From Luteimonas granuli (GTDB taxonomy: Bacteria > Pseudomonadota > Gammaproteobacteria > Xanthomonadales > Xanthomonadaceae), in the NCBI RefSeq assembly GCF_007795095.1, contig NZ_CP042218.1:1674001-1738000 (forward strand): DNA of 64,000 nt, in the 5' to 3' direction. Each line of letters begins with the position of its first letter. The stretch's first letter is position 1. A program made the translations under genes and the position numbers. The notes beneath the pieces are model-generated. The model saw only the letters and a program-made list of their open reading frames with translations. It was not told the origin of the DNA and ran no database searches. Below, piece after piece: positions 1 through 64,000 of the stretch.

Positions 1-201
1 GGCTACGAGTCCTGGAAGGCGTCCGGCAGCGACGACGACGACCTGGTGCGCCTTGATCACGTGCTGGTCAACCGCACCCACACCGCCGAGGAAGTGGTGG
101 CGCTGGCCACCGGCGCCGGTGCGCACCGTGTCCGCGGCTACTTCCCGGCCACGTACCTGTTCCAGGTCGTGCTCGACGCGTGGGGCTGGAAGGCGGACTG
201 A
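1..201 (+). CDS. C-terminal fragment of an unidentified protein
   Basis: The gene enters from outside the window. Frame 1 is open from base 1 and gives 66 residues before a TGA at 199-201. The tail is acidic first (a run of Asp residues), then ends in a hydrophobic and aromatic segment (YFPATYLFQVV, then WGWKAD). I do not recognise the family from this fragment. It is followed by a 160-base gap with a G+C-rich hairpin and then the TetR gene. Confidence 0.6.
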   Translation, partial: GYESWKASGSDDDDLVRLDHVLVNRTHTAEEVVALATGAGAHRVRGYFPATYLFQVVLDAWGWKAD

Positions 202-220
202 GCTCCGGCTTTCCTCCAGG

Positions 221-244
221 GCGCCGGACACGCCGGTCCGGCGC
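221..244. other. G+C-rich perfect hairpin after the partial gene
   Basis: A 9-base arm (GCGCCGGAC, 221-229) pairs exactly with 236-244 around a 6-base loop, 20 bases after the stop of the first gene. No T tract follows, so intrinsic termination is unproven. It may act in mRNA 3'-end protection or be chance in a G+C-rich gap. Confidence 0.35.
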
Positions 245-318
245 GCGGGTCGTCTCCGGGGGTGGTCCGGGGCGCCCCGGAGGGCTTGACCGGGCTTGCG
301 GAGACTCCAGGGATGGGC

Positions 319-342
319 GTAAGGTAGTGACCACTCACTTAC
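319..342. promoter_or_regulatory. Likely operator of the TetR/CecR-like repressor
   Basis: An inverted repeat AGTGA-CCAC-TCACT (326-339) lies 24 bases upstream of the TetR start. It is nested in a wider imperfect dyad with outer arms GTAAG (319-323) and CTTAC (338-342). Many TetR repressors of exporter operons use dyads of this TGA..TCA type and repress their own operon. The assignment is by position and symmetry only. Confidence 0.5.
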
Positions 343-363
343 TTTGCCCCCAGGCAGGTCCCC

Positions 364-975
364 ATGACCCAGCGGCCATCCCGGCTTTCGGCTGAAGAAC
401 GGCGCGAGACCACGGTCGAGGCGATGATCGACCTCGCCGCCGAACAGAACCCCAGCGAGATCACCACCAGCGCCATCGCCGAGCGCATGGGGCTGACCCA
501 GGGCGCGCTGTTCCGGCACTTCCCGAACAAGGATGCGATCGTCCAGGCCGTGCTCTCCCGGGTCGCCGAGCGCCTGCTGTCGCGGGTGGACAGGGCCGCG
601 GCCGGCACGGCGTCGCCGCTGGCGGCGCTGGAGGCGGTGTTCATGGCCCACGTCGACTTCGTCGCCGACCACCCGGGCGTGCCGCGGATGCTGTTCGGCG
701 AGCTGCAGCGGCCGGCGGACACCCTGCCGCGCAAGATGGTGCAGGCCCTGATCGGGCGCTACGGCGAGCGGCTGCGCGACCTGCTCGGGCGCGGCATCAC
801 CGCCGGCGAGCTTGATCCGGCGCTGGACGTCGAAGCGGCTGTGCAGCTGTTCATCGGCACCGTCCAGGGCCTGGTGATCCAGGCCATGGTGGCTGGCGAC
901 GTCGCCCGGATCCGCCGCGACGCGCCGGGCGTGTTCGCCATCTACCGTCGCGGCATCGGGGGAGGTGGGGCATGA
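364..975 (+). CDS. TetR-family transcriptional repressor, CecR-like, first gene of an ABC exporter operon
   Basis: 203 residues. The N-terminal DNA-binding domain shows the TetR helix-turn-helix at about 33-55 (TTSAIAERMGLTQGALFRHF), and the remainder is a helical ligand-binding domain. It is the first gene of an operon ordered TetR, HlyD adaptor, double ATPase, two ABC-2 permeases, outer membrane channel. That is the order of E. coli cecR-ybhGFSR, with a channel added. The start at 364 has an AGG-type ribosome site upstream (352-357) and the stop overlaps the next start (ATGA, 972-975). It probably represses its own operon through the dyad at 319-342. The inducer cannot be read from the sequence. 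Confidence 0.88.
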   Translation: MTQRPSRLSAEERRETTVEAMIDLAAEQNPSEITTSAIAERMGLTQGALFRHFPNKDAIVQAVLSRVAERLLSRVDRAAAGTASPLAALEAVFMAHVDFVADHPGVPRMLFGELQRPADTLPRKMVQALIGRYGERLRDLLGRGITAGELDPALDVEAAVQLFIGTVQGLVIQAMVAGDVARIRRDAPGVFAIYRRGIGGGGA

Positions 976-2015
976 GCACCGGAGCCAAGCGCTTCGGGCG
1001 CAAACGGGTCATCGTCACCGCCGCCATCGTCGCGGCCGCGGTTCTGGTCGCGGTGATCTGGGCACGGCGCGCGGGCACCGACGACGGCGCGCTGGTCCTG
1101 TACGGCAACGTCGACATCCGCGAGGTGCAGCTGGCCTTCCGGCAGCCGGGACGGGTCGCGGAAATGATCTTCGAGGAAGGTGACGCGGTCGCCGCCGATG
1201 ACCGCGTGGCCTTGCTCGATGCCCGGCCCTACGAGGACGCGCTGGCGGGCGCGGAGGCGGCGGTCCGGGTGGCACGGGCCGAGGTCGACAAGCTGCACGG
1301 CGGCCTCCGTCCGCAGGAGGTCGCGCAGGCCCGCGAGGCGCTGAACCGCGCGCGGGCCGTCGCCACGGACGCCGGACGCAACTACGAACGCCAGGCCGGC
1401 CTCCTGCCTTCGGGCGCGAGCAGCCGGAGCACGGTCGACGCCGCGCGCGCTGCCCGCGATCAGGCGGTTGCAGCCGTCCGGGCGGCCGAGGCGGCGCTGT
1501 CGCAGGCCGTGGAGGGCTTCCGCAGCGAGGACATCGCCGCGGGGGAGGCGCGGCTGGCCGCTGCCGAGGCGGCCCGTGACCAGGCGCTGACGGCACTCGC
1601 CGATACCCGGCTGCTGGCGCCCGCTGCCGGCACGATCATCGCCCGGATCCGCGAGCCGGGCAGCATGGTCGCGAGCCAGAGCGCGGTCTACAGCCTCAGC
1701 CTCGATCGGCCGGTGTATGTACGGGCCTACGTCGGCGAACCTGATCTGGGCCGTGTCGCTCCGGGAACCCCGGTCCGTGTCCGCAGCGACTCCTCCGACA
1801 GGGTCTACCGGGGCCAGGTCGGCTTCGTCTCGCCACGCGCGGAGTTCACGCCGAAAACCGTCGAGACGCCCGACCTGCGTACCGACCTGGTCTACCGCCT
1901 GCGCGTGGTCATCGATGACGACCAGGTCGATGGCGGACTGCGCCAGGGAATGCCGGTGACCGTCGAGCTCGACGCCGCGTCCGGCTCGGGCGCGGCCGGC
2001 GACGGCGTCCGCTGA
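972..2015 (+). CDS. HlyD/YbhG-like periplasmic adaptor of the ABC exporter
   Basis: 347 residues. A single N-terminal membrane anchor at about 11-30 is followed by a biotinyl-lipoyl-like segment, an Ala/Arg-rich coiled-coil hairpin (about 95-200), a second lipoyl half (LLAPAAGTIIARIREPG) and a beta-barrel region. This is the membrane fusion layout that links an inner membrane exporter to an outer membrane channel. The start overlaps the repressor stop, and only one base separates its stop from the ATPase start, so the genes are probably translationally coupled. Closest known relative by context is YbhG. No cargo can be assigned. Confidence 0.87.
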   Translation: MSTGAKRFGRKRVIVTAAIVAAAVLVAVIWARRAGTDDGALVLYGNVDIREVQLAFRQPGRVAEMIFEEGDAVAADDRVALLDARPYEDALAGAEAAVRVARAEVDKLHGGLRPQEVAQAREALNRARAVATDAGRNYERQAGLLPSGASSRSTVDAARAARDQAVAAVRAAEAALSQAVEGFRSEDIAAGEARLAAAEAARDQALTALADTRLLAPAAGTIIARIREPGSMVASQSAVYSLSLDRPVYVRAYVGEPDLGRVAPGTPVRVRSDSSDRVYRGQVGFVSPRAEFTPKTVETPDLRTDLVYRLRVVIDDDQVDGGLRQGMPVTVELDAASGSGAAGDGVR

Positions 2016-2016
2016 C

Positions 2017-3797
<1,781 letters not shown>

Positions 3798-3801
<4 letters not shown>

Positions 3802-5027
3802 ACCTGCGTGGAGGCGGGCGGTCGAGTGCCGGCGTGCCGGCCGGCGCGGCCGCGCCCCGCTTCGACGCCCGCCGCCTCGCGGCGCTGGTGCGCAAGGAGA
3901 GCCTGCAGGCGCTGCGCGATCCGTCCACGCTGCTGATCGCCTTCGTGTTGCCGGCGGTGCTGCTGTTCCTGTTCGCCTATGCGGTGTCGCTCGACATACG
4001 CAAGGTACGGATCGGGGTGGTGGTGGAATCGCCCGGCATCTCCGCCCAGCAGCTTGCGGCTGCATTCGCGGCTACACGTTTCCTCGACGTGACCTTCGCC
4101 CACGACCGGCGGGAAGTCGGCGACCGGGTGGTGGCCGGTGAGCTGCGGGGCTACGTGGTGATCCCGCAGGACTTCGAGCAGCGCCTGGCCGCGGGCGGCA
4201 ACCAGCCGCTGGTGCAGGTGGTCACCGACGGTTCGCAGCCCAACACCGCCAATTTCGTCGCGAACTACGCCCAGGGCGTGGTCCAGACCTGGCGTCTGGG
4301 GATGGCCGGCGACATGCCATCGACGGCGATCACCCTGGAGCCCCGCTACTGGTTCAACCCGGAGCTGGAAAGCCGGCGATCCCTGGTGCCGGGCGCGATC
4401 GCCATCGTCATGACCATCATCGGCACGATGCTGACCGCACTGGTGGTCGCACGCGAGTGGGAACGCGGGACCATGGAGGCGGTGATGTCCACGCCGGCCT
4501 CGGTGGTCGAGATCCTGGTCGGCAAGCTGTTGCCTTACTTCGCGCTGGGCATGGTGTCCACGCTGGGCGCGGCCGCGTTGGCCGTGTTCGTGTTCGACGT
4601 GCCGCTGCGCGGGTCGCTGGCGGCGCTGATGCTGCTGTCGGCGGTGTTCATGGTGCCGGCGCTGGGGCAGGGCTTGCTCATTTCGTCGCTGGCGCGCAAC
4701 CAGTTCCTGGCCGCCCAGATCGCGCTGTTCTCCGGCTTCCTGCCGGCCTTCATGCTGTCGGGCTTCCTGTTCGAGATCGACTCGATGCCGGCGCCGATCC
4801 GCGCCATCACCTGGCTGGTGCCGGCACGGTACTTCGTGTCCTCGCTCAAGACGGTGTTCCTGGCCGGCGACATCCGGGCGGTGTTCGTGCCCGACCTGCT
4901 GGCGATGGCGGCCATCGGCGGGGTCTTTTTGCTCTGGCCAAGCGGGCCACGCGAAAGAACCTGGAGCCCTGAGCGATGGCGCGACGCAGTCCTCCGCTGG
5001 TACTCGCCCGCCTGCGCGCCCAGGTGA
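3798..5027 (+). CDS. ABC-2 permease, YbhS-like, with apparent C-terminal frameshift
   Basis: An N-terminal cytoplasmic segment leads to one membrane helix (about 45-65), a large periplasmic loop and a cluster of C-terminal helices, typical of ABC-2 permeases. As read it is 409 residues and overlaps the next gene by 52 bases. Its last 30 or so residues (from WPSGPRERTW) are unlike a permease tail. If the T5 run at 4926-4930 were T6, the frame would read VFFALAKRATRKNLEP and stop at 4970-4972, four bases before the next ATG, giving 391 residues. That fits the family and the operon spacing, so a one-base deletion or sequencing error is likely. Confidence 0.85.
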
Positions 5028-6094
5028 TCAAGGAGGTGCTCAGCATCCTGCGTGACCCGCGGAGCCGGATGGTGGTGTTCGCGCCGCCGCTGATCCAGCT
5101 CCTCGTCTTCGCCTTTGCGGCGACGCTCGAGGTCAGCAACGTCGGCCTCGCCGTGCACGACCAGGACGCGGGGCGCTGGTCGCACGAGCTGGTCGCGCGA
5201 CTGGACGGCGCGGGATTCGTTTCCGAGGTGCATACGGTCCGCAGCAGCGGCGAGCTGCAGCGGCTGATCGACCGCGGCGAGGTGATCGCCGGACTGGACA
5301 TCCCGGCGGATTTCTCCCGCACCATCGCCGCCGGCGACAGCGGGCGGATACAGGTGCTGGTCGATGGCCGACGCAGCAACGCGGGACAGATCGTCGTGGG
5401 CTACCTGTCCTCGATCGCCACCGGGATCGGGGCCGAGGTCGATCCCGCGGTCGGAGCGCCGCTCGCGGTACGCCACTGGTTCAACCCCAACCTGGTCTAC
5501 CGCTGGTTCATCGTGCCGGGCCTCGTCGGCATCCTGGCGTTCTTCAGTGCGCTCATGCTCACTTCGCTGTCGATCGCCCGGGAACGGGAGCTCGGCACCT
5601 TCGACCAGCTCCTGGTATCACCCACCTCCACGCTCGAGATCATCGTTTCGAAGTCGCTTCCGCCATTGGCGATCGGCACCGTGCTCGGCCTGGTGATGAT
5701 CGCAGCCGGTGCATTCGCGTTCCGGATCCCGTTCACCGGCTCGTTCCTGCTGCTGCTGCTCAGCCTGGTGCTGTTCATCCTTTCGGTGGTCGGCATCGGA
5801 CTGATGATCTCCGCGGTCAGCAAGACCCAGCAGCAGGCCATCCTGGGCGCCTTCGCCATCGGCGTGCCCGCGGTGCTGATGTCCGGCTTTGCAACGCCCG
5901 TGGAGAACATGCCGCTGGCGCTGCAGTGGCTGGCCCAGGCCATCCCGCTCACCCACTTCCTGGTGATCGTGCACGGCAGCGTGCTCAAGGCGATGCCGCC
6001 GGCGGACATCCTGTCCAACATGTGGCCGCTGGCGGCAATCGCGCTGGTGACCTTGACCGCGGCGACCTTCTTCGTCCGGGGACGATTGCAATGA
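4976..6094 (+). CDS. ABC-2 permease, YbhR-like
   Basis: 372 residues. One N-terminal membrane helix (about 28-50) is followed by a periplasmic loop of roughly 120 residues and five C-terminal helices, with the ABC-2 features RELGTFDQLLVSP and a C-terminal VTLTAATFFVRGRLQ. With the preceding permease it would form the heterodimeric membrane part of the exporter powered by the double ATPase. The start has a GAGCG-type site only; the stop overlaps the next start (ATGA, 6091-6094), so coupling is expected. Substrate unknown; E. coli YbhFSR has been linked to drug and cation export. Confidence 0.9.
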   Translation: MARRSPPLVLARLRAQVIKEVLSILRDPRSRMVVFAPPLIQLLVFAFAATLEVSNVGLAVHDQDAGRWSHELVARLDGAGFVSEVHTVRSSGELQRLIDRGEVIAGLDIPADFSRTIAAGDSGRIQVLVDGRRSNAGQIVVGYLSSIATGIGAEVDPAVGAPLAVRHWFNPNLVYRWFIVPGLVGILAFFSALMLTSLSIARERELGTFDQLLVSPTSTLEIIVSKSLPPLAIGTVLGLVMIAAGAFAFRIPFTGSFLLLLLSLVLFILSVVGIGLMISAVSKTQQQAILGAFAIGVPAVLMSGFATPVENMPLALQWLAQAIPLTHFLVIVHGSVLKAMPPADILSNMWPLAAIALVTLTAATFFVRGRLQ

Positions 6095-7566
6095 CGCTCG
6101 AAGAATCCTCCGCTTCCGCCGGTCCCGTGGGCACCACGCCCGGGCCTGCCTTGCGGCCGGGGCCGCTGGTGTCCGGGGTGCTCTGCGCCCTGCTGGCCGC
6201 CTGCACCGTCGGCCCCGACTATCGCGAGCCACCTCCGGTGCACACGGGAACCGGCTGGAGCCTGCCCGTCGTGGCGGAACGCGGTTCGGAAGACTACGCG
6301 TACTGGTGGACCACTCTCGGCGATCCGATGCTCGACCGCCTGGTCGAGGCCGCGCTGGCCGAAAACCTCGACCTCTACCAGGCGGCCGCGCGGATCGATG
6401 AAGCGCGCGCTCTGCGAGATCGGATTGCCGGCGGCCTGGCTCCTGCCGTCGACGTCGGGGGCAGTGTCAACCGGCGCCGGCAAAGTGCGGACGGCTCCCT
6501 GCCGGTCGCCTCGATTCCCGGCATGGATGCCATCCAGACGATCCATGACGTCGGCTTCGACGCCGCCTGGGAACTGGACCTGTTCGGCGGAAAGCGGCGC
6601 GCGCTCCAGGGTGCGAACGCGCGACTTCATGAGGCCGGAATCGAGGCGGAGGGCGTGCGCATGCGCATCGTCGCCGAAGTCGCCCGCACATGGTTCACGG
6701 CGGTGGGTGCCGGGCACGAGATGCGCATGTCGCAGGCGGCGGTTGAGGCGCAGCGTCATTCGCTTGGGCTCCTGGAGTTGCGCCATGCCGCGGGTGTCGC
6801 GTCGCTCGCCGACGTGGACGCCGCGCAGTCCACGCTGGCGACTGCGGAGGCTTCGCTTCCCGGCATCCGCGCCCGCGAGCGTGCGGCCCTCCTGGCGCTC
6901 TCGGTGCTGCTGGGCGAACCACCCGAGCGCGGATTGCTGCTGCTGGAAGAAGCGGCAGCAGGCCTGCCGCCGCTGGCCGAGATCCCGGTCGGCGAGCGCG
7001 CCGACCTCCTGCGTCGTCGGCCTGACGTGCTTGCGGCCGAGCGCCGCCTCGCGGCCAGCACGACCGACATCGGCGTGGCGACGGCAGAGCTTTTTCCGAA
7101 GCTGTCGATTGGCGTTGGCGGCGGCTTCCAGGCGCTCGATGCCGATGGCCTGTTCGATTCCGGCAGCGCCCGATACGGGATCCTGCCCCTGATTTCCTGG
7201 CGCATGTTCGACGGTGGCCGCGTGCGCGCGGAAATACGCGCCCGCGAGGCGGCCCAGTGGCGGGCAGCGTTGGCCTACGAGCAGGCGGTGCTGGCTGCGC
7301 TGGGCGACGCCGAGACGGCAATGGCCGAATACCGGGCCGGGCTGATCGCACTTCAGCGCCACCAGGCCGCGCTGGAGGCCAGCCAGCGCAGCCATGATCA
7401 TGCCGCCCGCCGGCATGCCATGGGCACCATCGCACTGGTCGAGCTTCTCACCGCGCAGCGCCAGCTGCAGGAGGCGAAGGCCGCCGTCACGCGCGCCCAC
7501 ACGGCCGCCGCGGTGCAACTGGTGGCCTTGTACAAGGCGCTCGGAGGCGGCTGGCAGGCGGCATGA
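6091..7566 (+). CDS. Outer-membrane efflux channel lipoprotein (NodT/OprM family)
   Basis: 491 residues. A signal peptide ends in a lipobox (LLAAC, Cys38), so the protein is probably lipidated and anchored in the outer membrane. The typical TolC-fold start GPDYREPPP is followed by long alternating helical and strand repeats. It completes the exporter as a trimeric duct. E. coli ybhGFSR has no such gene and borrows TolC, so here the operon is self-contained. The ATG at 6091 overlaps the permease stop. An upstream in-frame extension exists but would lie inside the permease and push the lipobox inward. Confidence 0.9.
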   Translation: MTLEESSASAGPVGTTPGPALRPGPLVSGVLCALLAACTVGPDYREPPPVHTGTGWSLPVVAERGSEDYAYWWTTLGDPMLDRLVEAALAENLDLYQAAARIDEARALRDRIAGGLAPAVDVGGSVNRRRQSADGSLPVASIPGMDAIQTIHDVGFDAAWELDLFGGKRRALQGANARLHEAGIEAEGVRMRIVAEVARTWFTAVGAGHEMRMSQAAVEAQRHSLGLLELRHAAGVASLADVDAAQSTLATAEASLPGIRARERAALLALSVLLGEPPERGLLLLEEAAAGLPPLAEIPVGERADLLRRRPDVLAAERRLAASTTDIGVATAELFPKLSIGVGGGFQALDADGLFDSGSARYGILPLISWRMFDGGRVRAEIRAREAAQWRAALAYEQAVLAALGDAETAMAEYRAGLIALQRHQAALEASQRSHDHAARRHAMGTIALVELLTAQRQLQEAKAAVTRAHTAAAVQLVALYKALGGGWQAA

Positions 7567-7654
7567 AGTCCGGTTTCTGGTCGACTGCACGATCAGCGCC
7601 ACGTGGTGGATTGCCTGGCGCCATGCAGGCCACTTTTCCGCAAAGGAGAACGTG

Positions 7655-8107
7655 ATGAACAGAGAGAAGTTTTTCCCCATCCTGATCGCGGTGGCCGTCG
7701 CGGTTGTTGTCCTGCCGGTATTCGCCGACGCGCGGGCCGGAGACGGGGAGTCCATGGGCCTGCGAACCGTGATGAAGCGCCTCGGGCAGGACATGCAGGC
7801 CGTGACCGGCGCGATTTCCCGGGAGGACTGGGCCATGGTCGAGGAACTGGCGCCGGGGATCGCCCGTCATGCGGAGCCGCCAATGGCGGAGAAGGTCCGC
7901 ATCCTCAGGTGGCTGGGAGTCGATGCCGGCACGTTCCGGGAGTTCGATGCCCAGGTCGAGCGCGCGGCGGACGGCATGGCCGGCGCCGCGGCACGTGGCG
8001 ATGGCCCCCAGGTCATTCACGCGTTTGCCGAGGTGCAGCAGGCCTGCCTCGGCTGTCATCAGCAGTACCGCAAGCCGTTCGCGAAACACTTCTACGGCCG
8101 GCGATGA
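7655..8107 (+). CDS. Periplasmic cytochrome c'-like protein
   Basis: 150 residues with a signal peptide (hydrophobic 7-23, cleavage near ADA-RA) and one haem attachment site CLGCH at 131-135 close to the C-terminus. That position and the all-helical mature chain match class II cytochromes (cytochrome c'), which carry the haem near the C-terminus and often bind NO or serve as small electron carriers. A strong ribosome site (AAGGAGAA, 7643-7650) sits just before the ATG. It follows the exporter operon in the same direction after 88 bases and converges with the porin gene 10 bases later. Role unknown. Confidence 0.82.
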   Translation: MNREKFFPILIAVAVAVVVLPVFADARAGDGESMGLRTVMKRLGQDMQAVTGAISREDWAMVEELAPGIARHAEPPMAEKVRILRWLGVDAGTFREFDAQVERAADGMAGAAARGDGPQVIHAFAEVQQACLGCHQQYRKPFAKHFYGRR

Positions 8108-8117
8108 GTGACCCGGC

Positions 8118-9293
8118 CTAGAAGCGCAGCGTGGCGCGCACGTAGAGGTCGTCGTCGCGCCGCGCGCGGGGAGCGGTGGCGGGCAGGTCGATCTCCTCGC
8201 GGCGACGGAAGCGCGCGTCGATCTGCCATGCCGGCGTGGCCTGCCAGACCCAGCGCACTTCGGCCAGCGTGTCGTTGGGCCGGAAGTCGCTCGAGATCAG
8301 CCAGCCGTCGGCGACCCGGCCGTAGACGATGCCGAGGTCGTGGTCGGGCAGGATGTCCATGAAGTTGAGCGAGGCCTGCCAGGACAGCGAATCGGCGCTG
8401 CCGGTGCCGGAGTTCATCGCTTCGCGGCGGGGCGTGTCGGGGGCGTAGCCGAGCTCGCCGCCGAGCCGCAGCTTCGTTCCACCCTGGCCCAGCGGCCACT
8501 GCGCGGTGGCCTTGGCGGTGACGGCGAGATAGTCCTCGGTCCGCGGATCGGCGACGCCGTACGGGTGCAATGCCGACGGCAGCCAGTTGAGCGTGACCAC
8601 CCGCTGGACCAGCGGGCCGATCACGGTCTTCGATTCGGCGACCGCCAGCACGCCCACGCGCGAGTCGCTGTCGCTGAACCCGAGTGGCCGGCGAAGGGTT
8701 CCGGTCGGGCCGCGGCGGTCGTTGTGGCGCACGATGAAGTGGGTGGTCCAGTCTTCGCTGGCGCGCCACTGCAGCCAGGCGCCGTCGGTCCAGGTGATGT
8801 CGAAGTTGGTGCTGTCGTTCTGGTCGAGCGACTTCTTCATCACGTCGTCCAGGCCCCACGCCGCCTGGAAGCGGCCGAAGCGCAGGCTCCACGGCGCCTC
8901 GGCCGGGCGGTACTCCAGATACGCCTCGTCGATCGTGCCCTGGCCGTCCTCGAGGCCGGCCGGACCCGGCGCGTACGTCCGCATCCAGAATTCCTCGTTG
9001 TCCTGGTCGGTGTCGAGCCGGGCGGCGACACGGCCGCTGAACTGCCAGCCACCGCCGAGGTCGCCGCGCAGGCGGAAGCGGACGCGGGCGCGGAGGCTGT
9101 CGGCGTCGGTCTCGGCGCCGCTGCGGGCGCGGGTCTCCGAGGCGACGTGGCCGAAGCGCACGTCGCCGCTGGTCTTCCAGGCGTCGGCGGCATGGGCACC
9201 GCCGGACGCCAGCGCCAGTGCGACAGCGGCGACGAGGCCCTGGCGGGAGAACGGGACGGGCCACCGGGCAGGCTGGCGGGGACGTGTATGCAT
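8118..9293 (-). CDS. Outer-membrane beta-barrel porin-like protein
   Basis: 391 residues. The signal peptide ends near GGAHA-AD, and the rest is made of alternating short strands with polar loops, ending in a C-terminal aromatic strand (LYVRATLRF) with the terminal Phe expected of outer membrane barrels. The ATG at 9293 has a good ribosome site (GGAGG, about 9 bases upstream); the frame is open farther upstream but without a signal peptide. It lies 104 bases after the reactive-sulfur operon on the same strand, so it may be its last gene or have its own promoter. Substrate unknown. Confidence 0.8.
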   Translation of the reverse strand: MHTRPRQPARWPVPFSRQGLVAAVALALASGGAHAADAWKTSGDVRFGHVASETRARSGAETDADSLRARVRFRLRGDLGGGWQFSGRVAARLDTDQDNEEFWMRTYAPGPAGLEDGQGTIDEAYLEYRPAEAPWSLRFGRFQAAWGLDDVMKKSLDQNDSTNFDITWTDGAWLQWRASEDWTTHFIVRHNDRRGPTGTLRRPLGFSDSDSRVGVLAVAESKTVIGPLVQRVVTLNWLPSALHPYGVADPRTEDYLAVTAKATAQWPLGQGGTKLRLGGELGYAPDTPRREAMNSGTGSADSLSWQASLNFMDILPDHDLGIVYGRVADGWLISSDFRPNDTLAEVRWVWQATPAWQIDARFRRREEIDLPATAPRARRDDDLYVRATLRF

Positions 9294-9396
9294 GTGGGCC
9301 TCCGGGCGACAGGGCGCCGGGGCGGACGATGGACCCGACTGCCCCGGATCTGCGTGAAACTCTGCGCGCCCGCGACGGCGCGCGCATTGACGCAGG

Positions 9397-10221
9397 TCAA
9401 TCCCCGATCGCAACCCCGAAGCGCTTCCGCAGGGTGCCGGCCAGGGTGGCACGGGTGAGCTCGCCCATGTGGCTGTCGACCAGCCGGCCTTCGGCGTTGA
9501 AGAACAGCGTCGTCGGCAGGCCGCGGGTGCCGGTCTCCAGCATCGCCTGCGAATGCGGGTCGAGCAGGACATGGTCGAGCTCGAGTCCGGCGGCATCGAG
9601 ATACTCGCGGATCGTGCCGCGGTCCTCGCCCTGGTTGACCAGCACGAAGGCGACGCCCGGCCAGCGGCGCTGCGCGTCCTCCAGCACGGGCATCTCGCGC
9701 CGGCAGGGCGGGCACCAGGTCGCCCACAGGTTCAGCACCATCGGGCGCCCGGACAGGTCGGCGAGCGTGACGGGTTCTCCGTCGAGCGTCGCCAGTTCGA
9801 ACGCGGGCAGCGGCGGCGCCGAGCGCTGCATCATCATCAGCAGGCCGCCGAATGCGGCCCAGGCCAGCATGCCGGCCGCGATGCCCGCGAGCAGCGGCCG
9901 CCGCAGCGGGATGCGCTTCCGGGTCCGCCACCATGCGAAGGCCAGCGCGGCGGGCAGCCCCGCCCACCACAGGAAGCCGCCGTCGCCGATGGCGACGATC
10001 GACTTCGGCGCAGCCATGTACTCCGGCCACCAGAGCAGGATGTAGCCCAGGCGCGCGGCCAGCAGACCGACCATCACCGCGTCCACGAACAGCCCCACCG
10101 CCACCCGGTGCGGACACTCCCCGGGCGCGCACGGCAGGCGCCGTGCCCAGCCGCGCACCACCAGCCAGCCGACCACGGTCGCTGCGGCCGCCATGATCGA
10201 GTGGATCGGGAACGGACCCAC
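9397..10221 (-). CDS. Membrane thiol-disulfide oxidoreductase: Lgt-like membrane domain fused to a TlpA thioredoxin domain
   Basis: 274 residues. The first 130 or so residues carry several membrane helices and begin with a GPFPIHS motif like the start of prolipoprotein diacylglyceryl transferase. No complete Lgt catalytic core is evident, so this is probably an Lgt-derived anchor. The C-terminal part is a TlpA/ResA-like thioredoxin fold facing the periplasm with WCPPC near residue 170 and a cis-proline segment GLPTTLFF. A GTG at 10221 gives the full Lgt-like start; an ATG at 10194 is the alternative. It follows the SQR-like gene closely in the same operon and could reduce periplasmic disulfides or persulfides. 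Confidence 0.8.
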   Translation of the reverse strand: MGPFPIHSIMAAAATVVGWLVVRGWARRLPCAPGECPHRVAVGLFVDAVMVGLLAARLGYILLWWPEYMAAPKSIVAIGDGGFLWWAGLPAALAFAWWRTRKRIPLRRPLLAGIAAGMLAWAAFGGLLMMMQRSAPPLPAFELATLDGEPVTLADLSGRPMVLNLWATWCPPCRREMPVLEDAQRRWPGVAFVLVNQGEDRGTIREYLDAAGLELDHVLLDPHSQAMLETGTRGLPTTLFFNAEGRLVDSHMGELTRATLAGTLRKRFGVAIGD

Positions 10222-10226
10222 GCCGG

Positions 10227-11354
10227 TCAACGGTAGGCCTTCAGGTAACGGGCCTCGAAGCGCTGCTTGAGCCAGTGGAAGGCGCGCAGGTTCGGCAGGG
10301 CGAGGTTCCGCCGGCCGCCGCGGTAGACCAGCATGCCGCTGTCGAGCGCGTCGACGATGCACACCAGCTCGGTGCGGAAGCCGTGGTCCGCGCGCTGGTC
10401 CCGCAGTCCGGCGGCGATGTTCCTCGCCACCGCGTCCGCCTGCAGGTCGGCCTGGTGGGCCTGCTTGGCCATCCACTCCGGGCCGGGATAGCTGCCGGCG
10501 TCGCCGGCGACGTACACGCGCTCCATCCCGAGTACGCGGCAGTGCGCGTCGGCGGCGATGAAGCCGCCTTCCGACTGCGGCAGCGCGCTGTCTTCCAGCC
10601 ATGCCGGGCCGGTCAGGCCGGGCATGAACAGGATCAGGTCGGCGTCGAATCCGTCGCCCTCGGTCACGACCCTGCCGGGTTCGAAGCGCAGCGGCTTGTG
10701 GCCGAGATGGGTACGGATGCCCAGCGACTCCATGCGCGCGAGCATCTTCGCCACCGCCGCGGGCCCGAGCCGCTGCCCGGGCTGCGCAGCCGGATTGAAG
10801 AACACCAGCTCGAAGCGCTCGCGCCGCCCCTGCCGGCGCAGCAGGGTGTCGATGCCGAACAGGAACTCGAACATCGGCCCGCCGCGCACCGCACCGGGCT
10901 CCTTCGGATTGCTGGAGAAACCCACCGCGATCGTCCCGCCGTCCATGGCCGCGAGCCGGTCGCGGATCGACTCCGCGGCCGCGATGCCTTCGCAGGGAAT
11001 GATCGCGTGCTCGATGCCCGGGAGCTTGCGCAGATAGCGTCCGCCGGTGGCGATGACCAGCACATCGTTGCCAAGCTCGCCCTGGTCGGTGACCACGCGG
11101 CGCCCACCGTCGAGCACACGGGTCACGCTGCCCTGGTGCCAGCGCACGTCGTTGCGTTCGAAGAAGCGTGCGAGCGGAATGCGCAAGTCGTCGCCGCTGC
11201 GCTTGCCCGACGGAAGCCAGATCAGGCTCGGCAGGTAGACCAGCTCCTTGCGCGGCGAGACCACGGTGATCGCGTCGCGCACGCCGAGCGCGCGCAGCCG
11301 GCGGATGGTGGTGAGCGCGGCGAAGCCGCTGCCGAGGATGACGATCTGCTTCAT
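10227..11354 (-). CDS. SQR-like FAD-dependent oxidoreductase lacking one of the three redox cysteines
   Basis: 375 residues. The N-terminal FAD site (VILGSGFAALTTIRRL), the ATG motif (VIATGGRY) and the second FAD motif (VYVAGDAGSYPG) place it with sulfide:quinone reductases and flavocytochrome c sulfide dehydrogenases. Cys121 and Cys332 align with two of the three SQR cysteines, but the place of the middle one (Cys160 in the other SQR here, GASCFGPAYEF) reads GAVRGGPMFEF, with Arg. It may use another sulfur acceptor or pass electrons differently. The start overlaps the thioredoxin stop (ATGA, 11351-11354). Confidence 0.83.
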   Translation of the reverse strand: MKQIVILGSGFAALTTIRRLRALGVRDAITVVSPRKELVYLPSLIWLPSGKRSGDDLRIPLARFFERNDVRWHQGSVTRVLDGGRRVVTDQGELGNDVLVIATGGRYLRKLPGIEHAIIPCEGIAAAESIRDRLAAMDGGTIAVGFSSNPKEPGAVRGGPMFEFLFGIDTLLRRQGRRERFELVFFNPAAQPGQRLGPAAVAKMLARMESLGIRTHLGHKPLRFEPGRVVTEGDGFDADLILFMPGLTGPAWLEDSALPQSEGGFIAADAHCRVLGMERVYVAGDAGSYPGPEWMAKQAHQADLQADAVARNIAAGLRDQRADHGFRTELVCIVDALDSGMLVYRGGRRNLALPNLRAFHWLKQRFEARYLKAYR

Positions 11355-11788
11355 GGCGCGTGCTCGCGTGCCCAGCGCACGATCCCGTCTTCCGGCAGCG
11401 CGCCCGACACGCGCGCCAGCTCGCGGCCACCGTGGAACAGCGCCAGCGTCGGGATGCTGCGGATGCCGAAGCGCGTGCCCAGCGCGGGCTCGGCCTGGGT
11501 GTCGAGCTTGCCCAGCCGCATGCGGGGTTCCAGCTGCGCGGCGGCGGCCTCGAAGTGTGGCGCCATCATCCGGCAAGGCCCGCACCAGGGCGCCCAGAAA
11601 TCGACCAGCAGCGGCAGCTCCGAGCGCGCGGCGTGCAGGTCGAAGCTGGCGGCATCCAGTACGACCGGCTGCGCGGTGAACAGGGCCTTGCCGCAGCGGC
11701 CGCATGCGGGCGCATCGCCGAGGCGTTCGCCCGGCACCCGGTTGAGCGCCCCGCAGTGCGGGCAGGCGACCTTGAGCGGGCTGTTCAC
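11351..11788 (-). CDS. trxC: Thioredoxin 2 (TrxC)
   Basis: 145 residues. The N-terminal zinc motif has CPHC (9-12) and CGRC (29-32), and the thioredoxin domain carries the active site WCGPC (68-72) and the cis-proline loop SIPTLALF. The zinc-finger extension is diagnostic for TrxC, which is cytosolic, oxidative-stress related and able to reduce protein disulfides and persulfides. Both ends overlap neighbours by ATGA, so it is a core member of the operon. In this setting, persulfide reduction is the likely task. Confidence 0.9.
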   Translation of the reverse strand: MNSPLKVACPHCGALNRVPGERLGDAPACGRCGKALFTAQPVVLDAASFDLHAARSELPLLVDFWAPWCGPCRMMAPHFEAAAAQLEPRMRLGKLDTQAEPALGTRFGIRSIPTLALFHGGRELARVSGALPEDGIVRWAREHAP

Positions 11789-12264
11789 GACCCGGCCTCG
11801 AAGCTCTTGTCGCCCATCAGCACCCGGCCCTCGCCATCGAGCACGGTGACGTCGACATCGATGCCCTGGCGAACGCTCTGGGTGACCACGCAGAAGTCCT
11901 CGAACTGCGCCAGCACCCGGTCCAGCGCCTGGTAGTCGGCGTTGTGGCCCGGCAGGTGCAGGGTGACCGAGGCGGTCGGGATCCGCCAGCGGCCTTCGGC
12001 GTTGCGCTGCGCGGCCGCGGTGACCTCGGCCCGCAGCGGCCCCGGCGAGTTGCGCTGCTTGCGCAGTGCGAACAGCAGGCTGGCCACCAGGCAGTTGGCG
12101 ACCGCCGCCAGCAGCATCCGGGTGGGGTTGGGACCGCGGTCCTGGCCCAGCGGCGGCGACTCGTCCGTCAGCAGCGGCTCCAGGCCGGTGTCGTGGAAGT
12201 GGACGCGGAACGCATAGTCCCCGTCCTGTTCGAGGGTGATGCGGATCGGGGTGTCGATGCTCAT
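11785..12264 (-). CDS. OsmC/Ohr-family thiol peroxidase-like protein
   Basis: 159 residues with the OsmC fold signature: a first cysteine in AVANCLVASL (Cys58) and a second in FEDFCVVTQS (Cys125). These are the catalytic pair that reduces organic peroxides in OsmC/Ohr. The subgroup is nearer the general OsmC-like proteins than Ohr, so the real substrate could be peroxide or an organic persulfide. Start and stop overlap the RND pump and trxC by ATGA, giving tight coupling. Confidence 0.87.
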   Translation of the reverse strand: MSIDTPIRITLEQDGDYAFRVHFHDTGLEPLLTDESPPLGQDRGPNPTRMLLAAVANCLVASLLFALRKQRNSPGPLRAEVTAAAQRNAEGRWRIPTASVTLHLPGHNADYQALDRVLAQFEDFCVVTQSVRQGIDVDVTVLDGEGRVLMGDKSFEAGS

Positions 12265-15200
12265 GCCGTTCTCCTCTGGAGCAGCGCGTAGTACAGCAGC
12301 GGGATCACGACCAGGGTCAGCACGGTCGAGACCAGGATGCCGAACAGCAGTGATATGCCAAGGCCGTTGAAGATCGGGTCGTCGATGATGAACACCGCGC
12401 CTGCCATCGCCGCCAGGGCGGTCAGCGCGATCGGCTGCGCGCGCACCGCGCAGGCGTCGACCACCGCCTGCGCCGGCGTGCGCCCCTGTTCCAGCAGATG
12501 GTTGATGAAGTCCACCAGCAGGATCGAGTTGCGCACGATGATGCCGGCCAGCGCGATCATGCCGATCATGCTGGTGGCGGTGAACTGCATGCCCATCAGC
12601 GCGTGCCCGGGCATCACCCCGATCACGGTCAGCGGGATCGGCGCCATGATCACCAGCGGCACCACGTAGTTGCGGAAGTAGGCCACCACCAGCAGGTAGA
12701 TCAGCACCAGGCCGGCCGCATAGGCGATGCCCATGTCGCGGAAGGTCTCGTAGGTGATCTGCCACTCGCCGTCCCACTTGATCGCGAAGCCGGCGGTTTC
12801 TTCCGGCTGGGCGATGTAGTGCTGCGACAGCCGCTGGCCGTCGATGGCGTTGTCGGCGACCTGGCCGACGAGGTCGAACATGCCGTACAGCGGGCTGTCG
12901 GCGACGATGTTCTCGTCGCCCGTCACGTACACCACCGGCAGCAGGTCCTTGTGGTGGATGGCGCCGTCCCAGCCGGCCTCGCGCACCTGCACCAGCGCCG
13001 ACAGCGGCACCAGCCGGCCGTCGCCGCCGCGCACGCGCAGCGAAAGCACGCCGTCGAGCGAGGCCTGGTCGGACGCCGGCAGGCGCAGGCGGATCGGCCG
13101 CGGGTACTTCGAGCTGCCGTCGATCACGTACGTGGCATCGTGGCCCGACAGTCCGGCGGCGATGGTCTCGGCGATCGCCGCCTGCGACACGCCCAGCCGC
13201 GCGGCGCGCTCGCGGTCGATGACCAGGACCTCGCGCGCGGCGTCGGCCTCGACGCTGGTGTCGACGTCGACGATGCCCTCGGTGTCGAGGAAGCGCTGCT
13301 CCAGCGCGAGCCCGATGCGGCGCTGGCGGTCGTAGTCGGGGCCATAGACCTCGGCCACGATCGGCGACAGCACCGGCGGCCCCGGCGGCACTTCGACCAC
13401 CTTCACCGAGGCGCCGTGGCGGCGGCCGATCGCCGCCAGCTCCGGGCGCAGCGCGACCGCGATGTCGTGGCTCTTGCGGCTGCGTTCGTGGCGGTCGACC
13501 AGGTTGACCTGCAGGTCGCCGACGTTGGCGCCGGCGCGCAGGTCGTACTGGCGCACCAGGCCGTTGAAGTTGATCGGCGCGGCGGTGCCGGCGTAGCCCT
13601 GGTAGTCCAGCACTTCGGGCACCTCATCGAGGACCCGGGCCAGCTCGGTGAGCAGGGCGCCGGTGTCCTCGAGCGTGCGGCCCTCGGGCAGGTCGACCAC
13701 CACCTGCAGCTCCGACTTGTTGTCGAAGGGCATCATCTTCATCACCACCAACCTGAATCCGGCCAGGCTCACGGCCAGCAGCACCAGCCCCGCCATCGAA
13801 GCGAACAGCAGGTGGCGTCGGCGCGCGCCGCGCGCGGGATCGAGGAACGGCGTCATCAGCCGCTCGAAGAAACGGTGCAGGCGCGCGGCGATCGTGCCGG
13901 GTGCCTGGCCCGGGCCGCCGGCGTGGCCACCATCCGCGCCATCCGCGCCTTTGGAGCCGACGTGCCGCTTCAGCAGCTTCAGCGACAGCCACGGCGTCAC
14001 GATCAGCGCGATCAGCAGCGACAGCAGCATGCCGACCGAGGCGTTGATCGGGATCGGGCGCATGTACGGCCCCATCAGCCCGCTGACGAAGGCCATCGGC
14101 AGCAGTGCCGCGATCACGGTGAAGGTGGCGAGGATGGTCGGTCCGCCGACCTCGTCGACCGCCGGCGGGATCGCCTCGCGCAGGCTCTTTCCGCCGAGCG
14201 CCATGTGCCGGTGGATGTTCTCCACCACCACGATCGCGTCGTCCACCAGGATGCCGATCGAGAAGATCAGCGCGAACAGCGACACCCGGTTGAGGGTGAA
14301 GCCCATCGCCCAGGACGCGAACAGGGTCAGCGACAGGGTCAGCACCACCGCGGTGCCGATCACCAGCGCCTCGCGGCGGCCGAGCGCGAACAGCACCAGC
14401 AGCACCACCGCCGAGGTGGCGAAGAACAGCTTCTTGATCAGCGTCTTCGCCTTGTCGCTGGCGGTCAGGCCGTAGTCGCGGGTCACCTCGACCTGGATGC
14501 CCTCCGGGATGACCTGGCCGCGCAGCGCGTCGACGCGTTCGAGCACGCTGGTGGTGATGTCGGAGGCGTTGCTGCCCGGCTTCTTCGCGATCGCCAGCGT
14601 CACCGCGGGCGCGGTGCCGGCTTCGGGGCCCGCGCGCCCGGCCGGCGCGCCGTGCCAGACGTAGCTCGACGGCGTGTCGGTGGTGTCGGTGATCCGGGCC
14701 ACGTCGCCCAGCCGTACCGGCTGGCCATCGTCCACGCCCAGCACCAGCGCCTCCACGTCCTCGCGCCCGGCGAGGAAGCTTCCGGAGGTGACCTGGACCA
14801 CGCCGTCGGCGCCGACGCGCTCACCGGCCTGGCGCGCGAGGTTGGCGGCCTGCAGCGCCCCGGCCAGGTCCTCGACCGCGAGGCCGTGGCTGGCCAGGCG
14901 GCTGGCGTCGAGCTCGACCATCACCGCACGCTCCGGGGCGCCGATGGTGAACACGTCGCGGGTGCCGGGGATGCGCTTGAGCTCGGTCTCCAGCGTGTGC
15001 GCGACCTCGGCCAGCTCGCGGGGGCCGCGATCCGGGTCGTCGGTCCACAGCGTCAGCGCCATCACCGGCACGTCGTCGATGCCCTTGGGCTTGATGAGCG
15101 GCTGGCCGACGCCCAGGCCCTGCGGGATCCAGTCCTGGTTGGAGAAGACCTTGTCGTACAGACGCACCAGCGCCGGCTGGCGCTTCACGCCGACCTCGAA

Positions 15201-15515
15201 TTCGACGGTGGCCACCACCATGCCGGGGCGGCTGACCGAATAGGTGTGCTTGACGTCCTCGATTTCCGACAGCACCTGCTCCAGCGGATACGCCAGCATC
15301 TGCTCCACCTGGCGCGCATCCGCGCCCGGGAAGGGGACGATCACGTTGGCCATGGTGACGTCGATCTGCGGCTCTTCCTCCTGCGGCGTGACCATGACCG
15401 CGACCACGCCCAGCAGCAGGCCGAGCAGGGCCAGCACCGGCGTCAGCGGATTGGACTGGAAGGTGCGCGCAAGGCGGCCGGAGATGCCCAGCCGCCTGCT
15501 TTCCGGGGCGGCCAT
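12261..15515 (-). CDS. RND-family efflux pump, inner membrane subunit
   Basis: 1084 residues, the length of the AcrB group, with twelve predicted membrane helices split by two large periplasmic loops. The TM4 proton relay is present as ILVDDAIVVVENIHR (Asp425, Asp426). It pairs with the adaptor encoded one base upstream; no outer membrane channel of the TolC type lies in this operon. It sits between sulfide:quinone reductase and OsmC/trxC genes, so the cargo is probably related to reactive sulfur (for example polysulfide or organic sulfur products), which is inference. Methionine-rich metal motifs are not obvious. Confidence 0.9.
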   Translation of the reverse strand: MAAPESRRLGISGRLARTFQSNPLTPVLALLGLLLGVVAVMVTPQEEEPQIDVTMANVIVPFPGADARQVEQMLAYPLEQVLSEIEDVKHTYSVSRPGMVVATVEFEVGVKRQPALVRLYDKVFSNQDWIPQGLGVGQPLIKPKGIDDVPVMALTLWTDDPDRGPRELAEVAHTLETELKRIPGTRDVFTIGAPERAVMVELDASRLASHGLAVEDLAGALQAANLARQAGERVGADGVVQVTSGSFLAGREDVEALVLGVDDGQPVRLGDVARITDTTDTPSSYVWHGAPAGRAGPEAGTAPAVTLAIAKKPGSNASDITTSVLERVDALRGQVIPEGIQVEVTRDYGLTASDKAKTLIKKLFFATSAVVLLVLFALGRREALVIGTAVVLTLSLTLFASWAMGFTLNRVSLFALIFSIGILVDDAIVVVENIHRHMALGGKSLREAIPPAVDEVGGPTILATFTVIAALLPMAFVSGLMGPYMRPIPINASVGMLLSLLIALIVTPWLSLKLLKRHVGSKGADGADGGHAGGPGQAPGTIAARLHRFFERLMTPFLDPARGARRRHLLFASMAGLVLLAVSLAGFRLVVMKMMPFDNKSELQVVVDLPEGRTLEDTGALLTELARVLDEVPEVLDYQGYAGTAAPINFNGLVRQYDLRAGANVGDLQVNLVDRHERSRKSHDIAVALRPELAAIGRRHGASVKVVEVPPGPPVLSPIVAEVYGPDYDRQRRIGLALEQRFLDTEGIVDVDTSVEADAAREVLVIDRERAARLGVSQAAIAETIAAGLSGHDATYVIDGSSKYPRPIRLRLPASDQASLDGVLSLRVRGGDGRLVPLSALVQVREAGWDGAIHHKDLLPVVYVTGDENIVADSPLYGMFDLVGQVADNAIDGQRLSQHYIAQPEETAGFAIKWDGEWQITYETFRDMGIAYAAGLVLIYLLVVAYFRNYVVPLVIMAPIPLTVIGVMPGHALMGMQFTATSMIGMIALAGIIVRNSILLVDFINHLLEQGRTPAQAVVDACAVRAQPIALTALAAMAGAVFIIDDPIFNGLGISLLFGILVSTVLTLVVIPLLYYALLQRRTA

Positions 15516-15516
15516 C

Positions 15517-16611
15517 TCATTCGCTCCCGCGGGCCGCGACCAGGGCCTGGCGCGCCGCCACCGGGTCGAGGGCGATGGTCTCGCCGGGCTGGAGGCCCGC
15601 GATCACCTCCACGCCGTCCGGCGTGGCCTCGCCCAGCCGCAGCTGGCGCAGCGACAGCCGGCCGTCGGCGAGCACGTAGGCCGCGCTGACCTCGCCGCGA
15701 CGCACGATCGCGCGGGCCGGGATACGCGGCTGCGACGTCCCGGCCACCGCCGGGAACACGACCTTGGCGGTGCTGCCCGGCACCGGCGCCGGGTCCAGCG
15801 CCGGCAGCAGCACGCGCACGCGGACGGTGTGCGTGGCCGCGTCGGCGGCGGGGAAGACGATGACTTCGCCGGCGTCGACCGTGCGCCGGTCATGCAGCCG
15901 CAGGCTGGCGCGCGGGTCGGCGCGCACCTGCTCGGCCACGGCCTGCGGCAGGTCGACCTCGATCCGCAGCGCGTCCGGCGAGAATACCGTCGCCAGGGGC
16001 TGGCCCATCGCCACCGATTCGCCGGGTTCGACGTGGCGGCGGGCGACGATGCCGTCGTAGGGAGCGCGCACGACGGTGTAGCCGACGGTCTGGCCGGCGC
16101 TGGCCAGGCGGGCGCTGGCGGCGTCGCGCGCGGCCACGGCGGCGTCGCGCGCGGCCTGCATCCGTTCGAGCTGCGAGCGCGACACGTACTGGTCGCCGGC
16201 CAGCTCCCGGTAGCGCCGGTAGTCGGCCTCGGCCTCGCGCGCGGCGGCCTCGCCGGCATGCAGCTGGGCGCGGGCGGCGTCGACCTCGGACTGCTGCTCG
16301 ACCGCACTCAGGCGCACCAGCACGGTGCCGGCGGAAACGCGGTCATCGACGTCGTGTGCGACCTCGGCCACGCGGCCGCTGGTCTGCGCGGTCAGCGTGG
16401 CCTGGCGCACCGCCTCGACCACGCCGTCCCAGGCGCGGCCCTGTCCGGTGGCGGGCTCGGCGACGGTGACGGTCTCCAGGCCTTCGATCGGGCCCGGGCC
16501 GCGGCGGTCGTCGTCCGCGCCGCCGCAGGCCGCGAGCGTGGCCGTCAGCAGGGTGAGGCCGGCGATCCGGGCCAGCGCCCGCGTCGATGCCGCCATGGAG
16601 CCGTTTCGCAC
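15517..16611 (-). CDS. RND efflux periplasmic adaptor lipoprotein
   Basis: 364 residues. The signal peptide ends in a lipobox (TLAAC), so it is anchored in the inner membrane by lipid. Lipoyl half-motifs flank a coiled-coil hairpin (VEQQSEVDAARAQLHAGEAA and on), followed by a barrel domain and the membrane-proximal part, typical of AcrA/MexA. Its gene ends one base before the RND pump start, so they are a co-translated pair. It lies ten bases upstream of the small DUF2892 gene. Confidence 0.9.
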   Translation of the reverse strand: MRNGSMAASTRALARIAGLTLLTATLAACGGADDDRRGPGPIEGLETVTVAEPATGQGRAWDGVVEAVRQATLTAQTSGRVAEVAHDVDDRVSAGTVLVRLSAVEQQSEVDAARAQLHAGEAAAREAEADYRRYRELAGDQYVSRSQLERMQAARDAAVAARDAASARLASAGQTVGYTVVRAPYDGIVARRHVEPGESVAMGQPLATVFSPDALRIEVDLPQAVAEQVRADPRASLRLHDRRTVDAGEVIVFPAADAATHTVRVRVLLPALDPAPVPGSTAKVVFPAVAGTSQPRIPARAIVRRGEVSAAYVLADGRLSLRQLRLGEATPDGVEVIAGLQPGETIALDPVAARQALVAARGSE

Positions 16612-16621
16612 GTCGCGCTCC

Positions 16622-16825
16622 TTACTTGAACGCGCAGCCGCTGCGCACGCCCAGCTTCGCGAACAGCTTCGCGGCCGGGCAGAAGCCGGTGAAGGCCGAC
16701 TGCAGCAGGTTCAGCCCGACGAAGGCGGTCAGCAGCAGCCACCAGGGCGAGACGAAATGGCCCAGCGCGAGGCTGGCGAGGATCATCACGCCGGCGAAGG
16801 CGAAGATGGCGCGGTCGAGGTTCAT
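16622..16825 (-). CDS. Small DUF2892 (YgaP-type) inner membrane protein
   Basis: 67 residues with two membrane helices (about 5-20 and 27-45) and the typical C-terminal motif FCPAAKLFAKLGVRSGC with two cysteines. DUF2892 is the membrane half of YgaP rhodanese and is often found beside sulfide or persulfide genes. A clear ribosome site (AAGGAGAA) precedes the ATG at 16825. Lies between the SQR and the RND adaptor genes. It may act as a sulfur-compound binding membrane partner; the molecular function of this domain is not known. Confidence 0.85.
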   Translation of the reverse strand: MNLDRAIFAFAGVMILASLALGHFVSPWWLLLTAFVGLNLLQSAFTGFCPAAKLFAKLGVRSGCAFK

Positions 16826-16872
16826 GGTGGGTTCTCCTTCGAGGTTGGTTCGGGGTTGGTTGGGGAACAGGT

Positions 16873-18144
16873 TCAGCGGGTGCGCGCGACGCCCAGCAGC
16901 CTCAGCACGTACTTCTCGTACACGGGCTCGGTGTTGCCGGACTTCATCTTCATCAGGAAGTACTTTTCGAAGGCGACCTTGGCCAGGTGCACCCACTTTC
17001 CGGCCTTCGCCCAGGTGACGTTGCGCGGCGGCATCTGCGGCAGCGCCACGAAGGCCACGCCGGTGTCGCCCATGTCGGCCAGGCAGATCGCGTTCCAGGT
17101 GGCCTCGGCCGTCGCCGGCCGCCCCTCGATGTCGGCGCGGATGTTCTCGACGATCGCGCCGACCATCGACTCGATCATGAAGCCGGTCTTGGGCGCTCCG
17201 GTCGGGACCGGCGTGGCTTCCACGGGCGGAATCGCGACGCATACCCCGAGCGAGAACACATTGGGCCAGGCCGCGTTCCGCTGGTGCCGGTCGATCTGGA
17301 CGAAGCCGCGCGGGTTGCACAGCCCCTCGATGCCGCGGACGGCGTCCACGCCGGTGAAGGCGGGCAGCACCATGGAGTACCGGAAGGGCAGCACGTGGTC
17401 CTTCTTCGGCTGGCCGTCTCCGTCCATCTCGACCACGGCCATTTCGCCGTCACGGACCGCGGCGATCTTCGCGTTGGTGATCCAGCTGATGTGGCGCTGG
17501 CGGAACTCGGACTCCATCAGCCCCTTCGAGTCGCCGACGCCGCCCAGGCCCATGTGGCCGATGTAGGGCTCCGGGGTCACGTAGGTCATCGGGACACGGT
17601 CGCGCAGCCTGCGCTTGCGCAGGTCGCGGTCGAGGATCATCGCGAACTCGTAGGCCGGGCCGAAACAGCTTGCGCCGGGAGCGGCGCCGACGACGACCGG
17701 GCCCGGGTCCGCGAGGAAGCGCTGGTACGCGTCCCACGCGGCGCTGGCATGCGGAGTGGTGCAGACCGACTGGGTGAAACCGTCGTCCGGGCCGAGGCCA
17801 GGGACCTCGTCGAAGGCCAGCCGCGGGCCGGTGGCGATGACGAGATGGTCGTAACCGAGCGCGCGGCCGTCGCGCAGCAGCACGCGGTTGGCGCCGGGGT
17901 CGACGCGTTCGGCGCCCACGGCCTCGAAGGCGATCTTCTTCTTCGCCAGGTGTTCGCGCACGGGGATCTGGATGTCACCCGGTTCGCGCCAGCCCACCCC
18001 GACCCATGGGTTGGACGGGGTGAACGAAAACAGCTCGCCTTCCCCGATCACGGTGATGGCGGGATCGGCACCCAGCGCGCTGCGGAGTTCGTACGCGACG
18101 CTCATGCCGCCGATGCCGGCACCAAGAACCACGATATGTGTCAT
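16873..18144 (-). CDS. sqr: Sulfide:quinone oxidoreductase
   Basis: 423 residues. FAD motif VVLGAGIGGMSVAYEL at the N-terminus, then the three redox cysteines in family positions: Cys128 (QSVCTTPH), Cys160 (GASCFGPAYEF) and Cys354 (NAICLADMGD). The C-terminal segment has amphipathic helices (KVAFEKYFLMKM) expected for membrane association. The enzyme oxidises sulfide to sulfane sulfur and passes electrons to quinone. It is first in a leftward operon, divergent from a SqrR/BigR-type repressor. A strong ribosome site (GGGGAGG) lies before the ATG. Promoter -35 TTGACT and -10 TAATTT with a 17-base spacer fit this gene. Confidence 0.92.
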   Translation of the reverse strand: MTHIVVLGAGIGGMSVAYELRSALGADPAITVIGEGELFSFTPSNPWVGVGWREPGDIQIPVREHLAKKKIAFEAVGAERVDPGANRVLLRDGRALGYDHLVIATGPRLAFDEVPGLGPDDGFTQSVCTTPHASAAWDAYQRFLADPGPVVVGAAPGASCFGPAYEFAMILDRDLRKRRLRDRVPMTYVTPEPYIGHMGLGGVGDSKGLMESEFRQRHISWITNAKIAAVRDGEMAVVEMDGDGQPKKDHVLPFRYSMVLPAFTGVDAVRGIEGLCNPRGFVQIDRHQRNAAWPNVFSLGVCVAIPPVEATPVPTGAPKTGFMIESMVGAIVENIRADIEGRPATAEATWNAICLADMGDTGVAFVALPQMPPRNVTWAKAGKWVHLAKVAFEKYFLMKMKSGNTEPVYEKYVLRLLGVARTR

Positions 18145-18201
18145 GTCCGTACCTCCCCGGGGGTTGCCCGGCCTGTTCCGGGCGAATGGCCCGGCGGAGC
18201 T

Positions 18202-18240
18202 AAATTAGCACTGGCTTATATTAGAGTCAACTGATATTAT
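18202..18240. promoter_or_regulatory. Divergent promoters with SqrR/BigR-like operator
   Basis: This AT-rich island in a G+C-rich gap holds an imperfect inverted repeat ATATTAG-6-CTGATAT (18218-18237). Leftward promoter for sqr: -35 TTGACT (complement of 18225-18230), 17-base spacer, -10 TAATTT (complement of 18202-18207). Rightward -10 TATTAT at 18235-18240 serves the repressor gene. The dyad covers both promoters, which suits auto-repression and control of the sqr operon. AT-rich dyads of this kind are known for BigR and SqrR. Binding itself is inferred. Confidence 0.6.
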
Positions 18241-18292
18241 TCCGGCATGCCTCGACCCCCGGGCCGCGGCACATCCTGGCAACACGGGTGGA

Positions 18293-18655
18293 ATGACGAT
18301 GGGAAAAACCAAGCGCATGTCCGGCTTCGATCTGGAAGACATGCAGGCCCATGCCGGCGAGGCGGCGAAGCTGCTCAAGGCGCTCGCCAACGAGCGCCGG
18401 CTGCAGGTGCTGTGCCTGCTCGCCGGCGGCGAGCGTTCGGTCGGCGAGATCAACGAACTGCTCGACCTGAGCCAGTCGGCGCTCTCCCAGCACCTGGCGG
18501 TGCTGCGCGAAGAAGGCCTGGTGCAGACCCGCCGCGACGCGCAGCTCGTGTACTACTCGCTGGCGCCGGGCCCGGCGGCCGCGGTGATGGAAACGCTGCA
18601 CGGCATCTACTGCGGCGCCGCAGAGCCGTCACCCCGCCGCAGGACCGCGGCATGA
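18293..18655 (+). CDS. ArsR-family persulfide sensor, SqrR/BigR-like repressor
   Basis: 120 residues with a winged helix (recognition part LLDLSQSALSQHLAVLREEG). Only two cysteines occur, Cys41 and Cys107, matching the sensor pair of Rhodobacter SqrR in number and position. In that family the pair forms a tetrasulfide link in response to persulfide and releases DNA. There are no metal-binding cysteine clusters as in ArsR or SmtB. The numbering supports the ATG at 18293 over the one at 18299. Divergent from sqr, with the likely operator between them. It would derepress the whole block when sulfide or persulfide rises. Confidence 0.88.
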   Translation: MTMGKTKRMSGFDLEDMQAHAGEAAKLLKALANERRLQVLCLLAGGERSVGEINELLDLSQSALSQHLAVLREEGLVQTRRDAQLVYYSLAPGPAAAVMETLHGIYCGAAEPSPRRRTAA

Positions 18656-18701
18656 GCGTGGTCGGGGACGACCGCACCCACCAACAGGAGGAAACACGGA
18701 C

Positions 18702-19064
18702 ATGTCCGCGATTGATTCGTACGCCGAGCTCACCCGCAGGGTCTCGAAGAACCTGACCCCGCTGCGCACCCACAACGCCGATGTCATGCAGGGCTTCGGC
18801 GCGCTGAGCAAGGCCGCGCTGGCGCCGGGGGTGCTCGACGAGAAGACCAAGGAACTGATCGCGATGGCGATCGGCGTGGCCAGTCGCTGCGACGCCTGCC
18901 TGGGTTTCCACGCCAAGGCGCTGGTGCGCCTCGGGGCGACGCCGGAAGAGTTCCGCGAGATGCTGGGCGTGGCGGTGTACATGGGCGGCGGCCCGTCGCT
19001 GATGTACGCGGCCAACGCCATGGCGGCGTTCGAAGAGTTCAGCGGCGACGCCCGGCGCGACTGA
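18702..19064 (+). CDS. Carboxymuconolactone decarboxylase/AhpD-like protein
   Basis: 120 residues, one CMD domain. The AhpD-type redox motif is CDACLGFH (Cys63, Cys66, His70), which in AhpD supports alkylhydroperoxidase activity. A strong ribosome site (AGGAGGAAA) precedes the ATG at 18702. It lies 46 bases after the persulfide sensor in the same direction and is probably co-transcribed with it, so it may be part of the sulfur and thiol stress response. It is a thiol-redox protein; the substrate is not known. Confidence 0.85.
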   Translation: MSAIDSYAELTRRVSKNLTPLRTHNADVMQGFGALSKAALAPGVLDEKTKELIAMAIGVASRCDACLGFHAKALVRLGATPEEFREMLGVAVYMGGGPSLMYAANAMAAFEEFSGDARRD

Positions 19065-19067
19065 GCC

Positions 19068-19271
19068 TCACGCCGGGCGGTGGTCCTGCCCGGCCGCCTC
19101 CGGATGCCGCTCCAGCCACCTGGCGAGCCGTTCCCGGTAGTCCAGCAGTTCCTCGGTGTAGGTGTCGTTGACGCAAGGATCGCAGCCGCTGTCGCAGCAG
19201 TCGCCCGGGAGGGGCGGCTCCGGCGGGGCGGGGCGCGGATCGTTGTCGATCGTGTGAAGGACCTTGTTCAT
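19068..19271 (-). CDS. Small cysteine-rich oxidoreductase-like protein
   Basis: 67 residues. The compact cluster GDCCDSGCDPCVNDTYTEEL (Cys25, 26, 30, 33) followed by a charged helix matches the Oxidoreductase-like N-terminal domain family (Pfam PF09791), small proteins of unknown function. Start chosen at the ATG 19271; an in-frame ATG at 19328 exists but would overlap the 5' part of the divergent M20 gene region. It ends four bases from the end of the AhpD-like gene, convergent with it. Confidence 0.7.
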   Translation of the reverse strand: MNKVLHTIDNDPRPAPPEPPLPGDCCDSGCDPCVNDTYTEELLDYRERLARWLERHPEAAGQDHRPA

Positions 19272-19401
19272 ACGAGGCCATTGTCCCACTCCGGGCGCGC
19301 GCATGGTCTGGCCGACCATCGACTTCACCGCCGACCGGGGATGGGCGGAGGCCGACGGTCCCGCGGGTCGCTATGGTGTGGCGATCCAGGGGAGAGACAT
19401 C

Positions 19402-20898
19402 ATGCGAAACGACTTGGTCCTCATGCGGGCGATCCACCGATCTCCGGCCGCGAGGCGCATATGCTTCACCGCCGCCTTGATGCTTGGTCTCGCCGGGGCG
19501 GCGGTCGCGCATGCGTCGGACCTGGCCGGCGCGCAGGCGCGGGTGCGTGCGGACGTGGAGGCGTGGGCCGCGCCGCAGGCGGCGCTGGCGCAGGCCATCT
19601 GGGAGAAGCCGGAGCTGGGCTACCAGGAATTCGCGGCCTCGTCGCTGCTGCAGGACCGCCTGCGCGCCGCGGGTTTCCGCATCGAACACGGGGTCGCGGG
19701 CATGCCCACCGCCTTCGTCGCGCGCGCGGGACGGCGCGGGAGCGGCCCGGTGATCGCCCTGCTCGCGGAAATGGACGCGCTTCCGGGAGCTTCGCAGCAG
19801 GCCGTGGCGGAGCCTTCGCCGCTCCCCGGGCATGATGCCGGGCACGCCTGCGGGCACAACCTGTTCGGCGCAGCGGCCGTGGGCGCGGCGCGCGCGCTGG
19901 CCCGCTGGCTGGCGGAGAGCGGTACGGACGGCGAGATCCGGGTATACGGGACCCCGGCCGAGGAAGGCGGCTCGGGCAAGGTGTTCATGGTGCGCGCCGG
20001 CCTGTTCGACGATGTCGACGCCGTGCTGCACTGGCACCCGTCGGACGCCAACTCCGCCGCCCAGTCCACCAGCCTGGCGAACGTCAGCGGCAAGTTCCGC
20101 TTCAGTGGCACGGCGTCGCACGCGGCGATCGCGCCCGAGCGCGGCCGGTCGGCGCTCGACGGGGTCGAGGCCCTGAACCACATGGCCAACCTGTTGCGCG
20201 AGCACGTGCCCGACGGCACCCGCATCCACTACGCGATCACCGACGGCGGCCGGGCACCCAACGTGGTGCCGGCGCGCGCCGAGGTCTATTACTACGTGCG
20301 CCATGTGGACGGCGGGGTCGTGCGCGACGTGTTCGACCGGCTGCAGGCGGCGGCGCAGGGCGCCGCGATGGGCACCGGCACCCGCGTCGAGTTCGAGCCG
20401 CTGGGCGGAGTGCACGCACTGTTGCCCAACGACACCCTCGGACGGGTGCTGGACCGCGCGCTGCGCGCCGTCGGCGGCGTGGACTACGATGCGGTCGAAC
20501 TGGACTTCGCGATGCGGTTGCAGGAGTCGCTCGAACGCCGCCCCGCGCTGGAGTCCGCGCGCGGGATCGCGCCCTACCGCGACGACGTCGCGGGCCTGGC
20601 CTCGACCGACGTCGGGGACGTCAGTCGAGTGGTGCCCACCGCGGGCGTGTCCACGGCCACGTGGATTGCGGGCACTCCGGCGCACAGCTGGCAGGCGGTC
20701 TCCGCCTCGGGGTCGTCGATCGGCCACCGGGGTGCCCTGAACGCCGCATCGACGCTGGCCATGGCCACGGTCGAACTCTTCCTCTCACCCGATCTGCTGC
20801 GGGAGGCGCGCGCCGAATTCCAGCGGCGCCGGGGTCCTGAGCCCTACCGACCGCTGCTTCGCCGGGACGACCCTCCGCTCGACTATCGGCGTCCCTGA
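19402..20898 (+). CDS. Periplasmic M20-family amidohydrolase/peptidase (AbgB-like)
   Basis: 498 residues. Signal peptide near residues 15-36 (LMLGLAGAAVAHA). Metal ligands of the M20 family are seen: GHDAGHACGHN with His and Cys for the metal pair, the acidic pair in TPAEEGGSGK, and HWHPSD. A dimerisation insert follows (VSGKFRFSGTASHAA). The nearest characterised relatives are the AbgA/AbgB p-aminobenzoyl-glutamate hydrolase group and aminoacyl-amide hydrolases, so an amide or peptide is the likely substrate. The ATG at 19402 has a ribosome site (GGGGAGAG); an upstream ATG at 19264 would move the signal peptide inside. Confidence 0.86.
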   Translation: MRNDLVLMRAIHRSPAARRICFTAALMLGLAGAAVAHASDLAGAQARVRADVEAWAAPQAALAQAIWEKPELGYQEFAASSLLQDRLRAAGFRIEHGVAGMPTAFVARAGRRGSGPVIALLAEMDALPGASQQAVAEPSPLPGHDAGHACGHNLFGAAAVGAARALARWLAESGTDGEIRVYGTPAEEGGSGKVFMVRAGLFDDVDAVLHWHPSDANSAAQSTSLANVSGKFRFSGTASHAAIAPERGRSALDGVEALNHMANLLREHVPDGTRIHYAITDGGRAPNVVPARAEVYYYVRHVDGGVVRDVFDRLQAAAQGAAMGTGTRVEFEPLGGVHALLPNDTLGRVLDRALRAVGGVDYDAVELDFAMRLQESLERRPALESARGIAPYRDDVAGLASTDVGDVSRVVPTAGVSTATWIAGTPAHSWQAVSASGSSIGHRGALNAASTLAMATVELFLSPDLLREARAEFQRRRGPEPYRPLLRRDDPPLDYRRP

Positions 20899-20916
20899 GG
20901 CAGGGCGCGCAAGGCT

Positions 20917-23313
20917 TCAGGGTTTGCGTGCGCGGGCGAACGCTTCGGCCAGGGCGCTGTTCGGCGGGGGTGAGGCGGGACGCGCTGCGCCGCCGCCTGC
21001 TCGAGCCTCGCCGCCGCGGCGACCACCGCCCCCTCCGGGGCGGCCGCGACCCCGCTCATCCCGCCCATCGCGCGCCCCGGCGTCGCGGCGCGCGCCGGGC
21101 TGCCGTTCTTCGCGCGGCGCGGGCGTGTCGTCCAGCCGGCGCGTCAATGCGATGCGCTTGCGCGCGACGTCCACCTCCAGGACCTTCACCTTGACGATGT
21201 CGCCGGCCTTCACCACGTCGCGGGGGTCCTTCACGTAGCGGTCGGACAGCGCGGAAATGTGGACCAGGCCGTCCTGGTGCACGCCGATGTCGACGAAGGC
21301 CCCGAAGGCGGCGACGTTGCTGACCACGCCCTCCAGGATCATCCCCTCGCGCAGATCCTTGATGTCCTCCACGCCCTCGGCGAACTTCGCCGCCTTGAAC
21401 TCGGGGCGCGGGTCGCGGCCGGGCTTCTCGAGTTCGGCCAGGATGTCGCGCACGGTGGGTTCGCCGAAGCGCTCGTCGACGTAGTCGCCGGCCTTCAGCG
21501 TGCGCACGAAGGACGCATCGCCGACCAGGGCGCGCACGTCGCGCCCGCAGGCCTTCACGATGCGCTCGACCACCGGATAGGCCTCGGGATGCACGGCGGA
21601 GGCGTCCAGCGGTTCGTCGCCGTCGGCGATGCGCAGGAAGCCGGCGCACTGCTCGAAGGTCTTCCCGCCCAGCCGCGGCACCTTCAGCAGGTCCTGCCTG
21701 CGCCGGAACGGCCCGTTGGCGTCGCGGTGGGCGACGATGTTCGCCGCCACCGTCGCCGACAGCCCCGACACGCGCGACAGCAGCGCGCCGGAGGCGGTGT
21801 TCACGTGCACGCCCACGGCGTTCACGCAGTCCTCCACCCGGGCGTCGAGCGCGCGGGCGAGCCGGGACTGGTCGACGTCGTGCTGGTACTGGCCGACGCC
21901 GATCGCCTTCGGTTCGATCTTCACCAGCTCGGCGAGCGGATCCTGCAGGCGGCGTGCGATCGACACCGCGCCGCGCAGCGAGACGTCGAGGTCAGGGAAT
22001 TCCCTGGCCGCCGTCTCCGAAGCCGAGTACACCGAGGCGCCGGCCTCGCTGACCACGATCTTCTGCATGGCCAGCTCCGGCGCGAGCCTGAGCAGGTCGG
22101 CGGCGAGCCGGTCGGTCTCGCGGCTCGCGGTGCCGTTGCCGATCGCGACCAGCTGCACGCCGTGCGCGGTGCAGAGCTTCCTCAAGGTGGCCAGCGACTG
22201 GTCCCACTGCCGGCGCGGCTCGTGCGGGTAGATGGTGTCGGTGGCGACCAGCTTGCCGGTGGCGTCGACCACGGCCACCTTCACGCCGGTGCGCAGTCCG
22301 GGATCGAGGCCGAGCACCGCCTTCGGGCCCGCGGGCGCGGCCAGCATCAGGTCCTCGAGGTTGTCGCCGAACACCGCGATGGCCTCGGTCTCGGCCTTCT
22401 CGCGCGCCTGCGCGAACAGGTCGAGCATGAGGTGAAGCTGCAGCTTGGCGCGCCAGGCCAGCCGGCAGGCGTTGAGCAGCCAGGCATCGGCGGCGCGGCC
22501 CACGTTGCGGATGCCGGCCTTGAGCGCGACGCGGCCCTCGGCGTACGCGTTGCCGGCCTCCACGTCGGCGCCGGGCTCGAGCTCGAGCTGCAGGAACTCC
22601 TCGCGGCGGCCGCGGAACAGGGCCAGCAGGCGGTGCGAGGGGATCTTCGCCAGCGGTTCGGCGTGATCGAAGTAGTCGCGGAACTTCTCGCCGGCGGCCT
22701 CCTTGCCCTCGACCACCTTCGACCGTATGAGGCCGCAGTCGGCGAGCCAGTCGCGCAGTTCGCCGATCAGCGCCGCATCCTCGCCCCAGCGCTCGAGCAG
22801 GATCGCGCGCGCGCCCTCCAGCGCGGCCTTCGGATCGGCGACGCCCTTGTCGGCGTCGACGAACCGCAGCGCGAACTCCTCCGGCACCTGCGTCGGATCG
22901 GCCAGCAGGCCGTCGGCCAGCGGCTCCAGTCCGGCCTCGCGCGCGATCTGCGCGCGCGTGCGGCGCTTCGGCTTGTACGGCAGGTAGAGGTCCTCCAGCC
23001 GCGCCTTGCTGTCGGCGCCCTCGATGTCGGCGCGCAGCTCGTCGCTCAGCTTGCCTTGCTCATCGATGCTGGCCAGGATCGCGGCGCGGCGATCCTCGAG
23101 TTCGCGCAGATAGCCCAGGCGCGTTTCCAGGTCGCGCAGCTGGGTATCGTCCAGGCCGCCGGTGACCTCCTTGCGGTAGCGGGCGATGAAGGGCACGGTC
23201 GCGCCTTCGTCGAGCAGGCCGACGGCGGCCTCGACCTGGGCGCGCTGCGCGCCGATCTCGCCGGCGATGGTCTGGGCGATCTTGCGCGCGAGCGCGGGGG
23301 AGAGTTCAGGCAT
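20917..23313 (-). CDS. tex: Tex-family transcription accessory protein
   Basis: 798 residues. Tex-like N-terminal domain (about 1-200), central RNase H-like fold ([19 protein letters not shown], about 330), helix-hairpin-helix region ([11 protein letters not shown]) and a C-terminal S1 RNA-binding domain ([20 protein letters not shown]). A basic Gly/Arg-rich tail follows, longer than in E. coli YhgF. Tex binds nucleic acid and influences transcription and RNA decay. The ATG at 23313 is preferred to the GTG at 23316. Confidence 0.93.
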
Positions 23314-23409
23314 CACGTTGCTGCATCGTGCGACAGGCGCCGCGGAACCACCGATTGTCCCCCCCGTCCGCCGCCTGCGGAACCCGTTGACAGCGCGCTC
23401 CCTCCGCGG

Positions 23410-23856
23410 TCAGGCGCGCCGGACCACCGTGTCGTCGTCGGTCCGGCGCCGCCATGGCAGCGGGATGCCGAACAGCATCAGCGCGGCCCAGGCGAGGCGG
23501 CTGGACAGGCTTTCGCGGCTGGGTGGCTGCAGCGCGGGGTCGTGCCCGCGTTCGCCGTCCCGGCCTTCATGGGCGCCGCCCGCGACCTCTCCGCGACCCT
23601 CGATGCCGGCCTCGGGCCAGGCGGTGTCGTCGAGTGCGTAATCGCCCGCATCCAGCGCCGCCAGCACCCGCCGCGCATGCACCACCTGCTCGTCGGGCAC
23701 GCGCAGGCGCATGCCGCCGATCGCCAGCCGCCACTCCCAGTTGGCGATCGCGGTGCCGGTGTCGTCCAGGCGCGCCGGAATGCCCTCGGCCTGCAGCAGG
23801 CCGAGCGCCAGCTGGGCCTCGATCGGATCGGTATAGGCGGCGACGGTGGTGAACAT
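23410..23856 (-). CDS. DUF2007 protein with C-terminal membrane helix
   Basis: 148 residues. The N-terminal DUF2007 domain (about 1-70, TVAAYTDPIEAQLALGLLQAEGIPARL) resembles PII-like fold regulatory domains. A polar linker and one C-terminal membrane helix (LAWAALMLFGIPLPW) follow. The gene is divergent from the sialidase-fold lipoprotein, only 27 bases away. Function unknown. Confidence 0.8.
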   Translation of the reverse strand: MFTTVAAYTDPIEAQLALGLLQAEGIPARLDDTGTAIANWEWRLAIGGMRLRVPDEQVVHARRVLAALDAGDYALDDTAWPEAGIEGRGEVAGGAHEGRDGERGHDPALQPPSRESLSSRLAWAALMLFGIPLPWRRRTDDDTVVRRA

Positions 23857-23871
23857 GGGCGGGGCCTACGG

Positions 23872-23877
23872 TACGCT
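23872..23877 (+). promoter_or_regulatory. -10 box TACGCT six bases before the lipoprotein start
   Basis: TACGCT ends six bases before the ATG at 23884 and there is no ribosome site, so transcription would start at or next to the ATG (leaderless). No convincing -35 box. The same spacing is seen before tamA, tdk and the YgjP-like gene. Confidence 0.4.
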
Positions 23878-23883
23878 CGCGCC

Positions 23884-25194
23884 ATGCGTATCGCCATCCT
23901 CGCTTCTGTCGTGCTTGCCCTCGCCGCGGGCTGTGGGGCCGAAGCGCCCGCGCCGGCCGCCTCCGTCCCTGATTCCGCCCCCGGCGCCGATCCAGCCGTC
24001 GAGCGCCTGGTGGAGCAGTGGCCTCTGCCAGCCATGCTCGCCGGGTCCGCGATGCCGGACCTCGTCGCCGCCGGCGACCGCAGGCTGCTGCTGTCCTGGG
24101 TGAACTCGCAGCGCGGGCGCCGCCACATCCTGCAGTTCTCCAGCTACGACCTGAACGCCTCGCGCTGGGAAATGGCGCCCGCGACCATCGCGGTGGGCAA
24201 CAGCATGTTCGTGAACTGGGCCGACACGCCGCACATCATGTCCACGCCCGACGGCGCGCTGTGGGCGCACTGGCTGCAGAAGAACGGCGAAGCGCCCTAT
24301 GCCTACGACGTCCGGCTGGCGCGCTCGAGCGACGGCGGCCGCAACTGGAGCGCGCCGGTGAGTCCGCACGACGACGGCACGCAGACCGAGCACGGCTTCG
24401 TGTCGATGTGGCCGCAGGGACCGGGCGCGCTCGGCATCGCCTGGCTCGATGGCCGCAATACCGCCGGCGGCACGCACGCCGGGCACGCCACGGGTGCCAT
24501 GTCGCTGCGCGCCGCGAGCTTCGACGGCGCCCTGCGCAAGGATGCCGAGGTCGGGATCGACGCCAGCGTCTGCGACTGCTGCCAGACCAGCGCCGCGGTC
24601 ACCGCCCGCGGCCCGCTGCTGGTCTACCGCGACCGCACCGACGGCGAGGTCCGCGACATCTTCGCCACGCGCCTGGACGGGGACGCCTGGACCGCGCCGA
24701 AGCCGGTGCACGCCGACGGCTGGGTGATGCCGGCCTGTCCGGTCAACGGCCCGGCGGTGGCGGCCGAAGGCGAGGCCGCGGTGGTCGCCTGGTACACCGC
24801 CGCGGACGGCGACACGCCGGAAGTGCGCATCGCCCACAGCGTCGACGCCGGCGACGGTTTCTCCGCGCCGCTCACGCTCGACCGCGGCGAGGCGGTGCAG
24901 GGACGCGTGGCCGTGGCCCTGGGCGCTGGCCAGGCCTGGGTCCTCTGGATGCGCGAAGACGGCGACGGCCAGTCGCTCTGGCTCTCGCGGCGTTCGCCCG
25001 ACCTGGCGATCGAACACCAGCGCATCGAGGTCGCCAGGCTCGCCGGCCGCGGCCGCGGCACCGGCTTTCCGCAGCTGGCGGTGGCGGACGGCATTGCCCA
25101 TGTGGTGTGGACCGATGTGGAAGACGGTGTCGCCGGACTCCACGGCGCCCGCATCGTCCCTCGCGGCCCGGGCGGATCCGGCGCGGCCCGCTAG
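23884..25194 (+). CDS. Sialidase-fold (BNR-type) lipoprotein
   Basis: 436 residues. Signal peptide with lipobox LAAGC (Cys at about 17) for lipid anchoring. The chain is a series of beta-propeller blades with BNR-like Ser-x-Asp-x-Gly-x-x-Trp motifs (SSDGGRNWSAP, HSVDAGDGFSAP). An unusual CDCC cluster (VCDCCQTS) lies mid-protein. Sialidase superfamily proteins of this sort are not necessarily sialidases, and the Arg triad cannot be checked by eye. Its start is 27 bases from the divergent DUF2007 gene and it overlaps the tamB stop tail-to-tail by four bases. Confidence 0.75.
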   Translation: MRIAILASVVLALAAGCGAEAPAPAASVPDSAPGADPAVERLVEQWPLPAMLAGSAMPDLVAAGDRRLLLSWVNSQRGRRHILQFSSYDLNASRWEMAPATIAVGNSMFVNWADTPHIMSTPDGALWAHWLQKNGEAPYAYDVRLARSSDGGRNWSAPVSPHDDGTQTEHGFVSMWPQGPGALGIAWLDGRNTAGGTHAGHATGAMSLRAASFDGALRKDAEVGIDASVCDCCQTSAAVTARGPLLVYRDRTDGEVRDIFATRLDGDAWTAPKPVHADGWVMPACPVNGPAVAAEGEAAVVAWYTAADGDTPEVRIAHSVDAGDGFSAPLTLDRGEAVQGRVAVALGAGQAWVLWMREDGDGQSLWLSRRSPDLAIEHQRIEVARLAGRGRGTGFPQLAVADGIAHVVWTDVEDGVAGLHGARIVPRGPGGSGAAR

Positions 25195-28100
25195 CGCTCG
25201 TGGCGGTAGTTGATCGAACCGCGGCTCTCCACGGTGCTCGATTCGATCTCGACGTCGAAGCCCTTGCGCAGCAGGTACTTGAGCGTCAGCACCTGGCCGG
25301 TGCCGAGCAGCGACACGCCGAAGCCGACATAGAGCCGGGGTGAAAGCTGCTTGCCGATGCCGAACACGCTGCCACCGAGCGCGCGCGACTGGGTGACGCC
25401 GGCATCGTCGAGGCCGATCTGCTTTCCGAGCTGCCCGGCCAGCAGGCTTCCGCCGGCATTGAGCGCGGCCGACGCGGCATCGAGGTCGCTGGCCTGGCGA
25501 CCGCTCAGGCTCGACAAGGGCCGGCCCAGGGCGAGGTAGGCCAGGGCCTCGGACTCGTCGCTGGCGGGATTCGTCCACACCTGCGCGCGTGGAGCCGAGG
25601 CGCGGCCGCTGACGTCGATGCCGGCGGTGATCTCGCCCACGCGGCGTTCGGCGCGGATGTCGAGCACCGGGTCGGAGACCGGCGTGTTCGACCAGACCAT
25701 CCGGCCGCGGGTGATCGCCAGCTCCTGGCCGTAGGCCTCGTAGCGCCCGGCGACCTCGAGCAGGCCGTGGCCGGTCATCTCGCGGCCGGCGCGCGAGACC
25801 ACGCGCAGTTCGCCGGTCAGCCGCCCTTCGAGGCCGAAACCGTCGAGATGGACGTCGTCGCCCATGGCCAGCGCAAGGTCGAGTTCCATCGGCAGCGCCG
25901 GCCCGGCCTCGGGATCCACCGGATCCAGGACCACCACGTCCGGCGAGGCGGAGACGCCGTCGCTCAGCCGCTCGAGGTCCATGCGCGCGCTCGGCACCAG
26001 CACCCGGCCGGCGACCTGCAGCGGCCGGCCGGCGGCGTAGCGCAGCTCGACGTCCGGGCTGGCCACGGCGCGCAGGTCGCGGGTGTCGGAGACCAGCACG
26101 TCGTCGCCGTGCACCCGCAGCAGCAGCGGCGCGCCCGGGGTGCGCCAGTCGAGGCTGCCGTCGATCGCCAGCCGGCCCTCGCCGCCGGTGCCCAGGCGAC
26201 CGCTGATCGACGCGCTGCCGTCGGGCCGCGCATCGAGCCGCGCCTCGCCGTCAACGATGGCGATCGCCAGCGCGGGGATCTCGGCGCCGAAACCGGTGAG
26301 CGCGGCGCTGCCGCCGATGGTGGGCTGCGCGCGCGTCCCGGCGAGGCGGATGTCGGCGTCCAGGCGCCCGGTGGGCGAAACGATGTCGGGCGAGAACAGC
26401 TCCAGCCAGGTCAGCTCGCTGGTGGCCGCGGCGACCGAACCTTCCAGCGGCGCCCAGGCGTCCCAGCCGGTGCGCAGCGTCGCATCGATCCGGCCGCTGC
26501 CGTTGAAGCCCAGGCCCAGGGTGGCGGAGATGCGGCGGGCATCGAACCCGGCCTCCAGCGTCAGGCCGGCGTAGGACATCACGTCGCGGCCCGAACGCGG
26601 GCCGGTGCGCAGCGCTCCCCCGGCGGAGGCGACGTCCAGATGGCCCTGCCAGGCCCGGCCCGCGGGACGCAGCCGGCCGTCGAGGTCGATGTCTCCCTCG
26701 AGATGCCAGGGACGCCCGGTTTCCTGCTTCGGCAGGTAGGGTGCGAGCAGGGCCAGCGGCAGCTGCCTGCCGTCGATGGACAGGCCCTGCCGGGGCCAGT
26801 CGGCGCTGGCGCAGAGATATCCGCCGACGTCCGCCGCCAGGCAGGCCGGTGACAGCGTCCAGCGTGCGCCCGCGCCCTGCGCCAAGATGGCCGCGGACTG
26901 CAGCCGCCAGGCCGCGCCCGGCGACGGCGCGATCTCCAGTGCCTCCAGCGCGCCCCGCCACAGGCCGTTGCCGCCGCGCCGCGCGCTGCCCGACAGCGCG
27001 GCCCGGCCGATGTCGCCGCTGGCCGCGGCGTCGAGCCGCAGGTCCTCCACCGCACCGCGCGCGCGCAGCGTCAGCGTCTCCAGCGCGAGGCCGGCCTGCA
27101 CGCCGTCGGCGTCGAGGGCCAGTTCGCCCCCGCCACCGCGCCAGGGCAGATGTCCGCGCAGGCGGAGGCGGCCGGCCGAGTAGTCGCCATGGCGCAGGCC
27201 GCTGCCGTCCAGGTCGGTGTGCAGGTCGGGACGGTCGCGGGCCCCGCTGAGCTCGAGCCTGCCCTCGAGGCGGCCGGCCGCCCCGGGCACCAGGTCGTCG
27301 AGGCGCAGCGGTGCCAGCGAGGCCTGGATGTCGAAGCGTTCGCCGACCCGGCCACGGGCGTCGACGCGGCTCCCGCCGATGCCGAGCGCGGCCTCGCCTT
27401 CATAGCCCGCCTGCGCCGTGCCGCCGGGCGCGGCGCCGTGCATGGCGAAGCGGGCCTGGCCCGCCAGCCGGCGCCCGCGCAGCTGTCCTCCAAGCTGCCC
27501 GACCTCGACCGCCAGCTCCAGGCCCCCGTCGTCGCGCGTGCTGCCGGTACTCGCGAGCCGGCCGTCGATGGCGCCGTCGAAGCCGGGCGCGAAGTAACCG
27601 GGATCGAAGCCGGCCAGCCCGGCGTCGATCGTCCATGCCAGCGATGGCGACCAGTCCACGCGGCCGCTGCCTTCCAGGCGCCCGCCGGGCGTGCGCGCGA
27701 CCAGGCGGTCGAATCCGACGCCCCCCCGGTTGCCGCGGCCGCGAAGCTCCACCTCGGCCGCATCGCCGTTGCGGCGCAGCGTGGCCTTGCCCACCAGCGC
27801 CCAGCGCGCGGCGGTGCCTGCCAGGCCGATGTCGGCGTCGGCGCGCACCGTGGCCGCCGGGTCGGGCGCGGCGCCCTCCGTGGCCGGTGCCCAGGCCAGG
27901 CCCCGTGCGGCGAGGGCGTAGCGGACGTCGGCGGCCGCCGGGTCGGCGAAGTCGCCGCGGCCGGTCACGGTGATCCGTCCCTCCAGCAGGTCCACCACCA
28001 GGGGGTCGAACTCCAGTACCTGCCCGTCCAGCACCACCACCGAGGGCCGGATCGTGGCGCGGTATCCGCCGCGGGCGATGTCCCCCCGCACGGTCGCGCG

Positions 28101-29111
28101 GCCGCCGGTGCCGCTGGCGGCGAGGTCGAAGACCAGCGGCGTACCCGGCTCGCCGGCGCCGGCCAGCAGCGTCGGATCCAGGCCATCGCTCGCGGCGGCG
28201 AAGCTCCAGCGCGGCGCCTCCCGGCCGCCGCGCAGAGCGATGCGGGCGCGCACCCGGGCCGGCGCATGGCCGGACAGCGCCACGTCCAGCGCGTCGAGGT
28301 CGCCGCGCGCCACCAGGCCCAGTCGTGGCCGCGTGGTCCCCGCCGGCGCCGGCAGCAGCGCGGAAGCCGTGAGGTCCATGCGGTAGCCCTCTCCCGGGGC
28401 GTACTCGCCGCGCACGGTGAACAGGCCGCGGTCGCTGTCGACCACAACGTCGTGCAGCTGCAGCAGGCCGCTGCGCGCGTCCATGCCGCCGCGCAGGCGG
28501 GCGATGTCGATCATCGGCTCGCCGCCGCGCAGCACGCGGAAGCCGTCGATCACGATCACGTCGGCCTGCAGGCCCAGCGGCGGCTCGATCCGCGGCAGCA
28601 CCTCGGGCCAGCGGGGCAGCGAGAATGGTTCATCGTCCGCGGGCGGCAGCTCCAGCACCGCTTCTTCGACCTGCAGCGCATCCAGGCGCAGCAGGCGGCC
28701 GAGCAGCGGGCGCAGGTCCGGGTCGATGGTGATGCGCCGGGCGCTGAAACGCAGTGTGTCCGGGGCGGCGCACCGGCCGTAGGGCACCGGCTGGCCGTCG
28801 ACGTCGGGGCAGACCCGCTGCTCGAAGACGAGGTCGTGCAGGGTGAGCGGTCCCGCCGCCGGACCTTCGACATCGCGCCATTCCAGCGTCGTGCCGGCGG
28901 GCAGGCGCGCCACCACCTGCGCGAGCAGGAAATCGCGCCCTCCCAGGGTGGCCAGCAGCCACCACGCGGCCATCAGCAGCAGCGCCATCGCCGCCGCGCC
29001 GCCGATCGCGCTGCGCACCGCCAGCATCCGCATGCGCGCCTGCCGCCGCGCGCGCAGCGCCGCGATCCGCGCCTCGCGCTCTTCCGGCGTGATGTCGGGC
29101 GTGCTGGCCAT
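25191..29111 (-). CDS. tamB: Translocation and assembly module protein TamB
   Basis: 1306 residues. An N-terminal cytoplasmic basic part and a single membrane anchor (about 33-58) lead to a very long periplasmic stretch of beta strands (AsmA/TamB-like, DUF490 at the C-terminus), ending with the conserved KYLLRKGFDVEIESSTVESR region. TamB spans the periplasm and works with TamA in lipid transport and insertion of outer membrane proteins. It follows tamA directly (start 29111, tamA stop 29115). Confidence 0.93.
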   Translation of the reverse strand: MASTPDITPEEREARIAALRARRQARMRMLAVRSAIGGAAAMALLLMAAWWLLATLGGRDFLLAQVVARLPAGTTLEWRDVEGPAAGPLTLHDLVFEQRVCPDVDGQPVPYGRCAAPDTLRFSARRITIDPDLRPLLGRLLRLDALQVEEAVLELPPADDEPFSLPRWPEVLPRIEPPLGLQADVIVIDGFRVLRGGEPMIDIARLRGGMDARSGLLQLHDVVVDSDRGLFTVRGEYAPGEGYRMDLTASALLPAPAGTTRPRLGLVARGDLDALDVALSGHAPARVRARIALRGGREAPRWSFAAASDGLDPTLLAGAGEPGTPLVFDLAASGTGGRATVRGDIARGGYRATIRPSVVVLDGQVLEFDPLVVDLLEGRITVTGRGDFADPAAADVRYALAARGLAWAPATEGAAPDPAATVRADADIGLAGTAARWALVGKATLRRNGDAAEVELRGRGNRGGVGFDRLVARTPGGRLEGSGRVDWSPSLAWTIDAGLAGFDPGYFAPGFDGAIDGRLASTGSTRDDGGLELAVEVGQLGGQLRGRRLAGQARFAMHGAAPGGTAQAGYEGEAALGIGGSRVDARGRVGERFDIQASLAPLRLDDLVPGAAGRLEGRLELSGARDRPDLHTDLDGSGLRHGDYSAGRLRLRGHLPWRGGGGELALDADGVQAGLALETLTLRARGAVEDLRLDAAASGDIGRAALSGSARRGGNGLWRGALEALEIAPSPGAAWRLQSAAILAQGAGARWTLSPACLAADVGGYLCASADWPRQGLSIDGRQLPLALLAPYLPKQETGRPWHLEGDIDLDGRLRPAGRAWQGHLDVASAGGALRTGPRSGRDVMSYAGLTLEAGFDARRISATLGLGFNGSGRIDATLRTGWDAWAPLEGSVAAATSELTWLELFSPDIVSPTGRLDADIRLAGTRAQPTIGGSAALTGFGAEIPALAIAIVDGEARLDARPDGSASISGRLGTGGEGRLAIDGSLDWRTPGAPLLLRVHGDDVLVSDTRDLRAVASPDVELRYAAGRPLQVAGRVLVPSARMDLERLSDGVSASPDVVVLDPVDPEAGPALPMELDLALAMGDDVHLDGFGLEGRLTGELRVVSRAGREMTGHGLLEVAGRYEAYGQELAITRGRMVWSNTPVSDPVLDIRAERRVGEITAGIDVSGRASAPRAQVWTNPASDESEALAYLALGRPLSSLSGRQASDLDAASAALNAGGSLLAGQLGKQIGLDDAGVTQSRALGGSVFGIGKQLSPRLYVGFGVSLLGTGQVLTLKYLLRKGFDVEIESSTVESRGSINYRHER

Positions 29112-29114
29112 GCG

Positions 29115-31022
29115 CTACAGGCTGGTGCCGATGTTGAGGTGCAGGGTGAACGGCGAGTCCGGATCGTTCAGCCCGCGCGCGACGTCGAGGCGCAGCGGGC
29201 CGACCGGGGTCTGCCAGCGCAGGCCGAATCCGACGCCGGTGCGCAGCTCGGCGGAGCCGTCGTGGGCGCTGCCGGCGTCGACGAAGGCGGCCACGCCCCA
29301 GGGGCCGCCGCGGAAGTAGTGTTCGTACTCGGCGCTGGCGGTGATCACGTGCCGAGCGCCGAGCGCGAAGCTGTCCTCGTCCGCGTCGACCACGCGCGGG
29401 CCCACCTCGCGCCATTCGTAGCCGCGGATGCTGCCGTCGCCGCCGGCGTAGAAGCGCAGGCTCGGCGGCATGTCGATCAGGGCGTCGGTCTCCGTGCGGC
29501 CGACCTCGCCGCGCAGGATCAGGCGGTCGCTGTCGCCGATGCCCAGGTACCAGTGCGCGCGCGCGTGCATCTGGATGAAGCCGGCCTCGGAGCCCGCGCC
29601 CTCGATGCCGCTGCGCAGCAGCAGGCTGCCGCTGTAGCCGCCGCGCGGGAACAGCGGGTCGTCGAGGTCGACGTACGTGGCGCGCACCGACGGATAGGTG
29701 AAGGTGGCATAGCGGTATAGCGGCGGCGTCGACGGGTCGTCATCGTCCTCGTATTCGTAGGCCCAGCGCTCGCGCAGCGCGTGCAGCGAGGCCACCAGGT
29801 TGAGGTTGCGGCTGTACTGGCCGCTGCGGCTGGCGACGAACTCGATGCGCCGGGTGTCGATGTAGTCCGTCTGCTCGTCCGCGCCCTGCAGGCTGGCGGT
29901 GTACCAGCCGTCGAGCCAGCGGAACGCGGGGATGCGGTACTGCAGCGTCATGGTCTTGCGGTTGCGGGCGTAGTCCAGCTGCCACAGCGCCTTGTGCCCG
30001 CGGCGGTTGACGTGGCGCCGCTCCTGGCCGAGGCGCACGCCCGGCCCGCTGTCCGTGCCGTAGCTCAGGCCGGCGGTATGGACATCGCGCCTGGCCGGCG
30101 TGAGGGTGACCTCGACCGGGACGCGGCCGTCCACCGCGTCCTCCGGTGCCGGAGCGATGTCGATGCGGCTGAAGTAGTCCAGGCCGGTGAGCGAGGTGCG
30201 CAGGCGGTCGAGACGGCCCTGGTGGTAGTACTGGCCTTCTTCCCAGTACACCAGGCGCTCCAGCAGGCCGGGATCGACCACCTCGTGCGGCGTCTGCACG
30301 AAGCGGGTCGGGCCCATGTCGTAACGCTCACCGCTGGTCCAGACCAGTTCGATGTCGGCGGCGTATCCGGCGCGGGTCACCGCCACCCGGCGCGCGGAGA
30401 AGTCGGCGTCGAAATAGCCGCGCTCGGCCAGGCGGCGGCTGATCCGGGTCTTGCTGGCCTCGTAGTCCGGGTGGTGCAGGATCGAGCCCTGGCGCGGGAT
30501 GAAGTCGTCCAGCTCCTGGCGGAGATACGGGTCATCGTGGCCCTCGCCGATGATGGCGATGTCGGCGCGGCGCACGCGCACCGGGTCGCCCGGCTCCACG
30601 GTGACCACGACCGACAGCGGCGCCTGCCCGTCGCGCGCGTCGCCCGCGTCGCCGGTCCCGCGCACGCTGGCGACCGTGGCCGCGGCGCTCTCGCGGGAGG
30701 CGTCCCCGTCGTCGGCCGCGGTGTCCAGCACCACCCTGCGCTCGCCGTTGCGCACGCGCTCGACCACGATCCGCGGCGAGTAGTAGCCGAAGGGTTCCAG
30801 CGCCTCGCGGGTCTCGTCGCCGGCGGCATGCAGCATGTAGGCCAGGCGTCGCCAGGACAGTTCGGTGCCGATGGCATCCACCAGCGACAGCGAGGTGCGG
30901 ACGTTTTCCTCCATCTCCTCGTCGAGTCCGCGGATCTCCACCGAGGTGACGCTGGCCGCGTGGGCGCCGCCGATCGCGGCGAACAGGAACAGGGCTGCGG
31001 CGGCGCGGGGGAACGACGGCAT
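29115..31022 (-). CDS. tamA: Outer-membrane assembly protein TamA (BamA/Omp85 family)
   Basis: 635 residues. Signal peptide ends near GGAHA-AS. POTRA domains occupy about 24-250, and a 16-strand Omp85 barrel follows, with the family motif region SIRGYEWREVGPR and a final strand ending in Leu. It pairs with TamB encoded immediately downstream. A -10-like TATGCT lies six bases before the ATG with no ribosome site, so the message may be leaderless. Confidence 0.93.
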   Translation of the reverse strand: MPSFPRAAAALFLFAAIGGAHAASVTSVEIRGLDEEMEENVRTSLSLVDAIGTELSWRRLAYMLHAAGDETREALEPFGYYSPRIVVERVRNGERRVVLDTAADDGDASRESAAATVASVRGTGDAGDARDGQAPLSVVVTVEPGDPVRVRRADIAIIGEGHDDPYLRQELDDFIPRQGSILHHPDYEASKTRISRRLAERGYFDADFSARRVAVTRAGYAADIELVWTSGERYDMGPTRFVQTPHEVVDPGLLERLVYWEEGQYYHQGRLDRLRTSLTGLDYFSRIDIAPAPEDAVDGRVPVEVTLTPARRDVHTAGLSYGTDSGPGVRLGQERRHVNRRGHKALWQLDYARNRKTMTLQYRIPAFRWLDGWYTASLQGADEQTDYIDTRRIEFVASRSGQYSRNLNLVASLHALRERWAYEYEDDDDPSTPPLYRYATFTYPSVRATYVDLDDPLFPRGGYSGSLLLRSGIEGAGSEAGFIQMHARAHWYLGIGDSDRLILRGEVGRTETDALIDMPPSLRFYAGGDGSIRGYEWREVGPRVVDADEDSFALGARHVITASAEYEHYFRGGPWGVAAFVDAGSAHDGSAELRTGVGFGLRWQTPVGPLRLDVARGLNDPDSPFTLHLNIGTSL

Positions 31023-31028
31023 CGCGTG

Positions 31029-31034
31029 AGCATA
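31029..31034 (-). promoter_or_regulatory. -10 box TATGCT of tamA, leaderless spacing
   Basis: On the minus strand TATGCT is followed by six bases (CACGCG) and then the tamA ATG. The spacing would put the transcription start at the A of the ATG. There is no Shine-Dalgarno sequence before this start. Confidence 0.45.
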
Positions 31035-31103
31035 CCGGGCGGCGTCGGCGCGCGATCGACGCCGTTGCCGGGCGCGCGGTGCCCGCGCGACCCGGCCCCG
31101 CGT

Positions 31104-33310
31104 TCAGGCGGAGAGCTGGCCGAGTTCGGCCACGCTCCCCAGCCGGCGCGCCAGACGCTGCAGCAGGGCCAGGCGGTTGCGGCGCAGCGCCGGGTCATCG
31201 ACGTTGACCATCACCGCGTCGAAGAAGGCGTCGACTTCGGGTCGCAGCCGCGCCAGTCGCGCCAGCGCCGCGACGTAGTCGCCGCCCTCCAGCGCAGGGC
31301 CGGCGTCGGCCCAGGCCGCGTCCATCGCGGCCGACAGCGCCTGCTCGGCCGGCTCGGCCAGCAGGGCCGGATCGACCGCCTCCGGCACGGCACCTTCGAC
31401 CTTGCGCAGGATGTTGCGGATGCGCTTGTCGGCGGCGGCGAGGGCCTCGGCCTCGGGCAGCTTCGCGAAGCTGGCGATGGCGTCGACGCGGCGGTCGAAG
31501 TCGAGCAGCGAAGCGGGGCGCAGCGCGGCCACGGCGTTGAACTGCTGGACGGGCACGCCGCGGTCGCCGTAGTAGCCGCGCAGGCGATCGAGGATGAAGT
31601 CGTAGAGTTCACCGACCGGGTTGTTCCGCGTCAGGTCCAGCGCCGGGTCCGCAAGCGCCGTACCACGCGCTGGATCGCTGGACGTGGGGTGGAGGCCTTC
31701 GATCGCATCCGATACGGACCGCTGGAATTCGACGACGTTCGGGTCCAGAGCCGGCAACGCGATGATTGCGGCCGCCAGCACCGCCGGAAGATCGAGCTCC
31801 ATCTCGCCCTCGATCATCGTCCGCGCCAGCCCCAGCGCCGCGCGCCGCAGTGCGAATGGATCCTTGTTGCCGGTGGGCTTCAGGCCTGCGGCGAAGCCGC
31901 CGGCCAGGGTGTCGATGCGCTCGGCCACGGCCAGCACCCGGCCCAGCGGCGAGGGCGCGATGGCGTCGCCGGCGCCGCGCGGTTGCCAGGCCTCGTCGAG
32001 GGCCACCGCCAGCGCTTCGCGGTCGCCCTGGGCGAGGTCGGCCAGCGCCGGATCCTGCATCGCGTAGTGGCGCCCGGCGACACCCTGCAGCTCCGGGAAC
32101 TCGTTGACCATGCGCGACTGCAGGTCGGCCTTGGCCAGCCGCGCCGCACGCTCCGCAAGCGCCGGATCGACGCCGGCGGCGGGCGCCAGCGACCCGGCGA
32201 GCGTCGCCACGCGCGCGGACTTGTCGGCCACGCTGCCGAGCTTCGCCTGGTAGGTCACCGTGGCCAGGCCTTCGTTCATCGCCGTCAGGCCCTGCCTCAT
32301 GTCCTCGAGGAAGAAGAACCTGGCGTCGGCGAAGCGCGGCCGGATCACCCGCTCGTAGCCCTTGCGCACCTCCGCCGCGTCGCGGGACTCGATGTTGGCC
32401 ACGCCGATGAAGCGCTCGGTCAGGCGGCCATCGGCGTCGAGCACCGGGAAGAACTTCTGGTTGGTCTCCATCGTCGCCACCAGCGCTTCCTGCGGTACCG
32501 CGAGGAACTCCGGCTCGAACGAGCAGGCGACGGCCGACGGCCATTCCACCAGGCACTCCACCTGGGCGAGGTTGCCGGGGTCGATGCGCGCCACGCCGCC
32601 GCCCGCGGCGGCCGCGGCCTGCACGCCGGCGACGATCGCGTCCCGGCGCTCGTCGGGATCCACCAGTACCCTGGCCCCCCGCAGCGCGTCGACGTAGTCG
32701 TCGGGAGCGTTGATCCACACCGGCTTGTCGTGCATGAAGCGATGGCCGCGGCTCATGCGGTCGGCGGCGACGCCGAATGCCGTGGCGGGCACGACGTCAC
32801 TGCCCAGCAGCACGACCAGCCAGTGCACCGGCCGTGCGAAGGCGTGCGCATGCGCACCCCAGCGCATCGGCTTCGGCACCGGGATGGCGGCGATCGCATC
32901 GTCGAGCACCGCCTGGAGCAGGTCGCGGGTGGCGGCGCCCGGCGTGACCGAGCGGTGCACGAAGCGCTCGCCCTTCTGGTCGCTGGTGCGCTCGAGCGCG
33001 GTCCACTCCACGCCGGCCTTCTGCGCGAAGCCCTGAAGTGCGCGCGTGGGCCGGCCTTCGGCGTCCAGGGCGATGTTGAGGTAGGGGCCGAGGACCTCCG
33101 AAGACTGCTCGGGCTGGGTCGTGGCCACGTCCTGGAGCAGCACCGCAAGGCGCCGCGGCGCGTACAGCGGCCGGGCGCCCTCGGCGAACGCCACGCCGCG
33201 CCGCGACAGCGCCTCGCGCACGCCGTCGAGGAAGGCGCGGGCCAGGCCGGGCAGCGCGTCGACCGGCAGCTCGTCGGTGCCGAGCTCGATCAGGAGGGGG
33301 GCGGTGTCGG

Positions 33311-33314
<4 letters not shown>
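31104..33314 (-). CDS. glyS: Glycine--tRNA ligase beta subunit
   Basis: 736 residues. The beta subunit of the bacterial alpha2-beta2 glycyl-tRNA synthetase, with the conserved start [11 protein letters not shown], the central region [15 protein letters not shown] and C-terminal anticodon-binding helices. The GTG at 33314 overlaps the glyQ stop (GTGA), so translation is coupled. An upstream in-frame extension runs inside glyQ and is not part of the gene. Together with glyQ it charges tRNA-Gly. Confidence 0.95.
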
Positions 33315-34282
<968 letters not shown>

Positions 34283-34326
34283 GCGTGCTCCGGCCGGCGG
34301 AAGGGCGCGACGAATGTGGGCGCGCT

Positions 34327-34332
34327 AGTATA
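34327..34332 (-). promoter_or_regulatory. Possible -10 box TATACT for glyQ-glyS
   Basis: On the minus strand TATACT (5 of 6 consensus bases) lies 45 bases before the glyQ ATG within the divergent gap. No good -35 is present at 17 bases, so activity is tentative. Confidence 0.3.
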
Positions 34333-34385
34333 CCGGGGCCCCTCCGCGCGACCGCGCGGCAGCGTGACTTCCTACGGTGTCGTGC

Positions 34386-35114
34386 ATGCTCAGAAATTCG
34401 CGTCCGTTCCTGGTCGTGGAGACCGGGACTCCGGTTCCCTCGATGCGTCGCCACGGGCGTTTCCCGCACTGGATCCGCACCGCCGCCGGCCTGTTCCGCG
34501 GCGAGGTCGACGTGGTCGACGTGCAGTCCGGCGAGGAGCCGCCGGCGCACCAGGGCTACGCCGGGATCCTGGTCACCGGTTCGGGTGCCATGGTCAGCGA
34601 CCGCGAACCCTGGAGCGAGCGCACCGCCGACTGGTTGCGCGATGCCGCCCACGATGGCGCGCACGTCCTGGGCATCTGCTACGGCCACCAGCTGCTGGCG
34701 CACGCGCTGGGCGGCGAGGTCGCCGACAACCCGCGCGGCATCGAGATGGGCACCATCGGCCTCGACCTGCATCCGCATGCGGCCGACGATCCGCTGTTCA
34801 CCGGCCTGCCCGCGCGCATCCTGGCCCAGGCCACGCATGTCCAGAGCGTGCTGCGCCCGCCCGAGGGCGCGGTCGTGCTCGCCGCCTCGTCGCTGGACGA
34901 CTGCCATGCCTTCCGCTGGGGCGGGTCGGCCTGGGGCCTGCAGTTCCACCCCGAGTTCAGCGCCGGCCACATGCGCGGCTACGTCGCCGCGCGCGAACAC
35001 CGGCTGGCCGAAGGCGGCCGCGATCCGGCGGCGATCCACGCCGCCGTGCGCGCGGCCCCGGATGCGCGCCGCGTGCTGCGCCGCTTCGTGCGTCGGGCAC
35101 GCCGGCACGCCTGA
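34386..35114 (+). CDS. Class I glutamine amidotransferase (GATase1) protein
   Basis: 242 residues. Glutaminase triad visible: nucleophile Cys in GICYGHQLLA, and His-Glu in FHPEFSA near the C-terminus. This is a stand-alone amidotransferase of the GuaA-like type (YfeJ-like), substrate not known. Start at the ATG 34386; a GTG at 34377 would add three residues. Diverges from glyQ. Confidence 0.88.
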   Translation: MLRNSRPFLVVETGTPVPSMRRHGRFPHWIRTAAGLFRGEVDVVDVQSGEEPPAHQGYAGILVTGSGAMVSDREPWSERTADWLRDAAHDGAHVLGICYGHQLLAHALGGEVADNPRGIEMGTIGLDLHPHAADDPLFTGLPARILAQATHVQSVLRPPEGAVVLAASSLDDCHAFRWGGSAWGLQFHPEFSAGHMRGYVAAREHRLAEGGRDPAAIHAAVRAAPDARRVLRRFVRRARRHA

Positions 35115-35173
35115 AACCATCGGTTAGGATGGCCGCCGGGTGGCGCGGCCACGCACGAACGAAGGGGAAACGG

Positions 35174-36088
35174 ATGGGCATGCGCAGCTTGGGTCCGGCG
35201 GCCGGCTGGAAGTGGCTGATGTTCGGCATCAACCTCGGCCGCGGGAATCCGCGGGCGATCTTCGGCGGCGCAGCGCTCCTGGTGCTGGCGGTGCTGGCGC
35301 TGGCGATCGTGCTCAGCATCGCGCTCGGCGCGATCCAGGCCTCGGCCGGAGGCGGTGGCGACCTGTGGCTGAGCCTGGTGATCACCGTGCCGCTGATGGT
35401 GGCGATGGGCGGCATGATGGTCGGCTATCTGCGCGTCATCGATGCCGTCGAGCACGGCCGCCCGGCCACCGCCGGCGCGGTCTTCGCCGGCTTCCGCGAC
35501 CGCGGCGCGTGGCTCAACGCGAGCGGCCTGCTGCTGATGCTGGCCGTGATCCAGAACCTCGCCATCTACGGCCTGGTCACCTGGCTGGCCCCGGACGTGG
35601 TGTCCTGGTACATGGAGAACCTCGCCGCGGCCGGCGCCGAGGTGCCGGCGGAGACCATGGAGCTGCCCACCGGCTTCGGCCGCGCCATGGCGGTGGCCAG
35701 CGTGATCGGCCTCCTGGTGTTTGCGGTCCAGGCGATCGGCCTGGGACAGGTCGCGCTGCGCGGCCGCGGCGCCCTGGGCGCGCTGGGTGACGGCGCGCAG
35801 GGCGCACTTCGCAACATGCTGCCGCTGGTCGTCCTGTTGTTCCTCGCCCTCGCGGTCCTCCTGGTCTTCAGCCTGGTGGCGGCGGTGATCGCGCTCCTGT
35901 TCGCGGCCATCGCCGGCGCTGCGGGCGCGGCCGGCGCGGTGCTGGCGGCCGTGGTCGGCATCCCCCTGTACCTGCTGGCGATGCTGGCGGTGTTCGTGGT
36001 GATGATGGGCGTGATGTACGCCGTCTGGCGCGATGTCGCCGGGGACGGCGGCGCGCCTGCCGCGGAAGACCACACCGTCGCGGCCTGA
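35174..36088 (+). CDS. BPSS1780-like polytopic inner membrane protein
   Basis: 304 residues with about six hydrophobic helices; the core motif region GWKWLMFGINLGRGNPRAIF at the N-terminus matches the BPSS1780 family of membrane proteins of unknown function. The start ATG 35174 has a ribosome site (AAGGGGAAA). It converges with the RDD gene (eight bases between the stops). A possible -10 TAGGAT lies at 35125-35130. Confidence 0.72.
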   Translation: MGMRSLGPAAGWKWLMFGINLGRGNPRAIFGGAALLVLAVLALAIVLSIALGAIQASAGGGGDLWLSLVITVPLMVAMGGMMVGYLRVIDAVEHGRPATAGAVFAGFRDRGAWLNASGLLLMLAVIQNLAIYGLVTWLAPDVVSWYMENLAAAGAEVPAETMELPTGFGRAMAVASVIGLLVFAVQAIGLGQVALRGRGALGALGDGAQGALRNMLPLVVLLFLALAVLLVFSLVAAVIALLFAAIAGAAGAAGAVLAAVVGIPLYLLAMLAVFVVMMGVMYAVWRDVAGDGGAPAAEDHTVAA

Positions 36089-36095
36089 GGCCGCC

Positions 36096-36821
36096 TCAGG
36101 GCCCGCCGTAGGGACCGCGCCCCGCGAGGGCAGCATCGAGCGCGTCGATCACGGCGCGTTCGAATCCGGCCAGCAGCCAGGCATTGGCGGCCAGAGCGGC
36201 CGCCGCCCACAGCAGCAGCCAGCACACGGCCCAGAAGGGCATGCGCGACGGAGTGCCCTCGGCAAGGCGCACGCGCGTGCCGCTGAGGCGATCATGCAGC
36301 GCCGCGTGCAGGGGCGGGAGCGCCGCCATCAGGTGGCCGAGGTTGAGCGTCAGCCAGGACAGGGTGCCGGCCACGAAGCGCAGCACGACGGCGCCGGTGG
36401 TGGCGCGTCCACCGTCGGCGGCGACCACGCGCAGGCCCAGCGCCCGCTTGCCCGGGGTGGCCTGCCAGCGCGAGCGCTCGAAGCCGACGCACCAGGCCAG
36501 GAACAGCGGCACGAATGCCAGCAGGGCCGGAAGCAGCATGGCCACCACGGCCGCGCGGATCCCGGACGCGGCGGCGTGCAGCGCCGGATCGCGCATCCAG
36601 CCCAGGGCGATCGCCAGCGGTGCGCGGCCGGCGTCGAGGGCCTCGAGCGCGTCCATCATCCGCCAGGCCAGTGCGTGCACCAGGGTGGCCCCGGCGGTGT
36701 CGAACGCCTCGGCGGCGTCGCGCAGCGCCGCCTGGCACAGGACGAACGCCGGCAGCGCCACCGCACACGCGTCGAGGCTCCACGCGGCGCTGCGCCGCCA
36801 GAAGCCGGCGGGGCGCATCAC
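36096..36821 (-). CDS. RDD-family membrane protein
   Basis: 241 residues. The RDD motif is present in its usual form (RSAAWSLDACAVAL for the first part, and WQATPGKRALGLRVV for the second), with hydrophobic helices between. RDD proteins are inner membrane proteins of mostly unknown function, some linked to ion transport. Its start overlaps the tatC stop (ATGA, 36818-36821), so it is probably the last gene of the tatABC operon. Confidence 0.85.
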   Translation of the reverse strand: MMRPAGFWRRSAAWSLDACAVALPAFVLCQAALRDAAEAFDTAGATLVHALAWRMMDALEALDAGRAPLAIALGWMRDPALHAAASGIRAAVVAMLLPALLAFVPLFLAWCVGFERSRWQATPGKRALGLRVVAADGGRATTGAVVLRFVAGTLSWLTLNLGHLMAALPPLHAALHDRLSGTRVRLAEGTPSRMPFWAVCWLLLWAAAALAANAWLLAGFERAVIDALDAALAGRGPYGGP

Positions 36822-37570
36822 TCCGTCCCGTTCTCACCCGCGGCGGTCCCGCGCGGCGCAAGCATGCGCGCGGCGACGATCCCCGCCTCGTACAGCAGGC
36901 ACATCGGGACCGCCAGCATCAGCTGCGAGATGACGTCGGGCGGAGTGATGACGGCGGCCAGGATGAAGATGCCGACGATCGCGTAGCCGCGCCCTTCCTT
37001 CAGCTGCGCCGGCGTCACCCAGCCCAGCAGCACCAGGATCACCAGCGCCACCGGGAGTTCGAAGCTCAGGCCGAAGGCGAGGAAGATCACCAGCACGAAG
37101 TCGAGGTAGGCGTTGATGTCGGTCATCATCGCCACGCCCTCGGGCGTGACCATGGTGAGAAAGCCGAACACCGAGGGCAGCACCACGTAGAAGGCGAACG
37201 CGCAGCCGGTGTAGAACAACAGCAGCGAGCTCGCCAGCAGCGGCAGCGCCAGGTTCTTCTCACGCTTGTACAGCCCCGGTGCCACGAAGGCCCAGGCCTG
37301 GTAAAGCAGCCACGGCATGCTGGTCACCATCGCGGCGAAGAACGCCAGCTTCAGCGGCGCGAAGAACGGCGAGGCGACCTCGACCGCGATCAGGTGCGCG
37401 CCCTCCGGAAGCTTGGCCACCAGCGGCGCCGACAGCCAGGCATAGAGCTTGTTGGCGAAGGGCAGCAGCGCCAGCAGCACCACGCCCAGGCCGGCCAGGC
37501 CGCGCATGATGCGGCTGCGCAGCTCCAGCAGGTGGTCGAAGATGTGGCCCTCGCCGTCAGCGCCGGTCAT
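36818..37570 (-). CDS. tatC: Sec-independent translocase subunit TatC
   Basis: 250 residues. Starts with the conserved HIFDHLLELRSRI followed by six membrane helices, with the family motifs FFAAMVTSMPWLLYQAWAF and YIVPLL-type loops. It is the receptor for twin-arginine signal peptides, with TatA and TatB encoded just upstream. The ATG at 37570 overlaps the tatB end by 14 bases; an ATG at 37615 would add a Pro-rich tail inside tatB. Confidence 0.95.
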   Translation of the reverse strand: MTGADGEGHIFDHLLELRSRIMRGLAGLGVVLLALLPFANKLYAWLSAPLVAKLPEGAHLIAVEVASPFFAPLKLAFFAAMVTSMPWLLYQAWAFVAPGLYKREKNLALPLLASSLLLFYTGCAFAFYVVLPSVFGFLTMVTPEGVAMMTDINAYLDFVLVIFLAFGLSFELPVALVILVLLGWVTPAQLKEGRGYAIVGIFILAAVITPPDVISQLMLAVPMCLLYEAGIVAARMLAPRGTAAGENGTE

Positions 37571-38036
37571 CGGCGTCTCCGGACGGGATGGGCGGGGTGG
37601 AGGGGGCGGTTCCATCCGCGGAAACGTCCGGGCGGGGCGGCACGGTGGCGTTTCCCGGAGCTTCCGGCGCGGCCGGATCCGCCGCGGATGTCGCGCTGCC
37701 GTCGCCCGTCACGCCCTCGAACCGGTCGCCGAGTTCCTTCACTTCCCGACGCGCATGCGCACCGGCGTCGCGCACGCCCGTCTCGACCCGGCCGGCGGCC
37801 TCGCGCACCTCACGGTCGAGGTCGGTGGCCGCGGTGCGCACGGCATCCAGGTTCTGCTTGAGCTCCTCGGCGGCCATCTCGCGCTCGAGCTCGGACTTCA
37901 CCGAGTACCACTGCGCGCGCGCGCGGCGCACCCACAGCCCGGCGAAGCGCGCGGCCTTGGGCAGGCGCTCGGGACCGAGCACCACCAGCGCCACCAGCCC
38001 GATCATCAGCAGTTCGCTGAAGGCGAGGTCGAACAT
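37557..38036 (-). CDS. tatB: Sec-independent translocase subunit TatB
   Basis: 159 residues. One N-terminal membrane helix (MFDLAFSELLMIGLVALVVL) with the Glu and GPERLP features of TatB, an amphipathic helix and a long acidic, Pro-rich tail. Recognises twin-arginine substrates with TatC. Lies 24 bases after tatA and overlaps tatC. Confidence 0.94.
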   Translation of the reverse strand: MFDLAFSELLMIGLVALVVLGPERLPKAARFAGLWVRRARAQWYSVKSELEREMAAEELKQNLDAVRTAATDLDREVREAAGRVETGVRDAGAHARREVKELGDRFEGVTGDGSATSAADPAAPEAPGNATVPPRPDVSADGTAPSTPPIPSGDADDRR

Positions 38037-38060
38037 GTCCCAGTGCCGGGTGCGGCGCGG

Positions 38061-38285
38061 TCAGCGCTGCACGCTGTCGTCTTCGCGTTCGGTCTTGCGC
38101 TCGCCTTCGCGCGACTGGTCGCCGAGCTGGCCGGCCGGCTTGTCGTCGTCGTCGGCCATGCCCTTCTTGAAGCCCTTGACCGCCTCGCCCAGGTCGCGGC
38201 CGGCGCCGCGCAGGCGCTTGGTGCCGAAGATCAGCAGCACGACCACCAGGACGATGATCCAATGCCAGATGCTGAAGCTGCCCAT
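38061..38285 (-). CDS. tatA: Sec-independent translocase subunit TatA
   Basis: 74 residues. A short N-terminal membrane helix ([15 protein letters not shown]), the conserved FG hinge and [19 protein letters not shown] amphipathic helix, then an acidic and basic tail. It forms the pore-like assembly of the Tat system with TatB and TatC encoded next. Confidence 0.95.
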
Positions 38286-38357
38286 ACTGCGTTACCTGGA
38301 TGTGTTCGGGCGCTCAGGATACCAATTCGCCCGTGGCTGCCGACGCTGCCGCCGGCC

Positions 38358-39275
38358 TCAGTCGATGGGGTCGGGCAGCGGGGCCGGCAGGTCGTCGGCC
38401 GGAAGCGGCTCCGAGGTCACAGACGGACCGTCGACCGGCTGGAAGCCGCTGGAGGCCTGTGCGGCGGGGACGCCCTGGCCGATGGGCGAGGTTTCCACGG
38501 TCGGCGCGCGGGCGGATGCCGGCGCCGATGCCGCGGCCGTGGTCGCGGCGCTGCCGCTCGTTCCCCGGTTCAGTCGCGCATGCGAGGTCGCCTCTTCCAG
38601 GCTGTCGCGGAAATCGACCACGGCGCTCGAGGGCCGTTCCCGGGCGCGGCCTTCGAAGATCATCCGCGGCGTGGTGTCGCGGCCGTAGACGGCCTCGTTG
38701 GCCTTGTCGTCGATCGACAGCACCGCGCCGTCCAGGGCCACGCCGGCGAACAGTCCGCGGGCGCGCGACCAAGACCAGATCTCGGCCTTGAGCTCGCCGT
38801 CGGTGGCCGTGGACGCGTTGCGCCCCACCGGGCCGGCGGCCACGCCGGCGTCGGCGCCAAGGGTGAACTTGCCGTTGACGATCGACTCCAGCCCGCGGTC
38901 GCTGCGGAACACCAGCACCACGTCCGACGACTGCACGCCGGCCTGGAAGCCGATGCTGCCTCCGGTGAGCTTGACGAAGCTGGGGTTGGACCAGGTGCCG
39001 TCGGGATTCTTCACCGACATGAGGCCGTGGCCGCGGCGGCCGCCGATCACCAGTCCGGCCTTGATCGTGTCGGGCACGACCACGATCGCGCGGCCCTCGT
39101 CGAACAGCTTCTCCGGGATCGCCGATTCCGGGATCGCCTGGATCTCGCCCAGCACGCGCACCGCGTTGCGCGCGCGTGCGTCCTCTCCGGGTCCGGCGGA
39201 CGCGGGCGCGGCGGCCACGGCGAAACACAGCGCGGCGGCGAGGGCGGGCAGGCGGAGCATGGAGCGCTTGGGCAT
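38358..39275 (-). CDS. SYLF-domain (Ysc84-like) lipid-binding periplasmic protein
   Basis: 305 residues. Signal peptide ends near ASA-GPG. The SYLF domain lies at about 30-200 (IVVVPDTIKAGLVIGGRRGHGLM, then VKLTGGSIGFQAGVQSSDVVLVF), a lipid-binding fold shared with yeast Ysc84. The C-terminal 90 residues are Ala/Pro-rich and disordered. The ATG at 39275 is chosen because a GGAG site precedes it; the frame is open to 39299. Faces hemH on the other side of a 193-base gap. Confidence 0.84.
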   Translation of the reverse strand: MPKRSMLRLPALAAALCFAVAAAPASAGPGEDARARNAVRVLGEIQAIPESAIPEKLFDEGRAIVVVPDTIKAGLVIGGRRGHGLMSVKNPDGTWSNPSFVKLTGGSIGFQAGVQSSDVVLVFRSDRGLESIVNGKFTLGADAGVAAGPVGRNASTATDGELKAEIWSWSRARGLFAGVALDGAVLSIDDKANEAVYGRDTTPRMIFEGRARERPSSAVVDFRDSLEEATSHARLNRGTSGSAATTAAASAPASARAPTVETSPIGQGVPAAQASSGFQPVDGPSVTSEPLPADDLPAPLPDPID

Positions 39276-39430
39276 GGGGAACTCCGTGGCGGAATGCACA
39301 GGAAGGATGCGACGACGGTGGCGCGATGTCGACCGCGCGCAGGGCCTTCGAGCCTATGCGGGCCGCGATGAATCGGCCATGAGCCTCACCGTTCCGCGTG
39401 CCCGGCGTGCCGGGTCCGGGCCCCGGTCCG

Positions 39431-39436
39431 TACACT
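39431..39436 (+). promoter_or_regulatory. -10 box TACACT for hemH
   Basis: TACACT lies 32 bases before the hemH start in the gap between the divergent SYLF gene and hemH. It matches four of six consensus bases. No clear -35. Confidence 0.3.
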
Positions 39437-39468
39437 GGCCGCCGTCACCGCCCGCAGCCGGAATCCGC

Positions 39469-40434
39469 ATGACCGACACCGTACGCCCCGCCAGCGATGT
39501 CCTGCTGCTGGCCAACCTCGGCACGCCTTCGGCGCCGACACCCCCGGCCGTCGCGCGCTACCTCGGCGAGTTCCTTGCCGACCCCCGCGTGGTGCAGCTG
39601 CCGCGCCTGTTGTGGCTGCCGCTGCTGCGCCTGGTGGTGCTGCCCCTGCGCTCGCGCAAGGTCTCGCACAAGTACGCCGAGATCTGGATGGACGAAGGCT
39701 CGCCGCTGGAGGTGCACACCCGGCGGCTGGCCGCGGCCGTCCGGGCGCGGCTGCCGGGCGTGCGCGTGGAGCACGTGATGCGCTACGGCGAGCCGTCGCT
39801 CGCCCGGCGCCTGAAGGCGCTGCGCGACGACGGCGCGCGGGTGCTGGTGCTGCCGCTGTACCCGCAGTACTCGACCACCACCACGGCCTCGGTGGGCGAC
39901 GTCATCGCGCGCGAGCGGCCGCAGGCGCGCATGGTCGACGATTACCACGTCGATCCGGCCTGGGTGCATGCGGTCGCGGACTCGATCCGGGCCCACTGGG
40001 ACCGCCATGGCCGCGGCGAGCGGCTGCTGTTCTCTTTCCACGGCATCCCGAAGCGCCTGGTCGACGGCGGCGATCCCTATGAGCGCCAGTGCCACGCCAG
40101 CGCGCGCGCGATCGCCGCCGACCTCGGCCTGTCCGGCGACGCCTGGATGACCACCTTCCAGTCCCGTTTCGGCGGCGGCAAGTGGCTGTCGCCGGCCACC
40201 GATGCCACCGTGGGCGCGCTGCCGGCGGAGGGCGTGCGCCGCATCGACGTCGTCTGCCCCGGCTTCTCCGCCGACTGCCTGGAGACCCTGGAGGAGATCG
40301 CGCTGCAGAACGCGGAGATCTTCCGCTCGGCCGGCGGCGACACGCTGTCCTACATCCCCTGCCTCAACGATTCGCCCGCGCATGCGCTCGCGATCGCCGG
40401 CATCGCGACCCGGGCCTTCGAGGCATGGCGCTGA
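39469..40434 (+). CDS. hemH: Ferrochelatase
   Basis: 321 residues. Ferrochelatase signature: LLLANLGTPSAPTP at the start, PLYPQYSTTTTAS, active His in LFSFHGIPKR, and VVCPGFSADCLETLEE. It inserts Fe2+ into protoporphyrin IX in the last step of haem synthesis. The next gene starts at its stop, so they may be co-transcribed. Confidence 0.95.
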   Translation: MTDTVRPASDVLLLANLGTPSAPTPPAVARYLGEFLADPRVVQLPRLLWLPLLRLVVLPLRSRKVSHKYAEIWMDEGSPLEVHTRRLAAAVRARLPGVRVEHVMRYGEPSLARRLKALRDDGARVLVLPLYPQYSTTTTASVGDVIARERPQARMVDDYHVDPAWVHAVADSIRAHWDRHGRGERLLFSFHGIPKRLVDGGDPYERQCHASARAIAADLGLSGDAWMTTFQSRFGGGKWLSPATDATVGALPAEGVRRIDVVCPGFSADCLETLEEIALQNAEIFRSAGGDTLSYIPCLNDSPAHALAIAGIATRAFEAWR

Positions 40435-41279
40435 TGCGCGGATTCGAGCTGTCGCTGCCGATGGGCACGGTGCGCGGCCTTCGCGCCGGCACCGGGGGCG
40501 CGCCGCGCGTGCTGGCCCTGCACGGCTGGCTCGACAACGCCGCGAGTTTCGTGCCCCTGGCGCCGCACCTGCCCGGCATCGAGCTGGTGGCGCCCGACCT
40601 GCCCGGCCACGGCGCCAGCGACCACCTGCCGCGCGGCATGGACTATTCGTTCGCCGGTGCCGTGCACACGGTGCTCGACGTCGCCGACGCCCTGGGCTGG
40701 GAGCGCTTCGGCCTGCTCGGGCATTCCATGGGTGCCGGCATCGCCAGCCTGGTGGCGGCCGCCTGCCCGGACCGCATCGACCGCCTGGTCGCGATCGAGG
40801 CCCTGGGCGCCCTGGCCGAGGAGCCTGCGCGTACCGTCGAACGCCTGCGCGAGGCGGTCGTGGCCACGCGCGCGCTGCCGGGCAAGCGCTTGCGCGTCTT
40901 TCCGGACATCGGGGTCGCGGTGCGCGCCCGGATGAAGGCCAACAACCTCGGCGAGGAGGCGGCACGGCTGCTGGTCGAGCGCGGCACGGTGGCGGTGGAC
41001 GGCGGCTGGAGCTGGAGCAGCGACCCGCGCCTGACCCTGCCGACGATGGTGCGCATGACCGAAGCCCAGGTCGAGGACCTGGTGGCCGGCATCGTCTGTC
41101 CGACGAAGGTGCTGTTCGCCGATCCGGCGCAACCCTACCTGCCGGACCCGTTGCGGCGGGCGCGCGCGGCGCTGCTGCCGGCGGGCGAGCTGGTGGTGCT
41201 GCCGGGCGGCCATCATCTGCACATGGAAGAGCCGTGGGCGGTCGCGGCCGCGATCGGCGGCTTCTTCGCCGCAGGCTGA
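40434..41279 (+). CDS. Alpha/beta-hydrolase
   Basis: 281 residues. Alpha/beta-hydrolase fold with HGWLDNAASF (oxyanion region), the nucleophile elbow GHSMGAG (Ser) and the catalytic His in GGHHLHMEEP. Substrate unknown. The ATG at 40434 overlaps the hemH stop by one base and has a GAGG site at a good distance; the ATG at 40425 lies too close to that site. Confidence 0.88.
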   Translation: MRGFELSLPMGTVRGLRAGTGGAPRVLALHGWLDNAASFVPLAPHLPGIELVAPDLPGHGASDHLPRGMDYSFAGAVHTVLDVADALGWERFGLLGHSMGAGIASLVAAACPDRIDRLVAIEALGALAEEPARTVERLREAVVATRALPGKRLRVFPDIGVAVRARMKANNLGEEAARLLVERGTVAVDGGWSWSSDPRLTLPTMVRMTEAQVEDLVAGIVCPTKVLFADPAQPYLPDPLRRARAALLPAGELVVLPGGHHLHMEEPWAVAAAIGGFFAAG

Positions 41280-41295
41280 GCGACGGCTTCGCCGG

Positions 41296-41802
41296 CTATG
41301 GATGTTCGCCGTTGTCGCGCAGCTGGATGCCGATCATCAGCTGGTCACCGTTGCGGCGGGTGAAGCTGTAGGTCGCTTCGCGCCGGCCGCGCCTGAAGCC
41401 GAGCATGGCGCTGTCGGCCTGCTGCATGGACAGGGTCTGCGACCAGCCCTTGCGCTCCATTTCGGCGCGCGCGGCTTCGAACATCGACGCCACCGAGCCG
41501 TTGGACTCCAGGTTCACCAGCCGCGCACCGCCGATGTCCATCACGCTGCTGACCCCATAGGTCGTCGGCAGGAACAGATCGTCCGGGAAGTCCGCCGGCA
41601 GCAGGACGCCGCTGCCGGAGGCGATCGCCCTGACGCCCTCCTCATCCTCGTCCCGCACGCGGTTGCCGTCGCGGTCCTCCTCCGCCTTCTGGCCGCTGGC
41701 GCTTTCTAGGGCCGCCTCGGCCGCAGCGTCCGTGCCCCGCTGGCAGCCGGCGATGGAGAGTGCGGCACAGGCCACGACCAGCAGAAGCAGCAGTGGATGC
41801 AT
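41296..41802 (-). CDS. Hypothetical lipoprotein
   Basis: 168 residues with a lipobox (LSIAGC, Cys20). The mature part starts with an acidic segment, including a calcium-site-like acidic run (EEDRDGNRVRDEDEEG), and ends with a folded domain of alternating strands and an ILSLQ-like region (LGFRRGRREATYSFTRRNGD). I recognise no family. A ribosome site (GGGAGA) precedes the ATG. It converges with the hydrolase gene, 16 bases away. Confidence 0.75.
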   Translation of the reverse strand: MHPLLLLLVVACAALSIAGCQRGTDAAAEAALESASGQKAEEDRDGNRVRDEDEEGVRAIASGSGVLLPADFPDDLFLPTTYGVSSVMDIGGARLVNLESNGSVASMFEAARAEMERKGWSQTLSMQQADSAMLGFRRGRREATYSFTRRNGDQLMIGIQLRDNGEHP

Positions 41803-41850
41803 GGAATCTCCCGGGCACGCCGAGATGGAAGCCTGAACACGTCAACGGCC

Positions 41851-42654
41851 TCAGGCCGCGGGACCGGACAGCACCCGCAGCATCGCCTTGAGCCGCCTCC
41901 CATGGACGCGGAACCAGTCGCGCTCGTTGCGCCAGTCGGGGCAGCGGGCCTCGACTTCGGCCCAGAACGCCGGCGAATGATCGGCGTACAGCAGATGGCA
42001 GAGTTCGTGCACCAGCACGTACTCGAACGCGGACGGGCGGCCCAGCACCAGCGCCAGGTCGAGTGCCAGGGTGCCGTCGGGCGCCAGCGAACCCCATTGC
42101 GAGGACATGGCCCGCAGCCGGATGCGCACCGGTGCACGCGGCAGCTCCGGCAGGTAGCGCGGCAGCCAGGCACCGACGTCGGCGCGGGCCTCGCTTTCAT
42201 AGAAATCGCGCAGGGCGCGGCGCAGCGCGTCGTCGCCGCCGCGGCCGGTGTGGCGGAACAGCAGGCCCTCGCCGTCGCGCACGACGCAGGCGTAGCGCCC
42301 GGCTTCCCAGCGCAGCGGCACCATGGCGCCGCGCAGCGGCAGCGCCGGCGTGACGCCGCACTCGAGCGGCGCGACCAGGTCGTCGATCGAGTGCGCGCGC
42401 AGTTGCTCCTGCAGCCAGTCGCGGTGCTGTTCGAGGAACCGGTCGCCCGATGCGGCGCTCGCCCGCGGTGGCAGGGTCAGGCGTGCGCCGCGCTCGTCGA
42501 CCGACAGCCGCAGCCGGCGCGCACGCGGATCGCGCACGCGCACCACCGCGACCTCGCTGCCGTCATCCATGGCGAGCGCGACGGTGTCGCGCTGGACGTT
42601 GCGGGTGCCCGGTGCGGCGGACTTCGTGAGCAGCAGGCGGAGCAGGGACGACAT
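41851..42654 (-). CDS. YgjP-like (DUF45/SprT-type) zinc metallopeptidase
   Basis: 267 residues. The YgjP domain lies in the C-terminal half with HELCH and a downstream His (YADHSPAFW) as zinc ligands, the catalytic Glu in HELCH, and RAMSSQWGSL before them. Intracellular role unknown. A -10-like TAGAAT lies six bases before the ATG without a ribosome site. Confidence 0.87.
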   Translation of the reverse strand: MSSLLRLLLTKSAAPGTRNVQRDTVALAMDDGSEVAVVRVRDPRARRLRLSVDERGARLTLPPRASAASGDRFLEQHRDWLQEQLRAHSIDDLVAPLECGVTPALPLRGAMVPLRWEAGRYACVVRDGEGLLFRHTGRGGDDALRRALRDFYESEARADVGAWLPRYLPELPRAPVRIRLRAMSSQWGSLAPDGTLALDLALVLGRPSAFEYVLVHELCHLLYADHSPAFWAEVEARCPDWRNERDWFRVHGRRLKAMLRVLSGPAA

Positions 42655-42660
42655 GCTGCA

Positions 42661-42666
42661 ATTCTA
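42661..42666 (-). promoter_or_regulatory. -10 box TAGAAT of the YgjP-like gene, leaderless spacing
   Basis: On the minus strand TAGAAT, six bases (TGCAGC), then the ATG at 42654. The same box with nine bases before the ATG lies upstream of ttcA (44666-44671). Confidence 0.45.
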
Positions 42667-42733
42667 CCGGCGCTGGCGTCGCTCGATGTGCATGCGTGCG
42701 AGGCGCACGATGGCCATCGCCGCGCGAGCGCGT

Positions 42734-43639
42734 TCAGGCATCCACGCGCGACAGCTTCAGCGCCGGCTCGAGGATCTCGAACAGCCGCCGCACTTCGGCC
42801 GACATCAGCGCGAAGCGCGCATCCAGCTCCGCATGCAGGTCGTCGCGGTCGCCGGACTCGAGCTGCTCCACCGCGCCGTCGAGGAACTTGAGCTTGCGCA
42901 CCACCAGGTCCTCGCCGAGCACGAAGGAGACATGGTCGTCGAGCACCAGCGCCAGCCGCGTGACCTGCTTGCCGGCCTCGAGGTGGTGGGCGATCTCGTC
43001 GCTGCCCAGGTCCTGGCGCTGGCACTTCACGATCGCGCCGGTGTCGCTGCCGTCCTTGAGCTCGCACTCCTCGCCCAGCGACAGCCCCTCGGGCAGCGGC
43101 TCGCCCGCGATCCAGCCGGTCAGCACGCTGCGGGGCGCGATCTCGGCGTTCGCCGGCAGCGCCGGGAAGCTGCCCAGCGCCTGGCGCAGCGCCGAGACCA
43201 CGGCCTCGGCGTTCTTGCGCGAGGAGGTGTCGACGATGCACAGCCCGTGCTTCAGGTCGAGCATGGCGTCGGTGCGCGAGGGGCGCACGAAGGCGCGCGG
43301 CAGCAGCTCGTGCACCAGCTCCTCCTTCATGCGCTTGCGCGCGCGGCCGCCGGGCCGGCGACCCTCGCGCTCCTCGGCTTCGTCGAGCCTGTGCGCGAGC
43401 ATGTCGTTGACCACGGCGGCGGGCAGCAGCCGGTCTTCGCCGCCCACCGCGATCCAGGCGGCGTCGCCGATCCGGTGCGCGAAGGCTTCCGAGTCGCGGC
43501 CGAGCGCCGGCACGAAGCCGCGGGAGGACAGCTCGAGTGGGCCCACCGGCTTGAGCGGCTGCGTGGCCAGGGCCTCCTCGAGGCCCTCGAGATCGAGCGA
43601 GAGGGGGAAGCGGAACAGGGTCAGGTTGCGGAAGAACAT
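42734..43639 (-). CDS. rdgC: RdgC recombination-associated protein (C-terminal module of the ttcA frame)
   Basis: 301 residues, the usual RdgC length, from an internal ATG ([13 protein letters not shown]) with the conserved N-terminus and the [16 protein letters not shown] and [14 protein letters not shown] features. RdgC forms rings on DNA and limits RecA activity. No ribosome site or -10 box is seen before 43639, so if ttcA and rdgC are two genes this one would depend on coupling or an upstream message. Confidence 0.75.
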
Positions 43640-44656
43640 GCGGGATGGGTGCCGTTGTGGGGGTAGGGAGTCGAGGTCAGCTTGGGCGCGCCGGCGCGCG
43701 GCCGACACGGCGGTCGGCCCGCGCATGCGGGTCGGGGACTGCGGTACCGGGGCATCAGGCGGCGTCGCCGGAGAGGGGGCGTCGTGCGGTTCGCCGGCCA
43801 GCCAGCCGTGGGCGTCGGCGGTGGCCGCGGCATCGCGGTGACCGAGCCCGAGGAAGTCGAACAGCTTCGGGTCGGCCAACTGCGAAGGCCGGATGTCGCC
43901 CAGCGCGCGGGCGATCTGGTCGATGCGCCCCGGGGTCTCGCGCTCCCACTCGCGCATCATCTTCTGCACCTGTTTGCGCTGCAGGTTCTCCTGCGAGCCG
44001 CAGAGGTTGCAGGGGATGATCGGGAACGCCCTCGCGTCGGCGTAGGCCGCGATGTCGTCCTCGCGCACGTAGGCCAGCGGACGGATCACGACGTGGCGGC
44101 CGTCGTCGGACAGCAGCTTCGGCGGCATTCCCGACAGCTTCGCGTGGAAGAACAGGTTGAGGAAGAAGGTCGCGACCATGTCGTCGCGGTGGTGGCCGAG
44201 CGCGATGCGGGTGAAGCCGTGTTCGGCGGCGTACGTGTACAGCGCGCCGCGCCGCAGTCGCGAGCACAGCGAGCACATGGTCTTGCCCTCGGGCACCACG
44301 CGCGAGACCACCGAATAGGTGTCCTGCTCGATGATGTGGAAGTCCACGCCCTGCGAGCGCAGCCAGTCGGGCAGCACGTGCTCCGGGAAGCCCGGCTGCT
44401 TCTGGTCGAGGTTGACCGCCGTGATCGAGAACTCGACCGGCGCCTTCTTCCGCAGCTGCAGCAGGACGTCCAGCATCGTGTAGCTGTCCTTGCCGCCGGA
44501 CAGGCAGACCATGACCCTGTCGCCATCCTCGATCATGCCGAAGTCGGCGATCGCGCGGCCGACCTGGTGGCGCAGGCGCTTGGCCAGGCGCTGCGCCTCG
44601 TGCGCGGCGCGGCGTGCGCGGGGCGCAGGTTCGGCGAGGGGCAGGACGATGCTCAT
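42734..44656 (-). CDS. ttcA: TtcA tRNA 2-thiocytidine synthetase continuing in frame into RdgC
   Basis: One uninterrupted frame of 640 residues. Residues 1 to about 275 are TtcA: PP-loop ATPase motif [11 protein letters not shown], two CSLC- and CNLC-type cysteine pairs for a [4Fe-4S] cluster and SGGKDS. It makes s2C32 in tRNA. A Pro/Ala-rich linker (about 280-339) follows, then RdgC from residue 340. Normally these are two genes. A neighbouring frame has a stop at 43755-43757, close to the usual TtcA length of about 300, so a lost base near 43760-43860 could explain the fusion. A true fusion cannot be excluded. Confidence 0.75.
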
Positions 44657-44665
44657 GTGCGCTGC

Positions 44666-44671
44666 ATTCTA
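44666..44671 (-). promoter_or_regulatory. -10 box TAGAAT of ttcA, near-leaderless
   Basis: On the minus strand TAGAAT is followed by nine bases and the ttcA ATG, with no ribosome site. Confidence 0.4.
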
Positions 44672-44700
44672 GCCGTCCCGCGCCCCACCGTGCCGCCGGC

Positions 44701-45264
44701 TCAGTCCATCCAGACGCGCGTCCTGGTCGTCGGGCCGGCCACGATGTCGCGCACCTTGCCGCCGTCGTCGAACAGCACCTGGAACTCGTCGAAGCTGCTC
44801 AGCCAGAAGCGCCAGGTGGCGGCGTCGAGGTCCGGATTCTCGCTGCTCATCGGATAGCCGAGCGACATCAGGACCTGTTCACGGTCCATGCCCCGGGTCA
44901 CGCGCGCGTTGCCGATCGCCTCCCGGATCTTCTGCGGCCAGGCGGCGGCCTTCACGCGCGGATCCTCGGCCACGATGTAGCGGCGCGCGAAGGTCTCGTT
45001 GTCGAGGTCGCGGCTGTAGTCGTTGCCGATCGCCTGGCGCTCGCCATCCACCAGCACCTTGACCCGGTAGCGGCCGTAGCCGGTGGCCTTGACCGGGGTG
45101 CCGTAGGGGATGACGCGTTTGCCGTTCTCGGCGTAGTTGCCATCGCTGATCCAGCTGCCGTCGGTGCGCATGTTGCAGCAGAGGTGGCCTTCGGGCGGCG
45201 AGGCGCGGGCGGCGGCGGCCGCGGTGCCGGCGATCAGTGCCAGCATGAGATGTCGGATTCGCAA
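44701..45264 (-). CDS. Hypothetical secreted protein with a BamE/SmpA-like C-terminus
   Basis: 187 residues from a TTG start at 45264, chosen because AAGGAG lies seven bases upstream; the ATG at 45246 is the alternative. A short signal peptide (LALIAGTAAAAARA) precedes a CCNM motif and an SH3-like stretch (PYGTPVKATGYGRYRVKVLV). The C-terminal part (VTRGMDREQVLMSLGYP) looks like the BamE/SmpA fold used to bind other envelope proteins. Function unknown. Confidence 0.7.
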   Translation of the reverse strand: MRIRHLMLALIAGTAAAAARASPPEGHLCCNMRTDGSWISDGNYAENGKRVIPYGTPVKATGYGRYRVKVLVDGERQAIGNDYSRDLDNETFARRYIVAEDPRVKAAAWPQKIREAIGNARVTRGMDREQVLMSLGYPMSSENPDLDAATWRFWLSSFDEFQVLFDDGGKVRDIVAGPTTRTRVWMD

Positions 45265-45378
45265 GTGCAGCTCCTTCCCCTGGGGGCGGCCGGGCGCGCC
45301 GCCGGTTCGTCTGCGCGGGAACCCGGGTCGACCCCGGTTACCGGGCGCCGGTCTCCCCTCCGGCGCGGCGTCATTGTG

Positions 45379-45384
45379 TACCCT
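45379..45384 (+). promoter_or_regulatory. Possible -10 box TACCCT of the YdcH-like gene
   Basis: TACCCT ends ten bases before the ATG at 45395, leaving room for only a few untranslated bases. No ribosome site is seen. Confidence 0.3.
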
Positions 45385-45394
45385 TTGGGCCACG

Positions 45395-45610
45395 ATGCGA
45401 CCCACCGACGCCAGCGAACAGGCACGGCTCTGCCGACGGCTGCTCGAGCTGCGGGAGGAGCATCGCGACCTCGACGCCGTGATCGCCCGCCTGCAGCTGG
45501 ACATCCAGGTCGACGAACTGGTGGTCAAGCGCCTGAAGAAGCGCAAGCTGATGCTGAAGGACGCCATCGAGCGGCTGGACTCCGCGTTGATCCCCGACGA
45601 GCCCGCCTGA
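45395..45610 (+). CDS. YdcH-like (DUF465) small coiled-coil protein
   Basis: 71 residues, almost entirely one coiled-coil helix with the YdcH family signature in VVKRLKKRKLMLKDAIERL. Family function unknown. It is divergent from the preceding BamE-like gene and converges with plsB. Confidence 0.8.
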   Translation: MRPTDASEQARLCRRLLELREEHRDLDAVIARLQLDIQVDELVVKRLKKRKLMLKDAIERLDSALIPDEPA

Positions 45611-45629
45611 TCCGCCCCCCAGCCGCTGC

Positions 45630-48344
45630 TCAGGATCCGGAGCCTGCCGGAGCGTCTTCCGCCGGCGCCGCTTCGGGGCTGATCTTTTCGATCGTATGTC
45701 GCAGCTCGCGACCCAGGATGATCTTGGCGTCGCGGGCGAAGGCGGCCAGGCGCTCGTCGAAGGCCAGCTTGCTGTTCCGGTCCAGCTTCACCAGCTCCAT
45801 CTCGCGCAGCTTCTGGATGAAGCCGCGGAACAGTGCCCGGTCGAAGAACTCGGGCGCGGCCGGCGCGTACAGCAGGGAGAGCCGCTGCGCCGCGAGCTGG
45901 CACAGGCTTTCGAGTTCGCCCGCGCCGAGTGCGCCCGAGCCGTTCTTGGCCAGCACCGAGGTCGCGATGTAGTAGCGCTCGAACGCCTGCTGCAGCGGAT
46001 GGCCGAGCGCGCGCAGGCGGAACACCTCGTCCGACTGCCCGGCCTGGCGGGCGAGGATGCCGCCGTCGTCCTCGCCCACGCGCTCGAGCAGGCCCTCGCG
46101 CACGAACAGCGCGATGGTGGCGTCGATGCGTTCGGCGAATCCGTCCTCGTCCCAGGGCAGGAACAGTTCGCCCTGCAGGAAGGGATACATGGTGCGGCCG
46201 ATGCGCAGCAGGGTGTCGTGCGCCATGCGCCGGTTGTGCAGGAAGCAGCAGGCGATCCAGGCCGACGCCGTGAACAGGTGGACGACGTTGTTGCGGAAGT
46301 AGGACAGCAGGACGGCGGTGTCGCCGTCCACGCGCAGCACGTCGCCCAGCGGATGCACCACGCGGTGCAGCACGCCGATCTCCTCGCCGTGGGCGATGAT
46401 CTGCTCCGGCGAATGCGGAGTCACCGTCACCAGCGGGCTGTAGGGCACCTCGGCCAGCAGCTTCTTGGACAGCACGATCTGTGCGGTCAGGTCGCCCTCG
46501 CCCATCGCGTGCTTGGGCGTGGACAGCAGGGCCAGCGCCAGCAGGTTGATCGGGTTGACGTCGGCGGCGCTGTTGACGTGCTCCTGGATCCGCTGGGTGG
46601 TGGCGTCGACGGTGTCCGACAGCCAGTCGGGCTTCTCGTCGTCGGGCAGCGGCTTCCCGTCCCAGCCGCCGGCGTGCTCGGCGAGCAGGCCGGCGAGCGG
46701 GATGGGCTCGCCGAAGTTCACCACCACCTGGCCGTAGTTCTGGCGCAGCACCTTCGGGATGCCCCACAGCAGCGCCCAGATCGACTCCTTCTCCTTGGGC
46801 TTTCCCGAAAGTTCATCGAAGTAGCTGTTGCCCTCCATCAGCTTCTCGTAGCCGATGTACACCGGCTGGAACAGTACCGGGCGCGTGGGCTGGCGCAGGA
46901 AGGCGCGCACGGTCATCGCCACCATGCCGCCCTTGGGCTGCAGCAGGCGCCCGGTGCGCGAGCGCCCGCCCTCGATGAAGTACTCGATCGAATAGCCGCC
47001 GGCCACCAGCTGCGCCACGTATTCGGTGAACACCGCCGAGTACAGAGCGTTGCCGCGGAAGCTCCGGCGGATGAAGAACGCGCCGCCCTTGCGCAGGATG
47101 GTGCCGATCACCGGCAGGTTGAGGTTGATGCCTGCGGCGATGTGCGGCGGCACGATGCCGCGGGTGTAGAGGAGATAGGACAGCAGCAGGTAGTCCATGT
47201 GGCTGCGGTGGCAGGGCACGTAGACCACCTCGTGGCCCGGCGCGGCGGCCTTGAGCTGATCGAGGTGGTGCACCAGCACGCCGCGGAAGATCCGGTTCCA
47301 GACCGTGGTCAGCAGGAAGCTGGCCGAGCGCACCACGGGGTGCGAATAGTCGGCGGCGATCTCGTAGGCGTAGCCGTGCGCCTTCTTCCAGGCCTCCGCC
47401 CGGGCCCTGTCGGCGTCGCCGCTCTCGCGGCGCGCCTGGTCGGCGATGGCCTCGCGCACCGGCGCCGAGGACAGCACCTTGTCCACGAGCAGGCGGCGGG
47501 TGGACAGGTCGGGGCCGATGACGGCGGCGCGGATGCGGTTGAAATGCGTGCGCAGCAGGCGCGAGACCTTGCGCACCTCGCGCTCCGGCTCCAGGCCCTC
47601 GGCGACGATGTCGCGCACCGCCACCGGTGGCGAGAAGCGCACCAGGGTGTCGCGTCCGTTGAGCAGGATCGCCAGCAAGCGCCGGAAGCGGCCGACGATC
47701 GCCCAGTTCTCCGAAAACAGCACCGAGAACCAGCCGCTGTTCTTGTCCGGCGCACGGCCGACGAAGATGGAGACCGGAACCAGCTGCACGTCCAGCGCCG
47801 GATCGACGCGGTGCGCCTCCAGCAGGCGGGCCAGCGAGTCGGAGTGGCTCTTCTTCTTCGGCTTGCGCGGAGTGGCGAGCCGGGTCGCCAGCTCCAGGGC
47901 GCTGCCGGCGTTGCGCCGCGACAGCGCCACGTAGGCGCGCTTGCGTCCCAGCGGGTCGCCGGCCAGCGGCAGCAGCGGCGACGGCAGCCCGGCTTCACCG
48001 CAGGCACGGTCCAGGATCAGCGCGTTGGAAAGACCGTAGTCCTCGAGCACATAGCAGACCGGACGGCCCTCCAGCGCCTCGCCGGGGCCCTGGGGTTCGA
48101 TGCTGAGGTCGATCCACGGCGCCAGCACGCGGGCCAGCAGACGCGCCCACCAGGGCCGCGAGCGGCGACCCCCGGGGGGCCGCGGACCGCCGATGGGCTG
48201 GCGCGGCCGGCCGCCCGGGGACACGCCCGGGGCGGGGTCCTCGCCCTCGCCGGCCGGCGGACGGGCGTCGCCGGCCATGGCCGCACCCTGGGTACGTTCG
48301 GTCGCGGTGGGGTCGGAGTCGAAGAGGGAAGGCTGGTTCGGCAT
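45630..48344 (-). CDS. plsB: Glycerol-3-phosphate 1-O-acyltransferase
   Basis: 904 residues. PlsB motifs in order: acyltransferase motif I CHRSHMDYL (catalytic His and Asp, about 377-382), motif with GGRSRTGRL, and PVYIGYEKLME. A long N-terminal region with a disordered Pro/Gly-rich part precedes the acyltransferase domain. First step of phospholipid synthesis at the inner membrane. ATG at 48344 is preferred to the ones at 48353 and 48440, because a CATAAT box lies seven bases upstream of it and overlaps the 48353 ATG. Confidence 0.9.
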   Translation of the reverse strand: MPNQPSLFDSDPTATERTQGAAMAGDARPPAGEGEDPAPGVSPGGRPRQPIGGPRPPGGRRSRPWWARLLARVLAPWIDLSIEPQGPGEALEGRPVCYVLEDYGLSNALILDRACGEAGLPSPLLPLAGDPLGRKRAYVALSRRNAGSALELATRLATPRKPKKKSHSDSLARLLEAHRVDPALDVQLVPVSIFVGRAPDKNSGWFSVLFSENWAIVGRFRRLLAILLNGRDTLVRFSPPVAVRDIVAEGLEPEREVRKVSRLLRTHFNRIRAAVIGPDLSTRRLLVDKVLSSAPVREAIADQARRESGDADRARAEAWKKAHGYAYEIAADYSHPVVRSASFLLTTVWNRIFRGVLVHHLDQLKAAAPGHEVVYVPCHRSHMDYLLLSYLLYTRGIVPPHIAAGINLNLPVIGTILRKGGAFFIRRSFRGNALYSAVFTEYVAQLVAGGYSIEYFIEGGRSRTGRLLQPKGGMVAMTVRAFLRQPTRPVLFQPVYIGYEKLMEGNSYFDELSGKPKEKESIWALLWGIPKVLRQNYGQVVVNFGEPIPLAGLLAEHAGGWDGKPLPDDEKPDWLSDTVDATTQRIQEHVNSAADVNPINLLALALLSTPKHAMGEGDLTAQIVLSKKLLAEVPYSPLVTVTPHSPEQIIAHGEEIGVLHRVVHPLGDVLRVDGDTAVLLSYFRNNVVHLFTASAWIACCFLHNRRMAHDTLLRIGRTMYPFLQGELFLPWDEDGFAERIDATIALFVREGLLERVGEDDGGILARQAGQSDEVFRLRALGHPLQQAFERYYIATSVLAKNGSGALGAGELESLCQLAAQRLSLLYAPAAPEFFDRALFRGFIQKLREMELVKLDRNSKLAFDERLAAFARDAKIILGRELRHTIEKISPEAAPAEDAPAGSGS

Positions 48345-48351
48345 CTTCGGC

Positions 48352-48357
48352 ATTATG
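48352..48357 (-). promoter_or_regulatory. -10 box CATAAT of plsB, leaderless spacing
   Basis: On the minus strand CATAAT is followed by seven bases and the ATG at 48344. Five of six consensus bases match. Confidence 0.4.
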
Positions 48358-48375
48358 CCCAAGGGCGGTCGGCGA

Positions 48376-49287
48376 TCAGGGAACGGCCACCGGTCCCGGC
48401 GGATCGGCAGCCGCGGCGCCGGACGCGGCCGAGCGCGCATGGCGCAGGAAGTCGCTGAGATACCAACGGCCGTCGATGCGCTCGACCGGCACCACCGTGT
48501 CGATCGCGGTGCCGGCGAGCGTGTAGCGCAGGCGGACCGTCGCCTTGTCGCCCTGCTGGACCTGCAGCCCGGCCTCGACGCTGTCGAACGCGGCGTCGAG
48601 ATCCAGCCCGTAGCCGGCCAGCACCGCCCTGACCTCGCTGGAGAACGCGCCCAGGCGCTGCAGCGACGCGTCCATGCCGGCGGCGGCGATGCCTTCCGCG
48701 GTGGTCGGGCCGGCCGCGCGCGCGGCCTCGGCGAGCCGGGCGATCGCGGCGGCGGCCTGCGCGCGGTCGGACAGCGGCGCCCGGGCGGCCCAGTGCGCGA
48801 CCGCGGTCACCAGCTGGGCGTAATGCTCGCGTTCGTGGTCGCTGAAATCGCCCTGGTTGGAGACGTACTGGACGCCGAACATGCCCACGGTCGCGGCGGC
48901 CGCGCGGATCTCGCGGCCGTGGCCGGCGAACTGGCGCTCGAAGCCCGCCGTGAGCGCCGCTTCGGCGTCCGGGGCGGCCAGTGCGCCGAGGATCCCGGGC
49001 AGATGCTCCGAGAAGGGCAGTTCGTCGAGCGGCCAGCGCGTGTGCCCCGCCCGCCATGCGTCCTGGAGGCGGGCATGCAGCGCCGGCGGCACCGCGTCGC
49101 GGGCGAACGCGGCGAAATCGCCGCTGCGCATGTGCCCCGTCAGAGCCTGCACGGCCAGCGTGGGCCGGCTGAGGTCGCTGCGTAACGGCACCGCCGCGTC
49201 CGGCGGCGCCGGGCGGCACGCGACGAGCGCAAGGCCGGCCGCGGCGGTGGCGACCAGCAGCGGCCGCAGGAACGGTGGCATGGGCAT
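48376..49287 (-). CDS. Hypothetical helical lipoprotein
   Basis: 303 residues. Lipobox LALVAC (Cys24) for lipid anchoring, then a mostly helical, Ala-rich mature part and a C-terminal beta segment (GDKATVRLRYTLAGTAIDTVV, WYLSDFLRH). No recognised family. Encoded just upstream of plsB on the same strand, 31 bases apart. Start at ATG 49287; another ATG at 49281 is possible. Confidence 0.75.
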   Translation of the reverse strand: MPMPPFLRPLLVATAAAGLALVACRPAPPDAAVPLRSDLSRPTLAVQALTGHMRSGDFAAFARDAVPPALHARLQDAWRAGHTRWPLDELPFSEHLPGILGALAAPDAEAALTAGFERQFAGHGREIRAAAATVGMFGVQYVSNQGDFSDHEREHYAQLVTAVAHWAARAPLSDRAQAAAAIARLAEAARAAGPTTAEGIAAAGMDASLQRLGAFSSEVRAVLAGYGLDLDAAFDSVEAGLQVQQGDKATVRLRYTLAGTAIDTVVPVERIDGRWYLSDFLRHARSAASGAAAADPPGPVAVP

Positions 49288-49552
49288 CCCCCAAGGAGAA
49301 AGCCGGCATCTTGGCCGCGCGTCGTCGGACGCGGCAAGCCGACGCGGTCACAGGCCGGAAGACGCCCCGCCCGGCAGTTCCCCGGAAATTCCCTCTGGAC
49401 GTCCCCCCTGCATCCGCGGCGGGCACGACCTTTGGTCGCGGTCTGGAGCGACGTCGACGTCAAAACGGAGAGCGTCAGGACCAGGACTTCCCCTGCTCGC
49501 GACCGCTCCTGCTCCTGATCTTCCCTCCCGAAGCCGGAGAACGCCGGAGCCC

Positions 49553-49660
49553 GTCCCGCGTACAGGGGGTGTGCGGACAGCCGGCCAGGGATGGCCGGCG
49601 GCCGGCCGTGGCAGCAGGACGCGGAGACGGCCGGGGGAGCACACCCCCTGTACGCGGGAC
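49553..49660. repeat. 108-base stem-loop module with perfect 22-base arms
   Basis: The arm at 49553-49574 is the exact reverse complement of 49639-49660. The 64-base loop contains GGCCGGC palindromes and the ACGCGGAGAC box. The same module occurs at 62234-62341 (forward, imperfect arms) and 61988-62102 (inverted). Confidence 0.85.
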
Positions 49661-49784
49661 GGGCGGCGCGGGCTCCAACGAAGCGGCCCCACGCCCGCGG
49701 GACGGGCGGCGCGGGGCCCAACGAAGCGGCCCCACCGCCCGCGGGACGGGCGGCGCGGGCCCCAACGAAGCGGCCCCACCGCGC
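49654..49784. repeat. Three tandem copies of a 43-44-base unit
   Basis: Units begin with GCGGGACGGGCGGCGCGG at 49654, 49697 and 49741, each with CCAACGAAGCGGCCCC. Differences between units are one or two bases. Confidence 0.88.
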
Positions 49785-49857
49785 GACGGTGCGCCAGGCG
49801 CGGGAGCGCGTGAGCGCGCCGACTGCCGCCATCACCCCCGGAGCCGGGAGAAGAACC

Positions 49858-49886
49858 AAAAAAAACGGGAAGCGCCGGGCCTCCCG
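49858..49886 (-). terminator. Rho-independent terminator of the phosphatase gene
   Basis: On the minus strand a stem (CGGGAGGC with GCTTCCCG, one G-T pair) around a 5-base loop is followed by eight T. It lies 108 bases after the phosphatase stop, between that gene and the repeat. It also carries a conserved GGTTCTTCTCCCG box just downstream. Confidence 0.8.
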
Positions 49887-49993
49887 TGGAAACCGGCCGG
49901 AGCCGGAGGACTGTGTTGTGGCGCGGAACAGCCTACTCCGGCTCAAATTCTTATGCAATACCTGAAGTATTCACCACTAACACATTGAAATTG

Positions 49994-50923
49994 TTACCTG
50001 TCGACGCGGAGCGCCTCGCGTTTCCGTGCGCGCCTCTCGGACCTCGGAAGGCGCCAGTCGTTGCCGAAGCTGGCCGGCTCCCAGGCCCCATACGACGGAT
50101 TCGGGAGCACCCACCATCGCGCGCCGAACCAGTCCCGGTAGTCGACGTGCAACGCCTCATGCTGCTCCCGGGTGTTGGCCGCGGCCTGGACGAAGTCGCC
50201 CAACTGGTCGCCGAACTGCATCAGCACGCGGTGGCCGCGCCCGACCAGCTGCCGACGGCAGGTCTTGCCCGATCCGGCCTGCTCGCAGCCCGGCACCGGG
50301 GTGCCCAGCCCCAGGAACACCTCCCCGTGCTGGACCGGCAGCCCCTGGCTGCGCAGGTTGGCGAGCGTCGCATCGCCCAGCGCGGCGCTGCGGTTGGAGA
50401 TGTAGAACACGGTGACGCCCTTCGCCGCCGCCGCCCGGGTGAACGCGACGGCGCCCGGCACCGCGATCGCCCGCCGTTCCTCCACCCAGGCGTCCCAGGT
50501 GGCGTCGGAGAACTCGCCGCCATCGATCACGAGGCGGGCCTGGTAGGCGGAGTTGTCGAGCACGGTCTCGTCGATGTCGAGGATCACCGCCGGGGGCAGC
50601 CCGGCCGCGTCGCCGGCGGCGGCACGTTCGGCGGGAACCAGCGCATCCCATGAGGGATCGGCGAGGGCGGCGTCCAGGCGCCCCGTGGCGGCATGGAACA
50701 GGGATTCCGAGATGGCCCGGTATTCCACCGAGCGCTGCAGCCAGAGCACGGCATTGAGGTTGTCGTCGGCGGCTGCGGCGATGGACGTCGCGGCCACCGC
50801 ATCGGTCGCCGCGGCGGCCGGCACCTCGGTGGAAGCGGGAACATGCCGGCAGGCGGCCAGCGTGAGCGCGGCGGCGGCCAGGAAGGCGACGCGCGCCGGA
50901 GCGGCGCGGAGGTGGATGCGCAT
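49994..50923 (-). CDS. 5'-nucleotidase/acid phosphatase lipoprotein e(P4) family
   Basis: 309 residues. Lipobox LAAC (Cys25) and the HAD-type motif DIDETVLDNS, with SNRSAA and GDQLGD for the phosphatase core. Lipoprotein e(P4) homologues are outer membrane acid phosphatases that handle nucleotides such as NMN. It ends with a TAA at 49994-49996, followed by an AT-rich stretch and a terminator. A -10-like TAGACT lies 27 bases upstream of the start. Confidence 0.9.
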   Translation of the reverse strand: MRIHLRAAPARVAFLAAAALTLAACRHVPASTEVPAAAATDAVAATSIAAAADDNLNAVLWLQRSVEYRAISESLFHAATGRLDAALADPSWDALVPAERAAAGDAAGLPPAVILDIDETVLDNSAYQARLVIDGGEFSDATWDAWVEERRAIAVPGAVAFTRAAAAKGVTVFYISNRSAALGDATLANLRSQGLPVQHGEVFLGLGTPVPGCEQAGSGKTCRRQLVGRGHRVLMQFGDQLGDFVQAAANTREQHEALHVDYRDWFGARWWVLPNPSYGAWEPASFGNDWRLPRSERRARKREALRVDR

Positions 50924-50972
50924 CGGGATGACCGGATCGGGAAAGCCCGGAGTCTACCCGCCGGGCGCGCGG

Positions 50973-52982
50973 TCAGCCTTCCAGCAGCGCCCGGATCGCG
51001 GCGAAGCCGACGTCGGCGCGCTCCTTCTTCCGGGCAGCGTCCGCCACCGGGTCGGCGCCGTCGCGCTGCAGCTCGGCGGCGGGCAGCTCGTCCAGGAACC
51101 GGCTCGGCGCGAGGCGCAGGCGCTCGCCCCAGCGCTGCGCCTCGCGCGCATACGACAGCCACAGCTGCTCCTTGGCGCGGGTGATGCCCACGTACAGCAG
51201 CCGCCGCTCCTCGTCGATGCGGCCTTCCTCGACGCTGGCCTCGTGCGGCAGGGTGTCGTCGTCCACGCCGACGATGAAGACGCAGCGGAACTCCAGGCCC
51301 TTGGCCGCGTGCAGGCTCATCAGCCGGACCTGGTTGCCGGGATCGCCCTTGTCGGCGTGGCTGAGCAGGGCCAGCGATGCGGCGAGCTCGCCCGGACCGG
51401 CGCCGCCGCGGGCACCGTCGAACCAGTCGGCCAGTTCGTCGAGGTTGCCGCGGCGGATGCGGAACATCTCCTCGGTCTTGCACTGCGCGCGCAGCGCCGC
51501 GAGCAGGCCGGAGCGCTCGTTGAGGCTGCGCACCAGCTCCGACGGCGGCAGCCGGGCCGCCTCCGCGCGCAGCCCGCGCACCAGATCGGCGAAGCCCGAA
51601 AGCGCCGCGGCCGCGCGCGGCGCCAGCTGTTTCAGCAGGCCGACCGATTCGATCGCCCGCGACATCGGCATTCCGGCGTGGCGCGAGAGTTCCGCCAGCT
51701 TCGCCAGCGTGGTCGCACCGACGCCGCGGCCCGGCGACTGCACCGCGCGCAGGAAGGCGGCGTCATCGTCCGGGTTGGCCAGCATGCGCAGCCAGGCCAG
51801 CGCGTCCTTCACTTCGCCGCGGTCCAGGAAGGCGGTGCCGCCGGACAGGTGATAGGGCACGCGCAGCAGCTGCAGGGCTTTTTCCAGCGCGCGCGACTGG
51901 TGGTTGCCGCGGAACAGGATGCAGAACTCGCTCCATTCCACCTTGCGCGCGGCGTTGATGAACTGGATCTCGGCGGCCACGCGCTCGGCCTCGTGGGCGG
52001 CGTCGCGGCATTCCCAGACGCGGATGCGCTCGCCGTCGGCGTTCGCGCTCCACAGCGTCTTCAGGTGTTCGTGCGGGTTGTTGGCGATCAGCGCATTGGC
52101 CGCGCGCAGCACCCGGTTGGAGCAGCGGTAGTTCTGCTCCAGCTTGACCACCTTCAGCGCCGGATAGTCGCGCGCCATCTGCGACAGGTTCTCCGGGTTG
52201 GCGCCGCGCCAGGCGTAGATCGACTGGTCGTCGTCCCCCACGCAGGTGAAGTTGCCCTTGTCGCCGGCCAGCGCCTTGAGCAGCCGGTACTGGGCGTCGT
52301 TGGTGTCCTGGCATTCGTCCACAAGCAGATAGCCGATGCGCTCGCGCCAGCCCAGTGCGCAGTCCTCATCGCCTTCCAGCAGTTGCACAGGGAGCCGGAT
52401 CAGGTCGTCGAAGTCGACTGCGTTGAACGCCGCCAGGCGCGCCTGGTAGAGCTCGTACAGCATCGCGGCTTCGTGCTCGGGCGTGGAGCGCGCCAGCGCG
52501 CGCGCCTCGTCCGGCGACAGGCCGGCGTTCTTCGCGCGCGACACCAGGCCCTGCATGGCCTGCACGGCGTCGGGTTTGGCACCCGGCATGAGGTCCCTGA
52601 ACTGGGCCGTCGCATCGTCGGCGTCGAAGATCGAGAATCCGCGGCGCAGGCCCGCCCGCTCATGCTCGATCTGCAGCATGCGCAGGCCGAGCGCGTGGAA
52701 GGTGGAGACGGTCAGGCCCTCGGCGGCGTCGCCCCGGAGCCGCCGGGTGACGCGCTCGCGCATTTCCTTCGCCGACTTGTTGGTGAAGGTGATCGCGGCG
52801 ATCCGCCTGGCCGGGTAGCGTCCGGAGTCGACCAGGTGCGCGATCTTCTCCACGATCACCCGGGTCTTGCCGCTGCCGGCGCCGGCGAGCACGAGGAGCG
52901 GGCCTTCGCAGTGCATGACTGCGGCGCTTTGCTGGGGGTTGAGCGACAACGGTTCGACTGCCGGCGACGGGGGGCCGGGCAT
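50973..52982 (-). CDS. rep: ATP-dependent DNA helicase Rep
   Basis: 669 residues, a UvrD/Rep superfamily 1 helicase. Walker A GAGSGKT, DEXX box VDECQDTND, QxxR region DDQSIYAWRG, and NYRCSN. Rep removes protein roadblocks from replication forks. A TAGAAT box overlaps the ATG at 52982, so the real start may be the TTG at 52949 (residue 12), giving SLNPQQSAAV like the Rep N-terminus. Divergent from tdk. Confidence 0.92.
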   Translation of the reverse strand: MPGPPSPAVEPLSLNPQQSAAVMHCEGPLLVLAGAGSGKTRVIVEKIAHLVDSGRYPARRIAAITFTNKSAKEMRERVTRRLRGDAAEGLTVSTFHALGLRMLQIEHERAGLRRGFSIFDADDATAQFRDLMPGAKPDAVQAMQGLVSRAKNAGLSPDEARALARSTPEHEAAMLYELYQARLAAFNAVDFDDLIRLPVQLLEGDEDCALGWRERIGYLLVDECQDTNDAQYRLLKALAGDKGNFTCVGDDDQSIYAWRGANPENLSQMARDYPALKVVKLEQNYRCSNRVLRAANALIANNPHEHLKTLWSANADGERIRVWECRDAAHEAERVAAEIQFINAARKVEWSEFCILFRGNHQSRALEKALQLLRVPYHLSGGTAFLDRGEVKDALAWLRMLANPDDDAAFLRAVQSPGRGVGATTLAKLAELSRHAGMPMSRAIESVGLLKQLAPRAAAALSGFADLVRGLRAEAARLPPSELVRSLNERSGLLAALRAQCKTEEMFRIRRGNLDELADWFDGARGGAGPGELAASLALLSHADKGDPGNQVRLMSLHAAKGLEFRCVFIVGVDDDTLPHEASVEEGRIDEERRLLYVGITRAKEQLWLSYAREAQRWGERLRLAPSRFLDELPAAELQRDGADPVADAARKKERADVGFAAIRALLEG

Positions 52983-53029
52983 TCTAACCGGGCCCCGGCA
53001 TGCCTTCGCGGGCCATGGCCGGACCGTCT

Positions 53030-53035
53030 TACACT
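53030..53035 (+). promoter_or_regulatory. -10 box TACACT of tdk, leaderless spacing
   Basis: TACACT, six bases (TCGCGC), then the ATG at 53042. No ribosome site is present. Confidence 0.45.
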
Positions 53036-53041
53036 TCGCGC

Positions 53042-53665
53042 ATGGCCAAGCTCTACTTCTACTACTCGGCGATGAACGCCGGAAAGACCACCACGCTCCT
53101 GCAGTCCGCGCACAACTACCGCGAGCGCGGGATGCGGGTGCTGGTGCTGGCGCCTGCGCTCGACCATCGCGCCGGCCCCGGCATGGTGGCCTCGCGCATC
53201 GGGCTGCAGGCCGAGGCGCTGGCCTTCCGGCGCGACGACGATCTGCTGGCCCTCGTGGAGGCCGACATCGCCGCCCACGGCCGGCTGCACTGCGTGCTGG
53301 TGGACGAAGCCCAGTTCCTGTCGCGCGCGCAGGTCTGGCAGCTGTCCGAGGTGGTCGACGCGGTGGGCGTACCGGTCCTGTGCTACGGCCTGCGCACCGA
53401 TTTCCGCGGCGAACTGTTCGAGGGCAGCCTGTCCCTGCTGGCCTGGGCCGACGAGATCCAGGAGATCAAGACCATCTGCCACAGCGGCAGCAAGGCGACC
53501 ATGACCGTGCGCGTGGACGAGCGCGGCCGCGCGGTGCAGGACGGGCCGCAGGTCGAGATCGGCGGCAATGAGCGCTACGTGTCCGTGAGCCGGGCCGAGT
53601 TCAAGCGAGTGATGCGCGGCGAGGGCCGCATCGAGCCCCTGCAGCCACCGCTGCCGCTGGGCTGA
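53042..53665 (+). CDS. tdk: Thymidine kinase without the usual zinc site
   Basis: 207 residues. P-loop SAMNAGKTT (9-17), catalytic region LVDEAQFL, and the lasso YVSVSR. It phosphorylates deoxythymidine with ATP. The usual four zinc ligands (two Cys near 145-147, then Cys and His near the C-terminus) are reduced to one: the first site reads ICHSGSK, the second YVSVSRAEF with Ser and Glu in place of Cys and His. The fold is probably held without zinc. Start at the ATG 53042; the ATG at 53000 would overlap the rep region. Confidence 0.9.
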
Positions 53666-53673
53666 GCGGGGAT

Positions 53674-56488
53674 TCAGGCCGGCGGCGGATCGCAGCGCCG
53701 GCGCCAGCGCTGGACCTCGCGCACCACCACTCCGCCTTCGGGGCGGACCATGTCGATCCGTTGCCCGAGGGCGCTGAACATCGCCAGCGACTCCTTGCGC
53801 CGCGGGCCCCGGCAACGCAGCCCGGCGGCGGCGGCGCGCGCACTCCATACGATGCCGCGCAGCTCCGGATCCGATTCGGGCAGGCTGGCGAGGCGGTCCA
53901 GCCCGGCCAGCGCGCCCTCGGAGCCGTTCTCCGCCTCCAGCCGCGCCAGCGCCAGCTCCGGCGCGGCGCGCGGCGGGATGCGTCGAGCCGTGGGCCGCGC
54001 CGGTCAGCGCCGCAGCGCGCCGCAGCGTCGCCAGCGCCTTGTCGTACCGCCCGCGGGCAGCCTCCACTTCGCCCAGGAGCCGCAGGGTATCGCCGATGAG
54101 AGCGTGGTCGCGGTCGTGTTCGCCGCGCAGCCGCAGCGATTCCTCGAGCGCGGCCGCGGCCTGGGCCTGTGCACCGGCTTCATGCAGCACCCGTGCTTCG
54201 TTGAACAGCGCCGTCGCCAGCATGGCCGGCTCGTCCAGTGCGCGCCATGTCGCGGTGACGGCGCGCAGCCCGGCGATCGCCTCGTCGAGATCGCCGCGCT
54301 CCCAGGCCACCATCGCCATGCTTGTGCCGTTGCGGGCGACGTCGGCATGCCGGGTGCCCAGCCGCGACACCAGCCAGGCCTGGGCGTCGCGGAAGATCAC
54401 ATCGGCCTCGCCCAGGCGGCCACCGTCGAGGAGCAGCATGGCCAGCTGCCGGCGAGCGTCCACGGTCGCGCGATGATCCGTGCCGTGGACCTCCAGGGCG
54501 AGCTCCAGCGCTTCGCGGCAGTCGGCCTCGGCTGCGTCCAGGTCGCCGAGTTCGCGCTGCAGCAGGCAGGTCGAGCGCAGGATGTCGACCGCCTGCCGAT
54601 GCCTCGGACCCACGCGCGCGCGCAGCAGCGCGAGCGCCGCGCGCTGTTCGCGCAGGGCCAGTGCGTTCTGGCCGGTGGCCGCGCGCAGGCTGGCGAGGTC
54701 GGAGAGGTTCTCGACTTCGCCGGCTTCGTTGCCGGGCAGGCCGCGGCGGATCGCCAGCGATCTCGCGAAGCCCGCGCGCGCGGCGTCGAACTCGCCGCGG
54801 TCGCGCAGGCATCGCGCGAACTGGGTATGGAAGTCCGCGGCGAGCGAGGACAGGCGCTCCTGTTCGCGCAGCGCCAGCGCCTGCATCGGCTGCATCACGT
54901 CGCGGCAGATGTCGGCCCGGCCGAGCAGGCGGTGGGTGCGGCCCAGGTCGGCGGCCGCCTGCAGCAGCAGCCCGGGCGGTGGCTCGGGGATGCCCGAGAT
55001 GATCGCCGCCTGGCGCTGCTGCAGATGCAGCGCCACCGCGTAGTCGCCCAGGCTCGCGCGCAGGCGCCCGACCACGCCCAGCAGCTCGGCCAGCGCCACC
55101 GGCTGCTGCGCGAGCTCGAGCTCACCGCTGCGCACGCCGTCCTCGAGCAGCCAGCGCACGTCCAGCGGTGTTCCGCCGGGTGCGCTGCCCGCGTTCTCGA
55201 ACAGGCCGATCATGAAGCTCTGCAGCGCGCGCGCCCGCGCCGCCTGCTGCATCGCCTGCTGCGCCTGCCAGGCCACGATCGCCAGTGCCGCGACCATCAC
55301 CGACAGCACCGCGACGCCGGTCCCCAGCGCCCAGCGGTGGCGCACCATGTACTTGCGCGCGCGATATCCCAGGCTCTGCGCGCGCGCGCGCACCGGTCTG
55401 CCGTCGAGGTAGCGACGCAGGTCCTGGGCCAGGGCGTCGGCCGAGGCGTACCGCTGCTCCGGAGCCTTGGACAGCGCCTTGAGCACGATATTGTCCAGGT
55501 CGCCGGCGATCCGGCGGGCATCTCGCCGCAGCTGCGCCGGCGCGCCGCGGATGCGGCTCGTGTTCCGCTGCAGAGCCACCGACGGGCGCAGCGGATCGGC
55601 GCTCAGGATCGCCTCCTCCCACTCCGCGTCGCTGGGGCGGCGGAGCCGGTAGGGCTTGTCTCCGGCCAGCATCTCGTAGAGCACCACGCCCAGCGAGTAC
55701 ACGTCGGTCATGGTCGTGACCGGCTCGCCCCGGACCTGCTCCGGAGCGGCGTAGTGCAGGGTGAACGCGCGGGCATCGGCGCGCGTGCTCTCGGGGCCGC
55801 CGTCGGGCGTGTCGAGCAGTTTGGCGATGCCGAAGTCGAGCAGACGGACCTCGTCCAGCGGCGTCACCAGGATGTTCGAAGGCTTCAGGTCGCGGTGCAC
55901 GATCAGGTTGGCATGAGCGTGGCTGACCGCCTCGCAGACCTGCAGGAACAGGCGCAGCCGCGCCTCCACGGAGGGTGCCCGCGAGCGGCACCAGTCCGTG
56001 ATCGGTTCACCGTCGACGTACTCCAGCGCGAGGTAGGGCTGCTGGTCGGCGCTGATGCCGGCGTCGAGCAGGCGCGCGATGTGGGCGTGGCCGAGCCGCG
56101 CAAGGATCTGCCGTTCGCGGGTGAAGCGCAGGCGCAGGTCGGGGTCGGCCAGCCCGGGGCGCAGCAGCTTCAGCGCCACCTGGCGCTGGTACATGCCGTC
56201 GGCGCGGCTGGCCAGCCAGACCTGGCCCATGCCGCCCTCGCCCAGCATGCGTTCCAGCCGGTAGGGGCCGACGAGCACGCCGGCGCGGGCCAGCGGAAGC
56301 TGCGAGACCACGGGTTCGGCGAGGAAATCCTCCCGGCCTTCTTCCAGTCCGAGCAGGCCCTCGAGCTCGGCGGCCAGGGCCGGGTCGTCCGTGCGCATCG
56401 AGGCGAGCCTGTGGGCGCGCGCGCCGGGCTCGAGCTCGAGCAGAGCGTCGAGCAGCGGGGACAGGCGCTGCCAGCGGTCGGGATCCAT
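53674..56488 (-). CDS. Ser/Thr protein kinase with membrane anchor and TPR-like domain, frameshifted near the C-terminus
   Basis: Cytoplasmic kinase domain: Gly-rich loop GEGGMGQVWLA (83-93), Lys107, HRDLKPSN (catalytic Asp200), DFG (218-220), APEQ. One membrane helix lies at about 390-412, and a TPR-like tail follows. As read, the frame leaves the kinase sequence after residue 842 (HPAARRA) and runs on over tdk for another 370 residues to 52856. Removing one base near 53958-53970 restores a natural end (ELALARLEAENG and on) with a stop at 53674-53676, giving 937 residues and ending just before tdk. A one-base insertion or sequencing error is likely. It is the partner of the ECF sigma factor encoded upstream. 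Confidence 0.82.
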
Positions 56489-56511
56489 GCCAGGCCCCGT
56501 CCCGCGCTCCG

Positions 56512-57078
56512 TCAGTCGGCCTTCAGCGAGGCGAGAAGATAGAGCCTCGCTTTCTGCCAGTCGCGGCGGATGCTGCGCTCCGAGCGTTGCAGCAGCTCCG
56601 CGATCTCGAGCTCCGAGAGGCCGGCGAAGTACCGCAGCTCCACCACGTGCGCCAGGCGCTCGTCGACCGCCGCCAGCCGGGTCAGCGCGGTGTCCAGGGC
56701 AAGCATTTCCTCGTCCAGGCGCAGGCCGCCCTCGATGTCCTCGGGCAGGTCGGTGACCCGGTGCAGGTCGCCGCCGCGCTTCTGCGCCATGCGCTGCCGC
56801 GCGTAGTCGACCACCACGCTGCGCATGGCGGAGGCGGCATAGGCGAAGAAGTGGGCGCGGTCGTCGAAATGCGCCTCGCGGCGGCCGATCAGCTTCAGGT
56901 AGGCCTCGTGGACCAGGGCGGTGGCATCCAGTGTCTGCCCGTACTGACCGGCCAGCTGGCGCCGGGCCATGCCGTGCAGCTCCTGGTAGAGCGCGGCGAG
57001 CACGTGGTCGAGCGCGCCGCGGTCACCGTCGCGGGCGGCGTCGAGCAACAGCGTGATGTTTCCTGCGGTGTCGGCCAT
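56512..57078 (-). CDS. ECF sigma factor of the EcfP-like (TIGR02999) group
   Basis: 188 residues. Sigma region 2 (about 25-90) and region 4 with its helix-turn-helix (LSELEIAELLQRSERSIRRDW). In region 2.2, where most ECF factors have the acidic pair of a DAED motif, this one reads DATALVHEAY, with Thr53 in the acidic position. In Xanthomonas EcfP a Thr at this place is phosphorylated by the neighbouring kinase PknS to switch the factor on. The adjacent kinase here makes the same mechanism likely. A -10-like TATGAT lies upstream. Confidence 0.88.
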   Translation of the reverse strand: MADTAGNITLLLDAARDGDRGALDHVLAALYQELHGMARRQLAGQYGQTLDATALVHEAYLKLIGRREAHFDDRAHFFAYAASAMRSVVVDYARQRMAQKRGGDLHRVTDLPEDIEGGLRLDEEMLALDTALTRLAAVDERLAHVVELRYFAGLSELEIAELLQRSERSIRRDWQKARLYLLASLKAD

Positions 57079-57113
57079 GGGCCCCCTCTCTCAACCGATC
57101 ATAGCGCCGCCGC

Positions 57114-57938
57114 TCAGCGCTGGCAGGCCGCGCACCAGACCGTGGTCCGCTGGGCGATCGTCGCCTGGCGGAGTGGACGGCCGCAGCGCGGGCAGGGCTC
57201 GCCGCCGCGGCCGTACGCGGAGAGCTCCTGTTCAAAGTAGCCGGGAGCGCCGTCAGGGGAGATGAAGTCGCGCAGGGTGGTGCCGCCGCGGTCGATGGCC
57301 CCGGCCAGGACCCGGCGGATCTCTTCCGCGATCCGCCCGTAGCGCTCCCGCGACACCCGCCCGGCCGCGCGCAGCGGCGACACTCCCGCGGCGAACAGGG
57401 CCTCGGCCACATAGATGTTGCCCACGCCGACCACCACCCGCTGGTCCATGAGGAAGGCCTTCACGGGGGCCCTGCGCCCGCGGCTGCGCTCGAACAGGTG
57501 GTCGCCGTCGAACGCCTCGCCCAGCGGCTCCGGGCCCAGTCCGGCGAGCAGCGGATGCAGTTCGCCCGGTGGCTGCCACAGGAGGCTGCCGAAGCGCCGC
57601 GGATCGGTGAAGCGAAGCACCCGCATGGGGCCGCCGCGGCCGGCAAGCGCGATGTCGACGTGGTCGTGAAGGCCGGCCGGAGTGTCCACCGGCAGCACGC
57701 GCAGGCTGCCGGACATGCCGAGGTGGAGCAGGGCGCTGCCGGCGGCGGTGTCGAGCAGGAGGTACTTCGCACGCCGGCGCACGGCGTCGATGCGCTGCCC
57801 GGGCAGCCGTTCGCCGACCTCGGGCGGGATCGGCCAGCGCAGGTCGGGGCGACGCAGCAGCACGCGTTCGACTCTCGCGCCTTCGAGGTGCGGCGCCAGG
57901 CCGCGGCGGGTGGTTTCGACTTCGGGCAGCTCGGGCAT
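57114..57938 (-). CDS. mutM: Formamidopyrimidine-DNA glycosylase
   Basis: 274 residues. The N-terminal MPELPEVE puts the catalytic Pro and Glu at positions 2 and 3, and the zinc finger CPRCG..CAAC closes the C-terminus. It removes oxidised purines such as 8-oxoguanine. The start is at ATG 57938; the frame is open to 58052 but the N-terminal Pro-Glu must follow the initiator. Confidence 0.95.
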
Positions 57939-58087
57939 GAGCGGGAGCGTGGGGGCGCGGGCACCGCGCCACAAGCCGCGGTGGGAAGGTGAATCGGGGC
58001 GGCGCCATGCGCCGCCGCAGGGATGGCAATCGCCAGGGCCACGTCCCATCATGGGGCGGTACCTCCCGTCATCTCCTTCTCCCGCTC

Positions 58088-59296
58088 ATGTCCGCTTCCC
58101 TGCTCGATTTCCTCGCCGGCGGCCTGGTCCAGTCCGGCTTCTGGGGCCTGTTCGCGTATTTCCTGGTCGTCACCCAGCTGACCATCTTCACGGTCACGCT
58201 CTACCTGCACCGCAGCCAGACCCATCGCGGCGTCGACTTCCACCCCGCGCTGGCGCACTTCTTCCGATTCTGGTGCTGGCTCACCACCTCGATGATCACG
58301 AAGGAGTGGGTGGCCATCCATCGCAAGCACCACGCGCGCTGTGAGACCGAGGAGGATCCGCACAGCCCGATGCACAAGGGCATCAAGGCGGTCTTCTGGC
58401 GCGGCGCCGAGCTTTACCGCGAGGCGCGCGCCAACCGCGCCGACATGGAGCAGTACGGCCGCGGCACGCCCGACGACTGGATCGAGCGCAAGCTCTACAC
58501 TCCGCACGCGACCATGGGCCCGGTGCTGATGCTGGCCATCAACATCGTGCTGTTCGGCGCCGCGGGCGTCGCGATCTGGGCGATCCAGATGGCGTGGATC
58601 CCGTTCTGGGCCGCCGGCGTGGTCAACGGACTCGGCCACTGGTGGGGCTATCGCAACTTCGAGACTTCCGACACCGCCACCAACCTCAGCCCTTGGGGCG
58701 TATGGATCGGCGGCGAGGAGCTGCACAACAACCACCACGCCTTCCCGAGCTCCGCCAGGTTCGCGCTGCGCCGCTGGGAGTTCGACATCGGCTGGGCCGC
58801 GATCCGTGGCCTCCAGGCGCTGCGCTTGGCCAGGGTGCTGCGCGTCGCGCCCTCGCTCGACGTGCGGCCGAACATCCATGTTCCCGACTCGGACACCCTC
58901 AAGGCCCTGCTGGCCCTGCGCTTCCAGGCCATGACCGACTACCAGAAGCGGGTGCTCAAGCCGGCGCTGCGCGAGGAGGCCGCCAACGCCGGCGCGAAGC
59001 TGCGCGCGCTGCTCCCGCGCAAGCTGCGCCGCGGCCTGGTCGACGACGGCCGCTGGCTGCAGCCCGACGCGCGTGCGCAGCTGCATGACTGGGTCGAGCA
59101 GCGTCCGCGGATCCGGACCCTGGTGGAGTATCGCGCGCGCCTGGCGGCGGTGCTCGAGGCGCGCAGCCACACCGCCGCCGAGTCGCTCGCCCACCTGCAG
59201 GCCTGGTGCCGGGAGGCCGAGGCCAGCGGCATCCGCGCGCTGCAGGACTACGCGGCACGCCTGAAGGGCTATTCGTTGCAGCCGGCGCGAGGCTGA
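58088..59296 (+). CDS. Membrane fatty acid desaturase
   Basis: 402 residues. The three His boxes of membrane desaturases are present: HRSQTH, HRKHH and HNNHH, among four membrane helices. Probable acyl-CoA or acyl-lipid delta-9 activity. The C-terminal 120 residues are a charged helical extension (an Arg/Ala-rich part) without a recognised fold. Start at the ATG 58088, directly before the first membrane part; upstream frame is open to 57989 without a signal. Confidence 0.88.
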   Translation: MSASLLDFLAGGLVQSGFWGLFAYFLVVTQLTIFTVTLYLHRSQTHRGVDFHPALAHFFRFWCWLTTSMITKEWVAIHRKHHARCETEEDPHSPMHKGIKAVFWRGAELYREARANRADMEQYGRGTPDDWIERKLYTPHATMGPVLMLAINIVLFGAAGVAIWAIQMAWIPFWAAGVVNGLGHWWGYRNFETSDTATNLSPWGVWIGGEELHNNHHAFPSSARFALRRWEFDIGWAAIRGLQALRLARVLRVAPSLDVRPNIHVPDSDTLKALLALRFQAMTDYQKRVLKPALREEAANAGAKLRALLPRKLRRGLVDDGRWLQPDARAQLHDWVEQRPRIRTLVEYRARLAAVLEARSHTAAESLAHLQAWCREAEASGIRALQDYAARLKGYSLQPARG

Positions 59297-59309
59297 CGGG
59301 GGCGACGCC

Positions 59310-59732
59310 GTGGACGCGTCGATCCAGTGCGACCCCTTCGGACGGCCCGGCTGGAAACAGCCGGGCCGTCGCATTGCGGGCATCACCCGTGGTGCGCTGG
59401 TCGTCTGGGTATCCGGCTCCGCCCTGGCTCTGGCCATGGCCGCGCCGGTGCGAGGCCAGGTCATGGCGACCGGTGACTACATCGCACGCATGGATGCCGA
59501 CGGCGACGGCCGGGTGTCGCTGGCTGAATACCTCGACTGGATGGGCTACGCCTTCCATGCGATGGACCGCAACGGTGACGGCGTGCTCACGCCCGACGAA
59601 GTGCCGGGCGGACGCGGTCCCGCGCTGAGCCTGGAGGGGCATCGCGAGCGCCTCGCGGCCACCTTCGCGCGCCAGGACGTCAACCGCGACGGCTTCCTCG
59701 ATGCCAGGGAGCTGGCCGCGCCGCCGCGGTAG
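59310..59732 (+). CDS. EF-hand calcium-binding protein
   Basis: 140 residues from a GTG at 59310. A membrane-like segment at about 30-48 ([15 protein letters not shown]) could be a signal peptide. Three EF-hand loops follow: [24 protein letters not shown] and [12 protein letters not shown]. Probably periplasmic calcium binding. The first 25 or so codons hold a perfect hairpin (59341-59370). Begins 13 bases after the desaturase stop. Confidence 0.75.
59341..59370. other. Perfect 13-base stem with GAAA loop
   Basis: GACGGCCCGGCTG (59341-59353) pairs exactly with 59358-59370 around a GAAA tetraloop. It lies just after the desaturase gene and in the first codons of the EF-hand gene. No T tract follows. 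It could end or stabilise the desaturase message or control EF-hand translation. Confidence 0.7.
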
Positions 59733-59870
59733 CGCCGCCTTCCGGCATTCCGCCCGTCCGCCCGGAGGCCACGGCGGCGGCACGGCCCACCTACTACCAA
59801 AGTCGTCTGTCCGCTGCGTCGTTCCTGCTCCTACATTCGGCGCGAGTCCGAATTCCGGGAGGGACCTGCA

Positions 59871-60179
59871 ATGACCAACGACGTGGTGGAGCGGGTGCTC
59901 GCGCACCCCAAGTACCAGGAGTTGCACAGGCGGCGCGGTCGCGCCAGCCTCGGCTTCTTCCTGCTGATGCTGGCGATCTATGCCGGTTTCATCCTGACCC
60001 TCGCCTTCTGGCCCGACGTGTTCGCGCAGCCGCTGGCGGCGGGCATGACCATGAGCGTGGGGGTGTTCACCGCGGTGCTGGTGGCGATCAGCGCGGTCGC
60101 GATGATCGCGGCCTACGTGCGCCTGTCGAACAAGCACTACGACCCGCTGATCGCCGCCATCGTGAGGGACGTGACATGA
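59871..60179 (+). CDS. yjcH: DUF485 inner membrane protein (YjcH-like)
   Basis: 102 residues with two membrane helices and the DUF485 pattern ([20 protein letters not shown] at the start). It always sits before actP in enterobacteria and is thought to be a small partner of the acetate symporter. Strong ribosome site (GGAGGG). Its stop overlaps the actP start (ATGA, 60176-60179). Confidence 0.9.
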
Positions 60180-61846
60180 GGGCCGCGCACGCCATTGCCG
60201 CGGCGCTCGCCGCGGCCCTGCTCCCGCTTCCGGCGTTCGCGCAGGCGCCCGGGCAGGCCAACACGCCGGCCATCGTGATGTTCCTGATCTTCATCGTCGC
60301 GACCATGTACATCACGTACTGGGCGGCCAAGCGCACCCGGACCACGTCCGACTTCTACACCGCCGGCGGCGGCATCACCGGCTTCCAGAACGGGCTGGCG
60401 ATCGCCGGCGACTACCTGTCGGCGGCGTCCTTCCTCGGCATCGCCGGCATGGTCTACGTCAGCGGCTTCGACGGCATGATCTATGCCATCGGCTTCCTCT
60501 TCGGCTGGCCGGTGGTGATGTTCCTGATCGCCGAACGGCTCAGGAACCTGGGCCGCTACAACTTCGCCGACGTGACCTCGTACCGGCTGTCGGAGACGCC
60601 GCTGCGCGTGCTCGCGGCCAGCGCCTCGCTGCTGGTGATCGCGCTGTACCTGATCGCGCAGATGGTGGGCGCGGGCAAGCTGATCGTGCTGCTGTTCGGC
60701 ATCCGCTACGAGCTGGCGGTGGTGATCGTGGGTGCGCTGATGATCCTCTACGTGGGCTTCGGCGGCATGACCGCGACCACCTGGGTGCAGATCATCAAGG
60801 CGGTGCTGATGCTGTTCGGCGCCACCCTGATGGCCTTCCTCGTGCTGGCGGCGTTCAAGTTCAACCCCGACGCCATGCTGGCCGAGGCGGTCCGCGTGCA
60901 CCCGACCGGCAGCGCGATCATGGCCCCGGGCTCCCAGGTCAGCAGCAACCCGCTGAATGCACTGTCGCTCGGCATCGCGCTGGCCTTCGGCACCGCGGGC
61001 CTGCCGCACATCCTGATGCGCTTCTTCACCGTCCCCAATGCCAAGGAGGCGCGCAAGTCGGTGATCTGGGCCAGTTCCTTCATCGGCTACTTCTACCTGC
61101 TGACCTTCATCATCGGCTTCGGCGGCATCGCCCTGCTGGTGCGGAACCCGCAGTTCTTCGAAGTCGCGTCGGACGGTTCGTTCGACATGATCAAGGGCCT
61201 GATCGGCGGCACCAACATGGTCGCGGTGCACCTCGCCAACGCGGTCGGTGGCAGCCTGCTGCTGGGCTTCCTGGCCGCGGTCACCTTCGCCACGATCGTG
61301 GCAGTGGTGGCGGGCCTGACCCTGGCCGGCGCGGCGGCGATCTCGCACGACCTCTATGCCAACGTCTTCGCGCGCGGCAAGGCGACGGAGGCGAAGCAGC
61401 TGAAGATCTCGCGCATCTCCACGGTGACGCTGGGCGTGATCGCGATCCTGCTGGGCATCGTGTTCGAGAACCAGAACGTGGCCTTCATGGTCGGCCTGGC
61501 CTTCGCGGTCGCGGCCAGCGCAAACTTCCCGGTGCTGGTGCTGTCGATCGCCTGGCGCGGCTGCACCACGCGCGGGGCGACCATCGGCGGTTTCATCGGC
61601 CTGTTCGTCGCGACGCTCTGGGTCGTGCTGAGCAGCACGGTCTGGGTGGACGTGTTCGGCAACGCCGCGCCGATCGTCCCGTTCCCGAACCCGGGCATCC
61701 TGTCGATCCCGCTGGCCTTCGTCGCGATCTGGCTGTTCTCCACGCTCGACCGGAGCCAGCGGGCCGTGCAGGAACGCGCGGCGTTCGACGCGCTGCGGGT
61801 GCGCAGCGAGACCGGCATCGGTGCCTCGTCGGCGAGCGACCATTGA
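60176..61846 (+). CDS. actP: Cation/acetate symporter
   Basis: 556 residues. Signal peptide at the N-terminus ([10 protein letters not shown]), then about thirteen membrane helices of the sodium:solute symporter family, with the sodium-site sequence [13 protein letters not shown]. It takes up acetate and glycolate with a cation. Coupled with the upstream DUF485 gene. A strong terminator follows 33 bases after the stop. Confidence 0.93.
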
Positions 61847-61879
61847 TCCGCGTCGCATAGCGGCACTGCAATGAAGGAG

Positions 61880-61908
61880 GGGGCGTGCATGGTGCACGCC
61901 CCTTTTTT
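61880..61908 (+). terminator. Strong rho-independent terminator of actP
   Basis: A perfect 10-base stem (GGGGCGTGCA/TGCACGCCCC) around a TGG loop and followed by six T (61903-61908). It lies 33 bases after the actP stop. Confidence 0.92.
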
Positions 61909-61933
61909 CTGGTTCTTCTCCCGATCGCGGAGA

Positions 61934-61998
61934 CGCTCCGTTCGAGTCCGGGTCGGCCGCCACGGGCGCTCCGTTCGAGTGCTCGCCGCCCGCCACGG
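61934..61998. repeat. Two tandem 33-base units
   Basis: Two copies of CGCTCCGTTCGAGT followed by a CCGCCACGG box, starting at 61934 and 61967. They recall, in inverted form, the tandem units of copy 1. Confidence 0.75.
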
Positions 61999-62102
61999 AC
62001 GCAGGGGGGATGCCCAGCCGGATTCTCCGCGTCCTGCTGCCAGATCCGGCCGCCGGCCATCCATGGCCGGCTCTGGGCATCCCCCCTGCATCCGCGGCGG
62101 GC
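61988..62102. repeat. Stem-loop module in inverted orientation
   Basis: Arms 61988-62016 and 62074-62102 (29 bases, 27 matches). The loop is the reverse complement of the loops of the other two modules, with the ACGCGGAG box on the other strand. Confidence 0.8.
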
Positions 62103-62233
62103 ACGACCTTTCGCGGGGTCTGGAAGATTTTCAAGAGCGACGCCTACGTCGAAAAGGAGAGCGTCATGACCGGGAGCAGCCCGACTCTGCCGCTCCTGAT
62201 CTTCCCTCCCGAAGCCGCAGAACGCCGGAGCCC

Positions 62234-62341
62234 GTCCCGCGTACAGGGGGTGTGCGGACAGCCGGCCATGGATGGCCGGCGGCCGGCAGTGGGAGCAGGA
62301 CGCGGAGACTGCCGGGGAAGCACACCCCCTGTGCGTGGGGC
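62234..62341. repeat. Stem-loop module in forward orientation
   Basis: Arms 62234-62255 and 62320-62341 with 19 of 22 matches. Left arm identical to copy 1. The right arm has three changes. Confidence 0.82.
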
Positions 62342-62404
62342 GGGCTGCGCGGACCCCAACGAAGCGGCCGAACCGTTTTTTTGACCACAGCCCTGAAACG
62401 CGAA

Positions 62405-62431
62405 ACGCCCGGCACCAGGAGTGCCGGGCGT
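62405..62431 (-). terminator. Terminator of the porin gene
   Basis: A perfect 11-base stem (ACGCCCGGCAC with GTGCCGGGCGT) around a 5-base loop, 57 bases after the porin stop on the minus strand, followed by a short T-rich stretch. The T tract is broken by GCG, so strength is moderate. Confidence 0.75.
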
Positions 62432-62487
62432 GCATCGCAACGGGGGAGCGGAGACCCGCGGCGCCTGGCGGCGCTGCGGGGTGGGGC

Positions 62488-63909
62488 TCAGAACGTGTAC
62501 TTCACGTGCGTCTGCACGCGGGTCAGGTCGCCCTCGCGGTCGTCTTCGAGGAAACGCTGGCCGAAGATCACCTCGGCGCCGACGTCCAGCTTCGGGAACG
62601 GCGAGTAGATCAGGTTGGCGTGGAACGAATGCGCCATCTCGGTCACGCCGAAGCCGGTGAGCGCCCTGTCGTTGTCGAACTCGGCGCGCGAGTACATCAG
62701 GTTGCTGCGCAGCTTCGGGGTGAAGGCGTGGCGCCAGGCGACGAAGGCGCCGTAGCCGTCGAGGGCGTGGATGTCGCCGTTGGCGTCCGCCAGCACGTCG
62801 GTACCCAGGCCGAAGGCCAGGTAGCGGCCGATGCCCTGGCCGACGTTGACCGCGTAGCGGATGTCGTCGCTGGTGCCGATGTTGAAGCGGCCGGACACGC
62901 TGACCGAGGCGCCGGTGTCGGTCTCGTCCGCCAGCTTGTACTGGCGGAGCAGGCCGGCCACGGCGAAGTGGCCCCAGTCGCCCTTGGTGGTCCAGCGCGC
63001 GGTGACGTCGGGCAGGCTGTTGTCGCCGCTGCGGAACTTGGTGCCGCCGCCGAAGGGCATGACCGTGGTCTCGGGATTCTCGATCGAGAACGACCACGGG
63101 CCCTTGGTGTAGCGCAACTGGGCCTGGCGCACGAAGATCGTGCCGTCCGTCGGGCCGACGAAGTCGACGGCTTCCGGCAGGGCCGCCACGTCCATGAAGT
63201 TCGACCAGGTCTGGCCGGCCAGCCACTCGTTCCAGCTGACGTAGGCGTGGCGCACGGTCACGCCATGGGTGTTGGTGGATTCCTCGTTGCCGAGGTTGGC
63301 GCTGCCACCGCCGAACATGTCGACCTCGATCAGCGCCTTGAACTTGTCGCCGCCGTCGGTGACGTGGTCGGCGCTCAGCCAGAAGCGCGAGAACGCGGCG
63401 TGGGTGTCGAAGTAGGGATCGCCACCGTCGGCGCCCGGGCCGCCCACCGGGATCGTCGCCGGCAGGTAGAACATGCGGCCGGCGCCGCCGTCGGCGATCC
63501 GCCCGTCGCTGGTGTCGGTCACAAGGGTGTCGAACTTGATCATGCCGCCGTACGAGAACGTGGTGCCGGCGTTGGCCGAGGGCATGATCGGCGAGGTCTG
63601 GATGCGCGGCTTGCCGTCGGCCGGGGCGGCAGGTGCCGCGGTCTGTGCGGTGCGCACCTCGGCCACGTCGGCGCGGGTGTCGGCGACGGTGGCGCTGGTC
63701 TGCTCCTGCTGCGCCAGCAGCTGCTCGACCATGCGCTCGAGCTGGGCCACGCGGGCCTCGAGCTCGCGCTCCTTGGCGGTCTGCGCCAGCGCCACTCCCG
63801 GCGCCAGCAGGGCGAGCGCCACTGCGGCGGCCAGCAGGCGACGCGGGGCTTTCACGACAGGCGCGTGCCTGTCCGGACGAGTCCCATGGGGGACGGGCAG
63901 TGCGGTCAT
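62488..63909 (-). CDS. DcaP-like trimeric outer-membrane porin
   Basis: 473 residues. Signal peptide (ALLAPGVALAQ), then an N-terminal coiled coil (KERELEARVAQLERMVEQLL, about 45-75) for trimer formation, a Pro/Ala linker and a beta barrel with many strands ending in a terminal Phe (HVKYTF). This layout fits DcaP-type porins for small carboxylic acids. Convergent with the acetate symporter gene, so a role in uptake of acids is suggestive only. A ribosome site (GGAGGG) precedes the ATG at 63909. Confidence 0.88.
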   Translation of the reverse strand: MTALPVPHGTRPDRHAPVVKAPRRLLAAAVALALLAPGVALAQTAKERELEARVAQLERMVEQLLAQQEQTSATVADTRADVAEVRTAQTAAPAAPADGKPRIQTSPIMPSANAGTTFSYGGMIKFDTLVTDTSDGRIADGGAGRMFYLPATIPVGGPGADGGDPYFDTHAAFSRFWLSADHVTDGGDKFKALIEVDMFGGGSANLGNEESTNTHGVTVRHAYVSWNEWLAGQTWSNFMDVAALPEAVDFVGPTDGTIFVRQAQLRYTKGPWSFSIENPETTVMPFGGGTKFRSGDNSLPDVTARWTTKGDWGHFAVAGLLRQYKLADETDTGASVSVSGRFNIGTSDDIRYAVNVGQGIGRYLAFGLGTDVLADANGDIHALDGYGAFVAWRHAFTPKLRSNLMYSRAEFDNDRALTGFGVTEMAHSFHANLIYSPFPKLDVGAEVIFGQRFLEDDREGDLTRVQTHVKYTF

Positions 63910-64000
63910 GTTCCCTCCGAGTGCGCAGCACGGACATCGCCCCGGCCGGACGGATGCCGGGCCGGAGCCTTCGCGCGATGCTCGAGCGCATCGCGCGACC

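Follow-up and report, generated by a model that had tools for sequence, protein, structure and literature searches.

The window analysed here, a stretch of 64,000 nucleotides from Luteimonas granuli, contains a run of genes for defence against sulfide, which is probably switched on by a sulfur-sensing repressor. Of the two halves of this reading the regulatory one is the firmer, as control of the operon by persulfide is very likely. That the pump encoded in the run exports a sulfur compound is an evenly balanced proposition, with sulfane sulfur as our best guess for the cargo. For the explanation as a whole, a sulfide and persulfide tolerance operon of the BigR/SqrR kind with a sulfur-exporting pump, we see the balance tipping slightly in favour.

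Gene content and organisation

The repressor gene is divergent from a reverse-strand run that reads sqr, DUF2892, MFP, RND, osmC, trxC, flavoprotein, Lgt/TlpA and porin (Table 1). All the genes named in the original prediction were found, in the predicted order around the divergent sensor, and the expected tight packing was confirmed: RND and OsmC, OsmC and TrxC, and TrxC and the flavoprotein overlap by 4 bases each, and the gaps range from 1 base (MFP to RND) through 10 (DUF2892 to MFP) and 47 (SQR to DUF2892) to 103 (Lgt/TlpA to porin). The Lgt/TlpA frame starts at 10236 or 10194, and in the former case overlaps the flavoprotein by 10 bases. The frames of the run have a GC3 of 0.83–0.97, and a promoter and terminator scan of the locus gave no signal exceeding chance. 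The neighbourhood search suggested at the outset recovered the gene order in several genera, so the order is more than chance. Luteimonas wenzhouensis YD-1 carries almost all of the run at one locus (L079), where no porin was seen, and the pump module a second time at another (L086).

Table 1. Features of the run and its surroundings, in positions of the window
Feature	Position	Strand	Evidence and residues
ArsR-family repressor, BigR/SqrR/YgaV/HlyU type	18293..18655	+	PF01022; Cys41, Cys107
Sulfide:quinone oxidoreductase (SQR)	16873..18144	-	Cys128, Cys160, Cys354; aligned to 3sz0
DUF2892/YgaP-like membrane protein	16622..16825	-	PF11127; Cys49
RND periplasmic adaptor (MFP)	15517..16611	-	TIGR01730 193.5 bits, cut-off 94.9
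RND permease, drug-pump (HAE) type	12261..15515	-	PF00873 509 bits
OsmC-like thiol protein	11785..12264	-	PF02566; Cys58, Cys125
Thioredoxin TrxC with zinc ribbon	11351..11788	-	NF008229 140.7 bits, cut-off 125
SQR-fold flavoprotein	10227..11354	-	Cys121, Cys332; no Cys at Cys160-equivalent place
Half Lgt-like membrane part with TlpA/ResA-type domain (CPPC)	9397..10236	-	PF01790, PF08534
Porin-like outer membrane protein, 3' end of run	8118..9293	-	PF13609
Carboxymuconolactone decarboxylase (AhpD-like) family, CDAC	18702..19064	+	Family by reading and by namesakes beside related pumps
Operator-like palindrome ATATTAG-N6-CTGATAT	18218..18237		13/14 of consensus
Second palindrome copy, overlapping the first	18202..18221		12/14

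The repressor and its operator-like site

By homology, the repressor appears closest to the persulfide-sensing BigR/SqrR/YgaV subfamily. Its top solved relatives are HlyU, the ArsR set 6o8k-o (which we take to be SqrR), YgaV and BigR, and the NCBIfam BigR model scored it at 94.9 bits, under the cut-off of 155. The cysteine pair expected of a persulfide-sensing ArsR protein is present, as had been foreseen, and both cysteines are kept in all 44 ArsR matches above 60 bits at 80 pump-related loci. The anatomy thus supports the central claim of the original prediction, that a persulfide-sensor-type repressor fronts a sulfide operon with an RND pump and thiol-redox proteins.

A palindromic, putative operator lies in the repressor's own divergent promoter. 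With the consensus ATATTAG-N6-CTAATAT scored out of 14, 42 of the 71 loci open to the test have a palindrome of at least 12/14 ahead of the operon. The same score was reached by 4 of 1420 shuffled sequences and by 7 of 3039 windows taken elsewhere in these loci. The form ATATYAGN6CTNATAT, with zero mismatches, is found at one place only in the genome, 18218–18237, and the stretch proposed for a gel shift, 18190–18250, does contain both copies (18202–18237). An independent test comes from the loci without a nearby ArsR (>60 bits), 13 of 23 of which bear the palindrome in front of the adaptor, those of Neptunomonas, Thiothrix, Ectothiorhodospira and Thioalkalivibrio sulfidiphilus among them. A search for ArsR elsewhere, in 18 of these 23 genomes, gave a match in 16, each of which has one with both cysteines. 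SQR genes also bear the palindrome in 2 of the 18 genomes without a pump-linked repressor, and no site was seen at 5 of the 8 SQR genes of such genomes.

The association has its gaps. A site of 11/14 is missing from 9 of 41 repressor-linked loci, from 12 of 30 other loci and from 10 of 14 distant loci. Many of 20 further palindrome places stand before genes without a known sulfur role; Pfam searches on five genes behind other palindromes returned DUF302, one rhodanese and one Nitro_FeMo-Co above cut-off, and nothing for two. The Vibrio cholerae HlyU operator matches the palindrome at 10/14 with equal spacing, a score reached by 164 of 2000 shuffles, and is therefore not used as support. No published BigR operator sequence was found in the literature examined, and the SqrR site given in the available text of PMC9774250, ATTC-N8-GAAT, has another form. 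The motif allows candidate regulon members to be listed in new gammaproteobacterial genomes.

A conserved core of DUF2892, adaptor and pump

RND and adaptor are present throughout the 80 related loci. Where the repressor is nearby (41 loci), DUF2892 is found near the pump in 40, SQR in 25, OsmC in 14, dioxygenase in 13, TrxC in 11 and the carboxymuconolactone decarboxylase, a recurring partner, in 9, with SQR and dioxygenase counted within 7 kb of the pump. The core therefore persists where SQR is not near (DUF2892 40/41 vs SQR 25/41). The proposal that the pump serves solely to export the product of SQR is weakened by the 16 repressor-linked loci without this SQR type within 7 kb and by 11 of 18 genomes with a pump and no nearby repressor, which lack an SQR at E 1e-40 in a search confined to this SQR type. 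Clusters of this kind are also found in cyanobacteria and on plasmids of Alphaproteobacteria, mostly without the palindrome. At the 14 distant loci, only 6 of 10 ArsR proteins have both cysteines.

Cys49 of DUF2892 is invariant (61/61) and Cys64 is present in 39 of 61; the adaptor has, by reading, a lipobox-like Cys29. The permease shows the features of an HAE-type pump, namely ACR_tran homology, an Asp pair in TM4 (Asp425-Asp426) and an MFP partner, and its best solved relatives are OqxB, MexK, AcrD and AcrB. Asp425, Asp426 and Arg995 are kept in 99 of 100 rows, with one gap. Arg995 stands where AcrB, the pump taken for comparison, has Lys940 of the TM10 proton relay. The structure model (pLDDT 66.6) confirms the drug-pump fold and nothing further. 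Such a sequence and fold fits many substrates. No outer membrane channel gene was found among the run's proteins by profile search.

SQR and the thiol-redox partners

The gene at 16873–18144 is assigned to SQR by homology to the Acidithiobacillus ferrooxidans enzyme 3sz0 (545 bits) and by the alignment of three predicted catalytic cysteines, of which Cys160 is kept in 44 of 44 relatives, Cys354 in 43 with one gap and Cys128 in 41. The second flavoprotein had been described as SQR-like. Its SQR fold stands (a moderate model, pLDDT 66, with 3hyv as the nearest solved SQR), and Cys121, Cys332 and Arg157 are each kept in 9 of 9 relatives. However, a Cys at the Cys160 place is absent from the protein and its nine relatives in the alignment; Cys332 is kept, yet the redox pair equivalent to Cys160/Cys356 is incomplete, and we reject a role as a second SQR.

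Both cysteines of the OsmC-like protein are kept in 23 of 23 aligned sequences and all six of TrxC in 21 of 21. The predicted Lgt/TlpA fusion is present, but its Lgt part spans only positions 8–119 of the 240 of the PF01790 profile, about half, and so falls short of the full-length domain expected of a lipoprotein transferase. The CPPC motif of the TlpA domain is kept in 3 of 3 aligned sequences. Cys22 and Cys27 of the Lgt part, considered as an extra redox pair, are not conserved in two aligned relatives.

The original prediction further noted that dioxygenase and rhodanese are missing, and proposed that sulfur is reduced or exported in place of being oxidised. Profile searches of the run's ten proteins indeed found no dioxygenase or Blh, such as a canonical BigR operon would hold, and no rhodanese. 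This absence is local, because the same genome has a persulfide dioxygenase (PDO) at 2076487–2077338 and six rhodanese matches across five loci. No palindrome match of at least 10/14 was found in the 14 kb around this PDO gene, which thus seems to lie outside the local regulon. Among the relatives, besides the 13 loci with PDO near the pump, a rhodanese-type ORF family (one member checked) occurs in 9 of 80 pump loci. Reduction instead of oxidation is therefore rejected, both for this genome and for the module in general.

Proposed mechanism and alternatives

We propose that ArsR occupies the two overlapping palindromes that separate its gene from sqr and would thereby repress the run. As sulfide is oxidised and persulfides accumulate, sulfur would bridge Cys41 and Cys107, as the family suggests, and the repressor would leave the DNA. 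SQR would pass the electrons of sulfide to quinone, yielding sulfane sulfur. From the inner membrane or the periplasm, DUF2892 and the RND/MFP pump may then remove sulfane sulfur in the form of polysulfide, elemental sulfur or a small-molecule persulfide, with an unlinked TolC-type channel as the way out. The remaining sulfur may be reduced by OsmC and TrxC in the cytoplasm and by the TlpA domain in the periplasm.

The cargo of the pump could be of another kind. An ordinary multidrug pump, placed by a persulfide repressor in a general stress programme and carrying drugs or membrane-active compounds, would agree with the HAE-type sequence and fold and with the solved relatives named above; moreover, in E. 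coli the sensor's relative YgaV has an effect on antibiotic tolerance, as the available text of PMC9774250 reports. We regard it as unlikely, as the retention of DUF2892 and of sulfur-gene neighbours over such distances is unexpected for a drug pump. Export of an end product (thiocyanate, sulfite or thiosulfate) by DUF2892 and the pump has somewhat poorer prospects. The membrane domain of YgaP has been proposed as a thiocyanate exporter (PMC4730233, available text). A rhodanese lies near the pump in several loci, but the run in the window has none, and at one locus, L149 (PDO-MFP-SQR-RND-DUF2892, with the palindrome in front), a gene for a TauE-type sulfite exporter coexists near the pump. RND drug pumps, besides, usually take bulky or hydrophobic compounds. 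Least probable of all is the removal of metal sulfides, or of metals complexed or freed by sulfide, as put forward for Azospira RND pumps (PMC5358917, in part): the pump scored 472 bits against the multidrug RND model and 239 against CusA/CzcA, both under the model cut-offs, and profile searches found no metal-binding partner in the run.

Sulfide detoxification has been described mainly as oxidation by SQR, dioxygenase and rhodanese, together with sulfite and thiosulfate export. If persulfide repressors have as their most constant target an RND pump accompanied by a very small, Cys-containing membrane protein, cells may also eject reactive sulfur. We tentatively suggest, at somewhat less than even chances, that DUF2892 with RND/MFP is a dedicated and old sulfane-sulfur exporter, spread across Gammaproteobacteria, Alphaproteobacteria and Cyanobacteria and partly on conjugative plasmids, and that it is the constant effector of the persulfide regulon, to which SQR, dioxygenase, rhodanese, OsmC and TrxC are optional additions. 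As far as literature text searches show, an RND family dedicated to reactive sulfur would then be without precedent. Such an exporter would indicate how organisms handle SQR products without storage, and may link drug tolerance that depends on pumps to sulfide exposure. The recurrence of the small membrane protein with the pump in distant bacteria makes the question of its cargo directly testable.

Comparison with known systems

The association of RND pumps with sulfane-sulfur-responsive ArsR regulators is already in print, in a survey made for Hyphomicrobium sHdrR (PMC12423496); section 2.1 of that paper describes the same association, and the operator, the core gene set and the reductive partners are not given in that section. 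In Azospira suillum, Dsui_3440–3443 (unknown protein, RND, SQR, MFP) are highly expressed with H2S and were picked by Bar-seq, a DUF2892 gene elsewhere is up about 10-fold, and deletion of the whole operon or of sqr alone left the H2S oxidation rate unchanged (PMC5358917). By its described gene content this operon resembles the run in joining SQR, RND pump and MFP, but OsmC, TrxC, a second flavoprotein and TlpA are not named in the available text. RND genes of Allochromatium that are up on pyrite vs sulfide (PMC11267869, in part) were set aside, the pump being annotated CzcA.

The BigR operons of Xylella, Agrobacterium and Acinetobacter baumannii share with the run a Cys-Cys ArsR, sulfide-detoxification genes and membrane proteins (PMC7315123, PMC5823870); as far as the available text describes them, they hold Blh or PDO2 with YeeE/YedE-type proteins, whereas the run holds SQR, DUF2892 and RND and no PDO. 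E. coli ygaVP likewise has a SqrR/BigR-type regulator and, in YgaP, a membrane domain of the same kind (PMC9774250, PMC4730233, both in part), but YgaP carries a rhodanese domain, whereas the DUF2892 protein of the run is free-standing, with the RND pump encoded downstream. With AcrB/OqxB-type pumps, finally, the permease shares the fold, the TM4 Asp pair and the MFP partner, and it differs from them in the missing channel gene, in Arg995 in place of the TM10 Lys and in its setting among sulfur genes.

Organisation of the cluster

The cluster in Luteimonas granuli is a genuine and conserved regulon of the persulfide type, built around an RND pump. In the window (G000:C1:1674001-1738000, within a 2.9 Mb genome), gene calling and domain searches bore out the gene order of the original prediction; arsR (+) diverges from sqr, DUF2892, the periplasmic adaptor (MFP), RND, osmC, trxC, a flavoprotein, Lgt-TlpA and a porin (-). 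The second flavoprotein is a Pyr_redox_2 protein, the Lgt and TlpA parts are fused in one gene followed by the porin on the same strand, and the predicted tight packing is also seen, as the genes from MFP through Lgt/TlpA overlap or have a 1-base gap. A gene reading as carboxymuconolactone decarboxylase (CMD) follows arsR. Within the best 80 of 587 loci, the closest pumps in named records come from a gammaproteobacterial MAG, at 95%, and from Luteimonas wenzhouensis, at 86%.

By reading, an ABC efflux-like set (ATPase, ABC-2 type permeases) lies at 2017-7566 (+), convergent with the operon; its last ORF, within 5926-7566, would encode an outer membrane channel of NodT type, a possible channel partner. 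At 7655-8107 (+), a small protein with the c-type heme motif CLGCH adjoins the porin, and a 63% relative occupies the equivalent place in L077/L078, relatives' loci on one contig.

The alignment of SQR with Acidithiobacillus ferrooxidans SQR (545 bits) spans the whole protein and places Cys128, Cys160 and Cys354 on cysteines of that enzyme; among 44 relatives, all have Cys160, 43 have Cys354 (the remaining one has a gap there) and 41 have Cys128. Similarly retained are Cys49 of DUF2892 (61/61 relatives; Cys64 in 39/61), both Cys58 and Cys125 of OsmC (23/23) and all six cysteines of TrxC (21/21). The second flavoprotein, for which a moderate model predicts an SQR/NDH-2 fold, has Cys121 and Cys332 in 9/9 relatives; aligned with these nine, it shows no cysteine at the Cys160-equivalent position, and it is unlikely to be a typical SQR. 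The HAE-like pump has Asp425-Asp426, and its TM10 position is Arg995, an arginine in 99 of 100 aligned rows with one gap.

The original prediction had also seen no dioxygenase or rhodanese in the operon. The genome as a whole does contain oxidation genes, with a persulfide dioxygenase (PDO)-type metallo-hydrolase at 2076487-2077338 and rhodanese domain matches at six places in five loci. The PDO is 61% identical to the pump-adjoining PDO of L025, a relative's locus, and resembles the solved MBL-fold proteins 9g8t, 4efz and 4ysk, the last of which is a sulfur dioxygenase. Across 61 genomes (this one and 60 relatives), with each count at its search's own E-value limit, such a PDO occurs in 39, the operon-type SQR in 16 and the operon-type pump in 24.

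Conserved core around the pump

A collection scan with one genome per species confirmed 587 loci, of which the best 80 were taken for the neighbour and palindrome counts below. In 64 the sequence reaches 4 kb or more beyond the pump on its upstream side; 41 of these have an ArsR match above 60 bits within 6.5 kb (repressor-linked) and 23 do not. SQR lies within 7 kb of the pump in 25 of the 41 repressor-linked loci and OsmC in 14. At this distance DUF2892 is found in 40, PDO in 13, TrxC in 11 and CMD in 9; the flavoprotein (5 loci), DUF3365 (4), Lgt-TlpA (1) and the porin (1) are less frequent. The corresponding counts for the other 23 loci, one of which (L144) has a weaker ArsR match, are SQR 4, DUF2892 3, TrxC 2, PDO 1 and DUF3365 1. 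Both Cys41 and Cys107 are present in 44/44 ArsR matches above 60 bits across the 80 loci, which also contain a rhodanese-type ORF family (9/80) and families with a checked member of BLH-phosphatase (4/80) or TauE (3/80) type. A FastTree of 100 pumps (row L140 left out; linkage labels of part of the loci set by hand) places 56 in one clade with support 100, of which 50 are repressor-linked and 6 not scorable, with 8 more repressor-linked pumps outside it. Therefore, from the neighbour counts and the pump tree, DUF2892, MFP and RND are the stable unit in repressor-linked loci, and the long run in the window is one elaborate form of the module.

Luteimonas wenzhouensis has the DUF2892-MFP-RND module with arsR twice (L079, L086), and SQR accompanies only one. 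A Tll0287/DUF3365-type gene with a heme motif, absent from the window, lies between RND and osmC in four relatives' loci (L022, ~7674-8423; L023, L027, L028), and DUF3365 genes also adjoin the pump on two sphingomonad plasmids.

A putative operator and its distribution

Two copies of an operator-like palindrome, ATATTAG-N6-CTAATAT (scored out of 14), precede the divergent genes.

Palindrome copies in the window
Feature	Sequence	Position	Location
Copy 1	ATATTAGAGTCAACTGATAT	18218-18237	Divergent promoter arsR/sqr
Copy 2	AAATTAGCACTGGCTTATAT	18202-18221	Divergent promoter arsR/sqr

With two mismatches allowed, ATATYAGN6CTNATAT matches this pair and one weak place (G000:C1:1771383-1771402) only in the whole genome, and the reversed-pattern control gives zero matches. 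Sequence upstream of the operon is available for 71/80 loci, and 42 of the 71 have a palindrome of at least 12/14 within 400 bases (26/41 repressor-linked, 16/30 other), as against 4/1420 shuffled stretches and 7/3039 windows elsewhere in these loci; at 11/14 or better the figures are 50/71, 18/1420 and 20/3039. Because the motif was first found in repressor-linked loci, the unlinked loci are an independent test. In 13 of the 23 repressor-less loci with enough upstream sequence, the palindrome lies 106-312 bases ahead of the adaptor match; three Neptunomonas loci and those of Thiothrix lacustris, Ectothiorhodospira magna and Thioalkalivibrio sulfidiphilus are among the 13. L118 scores 11/14, and the tested upstream stretches of L110, L125, L128, L132, L133, L135, L140, L144 and L153 contain no 11/14 palindrome.

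In 18 of the 23 genomes with a pump and no nearby repressor, which were searched for ArsR at E <= 1e-12, a match was present in 16, and the 19 matches aligned have both cysteines in all but L176. One-mismatch palindromes occur at 87 places in 14/18 genomes, and the reversed pattern at 7 places in 5. Among 20 other places examined, one stands in front of SQR in Thiothrix and another in front of DUF2892 in T. sulfidiphilus. Further ones precede genes for a DUF302 protein and for a thioredoxin-like protein, and a gene with a rhodanese behind it. The genes after several others read as tRNA nucleotidyltransferase, citrate synthase, ribosomal protein or coproporphyrinogen oxidase; after many places the gene is unnamed. 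All three SQR genes of two Thiothrix-like genomes have a palindrome of at least 12/14; five other genomes have one SQR gene each, and no palindrome reaches 11/14 in the loci of these genes. In Thiothrix, palindromes also precede secreted Gly/Asn-rich repeat proteins (L201, 2017-2445; L205, 2558-3064), which on reading might be sulfur globule proteins.

Distant relatives on plasmids

A plasmid collection gave 36 matching records; 14 of the 20 listed were examined and 12 of the 14 are annotated; among these 12, DUF2892 lies near the pump in 9 and ArsR in 8. The Paracoccus pantotrophus plasmid carries an MBL hydrolase, a YgaP-like protein, a sulfur transferase, ArsR and DUF2892-MFP-RND; an Azospirillum plasmid carries MFP-RND-rhodanese, ArsR and DUF2892; Methylocella is another example. 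Two sphingomonad plasmids typed conjugative encode SQR (60-61%), DUF2892, TolC, CMD, rhodanese, MFP, RND, ArsR, DUF3365 and TlpA, and that of Pseudanabaena ArsR, DUF2892, SQR (39%), rhodanese, MFP, RND and DsbA. The sulfide module on the conjugative-type plasmids L231 and L232 has its own TolC, CMD and TlpA, and L232 also carries cydABX. Such context is absent from the Polaromonas and Alloyangia pump loci, Vibrio sp. HDW18 has DUF2892 alone of the expected neighbours, and P. galeata has rhodanese and DsbA without ArsR or DUF2892. By tblastn, both unannotated records contain SQR and ArsR, that of Aeromonas also DUF2892. Both cysteines are present in 6 of 10 plasmid ArsR proteins. No 11/14 palindrome was found in 10 of the 14 loci; the others, given with no chance control, are a 12/14 palindrome between DUF2892 and arsR (Aeromonas) and 11/14 palindromes before the adaptor and before arsR (Azospirillum), before an arsR (Pseudanabaena) and before the MBL gene (Paracoccus).

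Proposed mechanism and comparison with known systems

Persulfide control of the operon is well supported by its anatomy. RND pumps load at the periplasm or the membrane face, and we propose that this pump would export, from either place, an SQR-made or sulfide-derived compound, which we infer suits the gene set best. The core is kept even where no operon-type SQR lies near, so other sources of sulfane sulfur should supply the substrate as well. OsmC/TrxC and TlpA would be natural persulfide reductants, one in each of two compartments. The pump substrate is the testable question of this regulon.

The association of RND pumps with ArsR is already in print: genes for such pumps appear to be targets of ArsR regulators that respond to sulfane sulfur (PMC12423496). 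The titles and abstracts listed from the open-licence literature showed no characterised sulfur-exporting RND pump. In Azospira suillum, according to PMC5358917, an operon picked by Bar-seq comprises an unknown protein, an RND pump, SQR and MFP and is highly expressed under H2S, its deletion left the H2S oxidation rate unchanged, and a DUF2892 gene elsewhere is up ~10-fold. The relative's locus L149, PDO-MFP-SQR-RND-DUF2892 with the palindrome in front, partly shares the gene order of that operon as described there.
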